64,000 nt of DNA from Pandoraea anhela (GTDB lineage: Bacteria; Pseudomonadota; Gammaproteobacteria; Burkholderiales; Burkholderiaceae): NCBI RefSeq assembly GCF_902459655.1, contig NZ_CABPSB010000016.1, positions 79,350-143,349 of the forward strand, read 5' to 3'. Positions 1 to 64,000 of this stretch are shown in pieces. The notes beneath the pieces are model-generated. The model saw nothing but the letters and a program-made list of their open reading frames with translations. It was not told the DNA's origin and made no database searches. The stretch's first letter is position 1, and each line of letters opens with the position of its first letter. A program made the position numbers and the translations under genes.

Positions 1-764
1 GCTTCGAGGGGCAGGCGCTGGAATTCGCCGTCGGGACGGCGCACCAGTTGCACGATCAGCTTGAGCTTCATCTTCCGGCGCACGGCCGTCTCACCGAAGA
101 TCGTCTTGATGTCGAGCAGTCCGAGACCGCGTACTTCCAGCAGGTTTTGCAGCAACGGCGGGCAGCGGCCTTCCACGAAATCGGGGCCAAGACGCACGAA
201 ATCGACGGCATCGTCGGCCACCAGGCCGTGTCCCCGACTGATCAGTTCGAGACCGAGTTCACTCTTGCCGAGCCCGGAGTCGCCCGTGAGCAGCACCCCC
301 ATGCCCAGAATGTCGATGAAAACGCCGTGCATCGTGCAACGCGGGGCGAAAACCCGTGAAATGTACAGGCGCAGGCTATCGATGACCGACGCCGTCGACA
401 ACGGCGTGGTGAACAGCGGTGTGGAGGAGCGGGTACAGCGCAGTACCAGATCGGGCGGCGCTTCGAGGCCGTCGGCCACCACGAGGAACGGCGGCTCTAG
501 CGCGATGACTTCGCCCATGTGGCGCTTGCGGTTTTCGTCCGTCAGCCGCTGGTAGTAGCGCAGTTCCGCCTCACCGAGCACCTGAATCCGGTTCGGGTGG
601 ATGAGGTTCAGGTGACCCACGAGGTCGGCGCTGGAGGTGGCCGTCGCCACGCTCTCGGGCGTGAAGCCACGCTCCCACCCCTCATGGCCTGTCAGCCACG
701 ACAGACGCAGCGTCGCAGCGTTGTCGTCGAATATGCTTTGCGCGTTGATGCCGGTCAGTTCCAC
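1..764 (-). CDS. hprK: HPr kinase/phosphorylase (3' end cut by the window)
   Basis: Phosphorylates and dephosphorylates the serine of HPr-like PTS proteins in the cytoplasm. About 254 N-terminal residues are present; the family is usually around 320, so the C-terminus lies outside the window. The N-terminal domain ([10 protein letters not shown]) is followed by a P-loop GDSGLGKSE near positions 265-290 of the DNA, then the HPrK signature region ending in EFQRLPLE. No ATG is available: translating upstream from the GTG at 764 meets an in-frame TAG before any other start, and a GAGG lies just before the GTG. It follows ptsN in the same direction, as in other Burkholderiaceae where hprK, ptsN, hpf and rpoN travel together. 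Confidence 0.93.
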
Positions 765-855
765 CGCGTCGCCTCGTTCGGTTGGGTGTGAGAGCTATTG
801 ATGTCGTCTGTGTTCGCGGTGGTTCGCAGCGGTTAGCGGCCGGGCAGCGCCCGGA

Positions 856-1311
856 TCAGGGCTGCCAGTTCGCGAGTGCGGTATGAATCTCGTTGGCGCT
901 CGGGGCGTTGATCAGCGTCTCACGCATCGTGCGGTCAGAGAGCAACTGCGCGATTTCGGACAAGATCTCGAGATGTTGCTGGGTGGCCTGCTCGGGAACC
1001 AGCAGGAAAAACAGCAGGGACACCGGCTGGCCGTCGGGCGCTTCGAAAGGAATGGGGTTTTCGAGGCGAATAAACGCCGCCATCGGGTGCTTCAGCCCTT
1101 TGATGCGGCCATGTGGGATCGCCACCCCTTCGCCAAGACCGGTCGAACCCAGACGCTCGCGGGCGAACAGGTTGTCGGTGACCGTCGCGCGTTGGAGCTG
1201 GGCGTTTGTCTCGAAGAGAAGGCCGACTTGCTCGAAGACGCGCTTCTTGCTGGTGACGGATAGTCCAAGCCGGATGTTGGACTCAGGTAAGAGTTTGAAT
1301 AAACGGTTCAT
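856..1311 (-). CDS. ptsN: PTS IIA-like nitrogen-regulatory protein PtsN
   Basis: EIIA-Ntr, the terminal phosphoryl acceptor of the regulatory nitrogen PTS; it modulates potassium transport and other targets rather than importing sugar. 151 residues, the normal family length. The phosphorylatable histidine is H67 in GVAIPHGRIKGL, and the PTS_EIIA_2 fold runs over most of the protein. I chose the ATG giving MNRLFKLLPE; an upstream in-frame ATG at 1419 would add 36 residues that do not look like the family and run into the hpf terminator. It lies between hprK and hpf, and the terminator at 1420-1444 implies its own promoter in the short leader. Confidence 0.93.
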   Translation of the reverse strand: MNRLFKLLPESNIRLGLSVTSKKRVFEQVGLLFETNAQLQRATVTDNLFARERLGSTGLGEGVAIPHGRIKGLKHPMAAFIRLENPIPFEAPDGQPVSLLFFLLVPEQATQQHLEILSEIAQLLSDRTMRETLINAPSANEIHTALANWQP

Positions 1312-1419
1312 CTTGTAATGCGGGCGAACGCTTAGTCGCCCTCCAACCCCCGATTGACCTCGCATTATAGACCACCCGCCGCCGTGCTCGCGGCGAGAAA
1401 CCGAACAGGGCCGAACCAT

Positions 1420-1444
1420 ATAAAAGGGGCCGTTCTACGGCCCC
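1420..1444 (-). terminator. Rho-independent terminator after hpf
   Basis: On the minus strand GGGGCCGT-AGA-ACGGCCCC forms a perfect 8-bp stem with a 3-nt loop, followed by TTTTAT. It lies about 100 bp downstream of the hpf stop codon and before ptsN, so it should end the rpoN-hpf transcript. Confidence 0.75.
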
Positions 1445-1547
1445 GCGGTGGGTGATGCCAGACTTACGAGAGACGGATATACGCTTCGGTGGTTCCTTGC
1501 GGGTTTTCGTCAGTGTCAGTCAGTGCGACGACCACGCCGGAACGCAA

Positions 1548-1901
1548 TCACTGTAGCGGTTCCGCCTCGGGAGGTTGCTGGTGCTTGATGGCTTCGCGAC
1601 CGTGATCCTGAACCTTGTCCTTGTACTGCATTACCTTGCGGTCGAGCATGTCGATCAGCTTGTCGATGGCGGCGTACATATTTTCGTCACACTTCTCGAC
1701 GAAAATTTCCTTGCCCTTGAGATTCACGGTGACGCTCGCGTTCTGGCGTCCCGATTTCTCCTTGGACTTGTCGACAGAAAGGATCACCTCGACACTTATG
1801 ACCTGATCGAAATGGCGCAACACGCGTTCGAGCTTGTTGACGACATATTCTTTCAGTGATGCCGTGACTTCGAGATGATGTCCACTGATCTGAAGATTCA
1901 T
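1548..1901 (-). CDS. hpf: Ribosome hibernation promoting factor, short form
   Basis: 117-residue HPF/YfiA-family protein ([20 protein letters not shown]...) that binds the 30S subunit at the mRNA/tRNA channel and promotes dimerised, inactive 100S ribosomes in stationary phase. The length and absence of the C-terminal dimerisation domain mark the short form. Conserved features include the [12 protein letters not shown] helix and the DLDRK-type [12 protein letters not shown] segment near residues 85-95. The last ~15 residues are polar and Pro/Glu-rich. It lies 141 bp after rpoN on the same strand, the usual gammaproteobacterial and betaproteobacterial arrangement. Confidence 0.93.
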
Positions 1902-2042
1902 AGCTGCTCTCCTTGCTGAAATGCCGAAGTGCAGGCCGCATCATCGTTGACGCTGGCTGGCATGAGCGCGAGCCATTGACGTGACGCAATGTCGCACTGC
2001 GGCGTTATGCCCCAGCGGCCAACATGGCGCACCAGGACTGTC

Positions 2043-3530
2043 CTACAAAGATTTGCGCAAGTTCACTGCGGGGATTCGCATGGCCTCGCGGTATTTCGCG
2101 ACGGTGCGCCGCGCCACCACAAAACCTTGCTCTGCCAGCAGTTCCGCGATTCGGCTGTCGGAAAGGGGGCTCTGCGGGTCTTCTGCTCCTATGAGTTGCT
2201 TGATGAGTGCGCGGATGGCGGTCGATGACGCAGCGCCTCCGGCTTCCGTTGCCACGTGTGACCCAAAGAAGTACTTCAGCTCGAATGTTCCAAATGGAGT
2301 GAGCATGTACTTACTCGTTGTCACCCGTGAAATCGTGGATTCATGTAAACCCAGCGTATCAGCAATCTCGCGTAAAACCAAGGGTCGCATGCCGATTTCG
2401 CCATGCGTGAAGAAGTTCTTTTGACGCTCGACAATGGCCTGCGCCACGCGCAGGATCGTGTCGAAGCGCTGCTGAATGTTCTTGATGAGCCAGCGAGCCT
2501 CTTGCAATTGCTGTTGGAGGTTGCCGGTGCCCGGATCGTTCCGGTTATTTCGCAGAATGCGCGCGTACATCTCGTTGATACGCAGACGCGGCATAACTTC
2601 CGGGTTGAGCTCGGCCACCCAGCCGCTGCCCTGTTTGCGTACCAGCACGTCCGGCACGACGTAATCGGCCTGCGGCGAGCCATAGGCTGCGCCCGGAAAC
2701 GGGTCGAGTGAGCGAATCAGCTGATGGGCGGCGCGCAGGCTGTCCTCCGTCACCCCCAGCAGGCGGCGCAGGCGGGTGTAATCGCGCGCGGCGAGCAGTT
2801 CCAGGTGATCGGTCACGATACGCAGCGAAAGCGTACGCACGCTGCTGGCAGGCAGACGCTGGAGCTGCAAACGCAGGCATTCGGCAGGGCTGCGGGCGCC
2901 CACGCCCGCCGGATCGAAGCTTTGCAGCAGCGCCAGCGCAGCATTGATCTCTTCGGTCTCGAGCGCCAGTTCCTCCGGCATTTCCGCCTGAATCTCGTCG
3001 AGCAGGGAGCCGAGATAGCCGTCTTCGTCGAGCGATTCGATCAGGAATTCGACCAGCGCACGGTCGCGTGGCCCGGCCTTGGTCAGGCGCAACTGGGCCA
3101 GCAGGTGTTCGCGAAGGTTGGGATGGTCGACGTGCAGTTGCGGGCGCGCATTGTCGTCGTCGTCGGAGGCGCTGCCGGAGCGGGCGAAGTCGTTCAGGCT
3201 CCAGTCGCCGCCGTTGTCCTGTGCGTTGTCGTCGAAACGGGCCTCGCCGTCCAGTTCCCGGGCCTCGTCGTGCCCGTTGGCGGGCTCGGGGCTGTCGTTC
3301 GAACTGCTGGACGACGAACTCCGCTCGTTGCGCAGCGACCCGTCGGTGCCCACCCGCACCGAGCCGGCGAGCCAATCGTCCTCGCGTTCGAGCATCGGGT
3401 TCTGAGTCAGGGCGTGCTCGACTTCCTGCTGAAGTTCGAGCGTCGACAGTTGCAACAACCGGATCGATTGCTGCAACTGCGGCGTGAGGGTCAGGTGCTG
3501 CGAGGTGCGGAGTTGAAGAGTCGGTTTCAT
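2043..3530 (-). CDS. rpoN: RNA polymerase sigma-54 factor
   Basis: Alternative sigma factor directing RNA polymerase to -24/-12 promoters with enhancer-binding activators. 495 residues from [13 protein letters not shown]. Region I is glutamine/leucine rich ([18 protein letters not shown], residues ~14-31). An acidic, serine-rich region II (SSSSSS, residues ~75-125) is followed by the core-binding domain, the HTH ([15 protein letters not shown]) and the C-terminal RpoN box [10 protein letters not shown] at about 473-482. Longer in-frame starts up to 3677 exist but would add non-conserved residues. Followed by hpf. A sigma-54-type promoter is seen upstream of the antiporter at 7607. Confidence 0.95.
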
Positions 3531-3624
3531 AGCGTGTCTCGCCTTCATTGTAGAGGCTTTGTCACGCCAACGGAACCGGCCTTGCCTCCTATCGGAGGCA
3601 GGGTTTACATGCGAAAAATTTGCT

Positions 3625-4440
3625 TTACATCCGGAAATTTTCGCCCAGATACACGCGACGGACGCTTTCGTCGGCAACGATCTGGTCGGGCGTACCGGCG
3701 GCGAGCACCGAGCCTTCGCTGATGATGTAGGCGTGATCGCAGATGCCGAGCGTCTCGCGCACGTTATGGTCGGTAATCAGGACACCGATACCTCGGTCCT
3801 TCAGGAAGCGCACGATCCGCTGAATTTCGAGCACCGCGATCGGATCGACGCCCGCGAACGGTTCGTCGAGCAAAATGAAGCGCGGTTGCGTAGCGAGCGC
3901 GCGGGCGATTTCCACACGACGACGCTCGCCGCCCGAGAGCGACATGGCCGGGTTCTCGCGCAGATGGCTCACCTGAAGCTCGTCGAGCAGCGACTCGATG
4001 CGGCGTTCGATCTCGTCGCGCTTGAGCGGCTTGCCGTTTGCATCGACCTGTAATTCGAGCACGGCGCGAATGTTGTCCTCGACCGTGAGCTTGCGGAACA
4101 CCGATGCTTCCTGCGGCAGATACGAGACGCCCATGCGGGCGCGCTCGTGAATCGGCAGTTCGCTGATGAGATGGCCGTCGAGCTGGATTTCGCCGTCGTC
4201 GGCGGGCACCAGGCCCACGATCATGTAGAAAGATGTTGTCTTGCCGGCGCCGTTCGGGCCAAGCAGCCCCACGACCTCGCCGCTCTTCACATCGAGCGAA
4301 ACGTCCTTGACGACGGTGCGTGCGCCGTACTGCTTCTTGAGCGAGCGCACGACGAGCGCGCTCGGCTTGCCCGAGAGGCCCGCGCCCTGATTGATGGCCG
4401 AGGCGTTGCTGCTGGCAGTGTTGTTGGCGGTATTACTCAC
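3625..4440 (-). CDS. lptB: LPS export ABC transporter ATP-binding protein
   Basis: Cytoplasmic ATPase of the LptB2FG machine that extracts LPS from the inner membrane and drives it across the Lpt bridge. 271 residues from a GTG overlapping the end of lptA by 8 bp. Walker [10 protein letters not shown] (residues ~61-69), signature [15 protein letters not shown], Walker [14 protein letters not shown], switch histidine in [11 protein letters not shown], and the C-terminal YLGENF typical of LptB. The first ~27 residues are Asn/Ser/Ala-rich and not conserved, so a later start is possible. Translationally coupled to lptA in the kdsD-kdsC-lptC-lptA-lptB operon. Confidence 0.93.
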
Positions 4441-5128
4441 GCGGATTCCCGATGGACTTGGAGGGCGACAGCGGCGGCAGATCGCCCTTGGGCGCGGCTG
4501 CCGGCCGGCTCGCACCGGGCGGCGTTGCCTGTGCGCCCGTGGCGTTGCGGGGGGCGAGCGTGGCGCGCACGCGGCCGTTCGGATTGTTGGCGTTGACCAG
4601 GTCCGAGCCGCTGTTGGCGGTGTAGACCTCATTGTAGGTGTCGTACGTGATCACGCTGCCGTGAATCTCGTCGAGCACGCGCGTGCCGCCGGCCAGACGC
4701 TTGAGCGTTGCCTGCGTGGTCAGCGTGGCGACTTCGGTCTTGCCGTTGTAGACGATCTTCTGGCCCCAGCCGTCGATGTATTCGTCCACGCCGTCGCGCT
4801 TCTGACGCATGTAGGCGAGCGGGCCGCCCGGCTTGTAGTAAGCCGTGGCGTACTGGTAGCCCTCCGGATCCTGAGTCACTTCGACGCGATCGGCCTTGAG
4901 GAGAATCGTCCCCTTGGTCATCGTCACGTTGCCCGTGAAGATGTTGACCTGCTTGAGGTCGTCGTAGCTCATGTGATCCGACTCGATGTTGAGCGGTTTG
5001 TCACGGTCGGCGCGTTCGGCGTGGGCGAGCGGCGCGGCCAGCGCACCGAGAACGGCGAAGGCGGTTGCCAGCGCGCGCAGGGCGCGCAGCGATAACGAAG
5101 CGGGTCGCAGGTGAAGGCGATCGGTCAT
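4433..5128 (-). CDS. lptA: LPS export periplasmic bridge protein LptA
   Basis: Periplasmic OstA-type beta-jellyroll protein that bridges LptC and LptD. 231 residues. A Sec signal peptide (hydrophobic [19 protein letters not shown]) is followed by the OstA domain ([24 protein letters not shown]..., residues ~43-180), with [14 protein letters not shown] as the conserved core. A Pro/Ala-rich tail follows, longer than in E. coli LptA (185 residues). Overlaps lptC by 4 bp (ATGA) and lptB by 8 bp, so the three are probably translated in step. Confidence 0.93.
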
Positions 5129-5820
5129 GGGGTCTTGGAGCCCTGTTGGGTCTGAGGTGGTGCGCTCGGCGCGGTGGGCGCAGCGGACGGGCCGGACACG
5201 CCGGACACGCCGGACGAGGGCGGACGCTTGGCGCCCAGTTCCGCCGGCTGGATCGTGCCGTGGACATTGCCGAGCAATTGTACGGCGCGCGTGATGTTAT
5301 TGAAAATCATGCCATCCCCGTACATCACGGACGAGCCGCGGAACAACTGGACCGGCTTTTCGGTACGCACGATGTCTTCGTTGATGAGCACCTGGAAGTG
5401 CTCCGAGAGCCCGCGCATCTCCGGGTCTCTCGGTCCCGCCTGACGCAAGACGACGGCGTCGTCGTACAGATCGACGACCGACATGTCGGCGTTCAGCGTG
5501 CCGCGCTTGCTCGTGGCCGTCACCTCCGGCTGATTCGGGGTGAAGGCGCGCACGGCGGGCATCGTCATGGCCGTCGTCTGGTCGTCTTCGAAATGTGTCA
5601 TGTGAACGGCGTTGACGCGGTACTGCGTCGCGCCGTTCGGCGACAACATGGAGATCACCAGATCGTCGGCGTAGTAATCGGGGATGTGTTGCTTCACGTA
5701 CGGCGTGCGGTCGGCATCCGACGGCAGCGTGCGTTGCACGAGCCAGTACGTGCCCGCCGCCAGCCCCGCCAGAACGACGATGGCAAGCAGCGAAGACGGA
5801 GAGACGCGTTGAATGGCCAT
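5125..5820 (-). CDS. lptC: LPS export ABC transporter periplasmic protein LptC
   Basis: Single-pass inner-membrane protein that receives LPS from LptBFG and passes it to LptA. 231 residues. An N-terminal membrane anchor (LLAIVVLAGLAAGTYWLV, residues ~11-28) precedes the periplasmic LptC/YrbK domain (PDYYADDLVISMLSPNGATQY..., ending near IQPAEL). The tail is a low-complexity Ser/Pro/Ala extension encoded in part by a 9-bp tandem repeat (5192-5216) and is not conserved. Overlaps lptA by 4 bp and follows kdsC. Confidence 0.92.
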   Translation of the reverse strand: MAIQRVSPSSLLAIVVLAGLAAGTYWLVQRTLPSDADRTPYVKQHIPDYYADDLVISMLSPNGATQYRVNAVHMTHFEDDQTTAMTMPAVRAFTPNQPEVTATSKRGTLNADMSVVDLYDDAVVLRQAGPRDPEMRGLSEHFQVLINEDIVRTEKPVQLFRGSSVMYGDGMIFNNITRAVQLLGNVHGTIQPAELGAKRPPSSGVSGVSGPSAAPTAPSAPPQTQQGSKTP

Positions 5821-5844
5821 GAGTGGATCGGCTCCCTCGACGCG

Positions 5845-6399
5845 TCAGGCGAGCGCTTCGGCGAGCAGGGCGTCGTAACGCCCCTGCGCGCGCAGGATGA
5901 AGTCGCACAACTCGCGCACGGCGCCTTCGCCTCCGCGTGTGCCGGCGATCCAGTGGCAACGCGCCTTCACTTCGGCGTGTGCATTGGCCGGGCAGGCCGC
6001 GAAGGCCACGCGCGTGAGCACCGGCAGGTCGGGCCAGTCGTCGCCGATATGTCCGCAGACGTCGGCCGTCACGGACACCTTGGCGCACAGATCCTCGAAC
6101 GCGGCGCGTTTGTCTTGCACGCCCTGATAGACGTGCGCGACGCGCAGATCCGCCGCGCGCCTGGCGACGATGTCGGACTGGCGGCCGGTGATGATGGCGG
6201 TGACGATCCCGGCCTCGGCGAGCAGCTTCAGGCCGTGTCCGTCGAGCGAATCGAACGTCTTGACGACTTCCCCGGCAGGGCCGTAACGCAGGCCGCCGTC
6301 GGTGAGTACGCCGTCGACATCGAACACCATGACGCGCAGACGCGCGGCGCGCTCGGTGGCGGCGGCTGCGTCGAATGTGGTCGTACTGGGATGACTCAT
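5845..6399 (-). CDS. kdsC: 3-deoxy-D-manno-octulosonate 8-phosphate phosphatase
   Basis: HAD-family phosphatase converting KDO-8-P to KDO for LPS inner core synthesis. 184 residues from MSHPSTTTF. Catalytic loop DVDGVLTDG (residues ~26-34, nucleophile and acid/base aspartates), motif II ITGRQS, and motif IV GDDWPDLPVL. It lacks a cap domain, as expected for the tetrameric C0 class. It starts 11 bp after kdsD, its upstream pathway partner (arabinose-5-phosphate isomerase), and precedes lptC. An in-frame extension upstream lies inside kdsD and is not used. Confidence 0.94.
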   Translation of the reverse strand: MSHPSTTTFDAAAATERAARLRVMVFDVDGVLTDGGLRYGPAGEVVKTFDSLDGHGLKLLAEAGIVTAIITGRQSDIVARRAADLRVAHVYQGVQDKRAAFEDLCAKVSVTADVCGHIGDDWPDLPVLTRVAFAACPANAHAEVKARCHWIAGTRGGEGAVRELCDFILRAQGRYDALLAEALA

Positions 6400-6410
6400 G
6401 GATGGAAAAC

Positions 6411-7391
6411 TCACACGACCTTGGCGGCGAACAGGTCGTGGACGTTGAGCGCACCGACGAGGCGGTCGTTCTCGGTCACGAGCAGTTGCATGATGCCGAA
6501 GCGTTCCATCAATTCGGCGGCTTCGGCGGCGAGATGGTCCGGTCCGATGGTGCGCGGGCCGGTCTTCATGACATCGGCCAGCTTCAGCGAGGTGAAATCG
6601 AGCGTGCGTTTGAACAAACGACGCAAATCGCCGTCGGTAAAAATACCCACGACTCGGTCGTCGGCATCCACGATGGCCGTCATGCCCAGACCCTTGGCGG
6701 TCATCTCGATCAGCGCGTCGGAGAGATTCGCGTCGCTCCGCACGCGGGGAATGGCGTCGCCGGTGCGCATGACGTCGCGCACGAACGTGAGCAGACGCCG
6801 GCCGAGCGCGCCGCCCGGATGCGATCGCGCGAAGTCGTCGGCGCCGAAACCGCGTGCGTCGAGCAACGTGACGGCGAGCGCATCGCCGAGGGCGAGGGCT
6901 GCCGTGGTGCTTGCCGTGGGGGCGAGACCGAGCGGGCACGCCTCTTTCTCGACGTGAGCGTCGAGATGCACGTCGGACAGGCGTCCGAGGCTGGAGGCGG
7001 CGTTGCCGGTCATGGCGATGAGCTTCGCGCCGATGCGCTTGATCATCGGCAGGATGCTCACCAGTTCACCCGTTTCGCCGGAGTTGGACAGGGCGACCAC
7101 GACGTCGTCGGCCGTGATCATGCCCAAATCGCCGTGGCTGGCCTCGGCCGGGTGAACGAAGAATGCGGGAGTGCCGGTGCTGGCGAAGGTAGCGGCGAGT
7201 TTGCGGCCGATATGGCCCGACTTGCCCATCCCGGTGACGACCACCCGTCCCTTGCAGGCGAGCAGAAGCGAGACCGCTTCGAAGAAGCTGTCGTCGAGGT
7301 GTGCGGACACGCGTTCGATGGCGTCGGCTTCAGTGCGCAACACCTCCCGGGCGACCTCTAGTGCCCGGCCTGGATTGATTTTCGCTATCAT
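6411..7391 (-). CDS. kdsD: Arabinose-5-phosphate isomerase
   Basis: Interconverts ribulose-5-phosphate and arabinose-5-phosphate, the first step of KDO synthesis. 326 residues, family-typical. SIS domain (residues ~40-175) with VVTGMGKSGHIGRKLAATFASTGTPAFFVHP and the SNSGETGE loop, then two CBS domains (~205-260 and ~275-326) with GIFTDGDLRRL. First gene of the minus-strand operon ending in lptB. Its 5' side faces the divergent antiporter gene at 7607 across 215 bp. Confidence 0.95.
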   Translation of the reverse strand: MIAKINPGRALEVAREVLRTEADAIERVSAHLDDSFFEAVSLLLACKGRVVVTGMGKSGHIGRKLAATFASTGTPAFFVHPAEASHGDLGMITADDVVVALSNSGETGELVSILPMIKRIGAKLIAMTGNAASSLGRLSDVHLDAHVEKEACPLGLAPTASTTAALALGDALAVTLLDARGFGADDFARSHPGGALGRRLLTFVRDVMRTGDAIPRVRSDANLSDALIEMTAKGLGMTAIVDADDRVVGIFTDGDLRRLFKRTLDFTSLKLADVMKTGPRTIGPDHLAAEAAELMERFGIMQLLVTENDRLVGALNVHDLFAAKVV

Positions 7392-7606
7392 GCGCGGAGT
7401 ATATCAAAACGGACGTGGCGTCGAAGGACAGCCGCGCCACGTCTGGCCCCGCGCCTTTCGGGACATCGCCCGAAGCGGCCCGGTTTGCGCGCCGGGCCTG
7501 ACGCCCGGACGTAATCTGGCATGTGTTTTGCATGACACATGCCGGGCGCATGCCAGACAATGCACCCCGCTGACTATGTATCACTCAGGAAACCTGACCC
7601 TAGCTG
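7392..7606. other. Divergent intergenic region between kdsD and the antiporter gene
   Basis: 215 bp holding the promoters of two divergent genes. It contains the candidate sigma-54 element at 7517-7532 (listed separately). It also has an inverted repeat CCGGGC-N5-GCCCGG (about 7492-7508), and an arm TCTGGCATG (7516-7524) that can pair either with the CACATGCC at 7536-7543 or with CATGCCAGA at 7549-7557. The alternative pairings suggest operator or leader structure; this is inference. Confidence 0.5.
7517..7532 (+). promoter_or_regulatory. Candidate sigma-54 (-24/-12) promoter
   Basis: TGGCATGTGTTTTGCA matches the sigma-54 consensus TGGCAC-R-N4-TTGCW at all defined positions except C6 to T. 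GG and GC are exactly 10 bp apart, and the preceding base is the favoured pyrimidine. Transcription would start near 7543-7545, about 60 bp before the antiporter ATG at 7607. No activator gene is adjacent and no enhancer site was identified. Confidence 0.5.
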
Positions 7607-9589
7607 ATGGCATCGCCGCTCGAACTCACTCTCGTTCTGTTGTTTGCCGCCTGCGTCGGGGTGGTGCTGTTTCGTATGCTCCATCTGCCGCCGATGCTCG
7701 GCTACCTGAGCGTGGGCATCGTTATCGGCCCGCATGCGCTGGGGCTCGCCTCCGATTCGCAGCGCGTGCAGTACCTGGCGGAGTTCGGCGTCGTCTTCCT
7801 GATGTTCTCCATCGGTATCGAGTTTTCCCTGCCGAAGCTCAAGAGCATGCGGCGGGTGGTCCTCGGGCTGGGCGTTTCCCAGGTTTTGGGAACATTGCTC
7901 GTCGCCGTCGGGCTGGGCGCGCTGGTCAATCTGTTCTGGTCGTTCTCCTGGCAGGCGTCGGTGGCGCTGGGCGGTGCGCTGGCCATGTCCTCGACGGCCA
8001 TCGTCACGAAGATGCTGGCCGAGCGGCTCGAACTGGAGACGGAGCACGGCCGCAACATCATGGGAGTGCTGCTGTTTCAGGATCTGGCCGTGGTGCCGCT
8101 GCTCATCGTGATCTCCGCGCTCGGCGGCAATTCCAAGGCGCTGGTGCTGGCGCTGTCGCTCGCCGCGCTCAAGATCACGGGGGCGCTCGCCTTGCTGCTC
8201 TGGCTCGGCCAGAAACTGGTCGGCCGCTGGTTCCATATCGTGGCGGCGCGGCGCTCGCAAGAGCTTTTCATGCTCAACCTGCTGCTGCTCACGCTTGGGT
8301 TGGCCTACATCACCGAGCATCTGGGCCTGTCGATGGCACTGGGCGCGTTCATCGCGGGCATGCTGATCGCGGAGACGCCGTTTCGCCATCAGGTGGAAGA
8401 CGACATCAAGCCGTTTCGCGACGTGTTGCTGGGCCTGTTCTTCATCACGACCGGCATGCTGCTCAACCCGGGCATCGTGCTCAAGCATCCGCTGCTCGTG
8501 CTGCTTTTCTTCGTCGGCCCGCTGCTCGTCAAGTTCACGCTCATCGCCGGGCTCGCGCGTCTGTTCGGCAGCCCGCCGGGCACGGCGATCCGCACCGGGC
8601 TGGGGCTCGCGCAGGCGGGCGAATTCGGTTTCGTGCTGCTCAATCTGGTGATCGACCGCAATCTGCTCGACCCGTCGCTCTCGCAGGCGGTGCTGGCCGG
8701 CATGCTGCTCTCGATGCTGTGTGCGCCTTTCCTCATCATCAATGCCGACCGTATCGCGCTGCGCTTCGTCGCCAACGAATGGATGATGCAGTCGTTGCAG
8801 ATGACGAAGATCGCCACGCAGAGCATCAAAACGTCGGGGCACGTCATCATCTGCGGCTATGGTCGATGCGGTCAGAACCTTGCGCGCATGCTCGAGCAGG
8901 AGGGTATCGGGTATGTGGCGCTCGATCTCGATCCGGATCGGGTGATGGAAGCCGCCAGTTCGGGCGAGACGGTCGTGTTCGGCGACGCGGCCCGGCGCGA
9001 GGCGCTGGTCGCGGCGGGGATTCACCGTGCAGCGGGAATCGTGGTGACGTACGACAGCACGCCGGCGGCGCTCAAGGTGCTCGCGCAGGTGCAGTCGCTG
9101 GAGCCGACGCTGCCGGTGGTGGTGCGCACCGTTGACGACACCCATATCGACGACCTCATCGCGGCGGGGGCGACCGAAGTCGTGCCGGAGATCGTGGAGG
9201 GCAGTCTGATGCTCGCCTCGCACGCGCTGGTGCTCATGGGAGTGCCGATGCGTCGCGTGTTGCGTCGTGTGGCCCAGGCCCGTAACGAGCGCTACAGTCT
9301 GTTGCGGGGCTACTTTCATGGGCTGGACGACGAGGATGAGGGCGGCGAGCGCGAGCAGGTGCGCCTGCAATCGGTGCCGCTTCCCCTCAATGCCGATGCC
9401 GTGGGCCGCACGCTTGGCGAACTTCGCCTGGACAAGCTGGGCGTGACGGTCACGGCGATCCGCCGGCACGGCATTCGCGGGGTGGAGCCGATCGCGCAGA
9501 CGCGTCTGATGGCCGAGGACATCGTCGTGCTGCGCGGCCTGCCCGACAAGCTGGTCGAGGCGGAGATGCGTCTGCTGGGGCGCGAGTAG
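7607..9589 (+). CDS. CPA2-family monovalent cation:proton antiporter (KefB/YbaL-like)
   Basis: Inner-membrane potassium/proton antiporter-like protein of 660 residues. The N-terminal Na_H_Exchanger domain has about 12 membrane segments (residues ~5-385), including PPMLGYLSVGIVIGPHALGL and EFGVVFLMFSIGIEFSLPKL. It is followed by a cytoplasmic TrkA-N/RCK domain with a nucleotide-binding GYGRCGQNLARML (from ~residue 411) and a TrkA-C domain (~580-660, LRLDKLGVTVTAIRRHG). The domain order matches E. coli YbaL/KefB; the exact substrate cannot be read from sequence. It may be driven by the sigma-54 element at 7517, which is suggestive because the PtsN system next door regulates potassium transport. 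Confidence 0.88.
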   Translation: MASPLELTLVLLFAACVGVVLFRMLHLPPMLGYLSVGIVIGPHALGLASDSQRVQYLAEFGVVFLMFSIGIEFSLPKLKSMRRVVLGLGVSQVLGTLLVAVGLGALVNLFWSFSWQASVALGGALAMSSTAIVTKMLAERLELETEHGRNIMGVLLFQDLAVVPLLIVISALGGNSKALVLALSLAALKITGALALLLWLGQKLVGRWFHIVAARRSQELFMLNLLLLTLGLAYITEHLGLSMALGAFIAGMLIAETPFRHQVEDDIKPFRDVLLGLFFITTGMLLNPGIVLKHPLLVLLFFVGPLLVKFTLIAGLARLFGSPPGTAIRTGLGLAQAGEFGFVLLNLVIDRNLLDPSLSQAVLAGMLLSMLCAPFLIINADRIALRFVANEWMMQSLQMTKIATQSIKTSGHVIICGYGRCGQNLARMLEQEGIGYVALDLDPDRVMEAASSGETVVFGDAARREALVAAGIHRAAGIVVTYDSTPAALKVLAQVQSLEPTLPVVVRTVDDTHIDDLIAAGATEVVPEIVEGSLMLASHALVLMGVPMRRVLRRVAQARNERYSLLRGYFHGLDDEDEGGEREQVRLQSVPLPLNADAVGRTLGELRLDKLGVTVTAIRRHGIRGVEPIAQTRLMAEDIVVLRGLPDKLVEAEMRLLGRE

Positions 9590-9776
9590 CGCAACCGCGC
9601 AGGGGAACGGTCGGAAACGTCCGGAGACAACGACAGTCCACCGACGCCGATCGCCGAAACAGGCAAGGCGGGCCCGGATAGTCCGGATGGCCGGGCAGGG
9701 CACGAATTGGGAGGGACGCCGGGCCTTTTTGGCATAATGTGGCGTGTTCCCTATCAGTACCCCAACAAGGATCCCC

Positions 9777-10328
9777 GTGGAGATCGACGAGTCCCCTGCC
9801 GCCTACATCAAGAGCCAGATCCGCACCGTGCCGGACTGGCCTTCGCCCGGTGTGCAGTTTCGCGACATCACGCCATTGCTCAAGAACCCGCGTACCTTGC
9901 GGGTGCTCATCGATGTGTTCGTGCATCGCTACATGGCGCAGCGTCCCGACTACATCGCGGGCCTCGACGCACGCGGTTTCATCCTCGGCTCGATTCTCGC
10001 GTACGAGCTCAACGTCGGATTCATCCCCATTCGCAAGAAAGGCAAACTGCCTTATCAGACGGTCGCGGAAGAGTACGAACTGGAATACGGCAGCGCGACG
10101 GTCGAGATTCATGCCGACGCATGCGGTCCCGGCGATCGCGTTCTGTTGATCGACGATCTGGTCGCCACCGGCGGCACGATGCTCGCAGGCAAGAAGCTGC
10201 TGGAGCGACTCGGCGCGACCGTCATCGAAGGCGCGGCCATCGTCGACCTGCCGGAGCTGGGCGGCTCGCGGCTGATTCGCGACGCGGGGCTGGCGCTCTT
10301 CCTGCTGTGCTCGTTCGAAGGTCATTGA
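9777..10328 (+). CDS. apt: Adenine phosphoribosyltransferase
   Basis: Purine salvage enzyme making AMP from adenine and PRPP. PRTase fold with FRDITPLL near the N-terminus, the hood-loop region [11 protein letters not shown], flexible loop KKGKLPYQT, and the PRPP-binding motif [15 protein letters not shown] prefer the GTG at 9777 (183 residues, the classic APT length) because AAGGA lies 5 nt upstream. An earlier GTG at 9744 would add 11 residues. A CATAAT hexamer at 9733-9738 could be the -10, which would also exclude the earlier start from the mRNA or make it nearly leaderless. Confidence 0.93.
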
Positions 10329-10437
10329 GTCCTGACAATCGCAACCGCGGTCTTCGTGACGGCGGCACACGACGCTATCTCCTGAACCCGCCGCCGGCCT
10401 GCGCATCCATTGCCGGCGCTACGATCCAAACGTTCCG

Positions 10438-11052
10438 ATGCCCAACCTCTGGCTGTTCCTGCTGACTTCGGTCGCGATCACGCTCGTACCGGGCCCCGAC
10501 AACATGCAGGTCATCGCGCGCGGTATCGCACAGGGCCGCCGCGCGGGGCTGGCGGCGGCCGCAGGCTTTACCTTCGGGTGCTGCTTTCACACCGCGATTG
10601 CGGCGGTGGGCCTTGCCGCCGTGCTGCGCTCGTCGCCGTGGGCATTCGAAGCGATCAAGCTTGTCGGCGCGGCGTATCTCATCTGGATCGGCATCAGGGC
10701 ATTGCGCGCGCGCGGGGCGCTGACGCTGGCGAACGACGCCACGCCGCAGCCGCTGATGGCCGTCTTCCGTCAGAGCGTCTTCGCCAACATGCTCAATCCG
10801 AAGGTCACCCTGTTCTTCCTCGTCTTCCTGCCGCAGTTCGTGAGCGCGAACGCTGCCCATCCGGGCTGGCAGATGGTGCTGCTCGGTCTGGTCTTCATGG
10901 CGCAGACCATCGTCGTGTTCGGCGCTTACGGCTGGTTTGCGGGCGTGCTGGGGACGTGGCTCAAACGTCGTCCCGGCGCGGGGCGCTGGCTCGATCGCGC
11001 GGCCGGCGCGATCTTCATCGGTCTGGGGTTGCGCGTTGCCTTGCAGGGCTAG
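10438..11052 (+). CDS. LysE/RhtB-family amino-acid exporter
   Basis: 204-residue inner-membrane protein with about six hydrophobic segments. The family signature is at the N-terminus (LLTSVAITLVPGPDNMQVIARGIAQGRRAGLAAAAGFTFG) with the conserved VPGPD. The central loop FRQSVFANMLNPKVTLFFLVFLPQFV is typical of RhtB/LeuE-type exporters. Substrate is not predictable. It lies 109 bp after apt and 76 bp before the DeoR regulator on the same strand. Confidence 0.88.
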   Translation: MPNLWLFLLTSVAITLVPGPDNMQVIARGIAQGRRAGLAAAAGFTFGCCFHTAIAAVGLAAVLRSSPWAFEAIKLVGAAYLIWIGIRALRARGALTLANDATPQPLMAVFRQSVFANMLNPKVTLFFLVFLPQFVSANAAHPGWQMVLLGLVFMAQTIVVFGAYGWFAGVLGTWLKRRPGAGRWLDRAAGAIFIGLGLRVALQG

Positions 11053-11128
11053 CGCGCCGTGTCATCGCAAACGACGACGCGTCCCTTTTGAATTCGCAGT
11101 CCAATTGATCCATTGATATTGTCCGATC

Positions 11129-11884
11129 ATGCTTGCCGAACAACGCCAACAATACGTGCTCGAACAACTCGCCAAGACCGGGGCGCTCGCGATCAGCGAT
11201 CTGGTGCGGGAACTGGGGGTCTCGCGCGAGACCGTGCGACGCGACCTCAACACGCTCGCCGCGCGCGGACTGCTCCTCATGACGCACGGCGGCGCGCTGG
11301 CCGCCGACCGCAGCGAACCCGACTGGACGCTGCGTGAGAACGTCAACGCCGTGGGCAAGCGCGCCATCGGCGTGCGTGCGGCGGAACTGGTGCCCGACGG
11401 CGCTTCCGTCATCATCGATTACGGCACGACCACTCGCGCCGTGGCGCAGGCGCTGCTCTCGAAGCATCGGCTGCGGATCTACACGAACGACTGGCAGATC
11501 GCGCGTCTGCTCGGTCGTCATCACGATAACCGGGTGACGCTGCTTGGCGGCGAGTTGCAGGACAACGAAGACGCCGTGCAGGGCTGGGACGCCATCAATC
11601 AGATCGCGCAGTACCACGCCGACTTCGCCTTCATCGGCGTAGGCGGCGTGACGGAAGACGGCGGCATCACCGACTTCAATCGTGCGGCGGCCGAGCTGCG
11701 CGCACGCATGCTGCTGAGCGCGAACGTTTCCGCCGTGGTGGCGGACCACACCAAGTTCGGTCGCGTGACGCCCGTGCGCATTCGTCACTTCGAAGCCGCA
11801 CGCTATCTCATCAGCGACGCCGCGCCGCACAAGAGCATGCTCGCGCAGTTGCGCGCGCGTGGCCCCGAGTTGCTGATCGCCTGA
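11129..11884 (+). CDS. DeoR-family transcriptional regulator
   Basis: 251 residues. An N-terminal winged HTH of the DeoR type (EQRQQYVLEQLAKTGALAISDLVRELGVSRETVRRDLNTLAARG, residues ~4-47) is followed by the DeoRC sugar-phosphate sensor domain (GKRAIGVRAAELVPDGASVIIDYGTTTRAVAQAL; IGVGGVTEDGGITDFN; VADHTKFGR). Members of this class usually sense phosphorylated sugars or related compounds. It is the gene directly upstream of phnC and may regulate it; DeoR-type regulators next to phosphonate loci are known in Burkholderia, but the effector here is unknown. The inverted repeat at 12296-12310 in the phnC leader is a possible target. Confidence 0.9.
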   Translation: MLAEQRQQYVLEQLAKTGALAISDLVRELGVSRETVRRDLNTLAARGLLLMTHGGALAADRSEPDWTLRENVNAVGKRAIGVRAAELVPDGASVIIDYGTTTRAVAQALLSKHRLRIYTNDWQIARLLGRHHDNRVTLLGGELQDNEDAVQGWDAINQIAQYHADFAFIGVGGVTEDGGITDFNRAAAELRARMLLSANVSAVVADHTKFGRVTPVRIRHFEAARYLISDAAPHKSMLAQLRARGPELLIA

Positions 11885-12034
11885 CGCCCGGCATTCGCCC
11901 TCGCTTTGCCCTCGCGCCTGTCGCGACCCCGCCGGCGACCACGCCATAGGTCGCCACAGCACGCCACACGTCGCCACGACGTGGGCGTCGCGCCGTAAAA
12001 GTCTCATCGTCTATACCTTTCCGGGATCCTTGCG

Positions 12035-12058
12035 GGACGGCCTTTTGCCGCCGTTTTT
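12035..12058 (+). terminator. Probable terminator after the DeoR-type gene
   Basis: Short stem CGGC-CTTTT-GCCG, extended imperfectly by ACGG/CCGT pairing, ending in a run of six T. The stem is weak, so efficiency is uncertain. Confidence 0.5.
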
Positions 12059-12250
12059 TCGATCGGCGCACACGCGTGTGCTTTGGAAAAAAATGTAGAC
12101 AAAGTGCCGTCGTCGTCCAGACGATGCCGCCCTCGAATCTCACGTCTCCTGATAGTCACACCGCTGCCACAAAGCCTGAAGTAACGTGGGAAACGTTGCC
12201 AAATCATTGAGTGGACAAGGGTTTTGGCCATGCGGGAAAAAGCTGGTCGA

Positions 12251-12268
12251 TTGTCACTGTGTTGTCAT
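12251..12268 (+). promoter_or_regulatory. Pho box upstream of phnC
   Basis: TTGTCAC-TGTG-TTGTCAT: two 7-bp repeats spaced by 4 bp, close to the PhoB consensus CTGTCAT-N4-CTGTCAY. A -10-like TAGACT begins exactly 10 bp downstream (12279-12284), the canonical Pho-promoter geometry, with no separate -35 needed. It points toward phnC and predicts phosphate-starvation induction of phnCDE. Confidence 0.8.
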
Positions 12269-12295
12269 CGAGGCTTTTTAGACTGCGTTCACTTT

Positions 12296-12311
12296 TGGCA
12301 CAAATTGCCAC
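12296..12311 (+). promoter_or_regulatory. Candidate operator in the phnC leader
   Basis: TGGCA-CAAAT-TGCCA is an inverted repeat with 5-bp arms just downstream of the predicted phnC transcription start (~12290). It includes CACAAATTGCCAC (12299-12311), which recurs exactly at 47677-47689 in the other phosphonate promoter region. Its position would suit a repressor blocking transcription. Confidence 0.5.
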
Positions 12312-12411
12312 AAAACAGCTAGTCGAGCGATGCGGCGACAACGTCCCCGAGCGGGATGTCGCGGACCGTGGTGCATCGGGGCCGACCGGCATTCAGACTG
12401 ACAGGTGAACC

Positions 12412-13287
12412 GTGGACGAAGCGATTCGAATCGAGCGACTGACCAAGACTTTCGGCAGCGGCCGTCGTGCACTGGATGAGGTGGCGCTCAAGGTCATGCC
12501 GGGCGAAATGGTCGCCCTGATCGGCGCTTCCGGCTCGGGCAAGTCGACGCTGATGCGGCACATCGCCGGCTTCGTCGCGGCCGATCTTCAGCCGGGCAGC
12601 ATCGAGATTCTCGGTCGTCCGATCCAGCGCGATGGCCGCATCGTGCGCGAAGTGCGTCAGATTCGCCGCGACATCGGGTTCGTCTTCCAGCAATTCAACC
12701 TCGTGGGGCGTCTGCCGGTCATCACCAACGTGCTGACGGGTTTGCTCGCCCGTGTGCCGCTGTGGCGCAGCCTGCTGTTTCGCTTCACCCCGGCCGAGCG
12801 TCAGGCCGCGCTGACGGCGCTGGCCGAAGTCGGTATCGGCGATCTGGCGTTCCAACGTGCCAGCACGCTCTCCGGTGGCCAGCAGCAGCGCGCGGCGCTG
12901 GCCCGCACGCTCGTGCAGGGCGCCAGGATCATTCTCGCGGACGAACCGATTGCGTCGCTCGACCCGGAGTCGGCGCGCAAGGTGATGGACATGCTCGCGC
13001 GCATGAACCGCGATCACAAGCTGACTGTCGTCGTGTCGCTGCATCAGGTGGACGTGGCCATGCGCTATTGCGTGCGCACCGTTGCGCTGCATCAGGGGCG
13101 TGTGGTGTACGACGGCCCGTCTTCGGCGCTCACGCCCGACGTGTTGCGTCGCTTGTACGGCGTGCAGGCGAGCGAGTTGCTCAACGAGTCGTCGGACGAG
13201 GCGGAAGGCGCCGTCGGCGACGCGAGCGCGAAGCCGGCTGAGGCCGAAGCGCCGTTCCTGACCTCGATGTCGCTGAGCCTGACCTGA
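12412..13287 (+). CDS. phnC: Phosphonate ABC transporter ATP-binding protein
   Basis: ATPase of the PhnCDE phosphonate importer on the cytoplasmic face. 291 residues from a GTG preceded by AGGTGA; no ATG is available in the N-terminal region. Walker [10 protein letters not shown] (residues ~39-47), Q-loop [12 protein letters not shown], signature [15 protein letters not shown], Walker [14 protein letters not shown], and switch His in VSLHQVDVA. The family-specific [14 protein letters not shown] stretch is present. The last ~35 residues are an acidic Ala/Glu-rich tail not found in E. coli PhnC (262 residues). First gene of phnCDE, behind the Pho box at 12251. Confidence 0.94.
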
Positions 13288-13411
13288 GCCCCGCGCTGCG
13301 TGGGGTTCCGTTGCGTCGCATGCCGTCTTGATCCGTCTCAAGCCGCATCTGCCTAAACCCGCTTCACCTAAGCCTTTGCCAAAGGCCTTATCTGACCAGG
13401 AGCTTGCTCTC

Positions 13412-14380
13412 ATGAAACTGTGGAAAACCCTGCTGGCCGGCGTGGCCATGATCGCCTCGGTGGCGGCGGCGCACGCGCAGGAAATCAATTTCGGCATCAT
13501 CTCGACCGACTCCAGCGCTGCGCTGCGTCAACGCTGGCAGCCGTTGATCGACGATATGGAGAAGCAAACGGGTCTGAAGGTGACGCCGTTCTTCGCGACC
13601 GACTACGCCGGCGTGATCGAAGGCATGCGCTTCAACAAGGTGCAGCTCGCGTGGATGGGGAACAAGGGCGCGATGGAAGCGGTCGACCGCTCGAACGGCG
13701 AAATCTTCGCGAAGATCATCAACGCCGACGGCTCGGAAGGCTACTACTCGCTGTTGATCTCGAACGTATCGAGCCCGTACAAGACGCTCGACGACGTGAT
13801 CAAGAACGGCAAGAAGATCAATTTCGGTCTGGGCGACCCGACTTCGACGTCGGGCACGCTGGTGCCGGGTTACTACGTGTTCGCGAAGAACAACATCGAT
13901 CCGCGCACGTACTTCAAGACGGCACGCAGCTCGAACCACGGCGCGAACATGATGGCCGTGATCAACAATCAGGTCGACGTGGCCACGAACAACACCGAAG
14001 AACTGGCCAAGATCCAGCAAACGCAGCCGGAGAAGGCCAAGCAGGTCCACGTGATCTGGAAGTCGCCGCTGATCCCGTCGGATCCGTTGCTGTGGCGCAA
14101 GGACATGCCCGACGCCACGAAGAAGAAGGTGCGCGACTTCTTCCTGTCGTACGGCAAGGACGCACACGAAAAGGAAGTGCTGAAGAACATCTACAACTAC
14201 GGTGGCTTCCGCCCGTCGTCGGACGCGCAGCTCCTGCCGATCCGTCAGCTCGAACTCTTCAAGCAGAGGGTGCAGCTTGAGTCGGACACGACGCTCGACG
14301 CGGACAAGAAGAAGACGCAAATGGCCGACATCGACAGCAAGCTCGCAGCCCTCGACCAGCAACTGAACAAGACGAAGTAA
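13412..14380 (+). CDS. phnD: Phosphonate-binding periplasmic protein
   Basis: Solute receptor of the PhnCDE importer. 322 residues from [10 protein letters not shown]. Sec signal peptide with predicted cleavage AHA|Q after residue 22, then a type-II periplasmic-binding fold: [54 protein letters not shown], and the ligand-loop region [25 protein letters not shown] stands upstream of the chosen ATG; an earlier in-frame start would destroy the signal peptide. Lies 124 bp after phnC and 155 bp before phnE. Confidence 0.95.
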
Positions 14381-14535
14381 GGCGGTCGTGTCGGCATGGG
14401 CGAAGTCGAGCCTGTGACCGACGTTCGCCGTTGATGCAAGCGATGGCGGTTCCGGCAGACCGGGATCGCCGTCTCCTCAGCCGTTCGATTTCCCCACCGG
14501 CCGCTGCCGTGCCGGTACGACTCGTGGTACTCGAC

Positions 14536-15342
14536 ATGAACACCAGCGCATCTATCACTGCCAACGGCCGACTGCCGGGCGAGCCGCCCAAGCGTTCGTG
14601 GCTCTCCCTGATCAGTTGGGGCGTCTTCTTTCTGGTCCTGGTGTGGTCGTGGAGCGGCGCCGATATGCGCCCGCTCGACCTGATTCGCGATTCCGGCAAC
14701 ATGAGCCAGTTCGCGCACGATTTCTTCCCGCCCGACTTCCGTGATTGGCGGGTGTACTTCCACGAGATGATGGTGACGATTCATATCGCCGTCTGGGGCA
14801 CGGTCCTCGCGGTGGTGTGTTCGATCCCGATGGGCTTGCTCTCGGCGTCGAACATGGTGCCGGCGTGGGTCTACCAGCCGGTGCGTCGTGTCATGGACGC
14901 GTGTCGCGCGATCAACGAGATGGTGTTTGCGATGCTCTTCATCGTGGCCGTCGGTCTCGGCCCGTTCGCGGGCGTGCTGGCCTTGTGGGTTCATACGACT
15001 GGCACGCTCTCGAAGCTCTTCGCCGAAGCGGTCGAGGCGATCGATCCGCGTCCGGTCGAAGGCGTGCGGGCCACGGGCGCCCGCGCCATCGACGAAATCC
15101 TCTACGGCGTGCTGCAGCAGGTAATGCCGCTGTGGATTTCTTACACGCTGTACCGCTTCGAGTCGAACGTACGTTCGGCGTCGGTGGTCGGCATGGTCGG
15201 TGCGGGCGGCATCGGCGTGGTGCTCTACGAGGTGATTCGCAGCTTCCAGTACGCACAGACGTGCGCGGTCATGGTGATCATGGTGATCGTGGTGACGTGT
15301 ATCGACGTCTTCTCGGCGCGAGTGCGCAAGTTGGTGATCTGA
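14536..15342 (+). CDS. phnE: Phosphonate ABC transporter permease
   Basis: Inner-membrane channel subunit of PhnCDE. 268 residues from [11 protein letters not shown]. Membrane segments include [64 protein letters not shown] and [18 protein letters not shown]. The EAA coupling loop is [24 protein letters not shown]. Alternative in-frame starts upstream (from 14434) would add an Arg/Pro-rich stretch unlike a permease N-terminus. Single-domain PhnE; there is no second permease gene in this cluster. Terminators follow at 15406 and 15506. Confidence 0.93.
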
Positions 15343-15405
15343 CTTGACCTTGACGCTTCGATTGGCGATATCGTCGCGGTGCCCGTGCGAGTCTCGGGGG
15401 GGATA

Positions 15406-15433
15406 AAGAAAGGGCGCTCCGGCGCCTTTTCTT
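15406..15433 (+). terminator. Rho-independent terminator after phnE
   Basis: A-rich 5' arm AAGAAAGG-GCGC and 3' arm GGCGCCTTTTCTT form a GC stem with one bulged G, flanked by A:T pairs and followed by a T-rich run. It lies 64 bp after the phnE stop. Confidence 0.7.
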
Positions 15434-15505
15434 GTTCTTGCTTCGGCGCGGCAAGCTGACGGCATCGCCCGTCGCGGCGCCTTCACCAGGGATACGCGGC
15501 GCAAA

Positions 15506-15533
15506 GAGAAAGGCCGCAACGGCGGCCTTTCTC
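15506..15533. terminator. Bidirectional terminator between phnE and phnM
   Basis: Perfect 12-bp stem GAGAAAGGCCGC / GCGGCCTTTCTC with loop AACG, between the convergent phnE and phnM genes and 20 bp past the phnM stop. The minus-strand product ends in TTTCTCTTTG, so it most probably ends phnGHIJKLM. Confidence 0.8.
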
Positions 15534-15553
15534 AGTCAACCGGGCGCGGGGAA

Positions 15554-16699
15554 TCAGGCGATCCGCTGCCCGACCCGATACGTCTCACGTGGAATCGGCG
15601 GCATGCCGTGGCGGGTGGCCACGCGCACCAGGTCGGCGCGCAGGCCCGGTCTGATGCCGCCGCGATCCGTCAGGCCCGCCGACTGCGCCGGGTTCCACGA
15701 CACCGTACGCATGGCTTTCGATAGCGTCCAGCCGCAGTCGGCATGATCGTTATGCAACTGGAACGCCGCTTGCAGCAGACTCGCCGGCACATAGTCCGAC
15801 GACAGAATGTCCAGCACGTCTTCACGTGCCAGCTCGGCCGCCGCCACATTGCCCGAGTGCGAACCGCCGCGCACGACATTCGGCGCGCCCATGATCACGC
15901 CGATCGACTTCTCGTGCGCGGCGCGTGCCGCCACCAGTGTCGTCGGAAACTCCGACAGCGCCACACCGTCGCGCTCGGCTTCCTCCACATGTTCGCGCGA
16001 CGTATCGTCGTGGCTTGCGAGCGGCAGGCCGCGCGCGCGGCTCATCTCCACGATGCTGCGGCGATGCGGAATGGCGTACTTCTCCTGCTGTGCTTTCAGA
16101 TCGGCGAGCATCGCTTCCCACTGCGCGTCCGGCACCTTGCCGTTGCGCTCGTGATACTGACGATGCAACACCGGGTCGTGCCACTGCCGCTGCCCCGGCG
16201 TGTGATCCATTACCGAGACCAGACGCAGCAACGGGTGATCGCACATCTCGGCGAACGTGTCGGCCGCGTCCTGCGTGGCGATTTCGCAGCGCAAATGCAG
16301 AAAGTGATCCGCACGGAAAAGCCCGGCGGCGATGGTGTCGAGCAACGCCTGACCGCATTCGGCCTGCACCTTGCGGCTGCGCAGACCCGACGCGTCGCGC
16401 TCGCCGATCACCAGCGAGTCGAACACGGTGGTGATGCCGGCGGCGGCGACCTGCGCATCGTGAATCGCGAAGGCGGCGTGTGTGTTCCAGTGCACGCCGG
16501 GACGCGGCGCCAGATGCTTCTCCAGGTTGTCGGTGTGCAACTCGACCAGACCCGGCACCAGATAGTCGCCCTCCCAGTCGACGGCCTCGGCGGCCTGCGT
16601 CGTGCCTTCCTCCACAGCGTGGATGAGACCCTCGCGCACTTCGACCACACCCGTGAAGGTAGTGTCGGGTGTGACGATGCGGGCGTTCTTGATAAGCAT
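15554..16699 (-). CDS. phnM: Alpha-D-ribose 1-methylphosphonate 5-triphosphate diphosphatase
   Basis: Removes pyrophosphate from ribosyl-alkylphosphonate triphosphate, giving the PhnJ substrate. 381 residues from MLIKNARIVTPDTTF, an amidohydrolase-superfamily enzyme. Metal-site motifs: VELHTDNLEKH near residue 55, HLRCEIA, SVMDHTPGQRQ and LASHDDTSREH; the distal SGNVAAAELAREDVLDILSSDYVPAS carries the conserved aspartate. GGAG lies 7 nt before the ATG, and phnL ends 16 bp upstream. Last gene of phnGHIJKLM. Confidence 0.95.
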   Translation of the reverse strand: MLIKNARIVTPDTTFTGVVEVREGLIHAVEEGTTQAAEAVDWEGDYLVPGLVELHTDNLEKHLAPRPGVHWNTHAAFAIHDAQVAAAGITTVFDSLVIGERDASGLRSRKVQAECGQALLDTIAAGLFRADHFLHLRCEIATQDAADTFAEMCDHPLLRLVSVMDHTPGQRQWHDPVLHRQYHERNGKVPDAQWEAMLADLKAQQEKYAIPHRRSIVEMSRARGLPLASHDDTSREHVEEAERDGVALSEFPTTLVAARAAHEKSIGVIMGAPNVVRGGSHSGNVAAAELAREDVLDILSSDYVPASLLQAAFQLHNDHADCGWTLSKAMRTVSWNPAQSAGLTDRGGIRPGLRADLVRVATRHGMPPIPRETYRVGQRIA

Positions 16700-16715
16700 G
16701 GACAAACTCCGGGAA

Positions 16716-17504
16716 TCAATGAGCGGGACGAAGCACGGGGCGCATGGCGAGCGTGCGCGTCGCCACTTCGTCGCGAGTCGCCTCGTCATGGAAGATGCCG
16801 ACGATGGCGCTACCCGCCGCGCGGGCTTCGGTAATCAATTGCGAGACCACGGCGCGGTTCTGCGCATCGAGCGACGCGGTCGGCTCGTCGAGCAGCAGCA
16901 CCGGCGCTGCGGCAATCAGCCCGCGCGCGATGTTGATGCGCTGTTGCTCGCCGCCCGAGAACGTCGCCGGCGCGAGTGCCCAGAGACGCTCGGGAATGTT
17001 CAGACGCGCGAGCAGGTCGCGCGCGCGTCCGGCCGCATCGGCCTCGCTGTGGCCAAGGCGACGCAGCGGCTCCGCCACGATGTCCAGCGTGGTCACACGC
17101 GGGATCACACGCAGGAACTGACTGACGTAACCGAGCGTCGTGCGACGCACGGACAGCACTTCGCGTGCGGTGGCCGTCGTGATGTCGATCCAGCGCTCGC
17201 CGTCGCCAGCATCGTGACGGATCTCGATGCGCCCCTCGCCGGCGAGATAGTTGCCGTACAGACAACGCAGCAAGGTGCTCTTGCCCGAGCCGGAGGGGCC
17301 CACGAGCGCAACGCATTCCCCGCGTCGCACCGTCAGATCGATACCTTCGAGCGCCGGAATCGCCGCGCCGCCCTGAGCGTGCAGACGGAAGGTCTTGTGC
17401 AAGCCCTGCGCCCGCAGCATGACGTCGTCCTCTCGGGTGCCGAGCGTGAGCGCCGCGCCGCCGATGGACGTCGAAGACGTAGTGAGTGGAGTTCCGGAGT
17501 TCAT
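16716..17504 (-). CDS. phnL: C-P lyase complex ABC-type subunit PhnL
   Basis: ABC-type ATPase that associates with the C-P lyase core complex rather than with a membrane transporter. 262 residues from [10 protein letters not shown], overlapping phnK by 4 bp (ATGA). Walker [10 protein letters not shown], signature [15 protein letters not shown], Walker [13 protein letters not shown]. The first ~30 residues are not conserved; a later ATG inside them could also be used. The longer in-frame extension to 18008 lies inside phnK and is a shadow. Confidence 0.94.
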
Positions 17505-18316
17505 ACGGGCAGCACCGAGGAAACCAGCAATTGCGTATAGGGATGTTGGGGGTCGTCGAGGACCTGATCGGTCAGCCCGGCCTCGACCACGCGCCCTGCC
17601 TGCATGACGATCAGGCGGTGCGCGATGAGTCGCGCCACGCCGATATCGTGCGTGACGATAATGGCGGCAAGATGAAGGCGCTCCACCAGCGAGCGCAGCA
17701 GGTCGAGCAGGCGTGCCTGCACCGACACATCGAGACCCGCGGTCGGCTCGTCCATGAATACCAGACGCGGCGCCGTCACCAGATTGCGCGCGATTTGCAG
17801 ACGCTGCTGCATCCCGCCGGAAAACGCGCCGGGCATCTCGTCCACGCGTGCCGGATCGAGTTCGACCTGCGCCATCCAGTGACGCGCCTTCTCGCGAATG
17901 TCGCCGAAATGACGCGCGCCGACCGCCATCAGACGGTCGCCGATGTTGCCGCCGGCCGAGACGTTCATGCGCAGGCCGTCGCGCGGATTCTGTTCGACGA
18001 AACCCCACTCGGTACGCAGCAGGCGGCGCTTGTGCGCTTCGTCCAGCGCGCAGAGATCGTGCATCGTGCCGTCGATGCCGCGATAGTGCAGCGAGCCCGC
18101 GTCGATTTCATGGCGCAGCGCGAGCGCGTTCAGCAGCGTCGACTTGCCCGAGCCGGATTCGCCCACGACACACACCACTTCGCCCGGCCACAGGTCGAAC
18201 GTCACGTCGGCGCAACCGATGCGATCGCCGTAATGCTTGCCGAGACCGGCCACGCGCAGCAGCGGCTCGTTCATTGGCGCAACGGCACGCTGTGCCGTGT
18301 CAGTGACCGCGTTCAT
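17501..18316 (-). CDS. phnK: C-P lyase complex ABC-type subunit PhnK
   Basis: ABC-type ATPase that binds PhnJ in the C-P lyase core complex. 271 residues from MNAVTDTAQ, which overlaps the phnJ stop by 4 bp (ATGA). Walker [10 protein letters not shown], signature [15 protein letters not shown], Walker [13 protein letters not shown], switch [10 protein letters not shown]; the oligopeptide-transporter-like C-terminus [16 protein letters not shown] is characteristic of PhnK. About 16 residues longer at the N-terminus than the E. coli protein; MNEPLLRV 16 residues in is an alternative start. Confidence 0.94.
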
Positions 18317-19287
18317 GCGTTCTCCTTCGCTGCATTCGCTGCACTCGATGCGCTCGGTGTTTTCGCGGCATGCGCGACTTCGGCCATGCTGGCCGAGGCC
18401 CGCTCGCCGCAGTAATCGCTGTCCGAGCACACGTACATGCGGGTGCCGTGGTCGTCGGTGATGACTTCATCGAGGAAGCTGTCGGTCGCGCCGCACAGGG
18501 CACAATGCGCGTCCCACTTCTGGATCTCGAACGGGTGATCGTCGAAGTCGAGACTCTCGACCGACGTGTACGGCGGAATGGCGTACAGACGTCGCTCGCG
18601 TCCCGCGCCGAAGAGTTGCAGCGCCGGGTTCATGTGCAGCTTGGGGTTGTCGAATTTCGGAATCGGGGACGGCGACATGAGATAGCGTCCGTTGACGATC
18701 ACCGGGTAGTCGTACGTCGTGGCGATCGCGCCGTGGCGCACGATGTCTTCATAAAGACGCACGCGCATGAGGCCGTATTCGCCGAGTGCGTGCAGCTTGC
18801 GCGACTCGTGAATGCGCGGCTCCAGGCGATACATCGGTTCGGGCATCGGCACCTGAAACACGAGGATCTGACCGTCGTGCAGCGAGGCTTCGGGAATGCG
18901 GTGACGGGTCTGGATGACGGTGGCCTCCGACGTCTTCGTCGTGGTGGCGACACCGGCCGTGCGCGCGAAAAAGCGTCGGATATTGACGGCATTGGTCGTG
19001 TCGTCCGCGCCCTGGTCGATCACCTTGAGCGTATCGTGCGCGCCGATCACGGCGGCGCTGACCTGAATGCCGCCCGTGCCCCAGCCGTAAGGCAGCGGCA
19101 TCTCACGACTCCCGAACGGCACCTGATAACCCGGAATCGCCACGGCCTTGAGCAGGCTGCGGCGAATCATGCGCTTGGTGTGTTCGTCGAGGAACGCGAA
19201 GTTGTAGCCGTCGGTGGTGGCGGCAGTTGCCGCCGTGGTCGACCCGGCGGCGCCGGGCGTGTCGTGCAACGTGGCGGCGTCGTTCAT
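18313..19287 (-). CDS. phnJ: Alpha-D-ribose 1-methylphosphonate 5-phosphate C-P-lyase
   Basis: Radical-SAM enzyme that breaks the carbon-phosphorus bond and releases ribosyl 1,2-cyclic phosphate. 324 residues. Cysteines at about 262, 265, 287 and 293 (C-X2-C-X21-C-X5-C) have the same spacing as the four conserved cysteines of E. coli PhnJ. The glycyl-radical/substrate region PYGWGTGGIQ is at ~67-75. The N-terminal ~25 residues (Ala/Thr repeats) and the C-terminal ~25 (Ala/Ser-rich) extend beyond the E. coli protein. Overlaps phnI and phnK by 4 bp each. Confidence 0.96.
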   Translation of the reverse strand: MNDAATLHDTPGAAGSTTAATAATTDGYNFAFLDEHTKRMIRRSLLKAVAIPGYQVPFGSREMPLPYGWGTGGIQVSAAVIGAHDTLKVIDQGADDTTNAVNIRRFFARTAGVATTTKTSEATVIQTRHRIPEASLHDGQILVFQVPMPEPMYRLEPRIHESRKLHALGEYGLMRVRLYEDIVRHGAIATTYDYPVIVNGRYLMSPSPIPKFDNPKLHMNPALQLFGAGRERRLYAIPPYTSVESLDFDDHPFEIQKWDAHCALCGATDSFLDEVITDDHGTRMYVCSDSDYCGERASASMAEVAHAAKTPSASSAANAAKENA

Positions 19288-20591
19288 GCTGCCTCCTGAG
19301 TGTGCGGGACGGCAGCCGCCGTGGCGTCGCCCTTCCGCTGGGGTCCCTCGGCCGGCGTTTCTTCCGCGAGGGTGCCGTACTTCGCGCCGTACTTCGCGGC
19401 ATGCTCCGCGCGCAGACGGCGCACCAGTTCCAGCTCGGCCTGAAAGTCGACGTAATGCGGCAACTTCAGGTGCTGCACGAAGCCCGACGCCTCGACGTTG
19501 TCGCTGTGATACAGCACGAATTCCTGCTGCTGAGCGGGCGAGTTCGCTTCGTCGCCCAATTCCTTCGTGCGCAGTGCACGGTCGACGAGCGACATCGCCA
19601 TCGCCTTGCGTTCGTTGTGCCCGAACGCCAGTCCGTAGCCCTGCGTGAATTGCGGCGGGGTTGCCTGATTGCCGCCGAACTGCGTGACCATCTGACACTC
19701 CGTCACCGCGATCTCGCCGATATCGATGGCGAAGCCGAGTTCTTCCGGTTCGATCTCGATGGAGACCTGTCCGAGGCGAATCTCGCCTGCGAACGGGTGA
19801 TCGTTACCGTAGCCGCGCTGTGTCGAGTAGCCGAGCGCGAGCAGGAAACCCTCGTCGCCGCGTGCGAGGTTCTGTAGACGTGCCGTGCGCGAGGCCGGCG
19901 TGAAGAGCGGTGAGTGCACGAGGTCGTGCGGCTCGGGATCGCTGCTGTCGGTGCTCAGCGCTTCGAGCAGACCGTCGCGCTTCATGATGTCGGTGATGCG
20001 CGTGGTGGCCGCGATGGGCGGCACGTCGGGAATGTCCGGGGTGCCGACCGTAGCGGCTGGCGTTGCTGCCTTCGGCTCGGTTGCCTCGGTTGCCTTGGTT
20101 GCGTTGGTTGTGTTGGTTGTGGCTGGCGTCGATGCCGGCGTGCCGGTCGTTTCCCCCGGCAGCGAATCGTCCGCCGTCTCGCCTTCGGCAAGCAGGGCGA
20201 AGTCGAGCAGGCGCTGCGTATAGTCGTACGTGGCGCCCAGCACCTGACCGCCGGGCACGTCCTTGAACGTGGCGGAGATGCGGCGCGACAGACGCATGGC
20301 GGCCGTATCGAGCGGTTTCGTGGTGCCCAGACGCGGCAGCGTCGTGCGATACGCGCGCAGCAGGAAGATCGCTTCGACGAGGTCGCCCGACGCCTGCTTG
20401 ATCGCCAGCGCCGCAAGCGTTTCGTCGTACAACGCGCCTTCGCTCATCACGCGCGAAACGGCGAGGCGCATCTGCTCGCGGATTTGTGCGACGGTGAGCG
20501 CGGGGACGTCGGGATTGCCGCGTCGCGCTTTGGCGAGCAGATCCCACGATTGTTCGATGGCGCGCTCGCCACCTTTGACTGCGACGTACAT
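19284..20591 (-). CDS. phnI: C-P lyase core subunit PhnI (carries a low-complexity insertion)
   Basis: Catalytic subunit for coupling ATP-ribose to phosphonate in the PhnGHIJ core. 435 residues against about 354 in E. coli. MYVAVKGGERAIEQSWDLL starts the protein, and the end ...LKLPHYVDFQAELELVRRLRAEH is well conserved. Much of the extra length is an Ala/Thr/Asn-rich linker (about residues 155-195) between SLPGE and RITDIMKRDGLLEAL, encoded over 20078-20122 by a degenerate 9-bp tandem repeat; another ~25 residues extend the C-terminus. The start overlaps the phnH stop (TGATG). In-frame TTG at 20597 is a less likely start. Confidence 0.94.
   Translation of the reverse strand: MYVAVKGGERAIEQSWDLLAKARRGNPDVPALTVAQIREQMRLAVSRVMSEGALYDETLAALAIKQASGDLVEAIFLLRAYRTTLPRLGTTKPLDTAAMRLSRRISATFKDVPGGQVLGATYDYTQRLLDFALLAEGETADDSLPGETTGTPASTPATTNTTNATKATEATEPKAATPAATVGTPDIPDVPPIAATTRITDIMKRDGLLEALSTDSSDPEPHDLVHSPLFTPASRTARLQNLARGDEGFLLALGYSTQRGYGNDHPFAGEIRLGQVSIEIEPEELGFAIDIGEIAVTECQMVTQFGGNQATPPQFTQGYGLAFGHNERKAMAMSLVDRALRTKELGDEANSPAQQQEFVLYHSDNVEASGFVQHLKLPHYVDFQAELELVRRLRAEHAAKYGAKYGTLAEETPAEGPQRKGDATAAAVPHTQEAA
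20078..20122. repeat. 9-bp tandem repeat within phnI
   Basis: Five adjoining 9-bp units on the plus strand: cggttgcct, cggttgcct, tggttgcgt, tggttgtgt, tggttgtgg. They encode a three-residue periodic Thr/Ala-Thr-Asn/Lys/Glu stretch inside the PhnI insertion. Units differ at 1-3 positions, so this looks aged rather than freshly expanded. Confidence 0.8.
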
Positions 20592-21235
20592 CAGCAAACC
20601 TCCACGTGCGTGGTGCGCGGCAACCCGAGCACCGAGTCGCCTGCGGCGATCAGCAGATCGAGGCCGGCGGGAAAGCGCGGCGCGAGGGCGGCGCGCGCCT
20701 GCCAGAAGGCGGCCGACAGACCGCCCACGGTGATCTCCGCATGCGTCCGGATACCAGGGCCGCGCAGGCGCAGACGCAGCGCACCGTCGTGCGTATCGCC
20801 CTCATGGCCTTCGCAAAGCGTGGGCACATCGACGATCAGCGTGGCGCTGTTCTCGGGCGATTCGGCCGTGCCGAAGGCGAAGCGCTCCAGCGCCGGGCAG
20901 TTGACGGGATCGGTGAGCAGTGCGAACTGCGCCGTCGCCAGACCGGCGTCGCCGCCGAGCAGCGGCGCGCCGGTGTGAAAGCGCAGCGCACTCGAGACTT
21001 CGCCGAGCGGCGCTTGCAGCCACACCGGCGTGGTGGCGTCCGCCAGCGCGAGGAGAATGGCGCGTGCGGCAATGCTGGCTTCATCGCTATGCGCGAGCCG
21101 TCTCCCCACACTGCGCAACTGACCGGGGCGCGCGAGGGCCTCGAGCACGGCACGGAAGACGCCCTGGGCGTCGTGGACCGGATCGTCGAAACCGGGTTGC
21201 AGATCCGACCAGTCGGGAATCGTTGCCGTCGGCAT
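20591..21235 (-). CDS. phnH: C-P lyase core subunit PhnH
   Basis: Member of the PhnGHIJ core complex; a structural PLP-transferase-like fold without PLP in E. coli. 214 residues. Conserved PGFDDPVHDAQGVFRAVLEALARPG at the N-terminus, FHTGAPL centrally, LRLRGPGI, and RFPAGLDLLIAAGDSVLGLPRTTHVE at the C-terminus. It abuts phnG with no gap (TGA directly followed by ATG) and overlaps the phnI start. Confidence 0.94.
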   Translation of the reverse strand: MPTATIPDWSDLQPGFDDPVHDAQGVFRAVLEALARPGQLRSVGRRLAHSDEASIAARAILLALADATTPVWLQAPLGEVSSALRFHTGAPLLGGDAGLATAQFALLTDPVNCPALERFAFGTAESPENSATLIVDVPTLCEGHEGDTHDGALRLRLRGPGIRTHAEITVGGLSAAFWQARAALAPRFPAGLDLLIAAGDSVLGLPRTTHVEVC

Positions 21236-21727
21236 TCAGGCCTCCCGGACCATGGTGAAGAATTCGACGCGGCTCGCGGCCGCATCGGCGTCGTTCTGTG
21301 CTGCGCTGGCCGCCAGACGTCGAGCGATCGCCGTGAGCGGACCGGCGGCGAGCACGTTGCGGTGCTGCGGCATCTGCATGAGCGCGTCCAGACGCGCGAC
21401 GCGCGCCGCACGCTCGGCGTCGCGGCCGAGCACATAACCCGTGCCCACCACGCCGTCCTGCTGCCGCAGCGTGCAGCGCGTGACGGTCGTCTCGCCGAGG
21501 TTGAAGCGGTCGCCGCTACCGCCTACGCGGCCCTGCACCAGCACGAGGCCGGTCTGCGGTGCACGCAGCCAGAGGAATCGCGGCGCGTCGGGGCAACGGG
21601 CGATGGCGTCGTCGAGTTCGTCGCGCGTGGCGCGCGCAAACACCGCAAGCCACTTGGCGCGGTCGGCCTTGTGCTGCGGGGCGCCGCCGTCCTCGTCGCG
21701 TGTTGTGTCGGAAGATAGGATTGGCAT
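21236..21727 (-). CDS. phnG: C-P lyase core subunit PhnG
   Basis: Member of the PhnGHIJ core complex. 163 residues; WLAVFARATRDEL, the core QTGLVLVQGRVGGSGDRFNLGE, YVLGRDAERAARVARLDALMQ and the C-terminal VEFFTMVREA match the family. The first ~24 residues (MPILSSDTTRDED...) are not conserved, and no good Shine-Dalgarno precedes this ATG, so a later start is possible. First gene of phnGHIJKLM; the PhnF operator pair lies immediately upstream (21732-21747). Confidence 0.92.
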   Translation of the reverse strand: MPILSSDTTRDEDGGAPQHKADRAKWLAVFARATRDELDDAIARCPDAPRFLWLRAPQTGLVLVQGRVGGSGDRFNLGETTVTRCTLRQQDGVVGTGYVLGRDAERAARVARLDALMQMPQHRNVLAAGPLTAIARRLAASAAQNDADAAASRVEFFTMVREA

Positions 21728-21729
21728 AA

Positions 21730-21758
21730 TTGTCTAGTCGTATAGACGTGTGTATGAT
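21730..21758 (+). promoter_or_regulatory. phnF promoter overlapped by tandem PhnF operators
   Basis: A -35-like TTGTCT (21730-21735) and a -10 TATGAT (21753-21758) are spaced by 17 bp and point toward phnF. Two abutting 8-bp elements, GTCTAGTC (21732-21739) and GTATAGAC (21740-21747), match the GntR/HutC-family consensus GTMTAKAC at 7/8 and 8/8. They cover the -35 and spacer and lie 5 bp from the phnG start codon, so PhnF bound here could repress both divergent units. Confidence 0.7.
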
Positions 21759-21820
21759 CGCAATACGTGCAGTGAGGAAGAACTCGCGACCTCATTACAA
21801 CTTTGCGGGGTGTCAATTTG

Positions 21821-22582
21821 ATGACAGCACAACTCGAACGCGGTGGCGGTGTTGCCGTCTGGCGGCAGATTGCGCAGATTCTGGCAACGGAGATCGGTGA
21901 GCGCCGATACGGCGAAGGCTTGCCGGACGACCGTCTGCCAAGCGAGACCGATCTCGCCGTGAGGTTCGGCGTGAACCGGCATACCGTGCGTCGCGCGATT
22001 CTCGGGCTGGCCGAGCAGGGACTGGTCAACGTCGAACACGGTCGGGGTACGTTCGTGCAGCCGGCCGCGATCGGCTATGTGATCGGACGCCGCACCCGTT
22101 TCACCGAAAACCTCTCGCAGAACCATCTCAAGACGGCGCAGCAGATCATTTCGGCGCACAAGCTCAAGGCCGAGGGCAGCGTTGCGCACGCACTGGGCCT
22201 GCGTGTGGGGGCGCCCGTCTATCGCGTGGAACTGGCGCGTCGCAGTCTCGACCCGCAAGGTATCGAACTGCCGCTCGCTTACAGCGAGAACTGGTTTCCG
22301 GCGACGCGCTTTCCCGATTTCCCCGACGTCTTCTCGCAGCACGAATCGATCAGCGCTGCGCTCGCCGTGTTCGGCGTGCACGATTACACGCGTCGCGAGA
22401 GCCGCATCGGCGCACGTATGCCAGACGCCGACATCGCGCGCCACCTTGGGATCAACCGTCAGCAACCCGTGCTCAGCGTGGAGAGTACCGATGTGGACGA
22501 AGCGGGCAAGCCGATCAAGTACGGCATCGCCTACTTCCCGGCGGACCGTATGCAACTCGTGGTGCAGGGGGAGACGCAATGA
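21821..22582 (+). CDS. phnF: Phosphonate metabolism transcriptional regulator PhnF (GntR/HutC family)
   Basis: DNA-binding repressor of phosphonate genes. 253 residues from MTAQLERGGG; a TTG at 21803 is an alternative start. GntR winged HTH (WRQIAQILATEIGERRYGEGLPDDRLPSETDLAVRFGVNRHTVRRAILGL, residues ~12-65) and the GRGTFV wing precede a UTRA ligand domain (~95-250) with RVELARRSLDPQGIELPLAYSENWFP. Overlaps the next gene by 4 bp (ATGA). The operator-like pair upstream overlaps its own promoter, implying autoregulation. Confidence 0.93.
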   Translation: MTAQLERGGGVAVWRQIAQILATEIGERRYGEGLPDDRLPSETDLAVRFGVNRHTVRRAILGLAEQGLVNVEHGRGTFVQPAAIGYVIGRRTRFTENLSQNHLKTAQQIISAHKLKAEGSVAHALGLRVGAPVYRVELARRSLDPQGIELPLAYSENWFPATRFPDFPDVFSQHESISAALAVFGVHDYTRRESRIGARMPDADIARHLGINRQQPVLSVESTDVDEAGKPIKYGIAYFPADRMQLVVQGETQ

Positions 22583-23346
22583 GCGGCATGCACGGCATCA
22601 ATGACGTGGACCGACGGGCATTCGACCTGAACGTCGCGCGCTTCGCGATCTATTACGCACCGCCGTCGGACGCTTGCTGGTGGAACGAAGGCAGCCGCTG
22701 GCTGGGACGCGACGCGATGACCGGTGTCGAACGGCAGGCGCCGAGCGTGCCCGGGCTGTCGCGAGCATTGCACGACCTGACGACAGATCCGCGTCGCTAT
22801 GGGTTGCACGCTACGCTCAAAGCGCCGATGCGTCTCGCACCGCAGGCGACGCTAAGCGATCTAATGGGTATCGCGACGGCCGTTGCGGCCCGTCACGCGC
22901 CGTTCGATCTCGTGGTGCATACGGACGTGATCGGCACGGAGAAGGGCACGCGTGCGGGCTTCGTGGCGTTGCGCCCGGAAGCCGGCGCCGCCGACGAAAA
23001 CGCCGTCAACGCCCTTGCCGCCGATTGTGTGGTGGCGTTCGACACCTTGCGCGCGCCGCTCACCGAGGCCGAACTCGCCAGACGAAACCCGCAGTGGCTG
23101 ACATCGAGGCAACGCGAGTGCCTCGCCCAATGGGGCTATCCGTATGTGTTCGAGGAATTTCGTTTTCACGTGACGCTGTCGGATCGCGTCGATGCGGCCG
23201 ACGCCACCGTCATCACCGATTGGTGGCGACCGCGCGTGCAGGCGCTCGGACCGATGCGCGTCGACAGTCTCGCCGTCTTCGTCCAGCCGACGCCCGGCGA
23301 ACCCTTCCACGTCTTCGACCGTTTCGCGTTCGGGAAAGCCGCATGA
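22579..23346 (+). CDS. DUF1045 2H-phosphoesterase-like phosphonate metabolism protein
   Basis: 255 residues of the DUF1045 / putative phosphonate metabolism protein family. Two H-x-T-phi motifs, HATL at residues 77-80 and HVTL at 197-200, are those of the 2H phosphoesterase superfamily, whose members open cyclic phosphates. It is fused by 4-bp ATGA overlaps to phnF before it and phnN after it. No phnP (the metallo-beta-lactamase-fold ribosyl 1,2-cyclic phosphodiesterase) occurs in this locus, so this protein may do that step between PhnJ and PhnN. That role is inference; the family assignment and motifs are seen. Confidence 0.88.
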   Translation: MSGMHGINDVDRRAFDLNVARFAIYYAPPSDACWWNEGSRWLGRDAMTGVERQAPSVPGLSRALHDLTTDPRRYGLHATLKAPMRLAPQATLSDLMGIATAVAARHAPFDLVVHTDVIGTEKGTRAGFVALRPEAGAADENAVNALAADCVVAFDTLRAPLTEAELARRNPQWLTSRQRECLAQWGYPYVFEEFRFHVTLSDRVDAADATVITDWWRPRVQALGPMRVDSLAVFVQPTPGEPFHVFDRFAFGKAA

Positions 23347-23915
23347 ATCACGCACGTCTTTACTACGTGATGGGGCCGTCCGGCGCGGGCAAGGACGCGT
23401 TGCTCGCGTATGCGCGTGCGCGGCTGGACGGCGCCTCGCCGGGCGGTGCGCCGGTGCTCTTCGCGCATCGTTACATCACGCGGGCGCCGTCGCAGGGCGA
23501 GAACCACATCGCGCTGTCGCACGGGGAGTTCGCCCTGCGCCATTCGCTCGGATGCTTCGCACTCGACTGGGACAGCCACGATTGCCGCTATGGCATCGGT
23601 ATCGAGATCGATGCATGGCTGAGCGCCGGGGCGCACGTCGTCGTGAATGGCTCGCGCGCGTTTCTCGCCCAGGTCGTCGCGCGCTATGGCGAACGGCTGC
23701 ATCTGGTGGAAATTCGCGTCGATCCGGAGGTCAGGGCGATGCGTCTGGCCAATCGCGGACGCGAAACCGGTGACGCACTCGACAAACGCGTCGCGCACAA
23801 CGTGTCGTGGACGCCGCCCGACGGCATTGCGCTGACGGTCGTCAACAACGACGGTGCGCTGGCCGAGGCGGGGGAGCGCCTTGTCTCGTTACTGACGATG
23901 CAGGCCGCCGCCTGA
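23343..23915 (+). CDS. phnN: Ribose 1,5-bisphosphate phosphokinase
   Basis: Phosphorylates ribose 1,5-bisphosphate to PRPP, the last step of ribosyl recycling in the C-P lyase pathway. 190 residues from MNHARLYYVM. P-loop GPSGAGKD at 11-18, the guanylate-kinase-like RYITRAPSQGENHIALSHGEF segment, and VVNGSRAFLAQ. Overlaps the DUF1045 gene by 4 bp; longer in-frame extension upstream is a shadow within that gene. Last gene of the phnF operon; no obvious terminator hairpin follows. Confidence 0.94.
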   Translation: MNHARLYYVMGPSGAGKDALLAYARARLDGASPGGAPVLFAHRYITRAPSQGENHIALSHGEFALRHSLGCFALDWDSHDCRYGIGIEIDAWLSAGAHVVVNGSRAFLAQVVARYGERLHLVEIRVDPEVRAMRLANRGRETGDALDKRVAHNVSWTPPDGIALTVVNNDGALAEAGERLVSLLTMQAAA

Positions 23916-24289
23916 TATCGGAGCGGCTACCGGGGGGAGCGGGGGAGAGGGAGAGCGCGGGCAGAAGGGGGCGAGGGAGCGGGGAAATGGAATGGGGCGA
24001 TGCCTGTCAGCCGGGCATGCGGCTCGGGCATGTGGGTGGTGCATGTGGGAGGTATGACGCGCCTGGAGCGTCGATAGCACCTGATGCGCCTTGGACGCCC
24101 GGAGCACGTGTCACATACACGTAAGACCTCCGTATGAATGTTGCGTTGTGTGTCGTTATTTTGCAAATTATTGCAAATGACGCATACTTTGCGTAATCTT
24201 CACGTCACTGCATACGACATCCCCCGACCGGCGCGCTGCGACGTCATGTGTCGCTCAGCCGCCGGCGCGGACTCATCCCGGAGCCCCTC
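23916..24289. other. Intergenic region between phnN and the flavoprotein gene
   Basis: 374 bp. The first part is a purine-rich G/A tract (about 23931-23990) without structure. The second part is AT-richer and includes a direct repeat of TTGCAAAT spaced 2 bp apart (24161-24178), followed by ACTTTGCG. This looks like the promoter/operator of the flavoprotein gene. No Pho box is seen here. Confidence 0.6.
24161..24180 (+). promoter_or_regulatory. Direct-repeat operator candidate
   Basis: TTGCAAATTA and TTGCAAATGA lie end to end, a 10-bp direct repeat about 110 bp before the flavoprotein start. One helical turn between copies would put two protein subunits on the same DNA face. No regulator gene is adjacent, so the binding protein is unknown. 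Confidence 0.45.
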
Positions 24290-26779
24290 ATGTCCTCAGC
24301 CTTGCCCACTCATGCCCGCGTCGTCGTCATCGGCGGCGGGATCGTTGGTTGTTCGGTGGCTTATCACCTCGCCAAACTCGGTTGGACGGACGTCGTGCTG
24401 CTGGAGCAGGGGCAGTTATCGTGCGGCACCACGTGGCATGCGGCAGGCCTGGTCGGTCAACTGCGTTCGCAAGAAAGCATGACCAGGCTCATCCGTTATT
24501 CCACGAAGCTCTACAGCGAACTGGAAGCGGAGACGGGGCTGGGCACGGGGTGGAAGCCATGTGGTTCGCTGTCGGTGGCGCGCAGCCGCGAGCGCATGAC
24601 GCAACTCAAGCGCACGGCGGCGGTGGCGCGGGCTTATGGCGTGCAGTGCGATGTGATTTCGCCGCGTGAAGCCGGCGAGCTCTGGCCGGTCATGCGCACG
24701 GACGATCTCGTCGGCGCCGTCTGGCTGCCGGGGGACGGCAAGGCGAATCCGACCGACCTCACGCAGGCGCTGGCGCGCGGTGCGCGCAGCCGTGGCGTGC
24801 GCATTGCCGAGAACACGCGCATCACGCAGATTCATACGGCTTCGCCGAACGGCGTTCCGACGGCGACCGGCGTGTCCTGGCGCAACAAGGACGGCGAGCG
24901 CGGACGTATCGACGCCGAGATCGTCGTCAACTGCGCGGGGCAGTGGGCGAAGGCCGTGGGCCGCATGTGCGGCGTGAGCGTGCCGCTGCATTCGGCCGAG
25001 CATTACTACATCGTGACGGAGCGAATCCCGGGCGTGCACACCGACTTGCCGGTCATGCGCGATCCGGACGGCTACATCTACTTCAAGGAAGAAGTCGGCG
25101 GTCTCGTGATGGGCGGCTTCGAGCCGAACGCCAAACCATGGGGCATGAACGGCATTCCCGAGAATTTCGAGTTCCAACTGCTGCCCGACGACTGGGACCA
25201 GTTCGAGATCCTGATGGAGAACGCGCTGATGCGCGTGCCGGCGCTGGAAACCGCACAGATTCGCCAGTTCTATAACGGTCCGGAATCGTTCACGCCAGAC
25301 AACAATTTCATCCTCGGCGAAGCGCCCGAGCTGCGCCATTTCTATGTCGGGGCCGGCTTCAACTCGATGGGCATCGCCTCGGCCGGCGGGGCGGGCATGG
25401 CGCTCGCGGAGTGGATCGTCGCCGGCGAGCCGACCATGGATCTCTGGCCCGTCGACATTCGTCGCTTTGCGGGCTTCAACGGTAACGACACATGGCTGCA
25501 CGATCGCGTGAAGGAGACGTTGGGGCTGCACTACGCCATGCCGTGGCCGAATCGCGAACTGGATACGGCGCGGCCGTTCCGCCGCTCGCCGCTCTATGCG
25601 ACGTTGCTTGCCAAGGGGGCCTGTTTCGGCAGCAAGATGGGATGGGAGCGGCCGAACTTCTTTGCGCCGTCGCCCGCGCAGGCGACGATCGAGTACAGCT
25701 TCGGGCAACAGAACTGGCACGCATGGAGCGGTGCAGAACATCGGGCTTGCCGCGAGGCCGTGGCGCTGTTCGACATGAGTTCGTTCTCGAAGCTGCTTGT
25801 CAAAGGCTGCGACGCCGAGCGCGTATTGCAGACGTTGTGCAGTAACGATGTCGCGGTCCCGCCGGGACGCACGGTCTACACCGGCATGCTCAACGAACGG
25901 GGCGGCTACGAATCGGATTTCACGCTCACGCGGCTTGCGCCGGATCAGTATCTGCTGGTGACAGGATCGGCGCAGACCACGCGCGACATGGACTATCTCG
26001 AGCGACACATCGCCGGCATGTCCGACGATCCGCGCTGCACTGTGGTGGACGTCACCGGTCAGTACGCCGTACTGGCGCTCATGGGGCCGAACGCTCGTGC
26101 GCTGTTGCAGCAAGTCTCGAAGGCCGACTTCTCCAACGAGGCGTTCCCTTTCGGCACGAGTCGCGAAATCGATCTCGGCTATGCGACGGTGCGCGCAACG
26201 CGCCTGACCTACGTGGGCGAACTCGGCTGGGAGCTGTATGTGCCGGTCGAATTCGCCGTAGGCGTCTACGAGACGCTGCACGCGGCAGGCGCGGCGTTCG
26301 GACTGAAGGACGCGGGCTATTACGCCATCGACTCGTTGCGCATCGAGAAAGGGTATCGCGCGTGGGGGCGCGAACTGACGCCCGACACGAATCCCGTCGA
26401 AGCAGGGCTCACGTTCGCATGCAAACTCGCGAGCGGCATCCCGTTCACGGGACGCGCGGCCGTGGAACTGGCCCGCGCCAACGGGGCAAGGCGCCGGCTC
26501 GTGAGCGTGGTGCTCGACGGGGCCGGCGACAAAATGCTCTGGGGCGGCGAAGCGGTGTTGCGCGACGGGCAACCGGTCGGCTTCATCTCCTCGGCGGCGT
26601 TCGGCCACACCCTCGACGCGCCCGTCGGTCTGGCGTTTCTCACGAATCCGGATGGGCCGGTGACGGCAGACTACGTCGACGCCGGCCGTTATCAGATCGA
26701 TCTTGCCGGGGAACGGCTCGACGCACGGGTGCAATTGCGCGCGTTGTATGACCCGAAGGGGGAGCGCGTGAAGGCATAG
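24290..26779 (+). CDS. Sarcosine/dimethylglycine dehydrogenase-like FAD protein with GcvT domain
   Basis: 829 residues. An N-terminal DAO domain with FAD-binding VVVIGGGIVGCSVAYHLAKLG (residues ~9-30) and the GTTWHAAGLVGQLR segment where FAD is covalently held by the adjacent His in relatives; then an FAO_M linker; then GCV_T (EYSFGQQNWHAWSGAEHRACREAVALFDMSSFSK, from ~480) and GCV_T_C folate-binding domains. Family members demethylate dimethylglycine or sarcosine and pass the methyl carbon to tetrahydrofolate. GGAG precedes the chosen ATG. Adjacent purU and the C-P lyase genes make N-methylglycine derived from phosphonates a plausible substrate, which is inference. Confidence 0.87.
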   Translation: MSSALPTHARVVVIGGGIVGCSVAYHLAKLGWTDVVLLEQGQLSCGTTWHAAGLVGQLRSQESMTRLIRYSTKLYSELEAETGLGTGWKPCGSLSVARSRERMTQLKRTAAVARAYGVQCDVISPREAGELWPVMRTDDLVGAVWLPGDGKANPTDLTQALARGARSRGVRIAENTRITQIHTASPNGVPTATGVSWRNKDGERGRIDAEIVVNCAGQWAKAVGRMCGVSVPLHSAEHYYIVTERIPGVHTDLPVMRDPDGYIYFKEEVGGLVMGGFEPNAKPWGMNGIPENFEFQLLPDDWDQFEILMENALMRVPALETAQIRQFYNGPESFTPDNNFILGEAPELRHFYVGAGFNSMGIASAGGAGMALAEWIVAGEPTMDLWPVDIRRFAGFNGNDTWLHDRVKETLGLHYAMPWPNRELDTARPFRRSPLYATLLAKGACFGSKMGWERPNFFAPSPAQATIEYSFGQQNWHAWSGAEHRACREAVALFDMSSFSKLLVKGCDAERVLQTLCSNDVAVPPGRTVYTGMLNERGGYESDFTLTRLAPDQYLLVTGSAQTTRDMDYLERHIAGMSDDPRCTVVDVTGQYAVLALMGPNARALLQQVSKADFSNEAFPFGTSREIDLGYATVRATRLTYVGELGWELYVPVEFAVGVYETLHAAGAAFGLKDAGYYAIDSLRIEKGYRAWGRELTPDTNPVEAGLTFACKLASGIPFTGRAAVELARANGARRRLVSVVLDGAGDKMLWGGEAVLRDGQPVGFISSAAFGHTLDAPVGLAFLTNPDGPVTADYVDAGRYQIDLAGERLDARVQLRALYDPKGERVKA

Positions 26780-26880
26780 CGCCGGCGGGCGGCGGTGGGC
26801 TTACCGTCGCGCGGCGCGTGGGCACTCGGGGAGGCAGCGGGGCACAGAGAGACCCATAGAGACGCCTGATGGGGAGTCGG

Positions 26881-26936
26881 TACGCACAAGGACGCACAAG
26901 GACGCATAAAGACGCACAGGGAAGCACAAGGACATA
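26881..26936. repeat. 10-bp tandem repeat
   Basis: About 5.5 units of a degenerate decamer: tacgcacaag, gacgcacaag, gacgcataaa, gacgcacagg, gaagcacaag, gacata. It lies in the 293-bp gap between the flavoprotein gene and the NUDIX gene, about 140 bp before the latter. The 10-bp period matches a helical turn. Noncoding as far as I can see. Confidence 0.8.
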
Positions 26937-27072
26937 GCCGCGTTCGGGCAATCGGCAGCATGGCGTGACGATAGGGCCCCTGCCACAGGCGAACTCGTCG
27001 CCGCTTCTGTAAAATGCCGCTTTTGCCTCATTTTCGCGCGCCGGGGTCTGGTGCGCGTCCGGTCTCTGACGT

Positions 27073-27924
27073 ATGTCTTTTGCTTGTATTGCGGCGGCGC
27101 GCCGCTTCGACGACCGAGCGCATCTGCCGCTCGTGATCGGCTCACAGCGTTACGGGTGGGTTCGCCGTACCGACGTCGAGTCGCTGTCCCGCTGGCCCGA
27201 CGTGTTCGAGGTCAGTTCGCTTGCGGTGCGCATTCATCCACGTCACGACACGTGCGAGGCCCGTACCGCGGCGCTCGCACCCGTCATCGAGACGCTGGCT
27301 GCCGAGGGACGCATCACCGGCTGGCGCAACGAGCGTTATGCCATTCGGCAGCGTCTTTACGACGCGCCGCTCGCGTGGATCGAGCGGGCCGCCTCGCGCT
27401 TTTTCGGCACGCGCACGTTCGCCGTGCATGTGAACGGTTACGTGCCGGCGCGGTTCATCGGCGAAGCGCCGAAGATGTGGATCGCGCGACGCAGCGTGCT
27501 CAAGGCGACCGATCCCGGTTGTCTCGACAACGCGGCGGCGGGCGGCATCGGCAACGGCATCGGCGTGGGAGATACGCTCGTCAAGGAATGTTGGGAAGAA
27601 GCCGGAATTCCGGCGTATCTGGCGACCGAAGCGCGTCCGGGCCGTACGCTGCACATCCTTGCGGAAATTCCGGAGGGCGTGCAGTCCGAGCAGATTTTCG
27701 TCTACGATCTTGCGCTGCCGCGCGGTTTCGTGCCCAAGAATCAGGATGGCGAGGCGAGCGCGCACTGGCTGTGCTCGGCCGGGAACGTATGCGACGTGAT
27801 CGCACGAGGCAAGATGACCGTCGATGCAAGCCTCGCGAGTCTCGACTTCCTGTTGCGCGAAGGCGCGATTCGCGCGAAGGACTGCGTGGGGATCGAGGCG
27901 CTGTTCAAACCGGCGGACGAGTAA
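27073..27924 (+). CDS. DUF4743/NUDIX hydrolase family protein
   Basis: 283 residues. An N-terminal DUF4743 region (residues ~5-125, with RYGWVRR and the segment around WIERAASRFFG) is followed by a NUDIX fold: VNGYV..., APKMWIARRS, and a divergent Nudix box ending in LVKECWEEAGIP. The first Glu of the classical box is replaced, as in plant and yeast relatives of this subfamily (thiamin-pyrophosphokinase-associated type). Substrate unknown. It stands alone between the flavoprotein gene and purU, with a 226-bp gap to purU. Confidence 0.85.
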   Translation: MSFACIAAARRFDDRAHLPLVIGSQRYGWVRRTDVESLSRWPDVFEVSSLAVRIHPRHDTCEARTAALAPVIETLAAEGRITGWRNERYAIRQRLYDAPLAWIERAASRFFGTRTFAVHVNGYVPARFIGEAPKMWIARRSVLKATDPGCLDNAAAGGIGNGIGVGDTLVKECWEEAGIPAYLATEARPGRTLHILAEIPEGVQSEQIFVYDLALPRGFVPKNQDGEASAHWLCSAGNVCDVIARGKMTVDASLASLDFLLREGAIRAKDCVGIEALFKPADE

Positions 27925-28150
27925 GGCGAGATATCCCGGGAGAGACAGCGGTATCTCGTGGCGTTCGGCGTCGCACGTCTCACCGCGTAGGGTTGGGTTG
28001 TCTTACGTCACCTCAAGTCGCCTCAAGTCGCGCGGAGCCCGAACGAGCATTGCACGTGAGCCGGGATGCGGCGCAAGCGCCCCGGCCACACATCGAATTC
28101 ACGAATTTCAACACGGCAACGACATTGCAAGCCTTTGCCCAGGAGCAATC

Positions 28151-29023
28151 ATGGCACCGATCGAAAATAGCTACATTCTGAAATTGTCCTGCCCGGACCG
28201 TCCCGGCATCGTCCACACGGTGGCCGGTTTCCTGGTCGAGCGCGGCGGCAACATTCTCGACTCGGCGCAGTTCAACGATCGCTTCACGGGCGGGTTCTTC
28301 ATGCGTGTGCATTTCCAGCAATTGCCGGGGCAGACCGATCTGGAGACCTTGCAGCGTGATTTCGCGCCGCTCGCCGAGCAGTTCGACATGCAATGGGAAC
28401 TGGTCGACGCTTCGATCAGGCCGCGCGTTTTGCTCATGGTCTCGAAGATCGGCCATTGCCTGAACGATCTGTTGTTCCGCTACAAGACCGGCCAGCTCAA
28501 CATCGAAATCCCGGCGATCGTCTCGAATCACAAAGATTTCTATCAACTGGCGGCGAGTTACAACATCCCGTTCCATCACCTGCCGCTCATGAATGCGACG
28601 CCGGAATCCAAGGCGGCGCAGGAAGCGAAGGTGTTCGAACTCGTCGAGGACAACAACATCGATCTCGTGGTGCTCGCTCGTTACATGCAGGTGCTCTCGA
28701 GCGATCTGTGCAGGAAGCTCGCCGGCCGCGCGATCAATATCCATCACTCGTTCCTGCCGAGCTTCAAGGGCGCGAAGCCGTACTATCAGGCGTTCGACCG
28801 TGGTGTGAAGCTGATCGGGGCGACGGCGCATTACGTGACGTCCGATCTCGACGAAGGTCCCATCATCGAGCAGGAAGTCGAGCGGGTGGATCACACCATG
28901 GATCCGGAGCAACTGACCGCGATCGGTCGCGACGTGGAATGTGTGGCGCTGGCCCGCGCCGTGCGTTTCCACGCCGAGCACCGCATTCTGCTCAACGGCC
29001 ACAAGACGGTGATTTTCCGGTGA
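28151..29023 (+). CDS. purU: Formyltetrahydrofolate deformylase
   Basis: Hydrolyses 10-formyl-tetrahydrofolate to formate and tetrahydrofolate. 290 residues from MAPIENSYIL, with AGGAG 5 nt upstream. N-terminal ACT domain (LKLSCPDRPGIVHTVAGFLVERGGNILDS, ~10-80), then the formyltransferase fold with SNHKDFYQLAASYNIPFHHLP, LARYMQVLS, and the catalytic motif INIHHSFLPSFKGAKPY including conserved Asn, His and later Asp (THYVTSDLDEGPII-like segment). Its position near the GcvT-type demethylase suggests it balances one-carbon units from N-methyl oxidation, as in known sox-purU clusters. Confidence 0.95.
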   Translation: MAPIENSYILKLSCPDRPGIVHTVAGFLVERGGNILDSAQFNDRFTGGFFMRVHFQQLPGQTDLETLQRDFAPLAEQFDMQWELVDASIRPRVLLMVSKIGHCLNDLLFRYKTGQLNIEIPAIVSNHKDFYQLAASYNIPFHHLPLMNATPESKAAQEAKVFELVEDNNIDLVVLARYMQVLSSDLCRKLAGRAINIHHSFLPSFKGAKPYYQAFDRGVKLIGATAHYVTSDLDEGPIIEQEVERVDHTMDPEQLTAIGRDVECVALARAVRFHAEHRILLNGHKTVIFR

Positions 29024-29115
29024 TGGCAGCGAGGCTGGATGGATTGGGGCGGGACGGTGGCCGGCGCCTCACGCCCTCCACACCGATGCCCTGATGCCCT
29101 GATGCCGCGGCAAGC

Positions 29116-29150
29116 ACGCCCGGGACGCGATGTCCCGGGCGTTTTTGTTT
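29116..29150 (+). terminator. Rho-independent terminator after purU
   Basis: ACGCCCGGGAC and GTCCCGGGCGT form a perfect 11-bp stem with loop GCGAT, followed by TTTTTGTTT. It lies about 95 bp past the purU stop, in the gap before the convergent MFS gene. Confidence 0.85.
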
Positions 29151-29298
29151 CGTGCGAGCGATGCGGCCGGTGTGTGTCCTTGGCCAACCATCCCGCCAGC
29201 GTCAGGGCTTCGCGATAGGGGGGGCCGGCGAGAAGGGCGCACGTGCTCACGATGCCGCAACGGGCCGACGGTTACGCACTGTACCGCTGCGTCGGGGA

Positions 29299-30759
29299 TC
29301 AGATTCGCTGCGCGAGTTCGCTGCCGGCGTCGCGAGACAGGCGGGCGATCGAGATCATCGAACTCACGGCAACCAGCCCCACGACCAGGAAGGCCCACGG
29401 GAAGTCGACGTTGGTCACGTGATCGCGTCCGTGCAGCCACGACGACGTTTGCAACATCGCGGCACCGATCGTAATGCCGAGCGTAAGCGAGACCTGCTGC
29501 GCGACGCTGGCGAGACTCGTCGCCTGGCTCATGCGATGCGCCGGCACGTCGGCATACGAAATGGCGTTCAGACTCGTGAATTGCAGCGAACGGAAACAGC
29601 CGCCGACAAGCAGCGTGCCGAGGATCACCAGATGCGACGTCTGCTCGGTGAACAGACCATAGCCGCCGATGGTCGTGGCCGCGACGACGGCATTGGTCAT
29701 CAACACGCGACGGAAGCCCCAACGCGTCAGAATGCGCAACGAGAGCGTCTTCATGAACATCGCACCGGCTGCGGAAATGAATGTCAGTGCACCGGACTCG
29801 AGCGGCGTCATACCGAAGCCGAGTTGCAGCATCAGCGGCAGAAGAAACGGTGTCGCCCCTACGCCGATACGAAACAGCGTGCCCCCTGCGACGCCCGCAC
29901 GGAACGTGGGAATACGGAAGAGATCGAGCCGCAGCAGCGGATGCGCGAGGCCTTTGGCGTGGCGCAGATAGGCCGCGAGCAACGCTGCGCCGATCGCAAC
30001 GAGTCCGAGCGCCAGCGGCGTCGGAATCAGATGACGGCCGATGGTCGACAGCCCGAGCATCAGGATCGAGAGCCCGAAGCCCGAAAGCAGAAAGCCTTTG
30101 ACGTCGAGCGGCGGCACCTCGTCTTCATAGAGGTCGGGAATGAATTTCGTCGCCAGCACGAAGCCGAGCACGCCGATAGGAATGTTGATGAAGAAGATCC
30201 AGCGCCAATGCCAGTACGTGGTGATGAAGCCGCCCAACGGCGGGCCGAGCACCGGGCCGACCAATGCGGGGATCGTCAGGTAGTTGAGCGCGCGCACCAT
30301 GTCGCGCTTCTCCACGGACTTGAGCAAGGCTAAACGGCCGACCGGCACCATCATCGCGCCCCCCACGCCTTGCACGAAACGCGCGATGACCAGTTCCGGC
30401 AGATTCGTCGAGACGCCGCAGCAGACCGAGCCGAGCACGAACACGCCGATGGCGGTCCGAAAGACATTGCGCGTGCCGAAGCGATCGGCGATCCAGCCGC
30501 TGACCGGAATGAAGACGGCGAGGCTGATGAGGTACGTGGTGAGGGCGAGCTTGAGCGTGATCGGGCTCTCGTCGAGATCCTGTGCGATCAGCGGCAACGA
30601 GGTGGACAACACGGTGGAATCCATGTTTTCCATGAACAACGCGCAGGCAACGATGAGCGGAACGAGCATGAGGCGTGACGTTGCCGTCGCGGCAACCGGA
30701 GTAAGCGAAAGAAGCCCGTCATGCGGGTAAACATGTCCGACGGCAGGAAGGCGGACCAA
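29299..30759 (-). CDS. MFS transporter, DHA2 drug-efflux type
   Basis: 486 residues from a TTG, or 456 from the ATG at 30669; neither has a clear Shine-Dalgarno, so the start is uncertain. About 14 membrane segments, as in the EmrB/QacA (DHA2) family. Motifs: MENMDSTVLSTSLP in TM1, WIADRFGTRNVF (motif A), RFVQGVGGAMMVPVGR in TM4, and GPVLGPPLGGFI (motif C) in TM5, the drug-antiporter signature. Substrate unknown. No TetR or MarR regulator is adjacent. A pair of overlapping inverted repeats lies just upstream (30813-30840). Confidence 0.88.
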   Translation of the reverse strand: MVRLPAVGHVYPHDGLLSLTPVAATATSRLMLVPLIVACALFMENMDSTVLSTSLPLIAQDLDESPITLKLALTTYLISLAVFIPVSGWIADRFGTRNVFRTAIGVFVLGSVCCGVSTNLPELVIARFVQGVGGAMMVPVGRLALLKSVEKRDMVRALNYLTIPALVGPVLGPPLGGFITTYWHWRWIFFINIPIGVLGFVLATKFIPDLYEDEVPPLDVKGFLLSGFGLSILMLGLSTIGRHLIPTPLALGLVAIGAALLAAYLRHAKGLAHPLLRLDLFRIPTFRAGVAGGTLFRIGVGATPFLLPLMLQLGFGMTPLESGALTFISAAGAMFMKTLSLRILTRWGFRRVLMTNAVVAATTIGGYGLFTEQTSHLVILGTLLVGGCFRSLQFTSLNAISYADVPAHRMSQATSLASVAQQVSLTLGITIGAAMLQTSSWLHGRDHVTNVDFPWAFLVVGLVAVSSMISIARLSRDAGSELAQRI

Positions 30760-31101
30760 CTGGCAAGGCTTGTGAGCGTTATAGCAAACTTCAATTCCGC
30801 GCGTCTCACCGACGCGTGAAGCCTTGATTCACGCGGCTTCTCAGCGGGACTGTGTTGTATGACGTCGTTTTGTTGGGCGGAATGCCGTGTTGCATCGCGA
30901 TACTTTGGCGCGCCGGATGAACGGTGACTCACGCCTCCGCAATCGATTTCCCCTTCGGCCAGGGGACGTCGATGGCCTCATCTGTGGCCCTACGTTATGG
31001 GCATTCGTGCCGCATCCTTGCAGCGCCGATGCCGCGCTGATGCCGGGCTGATGCGGTGCTGTGGCAGTACTAAGGCTGCGCTACGACGTGCTGAGGCGGT
31101 A
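30760..31101. other. Intergenic region upstream of the MFS gene
   Basis: 342 bp. CGCGTGAA (30813-30820) pairs with TTCACGCG (30828-30835), and the overlapping GAAGCC (30818-30823) pairs with GGCTTC (30835-30840); the two hairpins cannot form together. The distal part (~31005-31090) is a monotonous GATGCCG/GCTGATGC-like low-complexity stretch after the DUF488 stop. No other gene is evident. Confidence 0.5.
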
Positions 31102-31599
31102 CTAGTGCGATTCGAGGAAGTCCCGCAGCACATGCAGATGCGTATGCGTGTCGTCGTCTTCGAGACGGTGGGCCGCGGTGAGCAATGTCACCGGGCCTGT
31201 GGCGAGACGTTCGCGCAGGTCTGCGAGCATTGCATTGCGATCGGCGTCCAGGAGCGCAAGCTCATCGAGAAAACGCTGGCGGAATTCGTCGAACTGCTCG
31301 GGATGCTGATGAAACCACTGCCGAAGGGCGGTACTCGGCGTGACGTCCTTCGCCCAGAAGTCGATGTTTGCTTTGGCCTTGGCAAGCCCTCGCGGCCACA
31401 GCCGGTCGGCGAGCACGCGCTGCCCGTCGGCAGGATCCGGGGCGTCGTATACGCGCTTGAGGCGGATGTCGAGGCGTTTCGTGCGCTGTATTGCGCGCCG
31501 TGTCTTGCTGCGCTTGTGCACCGGCTCGGCGGACGCCGCCGTGGCAGCGGATAGCGCGCTGGACGTGGGCGCCGCGTCAGTGGCTTTCGATGAAGGCAT
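31102..31599 (-). CDS. DUF488 family protein
   Basis: 165 residues from MPSSKATDAA, with GGAGG 9-10 nt upstream. The DUF488 domain (LDIRLKRVYDAPDPADGQRVLADRLWPRGLAKAKANIDFWAKDVTPST...) fills residues ~43-165; conserved features are the RVYD...DG.R.L.DRLWPRG start and the C-terminal LLTAAHRLEDDDTHTHLHVLRDFL. The first ~42 residues are an Ala/Ser-then-basic extension (HKRSKTRRAIQRTKR) absent from most family members of ~115 residues. Biochemical function is unknown. Confidence 0.85.
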   Translation of the reverse strand: MPSSKATDAAPTSSALSAATAASAEPVHKRSKTRRAIQRTKRLDIRLKRVYDAPDPADGQRVLADRLWPRGLAKAKANIDFWAKDVTPSTALRQWFHQHPEQFDEFRQRFLDELALLDADRNAMLADLRERLATGPVTLLTAAHRLEDDDTHTHLHVLRDFLESH

Positions 31600-31695
31600 G
31601 AGGGGACAACCTCCGGAAGGGCACGCGCCATCGCGCGACACCCGAAAGCTTACCGGAGGCCACCGATGCAGGCGAGCCTCTCACACCGCCTTGGG

Positions 31696-34600
31696 TCAGA
31701 ACCGCCAGTTGACGTTGCCGTATACCGCGTTGTCGCTCACCTTGCCGCCGAACTGCCCGGCGTAGCTCACGCCCACCGTCACGGCGCTGCCGACGAACGC
31801 ATCGATGCCCGCACTCACGACCGCTGCATCTCGCGCGATCGGAACCCCTGCCACCGGGAAGCTTGCGGACGTGCCGGAGAATGCCAGGCGCATCTGGGGC
31901 GCATCGGCGCCATACGCGTGACGCCAGCCCGCCGACAGACGCAAGCGGCCCGATGCCGCGAATCCGATCCCGGCGCCGAACGGGATTTCGCCGCGCAGCC
32001 CCGCCGTCGAGAACGTGATGCCCTGCGTCTGCTCGTCCGCATGGAGCGCGGCTACGCTGCCGGATTCGTCGAAAGCGTCGGTCCGCACGCGGGCATAAGC
32101 GACATTCGCGAAGGGTTCGATGCTCACGCGTCCGGCATCCATACGCCATGCCGCTTCACCGAAGACTTGCCACACCGCGGCGTCGTATTTCGCGCGGGCG
32201 GTTTGCGCGATGGGGCCGATGGCGACCGCGCGTTGCGAACTGATTTGCTGCCAGCCATAGGCGCCGCCGACGGTGGCGCCGAGGCGTCCGAAGCGCCGGT
32301 TCACATAGGCGCCGATCTGCGCGTCGTTGCTACTGCCCGACGCGCTCGGCCCCGTGTTGAACGTGCTGTGGCCCAGGCCACCGAATGCGCCCGCACGCCA
32401 CGCGTGCGCGAAGGGCGCGTCGACACCGGCCAGCACACCCATGCCGCGTCGGTGCAATGTCGACGCCCCCGAGCCGCCGTCGGCGACCGCCTTGCCGTGC
32501 ATCCGACCGTCGTTGCCATAGACGGATGCCCACGCCTGCGCGGCACGAGGTCGCGAACGGCAGTCACCATCGTGGCGGGATGTCGCCGATCCGCCTGATC
32601 GATCGTCCTCGCCCGACGGCGACGTCTCGCAGTCCAGGGCGAGCGACAGACTTTCGCGCAGACGTTGCGAGACGGCATCGCGCACGACTTGTGTCTGTCC
32701 CAGCAACATGGACGAGATGGACGCATGCAAGCTGCCATCGAGACTCTCGAACGCCGCAGGCGCAGTGGCGGCGGTGAGGCCGAGCGCGGCCCGATAGACC
32801 GCGCTGCCCGCGCCGAGCGCTGAGACGGCCGTCGCCGCCGCCCGCTGATTCGGTGTGAGGGCGCCTGCCGGCAACGGCGTGCCATTGGGCGCGAATGTCA
32901 GCAGCACGGATGTCGGCGTATAGCTGACCTGAGGCGTGAGATAGAGCAGGTTGGTCGAGGCCGACGCGAACTGCCCGGCGATCCCGCCCGCCGCCGACAC
33001 GATGACGGCATCGACGGCGTCTGCCGGCTGCGTGCCCGGGGCGGCATTGACGACGAGATGACTGCTGCCGAGCGAAGCGCTGCCCGTGGCATGGACCTGA
33101 CTCGGTGGGGTGCCGGGCGCGGCGTTCACTTGCAGTGTCGAACCGGGTTGCAGCGCGAGATCGCCACCGACCTCCAACGTCGTGCCCGGCGAACTGACGA
33201 CGATCTGGCTTCCGCTCTCTGCGGTCAGTGGACCGGTCTGCGCGCCTGCACCGCTGCCGCCGGAACTGACGGGGGCCGGTGTCGCGAGCGTTGCACCGGT
33301 CTGAACGGTCACGGGGGAATTGGGCAGACCGCCGAGGTTGAGCGTGCCGCCGATGACGGTCGTCGCTCCGGTGAGCGAGTTCTGTGTGCCTAACGTCAGC
33401 GTGCCGCCGCCCGTCTTGATCAGCGAGCCCGTTCCGGAAACGCTGCCGGGGAAGTCGCCCGTCCCGACCGACACCGAGCCGCCGTCGATGGCGAGGCTAC
33501 CTTGTTGTGTGCCGTGCAAAGCGGGCAGCACGATCTCGACGCCCTGCGTCGTCACCCGACCTTGCGAGATCGTGAGTCCTGCCCCGGAAGGACTGCCGAG
33601 GCCAGTGGGCGACGTGACGGTCACAGCGCCACCCTTCACCGTTGTGCCGCCCGTAAAGGTGTTGTTGCCGCTGAGGGTCAGGCCGTTCGGGCTGCTCAGC
33701 GCGAGCGAGCCGCCGCCGGTGATGGGGCCGCTCAGTGTGAGCGGCGCCGTGCCGGTGACGGTGAGCGTCGTGCCGTCGCCGACGGCGATGCCGTTACCGA
33801 CGGTCAGCGGCGCACCGAGCGGCGACGCCGCCGAGAGCGTGCCGTCGCCCCCGACGCTCAGCCCTCCCGTGCCGAGGGCGGTATTGCTGCCGACGGCCAA
33901 CGTGCCCGCGTTCAATGTCGTTCCGCCGGAGAATGTGTTGACGCCGTTCAACGCGATTGCGCCGCTACCGTTCTTGATCAGTGCCCCGCTACCGGACACC
34001 GTCGCGCCGATCGCATGATTGCCGCTGTCGCCGGTTGTGAGTCCGCCGCTGCCCAGCGCCAGTTGGGTGCCGTCGTCGGCGTCGAGCGAAGCGAAAACGA
34101 GCGGCCCCGACGATGCCGACGCATCGAACGTCGTGCCCGTATTGCGCAGGGTCAGCCCCGCGCCTGGTTGGATTTGACCGGACGGGCCGAGCGCCAGCGT
34201 GCCGCCTGTCACGGTCGTCGAGCCGGTGAACGTATTCTGTGCGCCCAATGTGACGGTCGCTGCGCCCTGTTTGGTGATGCCGCCCGTGCCGTCGATCACC
34301 CCGTCGAACGTGCTGTTCGCCGTACCGCCCACGGTGAGCGATTGTCCGCCCAGCGACACGCGAGTCCCCGCTGCACCGTCGAGACCTGCGATCACGATCG
34401 GCGATGTGGTCTGGGATATGTCGAGTGCCGTGCCGGTCGCGAGCGTCACATCGTTGTCGCCGGAAAGTGCGCCACCGGCACCGAGAGCGACGACCCCGTC
34501 AGCCACGTTGATGCCACCGGTGAACGTATTCTGCCCGCTCAGCGTTTGCGTGCCCCCGCCCGCTTTGACAATGCCGCCGGACCCGACAATGGCTGCCGCA

Positions 34601-37600
34601 AGGGTCTGGTCGGTTGCGTTGCCGAAGGTCAGCGTATTTCCGCCGAGATTCACGGTGCCCCCGGTGCCCGCCAGCGTGTGCAGTGTCTGATCGCCCGCTG
34701 CGCCGATATCGAATGTGGCGCTCGCACCGGTGATCGCAACGTTTGCACCGTTCGCCAGGCGGCCGGTCGCGCCGAGCGCCAGCGTGCCGTCGGCGACCGT
34801 CGTCGTTCCCGTGAATTGTTGCGCTCCGAGAAGCGTTTGTGTGCCGCTGCCCTGTTTGACGATACCGCCCGCGCCGCTGATCGTGCCGCTCACCGTGTGG
34901 CTGGACGCGTCGCCGAACGTCAGCGTGTTGTTCCCCAATGTGACGAGGGTACCCGTCTGCGCGATGAGCGCGCCGACGGTGCGGTCGCCGTCGGCGCCGG
35001 AAATATCGAGCGTCGCGCCGGCGTTCTGCAAGGTGACTGCGCCGGAGGGAGACAGCGTGCCGGCGCCACCCAGCGCCAGGGTGCCTGCCTGCACGACGGT
35101 GCCCCCGGTAAATGTGTTCGTGCCGGTCATCGTCTCGACACCTGTCCCGACTTTCACGAGGCTGCCGGAGCCCATCACGCTGCCGCTGTATATCTCGTCG
35201 AGTCCGCTCTCCCCGACTTCCAGCGTGTTGCTTCCCATGTTGATGGCGCCGCCCCCGGTCAGCGCACCGAACGTCTGTGTGCCGTTGCCTGCCGACAGAT
35301 CGAAGATGGCGCCGGTGTGAACGTCCACAACGCCGGCGGCGCTCAGACTCGCGCCGGCCCCGAGCGCGAGGGTGCCGGCGTTGACGTGGGTTGCACCCGC
35401 ATAAGTGTTCTGACCATTGAGCGTAAGTGTTGCGCTGCCGTTTTTCGAGAGGCCGCCTGTCCCGCTGATCGCACCGTTGAGTGTGAGATCGTTCGATCCG
35501 ACGACATCGAGGTCGCCGGCCAGCGTGATTTGATTGCCGAGCGTGGCCGCCTGTGTGGCATCCAGCGACGTGCCCCCCGCGAAGCTCACCGTTGCGGTGC
35601 CCAACGCCGTATTGCTGCCGACGGAGATGCCGCCCGCCAGCACATTGACGCCCCCGGTGAAATCGCTGTTGCCCGAGAGTGTCTGAACACCGCTGCCCTG
35701 CTTCACGAGACGGCCGCCCGCGCCGTGAATATCGGACGCCAGCGCATTGCCAGATGCCTCCGCCAGGGTGAGCACCGTACTGCCGAGCTCGATCGCGCTG
35801 CCGGCAACGCCGCTGATCGTGCCGACCGTCTGATCCGGCCCTGCCGAAATATCGAGTACGGCTGTCGCGCCGTTGAGCGCGGCGTGCTTGCCGCCCAGTT
35901 GTGCCCCATTGCGCAATGCGAGGGCGCCTGCATCGATGCTGATGTCGCCGACCAGCGCGGCGGCGCCGCTGAGCGTCTGCGCGCCACTGCCTTGTTTGAC
36001 CAGACTGCCTGTCCCGAGGATCTCGCCGCTGAACGTCGCATCGCCTGCACTGCCGACCGTGAGCGTTTGCGCGCCGATATCGACCGTACTGCCGGCGGCG
36101 CCAGCGAGCGATCCGATGACCGGCGCAGTGGCGGCGCTGACGTCGAGCGTTGCACCCGATGCCAGCGTTATGTCGTTGGCGCTCGATAGCGCGCCTCCGA
36201 CACCCAGCGCGAGCGTGCCGCGATTTACGTCGACATTCCCGGCGAACGTATTTTGCGCGCCGAGCGTCAGCCTGCCGCCGCCATCCATGATGAGCGAGCC
36301 GGCACCCGAGAGGGTGCTCGCGAGTGTGGCGATGTCGCGATTGCCGACACTCAGCGAGTTGCCACCGCCGAGCACGACGCTCCCACCCGAACCGGACAGG
36401 TGACTCAGCGATTGGTTGCCCGCAGCGCTGAGGTCGAACACGGCCGTCGGCCCGGTCAGCACGACCGAGCCGCCCGGCGCAAGCGTGGCGTTCGCGCCGA
36501 GCGCGAGCGTGCCGTCGGCAATCGTCGTCGTGCCCGTATATTGCTGTGTGCCGAGCAGTGTCGCCGTGCCGCTCCCTTGCTTGACGATGCCGCCCGTGCC
36601 GCTGACGATGGCTGCGACGCTATGGCTCGTGGCATCGCCAAACGTCAGGGTGTTGGCGCCCAACCGGATCTGTGTGTCCGCATCGGCGGCGAGGGCACCG
36701 AGAGTTCTCGGTCCGTTCGCCCCGGCGATATCGAATGCCGAACCGGCGTTGTTGATGGTGACGGCACCGTCCGTCGCAAGCGTGCCCGCGCCGCCGAGCG
36801 CGAGCGTTCCGGCTTGAATGACGGTGCCGCCCGTGTAAGTGTTTTGGCCGGTAAGCGTCTCGGTGCCGCTGCCGATCTTGACGACCGATCCCATGCCCGT
36901 GAGGTTGCCGCTGAACGTGTCGTTGCCCGTGCCGCCGATCTCGGTGACGAGTGCGCCGATGTTCACGGTGCCCGCGCCATGGATCGTGCCGATTATCTGT
37001 GTTCCGTTGCCGGCAGACAGATCCAGCGTAGCGCCGCTGGCGACGTTGACGGAACCGGAGGCATTCAATGAGGCGCCTGCCCCCAACGCCAACGTGCCTG
37101 CGTTGATCGATGTCGGCCCGGCGTACGTGTTGCTGCCGCCGAGAGTGAGTTTCGCTGTGCCTGACTTGGTGAGGCCGCCGGTTCCCGACAGCGCCCCGTT
37201 CAGGGTGAGGTCATGCGTGCCGAGGACCGTCAGCGTCCCCAGCAAGTTGGCAGGGTTGCCGAGGGCTACGGCCTGGGTACTGTCCAGCGTAACGTTGGCG
37301 CCGAACGTGGCCGCGCCCGTTCCGAGCGCCAGGTCGTTGCCGACGATCAGGCCGCCGGAATCGAGGCGAACGCCACCCGAGAAGTCGCTCGCGCCCGAGA
37401 GTGTCTGCACGCCGGTACCGGAGAGGATAAGCGCGCCGGTGCCGTGAATTGCGCCGCCAAACGTGGCGTTTGCGCCATTGTTGAGCGTGAGGGTTTGGCC
37501 GCCGAGCGAAATCGCGCTACCCGACGCGCCATTGAGTGTTCCGATGGTGGATGCGCCGCCGTCTGCGATATTGAAAACGCTGTTCGCCCCGCTCAGCGTC

Positions 37601-40600
37601 AGCGCGTTCCCGCCTTGCAACGATGCGCCACTGCCTAACGCCAATGTGCCGTCGGCGATGTCAATGTCGCCCGAATAGGTCAACGTCTGCGTCAGGGTCT
37701 GTTTGCCGGCGCCCTGTTTGACGAGGTTGCCGGTTCCCGTGATGGTGGCGTCCAATGTCTGATCGGTTGCATCCCCGAAGGTCAGCGTGTGGGTGCCGAG
37801 TGCGATTCTGCCCGCGCCGGATAAGGCGCCGATCGTTTGTGCCCCCGATGCGCCTCTGATGTCCAGCATCACCATCGGGCTGTTCGCGCGGTTGAGAATG
37901 ACCGCCCCCTGCGGGGCAAGCGACCCTCCGCTGCCGAGCGCGAGCACCCCGTCGTTGATCGTCGTGCCGCCGGTCCAGTTGCCTGCGCCGTTGAGGGTCA
38001 GCGTGGTGGCCCCCCACTTCTGCAATGCGCCGCTTCCCGTCACCGTGCCGGTCAGCGTCAGATCCGCACTGCCGAGAATGGCCGATGTCCCGGCCAGCGT
38101 GATGTCGTTGCCCAGGGTCAGCGCTTGCGTCGTGTCGAGCGTGGTCTGATCGCCGAGCGCGAGCGTGCCGCTGCCGATGGCATTCGCATTCGCCAACTGA
38201 AGTCCGCCAGCCGTGACGGTGACACCGCCGGTGAAGTCGCTGATGCCGCCGAGCGTCTGTACACCGCCGCCTTGCTTGATCAGTGCGCCGGTGCCGTGAA
38301 TGCTGCCGTTGAACGTTTCTCCCGTATTGTCGCCGAAGGTCAGCGTGTTCGCACCGAGTTGAATCTGTGCCGCGCCGCCGCTGAGCGAGCCGATCGTCTG
38401 TGCGCCGGCGGCGCTGATGTCGAGCGATGTCGAGCTATCGCCCAGCGTCACGGCATTTTGCGACGACAAGCCGCCCCCCGCGCCAATGACGAGCGAGCCG
38501 CCGCCGACCACGATGCTTCCCGTGAACGTCTGCTGTGCCGTAAGGGTTTGCGACCCCGAACCGAATTTGACGATGCCGCCGCCGGTGCCGGTCAGTGTGC
38601 CGGCGAAGGTCTGGTCGGTGTCGTCGCCGAAAGAGAGCGTGTTGTCGCCGAGATGGATTGTGCTGCCTGTCGCGCCGGAGAGCGCCCGGATGGTTTGGTT
38701 TTCGCCGCCGCCGATGTCGAGCGCGGCACCGGCGGCAATGCTCACCGGGTTGGCCGACAACGTGCCGGTGCCACCAAGCGCCAGTGTCCCCTCATGGATT
38801 GCGATCTGTCCGGTGAAGGCATTCTGGCCGGTCAGCGTTTGTGTGCCGGCGCCCTGTTTGACGATACCGCCCGTGCCGCCGATGCTGCCGGCGAAGATCC
38901 GGCTGGACGTGTCGCCCAGTGTGAGCGTATTGCTGCCGAGCGTCACCTGGCTGTTCGCCCTGCCGCTCAAGGCGCCGATGTGCACGGGCCCTGCACCGCC
39001 AACGTCGAACGTTGCACCGTCCGCGAGCGTTACCGTATTGTTTCCCGCCAATATGTTGTTGCCTTGAAGCGCCAGTCGTCCCGCTGTGACGTCGATGCCG
39101 CCGGTGAATGTCTGCGCGCCCGTCAGCAGCAGCGAACCGGTGCCTTGTTTGACGATGCCGCCGGTCCCGGAGATCGTGCCGCCGAACGTCGAGTTGCCGG
39201 CGTCACCGAGGGTCAGCGTTTGATTGCCGATCAGCACGGTCGAACCGGAGATGCCCGACAGCGCGCCGAAATTCAGTGCGGCAGCATTCGATAGATCCAG
39301 CTTTGATGTGCTGCCCGTCAGAGACAGAGGCGACGCGTTCGCGAACGCGCCGCCCTGAAGCGTGAGCGTGCCCGCGCGCACGGTGACGCCACCGCCTGCG
39401 GTGCTGGCGCCGGTCAGCGTTACCGTGCCTGCACCTTGCTTGACGATGCCACCGCTGCTGCCCCCGTTGCCGGTAAAGGCCCCCCCAAATGTCTGATCGG
39501 TCGCGTCGCCGAAGGTGAGGGTATTGGCGCCCAGCGCCACCGTCGTATTGGCGATGCCGGACAAGGCGCCGATGGTCTGCGCCGATGCCTGTCCGATATC
39601 CAGCGTGGCGCCATCGCCCAGCAGCGACACGGCACCGGTACCGGCCAATGCGCCGCCCGCCCCCAGTGCGATTCCGCCTGCATTGATCGTCGTACCGCCC
39701 GTGAATGTGTTGGCACCCGTCAGGGTTTGCGTGCTGGCGTTGGTCTTCACGATGCCCCCCGCGCCGCGGATGACGCCAGCGAATGCGCTGTTCGTGGTGT
39801 CGCCGAGCAACAGGGTATTGCCGCCGAGCACGATCTGCGTGTTGCCGACGCCTGACAGACCCGTGATTGTTCTGCCGCCATTCGCCCCCGACATATCGAA
39901 GACGGCGCCAGCCCCCGACAGCGTCAGCGGCGTTCCGCCGATCTGCAACCTGCCGGCGCCTGCCAGGGCGAGTGTGCCGGCCGCGACGTCGACTGCCCCG
40001 TTGAAAGTATTCGCGCCCGTCAGCGTGACCGTCTGCGCACCCTGCTTGACGAGGTTGCCGCACCCGCCGATTTGTCCCGACAGCGTGAGTGCAGCGCTTC
40101 CCCCAAGCGTCAACGTACTGCCTGCCCCGATCGCAATCGGGTTGGCGAGTGTGACCGGCGTGCTCGCGTCCAGCACGCCGGTCGTGCCGGATACCTGCAC
40201 GGCGCCGCTGCCCAGCGCCGTGGTATTGCCTGCGACGAGCGTGCCGCCGGTGAGCGACGTGCCCCCGGCATAGCTGTTGGCGCCGGAGAGCGTCAGACGT
40301 GCGGAGCCCGAAAGCGAAATGCCGCCCGTGCCGCTCACGATGTTGCCCAACGTCAGCGGATTGGCGCCCGAGACGGCCAGGCCATTGGCCCCCAGCGTGG
40401 CGGGAAGCGCAATCGTGAGTCCGGCGCTGGCGGCCTGCATTGCGCCGCCGTTGACCGTGAGCGACCCGGTGCCGAAGCTCCCGGCGTTGTCGAAGATGGC
40501 GAGACCGCCGTTGAGTGTGGTCGACGTAACGGCCAGCGGCCCCTGTAACGTCCAGGTGCCACCGTTCACGCTCGCCTGTGAGAAGTTTACGTAACTCGCG

Positions 40601-41625
40601 CCATTCAGTGTGCCGGTGCCGGTCGTCGTTGCGTTGTTGGCGGTGTTGCGAAGCACCAATGTGTTGTTGCCGCCCGCGCCCCCGTCCACAACGCCCGCTG
40701 CCGCAAAACCGAGGTTGAACCCGGTGACGGGCAGCGCGCCGATACCGGTACTGCCGCCATCGTTGAACGTCGAACCGGTGACGGCCGTGTAGGTGTTCGT
40801 GCTGTTCGCGCCGAGCGAGACGCTGCCGCTCAGCGTGCCTTCGTTGCTGAACGTATTGCCCGCGCCCGCGGTGCCGTTCGGCGCAAACGCGATGCGCCCG
40901 AGGATGGTGCCGGTATTGGTGAAGTTGACGGCAGCGCCACCGTACGCCGCAGCCACCGGCGCGCTGCCGTTACCCGTGAGTGTGACGCCGAGGATCGGTG
41001 TCGCACCGAGTGTGCCGCTGTTGCTGATATTGGTTGTGCCGCCGGTCGCGTTCTGCACCGTCAGCGCCAAACCCGCCAGGCCAGGCAGATTCGCGCCCAG
41101 CACGCCCACGGTGCCGCGCATGATCGCGTTGTTCGTGACCGTCTGGGTGCTGCCGCCCGCGTTGCCGTTGCCGACGACGGTCCCCGTCGCAAGCAGGCCG
41201 ATGCCACCGAGCAGCGATGGATCGATGGTGCCGCCATTGACCAATGTGACGTTGCTGCCGGTGAGCGACAGCGCCGTGCCGCCGACGCCCAGCAAGACAC
41301 CGACCCCCGCGCTGCTGTTGACGTTGACCTGCAAGTTGCTCGCCGAGTTCGCATAGGACGGCGCCAACGGGTTAGCTGCACCACTGCAAGTCACAACACT
41401 GCCCGCTACGGTGCACGACTCCCACGTCGATGGGGAAGCGATGGCGCCCAACAGCGCAAGGCAGGCGAGACACACGCGCGTCAGCGCGACCGACGCGCCG
41501 GCACCGCGTGCGCTGCGACGCGCACGTGAGGTTGGTGCCCCGGTGCTTCGACGCGCCGTTTCCGGCACGGGGACGACATCGACGCGGCAGTGCCGCCAGA
41601 CCAATCGATAGAGATGCTTGTTCAT
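31696..41625 (-). CDS. Giant PATR-repeat autotransporter adhesin-like protein
   Basis: 3309 residues, type Va secretion. An extended signal-peptide region (MNKHLYRLVWRHCRVDVV, residues 1-26, with the typical MNK-YR-VW start) and a basic linker precede a hydrophobic core VALTRVCLACLALLGAIAS (~46-64). The passenger is Gly/Thr/Ser/Leu-rich with about 25 PATR-type repeats of the form GTGGIVKQGSGTQTLTGANTF...GTLAL, a beta-helix stacking motif. The C-terminal ~280 residues form the autotransporter beta-barrel (from QAWASVYGNDGRMHG), ending in NWRF with a terminal Phe. Two cysteines flank an acidic linker before the barrel. GGAGC precedes the ATG. Function (adhesion, aggregation) is inferred from the family. 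Confidence 0.92.
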   Translation of the reverse strand: MNKHLYRLVWRHCRVDVVPVPETARRSTGAPTSRARRSARGAGASVALTRVCLACLALLGAIASPSTWESCTVAGSVVTCSGAANPLAPSYANSASNLQVNVNSSAGVGVLLGVGGTALSLTGSNVTLVNGGTIDPSLLGGIGLLATGTVVGNGNAGGSTQTVTNNAIMRGTVGVLGANLPGLAGLALTVQNATGGTTNISNSGTLGATPILGVTLTGNGSAPVAAAYGGAAVNFTNTGTILGRIAFAPNGTAGAGNTFSNEGTLSGSVSLGANSTNTYTAVTGSTFNDGGSTGIGALPVTGFNLGFAAAGVVDGGAGGNNTLVLRNTANNATTTGTGTLNGASYVNFSQASVNGGTWTLQGPLAVTSTTLNGGLAIFDNAGSFGTGSLTVNGGAMQAASAGLTIALPATLGANGLAVSGANPLTLGNIVSGTGGISLSGSARLTLSGANSYAGGTSLTGGTLVAGNTTALGSGAVQVSGTTGVLDASTPVTLANPIAIGAGSTLTLGGSAALTLSGQIGGCGNLVKQGAQTVTLTGANTFNGAVDVAAGTLALAGAGRLQIGGTPLTLSGAGAVFDMSGANGGRTITGLSGVGNTQIVLGGNTLLLGDTTNSAFAGVIRGAGGIVKTNASTQTLTGANTFTGGTTINAGGIALGAGGALAGTGAVSLLGDGATLDIGQASAQTIGALSGIANTTVALGANTLTFGDATDQTFGGAFTGNGGSSGGIVKQGAGTVTLTGASTAGGGVTVRAGTLTLQGGAFANASPLSLTGSTSKLDLSNAAALNFGALSGISGSTVLIGNQTLTLGDAGNSTFGGTISGTGGIVKQGTGSLLLTGAQTFTGGIDVTAGRLALQGNNILAGNNTVTLADGATFDVGGAGPVHIGALSGRANSQVTLGSNTLTLGDTSSRIFAGSIGGTGGIVKQGAGTQTLTGQNAFTGQIAIHEGTLALGGTGTLSANPVSIAAGAALDIGGGENQTIRALSGATGSTIHLGDNTLSFGDDTDQTFAGTLTGTGGGIVKFGSGSQTLTAQQTFTGSIVVGGGSLVIGAGGGLSSQNAVTLGDSSTSLDISAAGAQTIGSLSGGAAQIQLGANTLTFGDNTGETFNGSIHGTGALIKQGGGVQTLGGISDFTGGVTVTAGGLQLANANAIGSGTLALGDQTTLDTTQALTLGNDITLAGTSAILGSADLTLTGTVTGSGALQKWGATTLTLNGAGNWTGGTTINDGVLALGSGGSLAPQGAVILNRANSPMVMLDIRGASGAQTIGALSGAGRIALGTHTLTFGDATDQTLDATITGTGNLVKQGAGKQTLTQTLTYSGDIDIADGTLALGSGASLQGGNALTLSGANSVFNIADGGASTIGTLNGASGSAISLGGQTLTLNNGANATFGGAIHGTGALILSGTGVQTLSGASDFSGGVRLDSGGLIVGNDLALGTGAATFGANVTLDSTQAVALGNPANLLGTLTVLGTHDLTLNGALSGTGGLTKSGTAKLTLGGSNTYAGPTSINAGTLALGAGASLNASGSVNVASGATLDLSAGNGTQIIGTIHGAGTVNIGALVTEIGGTGNDTFSGNLTGMGSVVKIGSGTETLTGQNTYTGGTVIQAGTLALGGAGTLATDGAVTINNAGSAFDIAGANGPRTLGALAADADTQIRLGANTLTFGDATSHSVAAIVSGTGGIVKQGSGTATLLGTQQYTGTTTIADGTLALGANATLAPGGSVVLTGPTAVFDLSAAGNQSLSHLSGSGGSVVLGGGNSLSVGNRDIATLASTLSGAGSLIMDGGGRLTLGAQNTFAGNVDVNRGTLALGVGGALSSANDITLASGATLDVSAATAPVIGSLAGAAGSTVDIGAQTLTVGSAGDATFSGEILGTGSLVKQGSGAQTLSGAAALVGDISIDAGALALRNGAQLGGKHAALNGATAVLDISAGPDQTVGTISGVAGSAIELGSTVLTLAEASGNALASDIHGAGGRLVKQGSGVQTLSGNSDFTGGVNVLAGGISVGSNTALGTATVSFAGGTSLDATQAATLGNQITLAGDLDVVGSNDLTLNGAISGTGGLSKNGSATLTLNGQNTYAGATHVNAGTLALGAGASLSAAGVVDVHTGAIFDLSAGNGTQTFGALTGGGAINMGSNTLEVGESGLDEIYSGSVMGSGSLVKVGTGVETMTGTNTFTGGTVVQAGTLALGGAGTLSPSGAVTLQNAGATLDISGADGDRTVGALIAQTGTLVTLGNNTLTFGDASSHTVSGTISGAGGIVKQGSGTQTLLGAQQFTGTTTVADGTLALGATGRLANGANVAITGASATFDIGAAGDQTLHTLAGTGGTVNLGGNTLTFGNATDQTLAAAIVGSGGIVKAGGGTQTLSGQNTFTGGINVADGVVALGAGGALSGDNDVTLATGTALDISQTTSPIVIAGLDGAAGTRVSLGGQSLTVGGTANSTFDGVIDGTGGITKQGAATVTLGAQNTFTGSTTVTGGTLALGPSGQIQPGAGLTLRNTGTTFDASASSGPLVFASLDADDGTQLALGSGGLTTGDSGNHAIGATVSGSGALIKNGSGAIALNGVNTFSGGTTLNAGTLAVGSNTALGTGGLSVGGDGTLSAASPLGAPLTVGNGIAVGDGTTLTVTGTAPLTLSGPITGGGSLALSSPNGLTLSGNNTFTGGTTVKGGAVTVTSPTGLGSPSGAGLTISQGRVTTQGVEIVLPALHGTQQGSLAIDGGSVSVGTGDFPGSVSGTGSLIKTGGGTLTLGTQNSLTGATTVIGGTLNLGGLPNSPVTVQTGATLATPAPVSSGGSGAGAQTGPLTAESGSQIVVSSPGTTLEVGGDLALQPGSTLQVNAAPGTPPSQVHATGSASLGSSHLVVNAAPGTQPADAVDAVIVSAAGGIAGQFASASTNLLYLTPQVSYTPTSVLLTFAPNGTPLPAGALTPNQRAAATAVSALGAGSAVYRAALGLTAATAPAAFESLDGSLHASISSMLLGQTQVVRDAVSQRLRESLSLALDCETSPSGEDDRSGGSATSRHDGDCRSRPRAAQAWASVYGNDGRMHGKAVADGGSGASTLHRRGMGVLAGVDAPFAHAWRAGAFGGLGHSTFNTGPSASGSSNDAQIGAYVNRRFGRLGATVGGAYGWQQISSQRAVAIGPIAQTARAKYDAAVWQVFGEAAWRMDAGRVSIEPFANVAYARVRTDAFDESGSVAALHADEQTQGITFSTAGLRGEIPFGAGIGFAASGRLRLSAGWRHAYGADAPQMRLAFSGTSASFPVAGVPIARDAAVVSAGIDAFVGSAVTVGVSYAGQFGGKVSDNAVYGNVNWRF
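34210..37460 (-). repeat. Six-module super-repeat duplicated in the autotransporter passenger
   Basis: Within the passenger, six successive PATR modules encoded at about 37460-35750 match, in the same order, the next six modules at about 35745-34210. Diagnostic pairs are ASDFSGGV/NSDFTGGV, SNTYAGPTSINAG/QNTYAGATHVNAG, GTETLTGQNTYTGGTVIQAG/GVETMTGTNTFTGGTVVQAG and TQQYTGTTTIADG/AQQFTGTTTVADG. Protein-level similarity is high but not perfect, so the duplication is old. Boundaries are approximate. Confidence 0.75.
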
Positions 41626-42102
41626 CGTGCTCCGGTTCCCAATGGCGTGGAGGGCAGAAAGGGCGGTGCGCGCGATGGCGGCACCTCCTTGGCTGGCGGC
41701 ATTCGGGGGGAGGCGACGACAGTGAGGGTGCGTGCGATCGGCGCGTCGGGAAGACGCCGCCGATCGCTCGTTTTCCAGCGCCTGACGAAGCGCTAATGCA
41801 CGGCAAATGTGCGGGCCATTCTAGGAAGCGCGACGGGGAAGCACCCGTGCGCCGGCAATGGCGAGCGGCGTCGAGTGACAGACGTCGACGCCGGATTTGG
41901 CCGGGGAATCAAGGCTGTGCTTGACCTTGTCCGGTGGGAGGCGACGCCTTCGCGGCGTCGGATGAAAAGCAAAGTTTCGGACGATTCCCTAAATCGCAGC
42001 CGCGAGCGAAGGCGAGTGACCGTGGAGGTCGATCGCCTTCATCCCGGCGCGATGAAATCGCTCGCTGTATGCAATCTAACGATGCAACCTTAAGATGCAA
42101 CC
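41626..42102. other. Intergenic region upstream of the autotransporter gene
   Basis: 477 bp between the autotransporter start and the phnW stop, both on the minus strand. It contains GACGCC-TTCGC-GGCGTC (about 41942-41958), an 8-bp inverted repeat GAAGGCGA (42008-42015) / TCGCCTTC (42033-42040), and a direct repeat GATGCAACCT (42081-42090 and 42094-42103) touching the phnW stop. No T-run supports a terminator. Autotransporter promoter presumably lies here but I cannot place it. Confidence 0.5.
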
Positions 42103-43236
42103 TCAGGCAGCGCGCGTCAGCGGCGACACCTGACGAATACCCAGCGACGCCAACGACTGCGCAATCGCCGTGACGACGTTGCGCATCTCGTTGTCGTCGA
42201 TCGCGCCGATGCAACCCACGCGGAACGTCTCGATCTGCGTGAGCTTGCCCGGATAGAGGATGTACCCTCGCTCGCGCACCGCTGCGTAAAACGCCTTGAA
42301 GTCGTACTTGCTGTCGGCGGGCGCATGGAACGTCACGATGACCGGCGCCTGGACTTCCGGTGCGAGAAACGCGCGGAACCCCAGCGACGCCATGCCGTCC
42401 ACCAGCGTGCGGCAGTTCTTCCGATAGCGTTCGCCGCGCACCGGCTGCCCGCCCTCGGCGAGGAACTGATCGACGGCGGCCCTCAGCGCCGCGACCACGT
42501 GCGTCGGCGGCGTGAAGCGCCATTGCGTCGTTTTCTGCATATAGACGTATTGATCGTGCAGATCCATCGCCAGCGAGTGGCTGTTGCCGACGCTCGACTC
42601 CAGCACCGACTTTTTCGCGATCACGAAGCCCATGCCGGGCACGCCTTCGAGGCACTTGCCGCTCGCTGCGATGAGCGCATCGAAGGGCATCGACCGGGCG
42701 TCGATCTGCACCGCACCGAACGAACTCATCGCGTCGACGATGAGTCCCTTGCCATGTTTCTGGCAAACGCGCGCGATCTCCGCGAGCGGATTCAGTACCC
42801 CGGCGCCGGTCTCCAGATGCACCTGCGCCACGTGCGTGATCGAGGGATCGCGCGAGAGCGCTTCGTCGATGGCCTCAGCGCTGGCGGCCTGATCTTCCGG
42901 AATCGGCAGGGCGATGGCGTCGCGGCCGAGATAGCGGCAGATCTTCAGAATGCGCTGGCAGTACGCGCCGTTGTCCGGCACGAGAATGCGGGCGTTGCGC
43001 GGCGTGAGCGTGCCGATGGCCGCCTCGACCGAGAACGTTCCGGAGCCTTGTAGCGGTACGCAGACATAGTCGTCACCGCCATGCACGATGTCCACGAGAT
43101 CGCGGCACAGCGACGCGGTGATCTGGTTGAACTGGGCGTCCCAGGATCCCCAGTCACGCAGCATGGCCTGTCGGGTGGCCGGCGACGTGGTGAGCGGGCC
43201 GGGGGTGAGCAGAATCGGTTCCTGACCGAGAATCAT
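42103..43236 (-). CDS. phnW: 2-aminoethylphosphonate--pyruvate transaminase
   Basis: PLP-dependent class-V transaminase converting 2-aminoethylphosphonate and pyruvate to phosphonoacetaldehyde and alanine. 377 residues. The PLP lysine is K194 in [12 protein letters not shown], the same number as in the Salmonella enzyme, with D168 in [11 protein letters not shown]-terminal [25 protein letters not shown] and C-terminal [17 protein letters not shown]...FRVGCIG are family signatures. AGGAG lies 7 nt before the ATG. Last gene of the phnS-phnT-permease-phnW minus-strand unit; its product feeds PhnY and PhnA encoded divergently. Confidence 0.96.
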
Positions 43237-43359
43237 GACCGTCTCCTATCGAGCGAATGATGAAACGAGTGAAGCGGATGATGCTGATGACGCGAACGAT
43301 GCGAAGCAAGGCGATGCGGGAGCTATTGGCCGGGTCGACATGTCACGGTGGCGTCGACG

Positions 43360-45144
43360 TCAATGCCCCCCGCGCGCCGTCATGCCCGAAGGCCGCCGCC
43401 ACGCCTGCGTGTAGCGTTCCACAACGATCTGCACGCCGTGATAGAGCAGACACACCAGCATCGACGTGAGCACGACGAGCGTGGCCATTGCCGCTGCCGG
43501 TCCGATGGAGCCCGTCTCGTCCATGTTCACGATGGCGACCGACGCGAGCGACGTATCGGCCGAATACAGGAAGACAACGGCGGAGACCGTCGTCATGGCG
43601 TTGACGAACAGATAACGACTGATGTCGATGATCGACGGCAGGCAGATCGGCGCGGATACTCGCCAGAACGTCCGGTAGAACGGCACCTTGAGCGAGGCCG
43701 ACACATACTCGAATTCCGGATCGATCTGCTTGAGCGCCGTGACGGCGGTGAGGTGACTCGACGAGTAGTAATGCACGACGTTGACGATCACCAGAATGGC
43801 GAGCGTGCCGTAGAGGTTGTGCAGCGGATTCGCCTCGGACACGAAAAAGAAGATGTAGCCGAGCCCGAGCACCAGCCCCGGCACGCCAATCGGCAGTACG
43901 GCCATCATGCGGATGACGCCCCGCAGCCACGCCATGCCGCGTGTCTTCTCCAGCAGATAGGCGATGACGAAGATCGCGGCGGTGCCCCATACCGCGCACC
44001 AGAACGCCATCTGCAAGCTGTTGACGTAGGCATCCACGGCGCCGCTCTCGATCAGCCCGAAGCGATAATGTCCGAGAGACAGACTGAAGTTGTACGGCCA
44101 GAATTTCACGAACGACGCGTACACCGCCATGCCGAGAATCGCGAGCATGATCGCGGCCATGCCCCAGCACATCGCAGCCATCAGCCAGTCGAAACCGCGC
44201 GACGGTTTCGGCACGTACGGTACGGCGCGCGCCGAGAGCAATGCCTGTTGCTTGCGTTGCACCACGGTATCCACCAGATATGTGATGCCCACGGGCACCA
44301 GCAACACCAGCCCGACCACGGCGCCTTTGGAGAAGTCCTGCTGGCCGATCACCAGTTTGTAGATGTCGGTGGCGAGCACATTGAAGTCGCCGCCAATGAC
44401 CTTGGGAATGCCGAAATCGGAAATCGCATAGGTGAAGACGATCATCGCGGCGCTGATCACCCCGTATTTCGCGCCCGGCAGGGTGATGGTGAAGAAGCGC
44501 CGCAGCGCGCGCGTGCCGAGGGCGTCCGCCGCTTCATAGAGCCGGGCGTCGGTGAGTGAGAGCGCCGTAATCAAAATCATCAGCGCGTGCGGGAACGTGG
44601 CGTTCACGAGCGACATCACGATGCCCAACGGGCCGTAGATGTCCACGTCGCCCATGAACGGGCGCAGCAACCCCTGATTGCCGAACCAGAAAATGAACGA
44701 GATGGCGGGCAGCAGCGTAGGGCCGAGAATCGGTATCAGTGCGATGTTGCGCAACAGCGTCTTGTGACGGATGCAACTGCGCGTGAGCGCGTAGGCGAAG
44801 ACGAAGGCGAGCGGCACCGTGATGCACGTCGTCACCATCGAGATCCACACGCTGTTCCAGATCGAGCCGAACAGTGCCGGGGAATGGAAGTACTCGCGAA
44901 AGTGCCGCAGACCGACGAAGTGTCCCTCGTTGTCCTGCACGCTCTTGACGAGAATCGCGGCCATCGGGGCCATCAGGAAGAGCACTCCGGCGGCGGCAGC
45001 GACGAGCAGCAACGCCTGCGCGAGTCGATCGGTCCAGTGCGAGGCGAGCCGCACCGGTCGCGCCGCACAAGCCAGGCGCTCGGCTGCCGCCGGTGACGGA
45101 TGCGTCTGTGGCGCGTGGGGCAGTGTCGAGGAAACGGAACGCAT
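43360..45144 (-). CDS. phnU: 2-aminoethylphosphonate ABC transporter permease (two fused modules)
   Basis: 594 residues with about 12 membrane segments in two homologous halves, each a BPD-type permease, as in iron(III)/2-aminoethylphosphonate transporters of the FbpB type. It therefore combines the roles of PhnU and PhnV of Salmonella in one chain. EAA-like loops are DARLYEAADALGTRALRRFFTITLP in the first half and DPEFEYVSASLKVPFYRTFWRVSAP in the second. The start MRSVSST lies 5 bp after the phnT stop. Longer in-frame extension upstream lies inside phnT and is a shadow. Confidence 0.9.
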   Translation of the reverse strand: MRSVSSTLPHAPQTHPSPAAAERLACAARPVRLASHWTDRLAQALLLVAAAAGVLFLMAPMAAILVKSVQDNEGHFVGLRHFREYFHSPALFGSIWNSVWISMVTTCITVPLAFVFAYALTRSCIRHKTLLRNIALIPILGPTLLPAISFIFWFGNQGLLRPFMGDVDIYGPLGIVMSLVNATFPHALMILITALSLTDARLYEAADALGTRALRRFFTITLPGAKYGVISAAMIVFTYAISDFGIPKVIGGDFNVLATDIYKLVIGQQDFSKGAVVGLVLLVPVGITYLVDTVVQRKQQALLSARAVPYVPKPSRGFDWLMAAMCWGMAAIMLAILGMAVYASFVKFWPYNFSLSLGHYRFGLIESGAVDAYVNSLQMAFWCAVWGTAAIFVIAYLLEKTRGMAWLRGVIRMMAVLPIGVPGLVLGLGYIFFFVSEANPLHNLYGTLAILVIVNVVHYYSSSHLTAVTALKQIDPEFEYVSASLKVPFYRTFWRVSAPICLPSIIDISRYLFVNAMTTVSAVVFLYSADTSLASVAIVNMDETGSIGPAAAMATLVVLTSMLVCLLYHGVQIVVERYTQAWRRPSGMTARGGH

Positions 45145-45149
45145 CGTGG

Positions 45150-46244
45150 CTACCCCTGACGGAAGACGCGCACCGCGGCGCTCGGCACGGCAAAGCGCAG
45201 CGCGCCGCCGGTGGCCGGTTGCAGGGCCTGCATATCCGCAGGCGAGAGGTCGGCATACAGCGGGTGATCGCATGCGGGCATACGCAACGTCACACGTGAG
45301 AACGCGCCGAGGAATTCGATCTTTTCGACGGCGCCGTCGAACAGGTTCGCGTCGTCGTCGAGGTCGTGCAGATCCCGCACGCGTACATCTTCCGGTCGGA
45401 AGAAAACACGAATATCCTCGCCGGCGCGGCATCCGTTGAGCGTGCCGCACGTCAGTTCGTAATGTCCGACGCGGACCCGTCCCGCATCGCCCAGACGCGC
45501 GGGCAGGATGTTGGTCTTGCCCACGAAGTCGGCGACGAACGGCGTCGCCGGATGCTGATAAATCTCGCCCGGTGTGCCGACCTGTTCGATCACGCCCTGA
45601 TTCATCACGACGATACGGTCAGCCATCGACAACGCTTCTTCCTGATCGTGCGTGACGAGAATCGTGGTGATGCCGAGCCGTTGCTGCAATGCGCGGATCT
45701 CGCTGCGCAGACGCACCCGCACTCGCGCATCGAGCGCCGAGAGCGGTTCGTCGAGCAGCAGCAGTCCCGGTGACGTCGCGAGTGCACGGGCAATCGCGAT
45801 ACGCTGCTGTTGCCCGCCGGAGAGTTGTCCGGGGAATTTTTCGCCCGCGTCGGGCAGTCCGACCATCGTCAGCAGTTCGGCCACACGCGCATCGCGCTCG
45901 GCGCGCGGCACACGTCGGTTCGTCAGCCCATAGGCCACGTTCTGCGCCACGCTCAGATTCGGAAACAGCGCGTAAGACTGGAAGACGATCCCGTAGTCGC
46001 GCTGCATCGGTGGCAGCCGCGAGATGTCCCGGCCGTTTTGCGACAGCGTGCCCTGCGTCTGCGCCTCCAATCCGGCGATGATGCGCAACAGCGTGGTTTT
46101 GCCGCAGCCCGACGGGCCGAGAAAGCAAAGCATCTCGCCGCGTCGTACGGTGAGATGGATGTCGTGCAGCACCACGGTGGCGTCGAACCGTTTGTGGATG
46201 CCGGCAAGCGTCAGGTACGTACTTTGACGAGGATCGTCGCTCAT
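45150..46244 (-). CDS. phnT: 2-aminoethylphosphonate ABC transporter ATP-binding protein
   Basis: Cytoplasmic ATPase of the importer. 364 residues from [10 protein letters not shown], preceded by a strong AGGAGG. Walker [11 protein letters not shown]-loop [11 protein letters not shown], signature [15 protein letters not shown], Walker [14 protein letters not shown], and a C-terminal TOBE-like regulatory domain ([15 protein letters not shown]...). The fold is of the PotA/FbpC class. Sits between phnS and the fused permease. Confidence 0.91.
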
Positions 46245-46332
46245 TCGGGGGACCTCCTGCATAGTCACGTGAGGGCGAGTGCGTTCGCCTGCGCCGCCGC
46301 TCGTGGGCGGGCAGGCGGCGCGGTGTCAGGCG

Positions 46333-47373
46333 TCACTTCTTCTCCGATTTCGCGCCATAGCGCTTCTGCCACTCGGCCAGTACCGACTCGCGGCGCTTCG
46401 CGATCTCCGTAAAGTCGTTCTTCACGAGCAGATCGGGGTAGTTCGCGGGAATCGTCTCGAACTTCTTCGCCACGCCCGGATACGCCACGATCGCCCAGTC
46501 CTTCGCGTACATCTCGTTCGCTTCCTTGCTGGCGAGCCAGTCCATGTAACGCTTGGCGGCGTCGAGCTTTTTGGTCGTCTTCACGATGCCCGCCGCCTCG
46601 ATGTCGTAGCCGAGGCCCTCCTTCGGAAACACGAGATCGATGGGCGCGCCGGCGGCTTTCGTGCGATGCGCATTGAATTCGAACGAGATCCCGATCGGGT
46701 ATTCGCCCGCGCCCGCATCGCGACACGGCTTGGAGCCCGAGTGCGTGTACTTGACGATGTTTTTATCGAGCGCGTCCATGTATTTCCAGCCGCCTTCCTT
46801 GCCGAACATCTGTAACCACGCAGTGACGTCGAGGAACCCGGTGCCGGATGTCGCCGGATTGGGCATCACGATCATCCCCTTGTAAACCGGTTTGGCGAGG
46901 TCTTCCCAGGAGGTGGGCTTGGGCAAGTTGCGCTTGGCGGCTTCGACCGTGTTGAAGCAGACCGTGGCGCCCCATACGTCGAGTCCGACCCACGACGGCG
47001 GATTCTCCTTGTCGCTGTAAGCGCGTGTGAGCTGATCGAAACCCTTCGGCGCGTACGGCGTGAGCAGCCCTTCCTGTTTGATGAGTTCGAGGCTCGACGC
47101 GGCGAGCCCGGCAATGACGTCCGCCTGTGGGTTCGCCTTCTCCGCGAGCACCTTCGCCGTGACGACGCCGGTAGAGTCGCGCACGTACTTGATCTCGATG
47201 TCCGGATTCGCCTTCTGGAATGCCTCGGCGTACGGGCGCATGACTTCGACTTCCCACGCCGTATAGACGGTCAGCGTGGTCCTGGCGAGCGCATGACCTG
47301 CCTGTGCGGCACAGACGAGTCCTGTAGCGAGAGCGGCGGCGGCACGCATGGCACGGCGCAAGGATGAGTTCAT
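46333..47373 (-). CDS. phnS: 2-aminoethylphosphonate ABC transporter substrate-binding protein
   Basis: Periplasmic receptor of the importer. 346 residues from MNSSLRRAMR with AGGAG 7 nt upstream. Signal peptide (AAALATGLVCAAQAGHALA, cleavage near residue 31), then a FbpA/AfuA-type fold: LTVYTAWEVEVMRPYAEAFQKANPDIEIKYVRDSTG, ADVIAGLAASSLELIKQEG, and MIVMPNPATSGTGFLDVTAWLQMFG. First gene of the minus-strand unit; shares a 410-bp control region with phnR. Confidence 0.92.
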   Translation of the reverse strand: MNSSLRRAMRAAAALATGLVCAAQAGHALARTTLTVYTAWEVEVMRPYAEAFQKANPDIEIKYVRDSTGVVTAKVLAEKANPQADVIAGLAASSLELIKQEGLLTPYAPKGFDQLTRAYSDKENPPSWVGLDVWGATVCFNTVEAAKRNLPKPTSWEDLAKPVYKGMIVMPNPATSGTGFLDVTAWLQMFGKEGGWKYMDALDKNIVKYTHSGSKPCRDAGAGEYPIGISFEFNAHRTKAAGAPIDLVFPKEGLGYDIEAAGIVKTTKKLDAAKRYMDWLASKEANEMYAKDWAIVAYPGVAKKFETIPANYPDLLVKNDFTEIAKRRESVLAEWQKRYGAKSEKK

Positions 47374-47490
47374 GGATGGCTCCTGTGGGGCGCGATCAGG
47401 GTCGCGTCGTGAATACGGGCAAAGCCTTCTGTGAGGCGATTTTTTGCATAATATTGGCAAATTATGTCGTTTTCTTGAAACCCATGACGT

Positions 47491-47508
47491 CTGTCATCTG
47501 TTCGTCAA
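47491..47508 (+). promoter_or_regulatory. Pho box in the phnS-phnR control region
   Basis: CTGTCAT-CTGT-TCGTCAA: the first half-site is a perfect PhoB consensus heptamer, the second matches 4/7. A -10-like TAGTAT (47519-47524) begins exactly 10 bp downstream. It points toward phnR-phnA-phnY. The predicted mRNA would start about 250 bp before phnR. Confidence 0.55.
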
Positions 47509-47615
47509 ATACCTCCAATAGTATGGAAATCGTTGATTCAGATAGGGTTTTGTCGTTGCCGCAATCGACTCGCCCCGACGGTGTTGCAAAATCTGTCTGC
47601 AATGTCGGATGTGTT

Positions 47616-47656
47616 TTGTTGACAATCTACAAATTGCTGTGCTTGAATGTCAACAA
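47616..47656. promoter_or_regulatory. Inverted pair of candidate PhnR operators
   Basis: TTGTTGACA (47616-47624) and its reverse complement (47648-47656) are separated by 23 bp. The forward copy read as TTGTTGACAA matches the FadR-type GntR consensus TNGTNNACNA at every defined position. Each copy also contains TTGACA, a perfect -35, so the sites could sit on two face-to-face promoters serving phnR and phnS. The neighbouring FCD-type regulator PhnR is the natural candidate binder. Confidence 0.6.
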
Positions 47657-47676
47657 CAAAAATAATCACGCAATGC

Positions 47677-47689
47677 CACAAATTGCCAC
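47677..47689 (+). promoter_or_regulatory. 13-bp element shared with the phnC leader
   Basis: CACAAATTGCCAC, identical to 12299-12311. Here it is preceded by TG, giving a direct repeat TGCCA-CAAAT-TGCCA rather than the inverted repeat seen at phnC. About 95 bp upstream of the phnR start. Confidence 0.5.
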
Positions 47690-47783
47690 GTGTCATGCCG
47701 CAGGGCGGCGCGATGGCGGTTTGTCCTCCGAGGTCATGGGCGTTGCGTGATGGCGCAAGCGTTCAGAGATAAGGAAGACCGGT

Positions 47784-49863
<2,080 letters not shown>

Positions 49864-49886
49864 TGTTTGCCTGAGCGTCATGCATT

Positions 49887-49937
49887 GAGGAAATGAGGAA
49901 ATGAGGAAATGAGGAAATGAGGAAATGAGGAAATGAG
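49887..49937 (+). repeat. Six-copy 8-bp tandem repeat with SD/ATG units
   Basis: GAGGAAAT occurs six times without interruption (49887-49934), plus a partial GAG. Every unit supplies GAGG followed closely by ATG, so the stretch offers a ladder of ribosome-binding sites and AUG codons in rotating frames, most ending at once in TGA. It lies 24 bp after the phnA stop and 76 bp before the phnY start. Confidence 0.9.
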
Positions 49938-50012
49938 CACCGCAGGCGCGCAGCGGCAGTCGTCCTTGCGCAGCCCGGTCCCTGTCCTGTGAGAGATGCT
50001 GTGGAGAACCCC

Positions 50013-51467
50013 ATGAACGCGCCGCACAAGCTGCACCCCGAGTTTCGCGCCGAAGCGCTTCGCATCGGTGGCGAAAAAGTGACCCGTGAACGGATCATCG
50101 AAGTGTTCAATCCGTATTCGGGCGATCTGGTCGGTACTGTGCCGAAGGCGTCGCTCGACGATGTCCGTCGTGCCTTCACGATCGCCAAGCAATACCGCTC
50201 GACGCTCACGCGCTTTGAGCGCGTCAATGTTCTGGAAAAAGCGGCGGCGTTGCTGCGCTCGCGCACGGCGCAGGCGGCGGCCATCATCACGATGGAGTCG
50301 GGGCTGTGCAAAAAGGACGCCGTCTACGAAATCGGCCGCGTGGCCGATGTGCTCGGCTTCGCGGCGAGCGAGGCGCTCAAGGACGACGGACAGGCGTTCT
50401 CGTGCGATCTCACGCCGCACGGCAAGAAGCGACGGGTGGTGACGCAGCGTGAACCGCTGCTGGGTGCGATCTCCGCGATCACGCCGTTCAATCATCCCAT
50501 GAACCAGGTGGCGCACAAGGTCGCGCCGTCGATCGCAACGAACAATCGGATGGTGCTAAAGCCGTCCGAAAAGGTGCCGCTCTCGGCGTACTACCTGGCC
50601 GACACGTTGTACGAGGCCGGGCTGCCGCCGGAAATGCTGCAAGTCATCACGGGCGATCCGATGGAGATTGCCGACGAAATGATCACGAACGAGCACATCG
50701 ACATGATCACGTTCACGGGCGGGGTGTCGATCGGCAAGTACATCGCGTCGAAGGCGGGGTATCGGCGCATCGTGCTGGAGTTGGGCGGTAACGATCCGCT
50801 GATCGTGATGGAGGACGCCGATCTCGATCGTGCCTCCGACCTCGCCGTGCAGGGGTCGTACAAGAACTCGGGACAGCGGTGTACGGCCGTCAAGCGGATG
50901 CTCGTGCACCGCGACATTGCGGCGCAGTTCACGGAACTCGTCGTCGAGAAGACCCGCGCCTGGAAGTACGGCGACCCGGCCGATGGCGACAACGACATGG
51001 GGACGGTCATCGACGAGGCGGCAGCCCGCCTATTCGAAGCGCGTGTGAACGAAGCGGTGGCGCAGGGAGCGCGGTTGCTCGTCGGCAATCAGCGCCAAGG
51101 CGCCCTGTATGCGCCGACGGTGATCGATCGCGTCGATCCGAAGATGACGGTAGTGCGGGAGGAGACCTTCGGCCCGGTGTCGCCGATCCTGACGTTCGGC
51201 AGCATCGACGAGGCCATTGCCCTGTCCAACGGTACGGCGTTCGGCCTGTCGTCCGGGGTGTGCACGAACCGTCTTGATTATGTGACGCGTTTTACCAACG
51301 AGTTGCAGGTGGGCACGGTCAATGTCTGGGAGGTGCCGGGGTATCGCATCGAGCTGACGCCGTTCGGGGGCATCAAGGATTCCGGGCTCGGCTACAAGGA
51401 AGGGGTTCAGGAGGCGATGAAGAGCTTCACGAACACAAAAACCTTTACGCTGCCGTGGGGAATCTGA
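50013..51467 (+). CDS. phnY: Phosphonoacetaldehyde dehydrogenase
   Basis: NAD(P)-dependent aldehyde dehydrogenase oxidising phosphonoacetaldehyde to phosphonoacetate, the PhnA substrate. 484 residues from MNAPHKLHPE, with GGAG upstream; GTG at 49989 is a weaker alternative. ALDH motifs: ITPFNHPMNQ, KPSEKVPLSA, FTGGVSIGKYI, catalytic Glu in LELGGNDPL, nucleophilic Cys in SGQRCTAVKR, and EETFGPVSPIL. The name here is the S. meliloti PhnY, not the marine 2-oxoglutarate dioxygenase of the same name. Sits between phnA and the Na/Pi transporter gene. Confidence 0.95.
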   Translation: MNAPHKLHPEFRAEALRIGGEKVTRERIIEVFNPYSGDLVGTVPKASLDDVRRAFTIAKQYRSTLTRFERVNVLEKAAALLRSRTAQAAAIITMESGLCKKDAVYEIGRVADVLGFAASEALKDDGQAFSCDLTPHGKKRRVVTQREPLLGAISAITPFNHPMNQVAHKVAPSIATNNRMVLKPSEKVPLSAYYLADTLYEAGLPPEMLQVITGDPMEIADEMITNEHIDMITFTGGVSIGKYIASKAGYRRIVLELGGNDPLIVMEDADLDRASDLAVQGSYKNSGQRCTAVKRMLVHRDIAAQFTELVVEKTRAWKYGDPADGDNDMGTVIDEAAARLFEARVNEAVAQGARLLVGNQRQGALYAPTVIDRVDPKMTVVREETFGPVSPILTFGSIDEAIALSNGTAFGLSSGVCTNRLDYVTRFTNELQVGTVNVWEVPGYRIELTPFGGIKDSGLGYKEGVQEAMKSFTNTKTFTLPWGI

Positions 51468-51804
51468 GGTCGGTCGCCATGACACCGGGAACGGACAGCG
51501 AGACGGTGAAACCGGCCGCAAAGCCCTGGCCGGCGGGCCGTCGACCGGGTCTGTACCCCTTATGCAACAAGGCTTAGCAGAAACCGCGCAAAAAATGTGA
51601 CAAATTGATGACACGATTGTTGCGGTGGTCAATTTGGTGTACGGTGTACCGATTGGGGATACGCATGACGCGCAGACTTCATACGCATCCCGACGCCAGT
51701 GTTGGACTGACGCGGGATGCCGGTTTGGCAAACCATTGCTCGCGTCATGTTGGCGGCGCGAAGCGCTGCCCGTCCCGTCGACAATAAGATCACGGAACAC
51801 TGGC
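51468..51804. other. Intergenic region between phnY and the Na/Pi transporter gene
   Basis: 337 bp. An AT-richer segment (51590-51640) holds a reverse-oriented Pho-box-like 18-mer (51597-51614) and an inverted repeat CAAATTGA (51601-51608) / TCAATTTG (51629-51636). GGTGTAC is repeated just after. The rest shows nothing I can name. The element suggests that the transporter and oxygenase genes have their own control. Confidence 0.5.
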
Positions 51805-53631
51805 ATGCTGACACTGCTCAATCTACTTTCCGGCGTGGCGATGCTGATCTGGGGTACGCATATCGTGCGTACCGGGGTCCTGCGCGTCTATGGTGCCGAC
51901 TTGCGGCGTATCCTGTCGCACAGCATTTCGAATCGCTTCCTCGCCTTCGCGGCGGGGGTGCTCGTCACCGGTCTCGTGCAGAGCAGCAACGCGACGGCGC
52001 TCATCGTCTCGTCGTTCGGTGCACAGGGTCTCATTGCGCTGGCGCCGGCGCTGTCGATCATGTTGGGCGCCGACGTCGGCACCGCCCTCATGGCGCGGAT
52101 CCTGACGTTCGACTTGCACTGGCTGTCTCCGCTGCTGATCTTCTTCGGCGTGATTTTCTTCCTGTCGCGCAAGCAGACTCGCGCCGGCCAGCTCGGTCGC
52201 GTGTCTATCGGTCTCGGTCTCATCATCCTGGCGCTGCAACTGATCGTGGGCGCGACCACGCCGATGACCGAAGCGGCCGGCGTGAAGGTGCTGTTCGGCT
52301 CGCTCACCGGTGATGTGATGCTCGACACGCTGATCGGCGCGCTGTTCGCGATGATCTCGTATTCCAGTCTGGCGGCGGTGCTGCTGACGGCGACGCTCGC
52401 GTCGTCCGGCGTGATTTCGCTCAAGGTGGCATTGTGTCTGGTGATCGGTGCGAACCTGGGCAGCGGCATGCTCGCGATGCTGACGTCGGCGGGACAGAAC
52501 GCGGCCGGCCGTCGTGTGGTGTTCGGCAGTCTCATCTTCAAGCTGATCGGCTGTCTGCTGGTCTTGCCGTTCGTTGACTATGCACCGATGCTCGTGAGCT
52601 GGCTCTCGGACGCCCCGGCGCAAGCCGTCGTCAACTTCCACGTGTTGTACAACCTGATCCGGTGCGTCGTGAGCCTGGCGTTCACCGAGCCGATGGCACG
52701 ACTTTGCGTGCGTCTGCTGGCCGAAAAGCCGGAAGCCGACGGTGTGACGCGTGTGCGTCATCTGGACGAAAGCGCGCTGGAAATGCCGTCGCTGGCGCTG
52801 GCCAACGCCACGCGCGAGACACTGCGCATGGGCGACATCATCGAGCAGATGCTCAACGGTTTGCTCGACGTCATCAAGAGTAACGACGTGGCGCGCGCTC
52901 GCGAGACGCGCCGTCTGGACGACGACGTCGACCATCTCTATACCGCGGTGAAGATGTACCTGACACGCGTCTCTCGGGAAAACCTGAGCGAGCAGGACAG
53001 CCGTCGCTGGACGGACATCATTTCGCTCACCATCAATCTGGAACATGCGGGCGACATCATCGAGCGGATGGTCGTGGAAGTCGAAGAGAAGAAGATTTCG
53101 CACAAGCTGTCGTTTTCCGAGGCGGGGTTGCAGGAGATTTGCGACATGCATGCGCGGCTGGTGACAAACCTGCAACTCGGCTTGTCCGTGTTCCTGAATA
53201 CCGACCTCAAGAGCGCGCAGCGTCTGATGGCCGAGAAGGAGAGCTTCCGCGATCTGGAGCGCGCGTATTCCTATACGCACCTGAATCGTCTGGCGGGGCA
53301 GTCGGTACAGAGTATCGAGACGAGTTCGCTGCATCTGGACATCATCAGCGACATGAAGCGTCTGAATTCACTGTTCTGCTCGACGGCGTATCCGGTGCTT
53401 GACGATGCGGGTGCGCTGCGCAAGAGCCGCATGCGCGACAAGCCGAAGGACAGCAAGGAGGGTAGGGACGCGAAGGATCTCAAGACGCCGAAGGAAGCCA
53501 AGGCGTCGAAACTGGCGGCGCTTGCCGAAGTCGCGACGGCTGCCGCCGGCTCCGCCTCAGGTTCTCGCGACGACAACGAGAGTTCTCACGATGGCCCTGA
53601 GCCTGCCGGACATCCGCACCCTGTTCGATAA
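51805..53631 (+). CDS. Na/Pi-cotransporter family protein with PhoU-like C-terminal domain
   Basis: 608 residues. The N-terminal membrane part (~1-310) has two Na/Pi-cotransporter repeats with the QSSNATALIVSSFGAQG and GANLGSGMLAML signatures; a cytoplasmic helical PhoU-like domain follows (~335-560, starting LALANATRETLRMGDIIEQMLNGLL). The last ~65 residues are a Lys/Asp/Ala-rich disordered tail. In other bacteria such NptA-PhoU fusions can export phosphate, which would suit cells releasing excess phosphate from phosphonates; direction is inference. The tail overlaps the next gene by 41 bp. Confidence 0.88.
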   Translation: MLTLLNLLSGVAMLIWGTHIVRTGVLRVYGADLRRILSHSISNRFLAFAAGVLVTGLVQSSNATALIVSSFGAQGLIALAPALSIMLGADVGTALMARILTFDLHWLSPLLIFFGVIFFLSRKQTRAGQLGRVSIGLGLIILALQLIVGATTPMTEAAGVKVLFGSLTGDVMLDTLIGALFAMISYSSLAAVLLTATLASSGVISLKVALCLVIGANLGSGMLAMLTSAGQNAAGRRVVFGSLIFKLIGCLLVLPFVDYAPMLVSWLSDAPAQAVVNFHVLYNLIRCVVSLAFTEPMARLCVRLLAEKPEADGVTRVRHLDESALEMPSLALANATRETLRMGDIIEQMLNGLLDVIKSNDVARARETRRLDDDVDHLYTAVKMYLTRVSRENLSEQDSRRWTDIISLTINLEHAGDIIERMVVEVEEKKISHKLSFSEAGLQEICDMHARLVTNLQLGLSVFLNTDLKSAQRLMAEKESFRDLERAYSYTHLNRLAGQSVQSIETSSLHLDIISDMKRLNSLFCSTAYPVLDDAGALRKSRMRDKPKDSKEGRDAKDLKTPKEAKASKLAALAEVATAAAGSASGSRDDNESSHDGPEPAGHPHPVR

Positions 53632-54139
53632 GTTCGGCTCGATCGCATACAGCGGCGAGCCTGTCACCCAACTGGAGCACGCGCTGCAAAGCGGCGCGCT
53701 TGCCGAGAGCGAGGGCGCCGACGAGGCGCTCGTCGCGGCCAGTTTCCTCCACGATCTCGGCCATCTGCTCAATCTTCAGGGCGAAACGCCTACCGAGCGC
53801 GGCATCGACGATCTGCATCAATACTTCGCATTGCCCTTTCTGAGGCCGCTGTTCGGCGACGCTGTGCTCGACCCCATCCGTCTGCATGTCGACGCCAAGC
53901 GTTGTCTTTGCGCCATCGATCCCGAGTACTACGGACAGCTGTCGGCGGACTCGGTGCGCAGTCTGGCGTTGCAGGGCGGGGTTTTCTCCGAGGCGCAGGC
54001 GCAGACGTTTCTGGACCGCGATCACGCGCACGCCGCGCTTCGACTGCGCCGCTGGGATGATCGCGCGAAGATCGCCGGGATGCCGACCCCGCCGCTGGAT
54101 CACTACATGAAAGTGCTGGCGCGCGTGACGTTGCCGTAA
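53591..54139 (+). CDS. PhnZ-like HD-domain mixed-valence di-iron oxygenase
   Basis: 182 residues from MALSLPDIRT, of the phosphonate-degradation-associated HDIG family. Residues equivalent to the PhnZ di-iron ligands are present: H30, H54-D55 (in FLHDLGHLL), H76, H99 and an Asp near 156. Also present are Y20 and E23, with the same spacing as the PhnZ Tyr/Glu pair that gates the substrate. PhnZ cleaves 2-amino-1-hydroxyethylphosphonate to glycine and phosphate, but the hydroxylating dioxygenase that makes this substrate is not encoded nearby. The start lies inside the transporter gene (41-bp overlap). Confidence 0.85.
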   Translation: MALSLPDIRTLFDKFGSIAYSGEPVTQLEHALQSGALAESEGADEALVAASFLHDLGHLLNLQGETPTERGIDDLHQYFALPFLRPLFGDAVLDPIRLHVDAKRCLCAIDPEYYGQLSADSVRSLALQGGVFSEAQAQTFLDRDHAHAALRLRRWDDRAKIAGMPTPPLDHYMKVLARVTLP

Positions 54140-54140
54140 G

Positions 54141-55133
54141 TCAGCGAGGCAGACGCGCCCGCCAACTGGCGGGCAGCGCGCGCAGCACCCCTTTGCGCGA
54201 CACGTGCCAAAAGCCCGAGAGCAGGAGCAGCACGCCGCCCACCGTAAATGCCGCGACGGGCAGGTAGCCGCTGAATCCCGTGTCGAATTCACTGGGTTCC
54301 TGCACCGCGCCCACCAACATCCGCAGGATGGCGTTGAGCAGATAGATCACCGAGGAAAGCATGAGAGCGCGGCGGTCGACGATCAGCGAGACGAGGGTGA
54401 GCACGAGAAAAGCCATCATCACGATGAGCGGATGGTTCGGCATCAGCATCGAGAAGATCGGGTGAGTGACCATCGTTGCGGCGAGCAGATGAAGCCAGAA
54501 GGCGACGTCCGAGCGCAGAGTCGTGCGTTGCGGATCCTGAGCGTCCCAGCGCAGCGCCCAGGCGAAGACGATGAGGCCGGCGACGATGTTGCCGATCATC
54601 AGCCAGCCCGTCGCCTGCGGATTGAGGGTGAGCACGTGCACCCAGACCGCCACGACGACAGCGAAAATGCCCATGGCGATTACCGCCGGAACACGGAAGC
54701 GCCACCAGTAAAGCGCAGCGCCCAGCGCCGGCAAAAGGCAGGTGGCGACGAGCGTCCAACCGTTCAACGCGCCCCGCAATGCCTGCTCGTTGTCGTGAAA
54801 CAGCGAAGCGTTGCCGATGCCGAGCAGCGCGGAGTTCGAGACGAAGATGGCGGAGAACAGGAGCGCAGGCAGCGCCATGCGCCGCCGCCGCACGAAGATT
54901 TCGGAGAGTCCCCAAGCCAGCGCGCCGGCGAGCATCATTTGCGTCCATGACGGCAATGCGCGCGTCATCATGACCGCGCCGAACGTCATCAGCCACGCCG
55001 CGATGACGACGAAGACATCGTTGAAGCTGGTAACGAGCCGCAGCGGTTCGTCGTCGATGCGTTGCTGTGACGCCGGCGAGGGGACCTCGGCCGGTTCGCC
55101 TTGCGGCGGTGTCTGAAGGTCGGATGTCGTCAT
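54141..55133 (-). CDS. Uncharacterised multi-pass membrane protein
   Basis: 330 residues with roughly nine or ten hydrophobic segments after a ~35-residue polar N-terminus (e.g. VFVVIAAWLMTFGAVMM, LALPALLFSAIFVSNSALLG, AVIAMGIFAVVVAVWVHVL, IVMMAFLVLTLVSLIV, LPVAAFTVGGVLLLLSGFW). I do not recognise a characterised family or catalytic motif. It converges on the PhnZ-like gene with one base between their stop codons, so no terminator can separate them. Confidence 0.75.
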   Translation of the reverse strand: MTTSDLQTPPQGEPAEVPSPASQQRIDDEPLRLVTSFNDVFVVIAAWLMTFGAVMMTRALPSWTQMMLAGALAWGLSEIFVRRRRMALPALLFSAIFVSNSALLGIGNASLFHDNEQALRGALNGWTLVATCLLPALGAALYWWRFRVPAVIAMGIFAVVVAVWVHVLTLNPQATGWLMIGNIVAGLIVFAWALRWDAQDPQRTTLRSDVAFWLHLLAATMVTHPIFSMLMPNHPLIVMMAFLVLTLVSLIVDRRALMLSSVIYLLNAILRMLVGAVQEPSEFDTGFSGYLPVAAFTVGGVLLLLSGFWHVSRKGVLRALPASWRARLPR

Positions 55134-55272
55134 GGCGGGATGCGCTCAGGGATACGTTGCGAAAAGTGTATCCCTCTGATGAGCGCATCCTGCTGAAGAT
55201 CCCAAACGGATAGCGGGTCGGGCCAGAATCAGCTTTTCCCTAAGGTTCTGCAGTGCTGCGGTGCTGCGGTCG

Positions 55273-55671
55273 TCAGCCCGCCAACGCCATCGCCTCGATT
55301 TCCACGGCGACGCCATGACTGAGCGCGGACACCGGCACCACGCAACGCGCCGGTTTGGCCTCGCCGGCCCACGCGGCATAGACCTCGTTGAAGGAGCCCC
55401 AGTCGTCCACATTCGTGATGTACACGCGCACCTGCACCAGACGGCTGATGCTCGTGCCGCATGCGGCGAGGATCGTGGCCACATTGTCGAGCGCCTGCTT
55501 CGCCTGCACGGCGAACGGGGCGCCCACGAGACGTTCACCTTCGGGTGTGATCGGCAACTGCCCCGACACGAACACGAATCCGTTGGCGCGAATGCCATGA
55601 GAATAGTGGCCGCGCGGCGGCTGCAAGGTCGGCACGTTCACCGATTCGATATCGCGATCCTGCGCACTCAT
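55273..55671 (-). CDS. RidA family enamine/imine deaminase
   Basis: 132 residues, YjgF/YER057c/UK114 fold. Conserved segments are FVFVSGQLPITPEG, QAKQALDNVATIL, VYITNVDDWGSFNEVYAAW and a C-terminal RCVVPVSALSHGVAVEIEAMA with the substrate-binding Arg. Such proteins hydrolyse reactive 2-aminoacrylate or related imines. Its start overlaps the PLP-dehydratase gene by 4 bp; that enzyme class releases just such imines, so the pairing makes functional sense. Confidence 0.9.
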   Translation of the reverse strand: MSAQDRDIESVNVPTLQPPRGHYSHGIRANGFVFVSGQLPITPEGERLVGAPFAVQAKQALDNVATILAACGTSISRLVQVRVYITNVDDWGSFNEVYAAWAGEAKPARCVVPVSALSHGVAVEIEAMALAG

Positions 55672-56660
55672 ACGGTTTCTCCGAGCGTAAGTTTGGCGAA
55701 GCGCACCAGATCGACGTTGCCGCCGGACAAGAGGATGCCCACGCGCTTGCCGCGAACATCGACCTTGCCGTGAAATGCCGCCGTCGCCGCAAGGCAGCCC
55801 GTCGGCTCGACCACGATCTTCATGCGGCTCGCGAAGAATGTCATGGTCTGCACGAGTTCGTCGTCGCTCACCGTCAGGATGTCGTCCGCCAGCGAGCGGA
55901 TCACCGGGAACGTGTACTGACCGAGATGTTGCGTCTGCGCGCCGTCCGCAATCGTGCGCGGCGTGTCGATGTGGACGATTTCCCCTTTGCGGAAGCTCTG
56001 CTGCGCGTCGTTGCCGGCTTCGGGCTCGACACCGTAAATCTCGATGTTCGGATGCAACGCCCGTGCTGCGACCGCGCAGCCGGACAGCAGTCCGCCGCCG
56101 CCGAGGCAGACCAGCAGCATGTCCAGCTCGCCGGCGTCCTCGATCAGTTCCTTGGCCGCCGTACCCTGACCGGCCATCACGTGAGGGTGGTCGTAAGGCG
56201 GAATCAGGGTCATGCCGCGCTCGTTCGCCAGACGCGTGGACAGCGTCTCGCGATCTTCCGTGTAGCGGTCGAACAAGATGACTTCAGCCCCGTAGCCACG
56301 CGTGGCGTCGATCTTCATTTGGGGGGCGTCCTTGGGCATGAGGATGACCGCAGGCACCCCCAGCTCGCGGGCCGACAGCGCAATCGCCTGCGCATGGTTG
56401 CCGGAGGAGAACGCGAGCACGCCACTACGGCGCTGCTCCGCATTGAATTGCGAAATCGCGTTGTAGGCGCCGCGGAACTTGAAGGCGCCCATGCGCTGGA
56501 AGTTCTCTGCCTTGAAGAACAGGCTCGCGCCGGTCATGGCGTCGGCGGTGCGTGAGGTGAGCACCGGCGTGCGATGCGTCGCTTCGCGAATCCGGTCGTG
56601 CGCGGCGACGATGTCGCCGTAGGTGATCGCCAACGTAGGGGCTGACGTGGAGGTGGTCAT
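55668..56660 (-). CDS. PLP-dependent threonine/serine (or 3-hydroxyaspartate) dehydratase
   Basis: 330 residues, fold-type II. The PLP lysine is in FKFRGAYNAIS (residue ~61), with the Asn loop SSGNHAQAIA, the phosphate-binding GGGGLLSG (~185-192), and ILLSGGN near the C-terminus. No ACT regulatory domain, so a catabolic type such as a threo-3-hydroxyaspartate or threonine dehydratase. Overlaps both neighbours by 4 bp; regulator, dehydratase and RidA form one tight operon. Specific substrate cannot be fixed. Confidence 0.9.
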   Translation of the reverse strand: MTTSTSAPTLAITYGDIVAAHDRIREATHRTPVLTSRTADAMTGASLFFKAENFQRMGAFKFRGAYNAISQFNAEQRRSGVLAFSSGNHAQAIALSARELGVPAVILMPKDAPQMKIDATRGYGAEVILFDRYTEDRETLSTRLANERGMTLIPPYDHPHVMAGQGTAAKELIEDAGELDMLLVCLGGGGLLSGCAVAARALHPNIEIYGVEPEAGNDAQQSFRKGEIVHIDTPRTIADGAQTQHLGQYTFPVIRSLADDILTVSDDELVQTMTFFASRMKIVVEPTGCLAATAAFHGKVDVRGKRVGILLSGGNVDLVRFAKLTLGETV

Positions 56661-57331
56661 GATGCGCCTTTCGGGTCGGAGAGATAGGTGTAGACAGTCG
56701 AGCGTGCGATGCCCAGCGTACGCGCGACTTCGGCATGCGCGTGACGCAGATCGAGCAGCCCGCGCGCTTCGAGCAGACGGATCGCTTCGCGGCGTTGCGC
56801 GAGCGTCAGGCCTTGCGGTGTGGTGTTGCGTTGCGCTGCAAAGTCCGTGATGAGCGGGGTGATGTCGTCCAGACGCCGGTTGGAAAGCGTTTCCCTCACC
56901 GACACCGGCGCCTGATTCGGCACGCTCACCAACTGTTGAATGCCCGAGGCCGCCGCCGCGAGCATCGAGATGTCCATGTTCAGGCAGATGGCGGCCACAT
57001 ACTCGCCACGGCTGTTCTTCAGCCCGATGGACGTGCTCTTGGCCGGTCGCCCGTCCGGAAACCGGTTGGCGTAGTTTGCAATGACTTCGGGGAACGCCGG
57101 ATCGGCAATGCGGGCGAGGCCCATTTCCGTGACGGCGTCGCCCGGCTCGCGGCCTGACAGATTGTTAGCGATGGCCACGATGGCGTGATCGGGATCGGTC
57201 AGATCGTGCAGCACCACTTCGACGAGCGGCGCGAAGGTCTGGCCGAGCGCCTCGACGATCTTGCGTCCTTCACGCAGCAGCAGTGTGTTCTCGTCGAGTT
57301 TGCCCGTGGCGGGAGATTTTGCGGATTTCAT
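56657..57331 (-). CDS. YheO-type PAS-like regulator with HTH (DauR-like)
   Basis: 224 residues. A YheO-like PAS sensor domain (residues ~20-130, with ALGQTFAPLVEVVLHDL, IANNLSGREPGD, SIGLKNSRGEYVAAICLNMD) is followed by a C-terminal HTH (LTLAQRREAIRLLEARGLLDLRHAHAEVARTLGIARSTVYTYL). Similar to DauR, which controls D-arginine catabolism in Pseudomonas, and to YheO. First gene of the dehydratase-RidA operon. A 37-bp nested palindrome begins 2 bp upstream of its start codon and probably is its own operator. Confidence 0.88.
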   Translation of the reverse strand: MKSAKSPATGKLDENTLLLREGRKIVEALGQTFAPLVEVVLHDLTDPDHAIVAIANNLSGREPGDAVTEMGLARIADPAFPEVIANYANRFPDGRPAKSTSIGLKNSRGEYVAAICLNMDISMLAAAASGIQQLVSVPNQAPVSVRETLSNRRLDDITPLITDFAAQRNTTPQGLTLAQRREAIRLLEARGLLDLRHAHAEVARTLGIARSTVYTYLSDPKGAS

Positions 57332-57332
57332 G

Positions 57333-57369
57333 ATTTGACATTATGTCACTGCATGACGAAATGTCAAAT
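57333..57369. promoter_or_regulatory. Nested palindromic operator upstream of the DauR-like gene
   Basis: Outer arms ATTTGACATT (57333-57342) and AATGTCAAAT (57360-57369) are perfect complements. Inner arms GTCA (57345-57348) and TGAC (57354-57357) are set in by equal 2-bp gaps around a 5-bp centre. Each half is itself a 13-bp site, TGACATTATGTCA and TGACGAAATGTCA, with centres 18 bp apart. It sits immediately before the start codon, suited to autorepression. Confidence 0.7.
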
Positions 57370-57447
57370 TGCAGTCGAAAAATACGCCCGATGCCGGTCG
57401 TGCTTACCCCGCGAGGGGGATGAGACGCCGGACAGCGGGCGTTTCCT

Positions 57448-58476
57448 TCAGACGAGTTCCTTTTCCGCCAACTCGCTCTTGAGATAGCCGTAATAGATCG
57501 GCGCGGCGACCAGCCCTGGCAGGCCGAACGCGGCTTCCAGCACGATCATCGCCAGCAGCAGTTCCCAGGCCCGTGACTGGATCTGGGTGCCGACGATCCG
57601 GGCGTTCAGGAAATATTCGAGCTTGTGGATGACGACCAGGAAGACGAGCGCCGAGATCGCTACGTACAGCGACATCGCCAGGCCCAACACGACGATGAAC
57701 GTGTTCGAGATCAGGTTGCCCACGACCGGCAGCAGGCCGACGACGAAGGTCACGACGATCATCGTCTTGCGCAGCGGCAGATGAATCCCGAACAACGGCA
57801 GAATGCCGACCAGAAAGATGGCCGTGAACAGCGTGTTGATCGCGGAGATCTTCAACTGAGCGAACACGATGCGGCGAAACGCGTCGCCGAACAGCGTAAC
57901 GCGACGCGTGAGCGCGGCGGCCAGCGGGCGCATGTGATGCACCGGCCGGATCGTCGAGAGCGCCACGAGCGCGCCCAGCACCAGCCCGATGATGATGTGC
58001 ACCAGCGAGTTGAGCGCTTCCTTGCCGACGAACGATACTTCCTGCGTGTGATCCTTCAGGAAGCCGGTCATGGCGTCATGAATATCCTGACTGTCCGCCG
58101 GCAGCCGGTCGGTCAGCCACATCGGCAATTGAGAGCGCGCCTGCTCGAGCGCTTGCATCATCTTGCCGTTGATGTGTTCCAGATGCCCGGCATCGCTGCG
58201 GAAAAAGGTGATGACGCCGAAGACCAGCGCCGTCATCAGCGCGACGATGACGGCCGATAGCAGTGCCACCGCGACCAGCCTGGCGCGTTCGCTGGAGATG
58301 CGAAGTTGCAGGCGCGGCCCCAGCACATGGACGAGTTGATAAACCACCATGCCCGCGAGCACCGCCGAGAGCAGATGAATGCTGAGAATCAGCCAGAGGG
58401 CCACGGCGGCGAACACATAGCTCGCCAGTTCGACCCAGAAGTTCCGGTCCGGAGTCCAGCCAGAGCGCGGTTCCAT
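57448..58476 (-). CDS. AI-2E family transporter (PerM/UPF0118)
   Basis: 342 residues with about seven or eight membrane segments: FAAVALWLILSIHLLSAVLAGMVV, LVAVALLSAVIVALMTALVFGVITFF, IIIGLVLGALVALS, LFTAIFLVGILPLFG, and a C-terminal family motif KLEYFLNARIVG...LLAMIVLEAAFGLPGLVAAPIYYGYLK. Family members export autoinducer-2 or act in Na/H exchange; substrate unknown. Stands alone between uvrA and the DauR-like operon. Confidence 0.86.
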   Translation of the reverse strand: MEPRSGWTPDRNFWVELASYVFAAVALWLILSIHLLSAVLAGMVVYQLVHVLGPRLQLRISSERARLVAVALLSAVIVALMTALVFGVITFFRSDAGHLEHINGKMMQALEQARSQLPMWLTDRLPADSQDIHDAMTGFLKDHTQEVSFVGKEALNSLVHIIIGLVLGALVALSTIRPVHHMRPLAAALTRRVTLFGDAFRRIVFAQLKISAINTLFTAIFLVGILPLFGIHLPLRKTMIVVTFVVGLLPVVGNLISNTFIVVLGLAMSLYVAISALVFLVVIHKLEYFLNARIVGTQIQSRAWELLLAMIVLEAAFGLPGLVAAPIYYGYLKSELAEKELV

Positions 58477-58490
58477 GAGATGACGTCCTT

Positions 58491-58531
58491 AAAAAATCCC
58501 CGCGTCGCGACGACGTTTACGAGGGGCGGGG
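58491..58531 (-). terminator. Probable terminator after uvrA
   Basis: On the minus strand CCCCGC (58531-58526) can pair with GCGGGG (58503-58498) around an inner CGTCG-TCG-CGACG hairpin, followed by A and TTTTTT (58496-58491). Lies about 80 bp past the uvrA stop and before the AI-2E gene. Confidence 0.6.
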
Positions 58532-58610
58532 CGCCGCAATGCGTTCTTGCCGCGCCCACCCGGCGGTGTCCGATCCACGGGTGTCTTGCGTCGTACTTGC
58601 TACGCCCGAT

Positions 58611-61475
58611 TTACTTCCCGCGCTTGAGCAGCGGCGCGAGGTACTTGCCGGTAAAGCTGGCCTTGCTCGCGGCCACTTGTTCGGGCGTGCCCTGCGCAAT
58701 AATCTGACCGCCGCCCGCCCCCCCTTCAGGACCGAGATCGATGACCCAATCGGCGGTTTTGATCACGTCGAGATTGTGTTCGATGATGACCACCGTATTG
58801 CCCTGATCGCGCAGGCGGTGAATGACCGTGAGCAGCAGTTCGATGTCGTGGAAGTGCAGGCCGGTCGTCGGTTCGTCAAGGATATACAACGTACGGCCGG
58901 TGTCGCGCTTCGACAATTCGAGCGAGAGCTTCACGCGTTGCGCTTCGCCGCCGGAGAGCGTGGTGGCCGACTGGCCGAGCCGGATGTAGCCGAGGCCGAC
59001 ATCGAGCAACGTCTTGAGCTTGCGCGCCACGACCGGCACCGGCTTGAAGAACTCGTGCGCCTGCTCGACGGTCATGTCGAGCACTTCGGAGATGTTGCGT
59101 CCCTTGTACTGAATTTCCAGCGTTTCGCGGTTGTAGCGCTTGCCGTGGCAGACGTCGCAAGGCACGTACACGTCCGGCAGGAAGTGCATTTCGACCTTGA
59201 TGACGCCGTCGCCCTGGCACGCTTCGCAGCGTCCGCCCTTCACGTTGAACGAGAAACGCCCCGGATCGTAACCGCGCTCCTTGGCAGCGGGCACGCCCGC
59301 GAACAGTTCGCGAATCGGCGTGAACAGACCGGTGTAGGTGGCGGGGTTCGAGCGCGGCGTGCGTCCGATGGGCGACTGGTCGACGTTGATGACCTTGTCG
59401 AAGTGCTCCAGCCCCTCGATTTGCTCGTACGGCGCCGGTTCGGCCGACGAGCCGTAGAGATGGCGCGCGACGGCGTGATACAGCGTGTCGTTGATGAGCG
59501 TCGATTTGCCTGAGCCGGAGACGCCGGTCACGCAGGTCAGCAGGCCCACCGGCAGGTCCAGATTCACGTGTCTGAGGTTGTTCCCGGTGGCGTCGAGAAT
59601 CCGCAGATAGTCGTCGCCCGGCGCACGGCGCTCCGCAGGCACTTCGATGCGGCGTATGCCCGAGAGGTACTGGCCGGTCAGCGACTCCGCCGACTTCTCG
59701 ATTTGCTCGGGACTGCCCTGGGCGATCACGGTGCCGCCGTGAATCCCCGCGCCGAGCCCCATGTCGACGACATAGTCGCTCGCGAGAATCATGTCCTCGT
59801 CGTGCTCGACCACGATCACCGAATTGCCGAGGTCACGCAGGTGCTTGAGCGTGCCGATCAGGCGGTCGTTATCGCGCTGATGCAGGCCGATCGACGGCTC
59901 GTCGAGCACGTACATCACACCCGTGAGCCCCGAGCCGATCTGCGACGCCAGACGAATGCGCTGCGCTTCGCCGCCCGAGAGTGTGTCGGCGCTGCGCTCG
60001 AGCGAGAGATAGTCGAGGCCGACGTTGTTGAGAAACGTCAGGCGCGCGACGATTTCCTTCACGATCTTGTCGGCGATCTCGCGTTTGGCGCCGTGCAGCA
60101 CCAACTCGTGGAAGTAGCCGAGCGTTTCGCGTAGCGGCAGATTGCCGATCTCATAGATCGCGCGCGCCTGCTTGTCTTCACCGACCTTGACGAAGCGGGC
60201 CTCGCGACGCAGACGACTGCCTTCGCAGTCCGGGCAGGCGCGGTTGTTCTGATACTTGGCGAGTTCTTCGCGCACGGCGACCGAATCCGTTTCGCGATAG
60301 CGACGCTCCAGATTCGGGATGATGCCCTCGAAGGCGTGCGAGCGTACCGAGGTGCGCCCCTTCTCGTTCACGTAGGTGAAGGGAATTTCCTGCTCGCCGG
60401 AGCCGTACAGCACGATCTTCTGCGTGGCTTCCGGAAGTTCCTCGAACGGTGTGTCCACGTCGAAGTCGTAGAACGCTGCGAGGCTTTGCAGCATCTGGAA
60501 GTAAAACTGGTTGCGTCGATCCCATCCCTTGATCGCGCCGGATGCCAGCGAGAGCGCCGGAAAGGCGACGACGCGCTTCGGATCGAAGAACGTCATCTGG
60601 CCCAACCCGTCGCAGGTCGGGCAGGCGCCCATCGGGTTGTTGAACGAGAACAGGCGCGGTTCGAGTTCCTGCAACGAGTACGAGCACACCGGGCAGGCGA
60701 ACTTCGAGCTGAAGACGTGTTCCTTGTCGGTATCCATTTCCAGCGCAATGGCGCGCCCGTCGGCCAGACGCAGCGCCGTCTCGAAAGATTCCGCCAGACG
60801 TTGCTTCAGATCGGCGCGCACCTTCACGCGGTCGATGACCACGTCGATGGAGTGTTTTTCCGTCTTCTTGAGCTTGGGCAGCGCCTCGATGTCGTACACG
60901 CGCGCCGTGCCTTCATTGGCCGCACCGCCGCCGGAGCGAATGCGAAAACGTACGAAGCCCTGCGCCTGCATCGACTCGAACAGGTCGGCATGCTCGCCTT
61001 TGCGATCGACCACGATCGGCGCGAGGATCATGAGCTTCGTGTCTTCGGGCAGGGCCAGCACGGCGTCGACCATCTGCGAGACGCTTTGCGATTCGAGCGG
61101 CAGGCCGTGGTCCGGGCAGTAGGGCGTGCCCACACGAGCGTAGAGCAGACGCAGGTAGTCGTGGATTTCCGTGACCGTGCCGACCGTAGAGCGCGGGTTG
61201 TGCGACGTCGCCTTTTGCTCGATGGAAATGGCCGGCGACAACCCTTCGATCAGGTCGACATCGGGTTTTTCCATCAATTGCAGGAACTGGCGGGCATACG
61301 CCGACAGGCTTTCGACATAGCGACGCTGACCTTCCGCGTACAGCGTATCGAAGGCGAGCGACGACTTGCCGGAGCCCGACAGGCCGGTGATCACCACGAG
61401 TTGGTGACGCGGCAGGTCGAGACTGACGTTCTTCAGGTTGTGGGTGCGAGCCCCACGAATACGAATGGTTTCCAT
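58611..61475 (-). CDS. uvrA: Excinuclease ABC subunit A
   Basis: DNA-damage recognition ATPase of nucleotide excision repair. 954 residues from [17 protein letters not shown], normal length. Two ABC modules: Walker [10 protein letters not shown] (~31) and GVSGSGKST (~650), with signatures [14 protein letters not shown] and [15 protein letters not shown]. Two zinc modules: CPVC...CPTCDG (about 255-287) and CEACQGDG...CDVCHG (about 748-772). Divergent from the MFS gene and ssb across 442 bp. I see no LexA box in that region. Confidence 0.97.
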
Positions 61476-61917
61476 TGACGGTTCCGGGTCGTCGCCGAGG
61501 AATCCACGCGGCGAATTGTCGCGGGGCGGTTTTCGGCCCCCAGGCGCCTGAATTTCCCGAGACGCTGGAGCGCGCCGGCACGGCGTTTGCCGGGCATCGA
61601 CGTGGCTGGCGCACAGCATGCGGCGGGAGCGGTCGGGCGGGCCGCTGGGGGGAAATCCGGGCGGCTAAACCTGCTAATATACCTAAGTTTGATTGCCGGG
61701 GCTGATCCCTGCCGGCGGGCTGCTTCGGGCCCCCGTGCGGCATGGGCTTCAGATGGGGACGAACCGCCCGATTTCCAGAGGCCGGTGCCCGTCCTTCGCC
61801 CGTGGGGCCAAACGGCTGTCCGCGTGCCCGCCGGGGCGACTGACAAACCGTACGCCCGGGCGCAATCTATCAGACGATTCCGAGGCTGCACGCGCTTTTT
61901 CCATCTCTCAGGACGTA
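61476..61917. other. Divergent intergenic region between uvrA and the MFS gene
   Basis: 442 bp, GC-rich except an AT island at about 61662-61698 (CTAATATACCTAAG) that probably holds the promoters. No CTGT-N8-ACAG or similar LexA site is visible. In-frame extensions of both flanking genes run partway into it but have no conserved residues. No further gene recognised. Confidence 0.5.
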
Positions 61918-63141
61918 ATGTCGACTGATTCCGTGACTTCCGCTTCTCCTGCCTCGACACGCGGCCGAGGGGGCCGCATGACCCCGCTAGAAGTGCGCGC
62001 CAGCGCGTCGCTCGCGGGGATTTTTGCATTGCGCATGCTCGGCCTGTTCCTGATCATGCCGGTGTTCTCGGTCTTCGCTCAGACGATTCCGGGGGGCGAC
62101 AATACGTTTCTCGTTGGGCTGGCCATCGGCATTTACGGTTTGACGCAGTCGTTGCTCTACATCCCGTACGGATGGGCGTCTGACCGGCTGGGCCGCAAGC
62201 CGGTCATCATCTTCGGTCTGATCGTGTTCGCCATCGGCTCGCTGGTAGCCGCGCTGGCGCATGACCTGACGTGGATCATCGTGGGCCGGGCGATTCAGGG
62301 CGCTGGCGCGATTTCGTCGGCGGTCATGGCCTGCGTGGCGGACCTGACGAGCGATGCGAACCGCACCAAGGCGATGGCGATGATCGGCGGGAGCATTGGC
62401 GTGTCGTTCGCTGTCGCGATCGTGTGCGCTCCGTTCCTGTACCACTGGCTTGGCATGAGCGGCTTGTTCTCGGCCATCGGCATTCTGGCGGTGCTGGCGA
62501 TATTCGTGGTGCTGTGGGTGGTGCCTGCGCCGCCGGTGCATGCCAAGGCGGGGCCGGCACCGTTCTCGGAGGTGCTGCACAACCCGGAACTGCTGCGGCT
62601 GAACTTCGGCGTGTTCGTGTTGCATGCCACGCAGACGGCGCTGTTCGTGGCGATGCCGCGTATGCTGGTCGCGGCCGGCTTGCCGGTGGCGCAGCATTGG
62701 GAGGTTTATCTGCCGGTGATGGGACTGTCGTTCGTCGCGATGGTCCCTGCGATCATTGCGGCGGAAAAGCGGGGAAAGATGAAGGCGGTGCTGCTCTCGG
62801 CGATTGCGCTGGTGGCGGTGGCGCAGGTCGCGTTGGGTGGGTTGCCGCCGACGGTCGGCGTGATCGCCGTGGTGTTGTTCGTGTACTTCCTGGGCTTCAA
62901 TGTGCTGGAGGCGTCGCAGCCGTCGCTGGTGTCGAAGCTGGCGCCGGGGCAGCGCAAGGGCGCGGCAGTCGGGGTGTACAACACGACGCAGGCACTGGGC
63001 CTGTTCTGCGGGGGGGCGCTAGGGGGTTTTCTGATGACCCACTACGGTCAAAACGCAATCTTTCTGACTTGTGCGGCCGGCGCGGTCGTGTGGCTTATAA
63101 TCGCCGCACCGATGAGGACGCCAGCGCCTCGTCAATCCTGA
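61918..63141 (+). CDS. MFS transporter, YajR/DHA1-like
   Basis: 407 residues from MSTDSVTSAS, with CAGGA just upstream. About 12 membrane segments: LAGIFALRMLGLFLIMPVFSVFAQ (TM1), YIPYGWASDRLGRKPVI (motif A after TM2), WIIVGRAIQGAGAISSAVMACVADLT (TM4), and a final VVWLIIAAPM. Resembles the MFS proteins encoded next to ssb and uvrA in other Burkholderiaceae. Substrate unknown. ssb starts 30 bp downstream, probably co-transcribed. Confidence 0.89.
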   Translation: MSTDSVTSASPASTRGRGGRMTPLEVRASASLAGIFALRMLGLFLIMPVFSVFAQTIPGGDNTFLVGLAIGIYGLTQSLLYIPYGWASDRLGRKPVIIFGLIVFAIGSLVAALAHDLTWIIVGRAIQGAGAISSAVMACVADLTSDANRTKAMAMIGGSIGVSFAVAIVCAPFLYHWLGMSGLFSAIGILAVLAIFVVLWVVPAPPVHAKAGPAPFSEVLHNPELLRLNFGVFVLHATQTALFVAMPRMLVAAGLPVAQHWEVYLPVMGLSFVAMVPAIIAAEKRGKMKAVLLSAIALVAVAQVALGGLPPTVGVIAVVLFVYFLGFNVLEASQPSLVSKLAPGQRKGAAVGVYNTTQALGLFCGGALGGFLMTHYGQNAIFLTCAAGAVVWLIIAAPMRTPAPRQS

Positions 63142-63171
63142 TCGGATTTCAGCAATACCGGAGAAAGATTT

Positions 63172-63681
63172 ATGGCATCAGTCAACAAAGTGATCCTGGT
63201 CGGCAATTTGGGTGCCGATCCCGAAGTCCGCTACATGCCGAGCGGCGATGCGGTGGCGAATATTCGTCTGGCGACGACCGACCGTTACAAGGACAAGCAG
63301 TCCGGCGAGTTCAAGGAAATGACGGAATGGCACCGCGTGTCGTTCTTCGGTCGTCTCGCGGAAATCGTCAACGAGTATCTGAAGAAGGGTTCGTCGGTGT
63401 ATATCGAAGGTCGTATCCGCACGCGCAAGTATCAGGCGCAGGACGGCACTGACCGTTACAGCACGGAAATCGTGGCGGACCAGATGCAAATGCTGGGTGG
63501 TCGCGGCGGCAGCGAAGGCGGCGGTGGTGGTGGTGGCTACTCGCGCGGCGGTGACGAAGGCGGTGGTGGCGGCGGCTATTCGCGTGGCGGCGGTGGCGGC
63601 GGCGGCGGTGGTCGTCAGCAAGCCCCGGCCAAGCAGTCCGGCGGCGGCTTCGACGACATGGACGACGATATTCCGTTCTAA
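63172..63681 (+). CDS. ssb: Single-stranded DNA-binding protein
   Basis: 169 residues. OB fold in ~1-110 ([59 protein letters not shown]). A glycine-rich flexible linker follows, with two copies of a GGGYSRGG-type unit, and the conserved acidic tip MDDDIPF that recruits repair and replication partners. GGAGAAAG precedes the ATG. Divergent from uvrA as in most proteobacteria, here with an MFS gene interposed. Confidence 0.97.
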
Positions 63682-63991
63682 ACCCTACTTAGTTGCCTCT
63701 TGTTGGCTCAAAGCCCGCGCTCCAATAGGACGCGGGCTTTTTTCTTTACCAACACTTTTTTCAAGAGCGCTTGGCGGTAGAACTTAACCAATACTTGCGG
63801 GAAATGTTGGTTGTCCACCACCTTTGTCACCAAGGCAGTGCAACTGTGTGGGGAAAATTGCAGAGGTGGGCCAAGATTGAAGCGGCCGCTTTGATTGTCC
63901 GGAACTCGCCCTAATGGCTGAGTTGACATGCCCCCTGCAAACAGGGCCAGCCGGATTCTAGTAAAGTTCGTTTTCGGAGAAGAAGACGAAC
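63682..63991. other. Intergenic region after ssb
   Basis: 310 bp: the ssb terminator, then AT-richer sequence with TTGACA (about 63923) but no well-spaced -10, ending in a GGAGAAGAAG ribosome-binding stretch before the ATG at 63992. Nothing else recognised. Confidence 0.5.
63710..63746 (+). terminator. Rho-independent terminator after ssb
   Basis: AAAGCCCGCG and CGCGGGCTTT form a 10-bp stem; the interior TCC-AATA-GGA can extend it. A TTTTTTCTTT run follows. It lies about 30 bp past the ssb stop. Confidence 0.88.
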
Positions 63992-64000
63992 ATGAAGAAG
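63992..64000 (+). CDS. Start of a gene running past the window edge
   Basis: ATG-AAG-AAG (Met-Lys-Lys) preceded by GGAGAA at a suitable distance. A Lys-Lys start is common in exported proteins such as porins, but only three codons are visible, so no function can be given. Confidence 0.4.

Follow-up and report, generated by a model that had tools for sequence, protein, structure and literature searches.

A predicted 2H phosphoesterase of the DUF1045 (RcsF) family as the probable replacement of PhnP in the C-P lyase operon of Pandoraea anhela

The C-P lyase locus of Pandoraea anhela raises the question of which enzyme opens 5-phosphoribosyl 1,2-cyclic phosphate (PRcP) when PhnP is missing. In the window, the whole 64,000-nucleotide stretch of DNA that was analysed, we identified phnC, D, E, F, G, H, I, J, K, L, M and N. 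The plus strand carries the transporter ATPase gene phnC (12412-13287; TIGR02315, 287.9 bits), phnD for the phosphonate-binding protein (13328-14380; TIGR03431, 338 bits), the permease gene phnE (14524-15342; TIGR01097, 298 bits), the regulator gene phnF (21803-22582; TIGR02325, 231.5 bits) and phnN, coding for ribose 1,5-bisphosphokinase (23343-23915; TIGR02322, 186.2 bits). On the minus strand lie phnM (open frame 15554-16789, matching from about residue 30; TIGR02318, 450.3 bits against a cut-off of 390.55), phnL (scanned stretch 16716-17363, the gene starting somewhat upstream; TIGR02324, 303.4 bits), phnK (open frame 17501-18430, matching from residue 55; TIGR02323, 371.2 bits), phnJ for C-P bond cleavage (18313-19287; PF06007, 1e-145), phnI (19284-20597; PF05861, 5.2e-159), phnH (20591-21235; TIGR03292, 171.3 bits) and phnG (21236-21727; TIGR03293, 152.2 bits). 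A TIGR03307 scan of the 6.05-Mb, 61-contig genome found no PhnP, the best score being 15.8 bits against a cut-off of 272.25, and the idea of a copy hidden elsewhere was rejected on this result. The first-pass annotation had described the route as complete except for PhnP, and had named a functional phnP elsewhere in the genome as what would overturn its proposal; the description stands, and no such gene was found.

Other features of the window were also observed. The imperfect palindrome tgtctagtcgtatagacg at 21731-21748, between phnG and phnF, is a possible PhnF operator. Downstream of phnN lie an 843-residue fusion of an FAD oxidoreductase to a GcvT domain, sarcosine/dimethylglycine dehydrogenase-like (24248-26779), and PurU (28139-29023). 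Cleavage of the C-P bond of glyphosate yields sarcosine, and the fusion and PurU could serve the use of its methyl group. Farther on, a 3309-residue frame on the minus strand (31696-41625), with an ESPR signal-peptide region and 16 passenger-associated transport repeats, is probably an autotransporter.

Between phnF and phnN, on the plus strand, lies a gene coding for a 255-residue protein (22579-23346), the only DUF1045 copy in the genome. It shares an ATGA overlap with the stop of phnF (22579-22582) and another with the start of phnN (23343-23346), exactly the 4-bp couplings first reported for it. The protein matched Pfam DUF1045 (PF06299; E=1e-48, 165.8 bits against a cut-off of 24.3) and NCBIfam TIGR03223, 'putative phosphonate metabolism protein' (254.7 bits against 248.95). 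It also matched 2_5_RNA_ligase2 (PF13563; E=1e-6, 29.3 bits, above the cut-off of 27), and stayed below the cut-off for LigT_PEase (PF02834; 19.3 bits against 23.3), which places it outside the LigT/ThpR subfamily. Among the matches listed, the best named relative is a P. capi protein (84% identity), and the next three loci are also from Pandoraea. A phage or toxin setting was rejected, with zero matches among 50,697 phage records. The gene thus belongs to TIGR03223/DUF1045, the RcsF of phosphonate papers, in a C-P lyase operon without phnP; family, operon setting and proposed role are as published, and nothing essential differs in this operon, where two 4-bp overlaps join the gene to its neighbours phnF and phnN.

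The two H-x-T motifs were found where the annotation had placed them: HATL at residues 77-80 (22807-22818) and HVTL at residues 197-200 (23167-23178). Conservation was counted over 139 unique relatives, after removal of four sequences from a ureide locus described below. H77, T79 and H197 are present in all 139, T199 is present in 133 and the other 6 have serine; chance occurrence of the motifs can therefore be ruled out. The stretch between the motifs, residues 158-190 (23050-23148), contains the conserved R158, R169, W185, G186 and Y187, and its conservation together with the motif spacing suggests that it could be a substrate clamp. The spacing has a median of 111 in DUF1045 relatives, against 82 in E. 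coli ThpR (LigT).

Remote homology searches gave little. The window protein had a single, unrelated phmmer match in the PDB (E=9.7), hhalign found no profile-profile match with ThpR (probability 1.5%), and the profiles gave weak matches, A1 to 2d4g at E=0.022 and to 2fyh at 1.2, and A2 to 2fyh alone at E=0.94. A comparison of a structure prediction with 2H folds had been proposed as a check: the confident AlphaFold model of the protein has the 2H fold and matches 2H enzymes, including the plant cyclic nucleotide phosphodiesterase that acts on ADP-ribose 1'',2''-cyclic phosphate (Appr>p; PDB 1fsi, 1jh6, 1jh7). Identity to the plant enzyme is 10-12%, DUF1045 has a longer stretch between the motifs, and the plant substrate is ADP-ribose-linked whereas the one proposed for DUF1045 is 5-phosphoribosyl. 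The nearest folds also include the RNA 2',3'-cyclic phosphodiesterases (LigT) and Usb1. The conserved H-x-T/S-phi motifs, the PF13563 match and the predicted fold together assign the protein to the 2H phosphoesterase superfamily. The reaction and pathway step proposed for DUF1045 are those of PhnP (TIGR03307), but PhnP has an unrelated fold with HxHxDH-type metal ligands, a site that is missing from DUF1045 with its two H-x-T motifs; with its predicted 2H fold, the window protein is not a PhnP.

We propose, with a probability of about 85%, that the role of phosphoribosyl cyclic phosphodiesterase in this C-P lyase route belongs to the DUF1045 protein. This protein would open PRcP in place of PhnP, a metallo-beta-lactamase-fold enzyme, by metal-free two-histidine 2H chemistry, with H77 and H197 acting as acid and base and T79 and T199 holding the phosphate; the conserved R21, Y74, R158, R169 and Y187 would likely hold the sugar and its 5-phosphate. 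The proposal builds on the family, the motifs, the operon, the absence of PhnP, the predicted fold, and the exclusion pattern and decayed PhnP homologue described below, and from these we infer the substrate, the product and the roles of the residues.

That a 2H enzyme replaces PhnP has been published as a hypothesis from 2013 onward. PMC3840354 (2013) states that the 2H protein RcsF of phnP-less clusters probably does PhnP's work, and PMC8235418 repeats this for DUF1045. The review PMC10574752 cites an earlier SEED survey that covered 54 operons, with PhnP in 27 and rcsF in 16 lacking PhnP, and in the P-stress table of PMC10132767 a DUF1045 protein appears alongside PhnI, J, L and M. The strongest printed evidence in these sources is that a fosmid with rcsF and without phnP allowed growth on methylphosphonate of E. 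coli BW16787, which lacks phnHIJKLMNOP and hence phnP (PMC3840354); that paper does not dwell on the point, and other genes of the ~40-kb fosmid could have supplied the PhnP step. No enzyme assay of DUF1045 on PRcP was found in the limited phosphonate literature covered. What is added here is a survey of this size, subject to its single-swap caveat, together with the PhnP homologue that has decayed, the model matching the Appr>p enzyme, and the genomes that carry DUF1045 without the lyase.

To survey the two genes, PhnJ and PhnP were counted over their model cut-offs, and DUF1045 as strong at E<1e-30, in 397 Pseudomonadota species genomes. PhnJ was present in 103, PhnP in 25 and strong DUF1045 in 87. 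Among the 103 PhnJ genomes, 76 carried DUF1045, 25 carried PhnP (these being all the PhnP genomes), none carried both and two carried neither. Frequent co-occurrence, which the first-pass annotation had named as evidence against replacement, was therefore not seen. The 25 PhnPs scored 296-433 bits; 112 genomes matched at E<=1e-12, and those failing the cut-off, all at 108 bits or less, were excluded. One of 104 PhnJ rows was dropped, a fragment in G040 that stops inside and scores 18.9 bits, below the cut-off, as were four of 91 DUF1045 rows that were weak (G180, G234, G349 and G317; none with PhnJ or PhnP). For PhnN, rows under 135 bits were dropped, and G387 (155.8) and G204 (135.1) were counted despite the cut-off of 156, which raised the total from 112 to 114 genomes.

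PhnN was present in all 25 PhnP genomes and in 74 of the 76 genomes with DUF1045 and PhnJ, and was not found in the other two. The tight coupling to phnN that had been claimed thus holds for the ATGA overlap of this operon and is not universal. The distance between DUF1045 and PhnJ was at most 12 kb in 59 of the 76 genomes; in 17 it was larger or the two lay on different contigs. In the two PhnJ genomes with neither gene (G320 and G323; loci L137 and L138), phnN is the last gene of the C-P lyase operon, the models used found no PhnP and no DUF1045 genome-wide, and no phnP-like frame follows phnN. Because of these two, and of the two DUF1045 genomes without PhnN, the PhnP step is perhaps dispensable or otherwise served. 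Separately, ten genomes, all of family group f16 (G023, G058, G062, G127, G139, G198, G232, G244, G256 and G376), have PhnN over the cut-off without PhnJ, DUF1045 or PhnP over their thresholds.

We also analysed named DUF1045 loci, the best 80 of at least 594 matching stretches, which were scanned for PhnP with the PhnP of L067 or with a profile built from the 25 PhnPs. In the flanks of these best 80, PhnM was found in 75, PhnJ in 63, PhnN in 63 and a PhnP homologue in one; the nearest recognised neighbour of DUF1045 was PhnM in 45 and PhnN in 41, and the order F-DUF1045-N occurred in 27.

The one locus with both genes among these best 80 of at least 594, L183, comes from a gammaproteobacterial MAG and has the order phnJ-K-L-M-DUF1045-phnN-phnP homologue. 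Among 175 additional gammaproteobacterial genomes, DUF1045 was present in five, one of them weak; when the three strong genomes besides G414 were checked for PhnP, a homologue of more than 100 bits was found in G415 only. G415, the only other member of the taxonomic order of L183 among the genomes examined, has an identical gene arrangement. The PhnP homologues of these two genomes are open frames in which the three zinc-site cysteines remain, and they score 117 and 142 bits against the TIGR03307 cut-off of 272. Each retains one of the seven positions that, from PhnP structure work, we take to be metal ligands, versus seven of seven in 25 of 25 true PhnPs. Both H-x-T motifs of the accompanying DUF1045 are intact. 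The plain reading of these sequences would be that DUF1045 was inserted between phnM and phnN of a phnP-bearing operon, and that the phnP active site was then lost.

Strong DUF1045 was also found without PhnJ, in 11 of the 397 genomes, with both motifs kept in all 11 and PhnN not found in 8. Since 8 of these 11 have no PhnN, and DUF1045 is unlinked to PhnJ in 17 of the 76 genomes, the role of DUF1045 is not only to feed PhnN. Three of the genomes have phnM, DUF1045 and phnN together with no lyase core (G268, Paraburkholderia metrosideri LMG 28140, locus L165; G355; G393), and G095 has phnM and DUF1045. When the whole records of 15 named loci without a flanking PhnJ (from the best 80 of at least 594) were searched, PhnJ was found elsewhere in 11 and not in four, namely P. 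metrosideri, Undibacterium squillarum and two MAGs. The arrangement phnM-DUF1045-(phnN), with no C-P lyase core and no PhnJ found in the genome, was observed at L139, L165, L147, L149, L142 and L179. The usual Paraburkholderia order (L164 to L170 other than L165, L175, L193) is M L K J I H G, F DUF1045 N; at the P. metrosideri locus, L165, the L-to-F stretch is gone and M, DUF1045 and N are left as open frames. Pairwise NG86 dN/dS values on stop-to-stop frames, which read alike under retained function and recent loss, were 0.147-0.389 for DUF1045, 0.078-0.196 for PhnM and 0.107-0.283 for PhnN between P. metrosideri and seven relatives, about within the range among the relatives (0.145-0.332, 0.05-0.346 and 0.083-0.374, respectively). 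Unlinked copies are interspersed with phn-linked ones in the DUF1045 tree, and have therefore moved or been left behind rather than forming a separate old family. The lyase-free genomes may be relics.

Phosphonates are not the only source of PRcP, which arises, for instance, when PRPP decays. DUF1045 might then be at heart a PRcP repair enzyme that, with PhnN and perhaps PhnM, turns this damage product back into PRPP, and that was later recruited by one C-P lyase lineage in which PhnP then decayed. This would explain the intact motifs in the 11 PhnJ-less genomes, three of them with phnM-DUF1045-phnN, and it fits the PRcP modelled, according to PMC9947105, in an E. coli core complex expressed without phosphonate. 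We regard such an origin as speculative and rather unlikely.

A second DUF1045 paralogue was observed in one rhizobial family group (f59; L150, L151, L152, L153, L237, L238, L239 and L240). It adjoins MnmC-like halves, and a PuuE/UraD-like ureide pair lies nearby in 7 of 8 loci; these names are our assignments from Pfam matches. The H-x-T motifs are lost in 6 of 8, and the 8 sequences group together in a single clade (SH-aLRT 99), which makes this paralogue a putative pseudoenzyme.

Could DUF1045 instead be a 2H enzyme whose substrate is an RNA end or a nucleotide 2',3'-cyclic phosphate, fixed in these operons while another host enzyme opens PRcP? The closeness of the model to LigT and Usb1, the motif-bearing copies in the 11 of 397 genomes that lack PhnJ, and the two PhnJ genomes with neither gene would all suit such an enzyme. 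However, PhnJ accompanies DUF1045 in 76 of 87 genomes and occurs in 27 of the 310 without it (relatedness not corrected), the gene is tightly placed in the operon, PhnP is lost, and where both occur it is the PhnP homologue that has decayed; we consider a different substrate very improbable. There is slightly less to be said for DUF1045 cutting PRcP on the opposite side, with ribose 2,5-bisphosphate as the product, or acting upstream with PhnM on the 5-triphosphate, and so being no strict analogue of PhnP. PhnM outnumbers PhnN in the flanks of the best 80 of at least 594 loci (75 against 63), and PhnM-DUF1045 pairs exist without PhnJ; yet 74 of the 76 genomes with DUF1045 and PhnJ retain PhnN, an enzyme that depends on the 1,5-bisphosphate, and the plant Appr>p enzyme of the same fold yields a 1''-phosphate.

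The exclusion of the two genes has to be read against descent. In a quick tree of 70 PhnJ proteins, DUF1045 and PhnP operons are split by one change (SH-aLRT 84). The exclusion counts are therefore not independent, and on this tree they appear as one swap followed by inheritance, not as many independent swaps; for the same reason, the Fisher p of 6e-22 is not taken as significance. Both types occur in a single family group, f2, with PhnP in G312 and DUF1045 in G204 and G394, because G312 carries a PhnP-type operon that is very divergent in the PhnJ tree and was probably acquired by transfer. That the swap was a mere accident of operon descent, DUF1045 being accessory to one lineage and PhnP lost for another cause, would agree with the single change but is the least likely reading of all, given the long retention of DUF1045 across 14 family groups, the two motifs in 139 of 139 sequences (ureide locus excluded) and the function, in PMC3840354, of a cluster with rcsF and without phnP in phnP-deleted E. 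coli.

The suggestion that DUF1045 is a non-orthologous replacement of PhnP is thus supported by the lack of a genomic phnP, by its absence from all 76 DUF1045 genomes among the 103 with PhnJ, and by the predicted 2H fold. Two unrelated folds, of which one depends on metal and the other does not, would then carry out a single reaction within a pathway that is otherwise conserved, and this pathway matters for marine methane and for the breakdown of glyphosate-like compounds. The decayed PhnP homologue and the lyase-free DUF1045 genomes open two direct lines of testing for this role and for a possible second role. Proof of the PhnP-like role would allow DUF1045/TIGR03223 to be renamed and would close the apparent gap in DUF1045 operons without PhnP.
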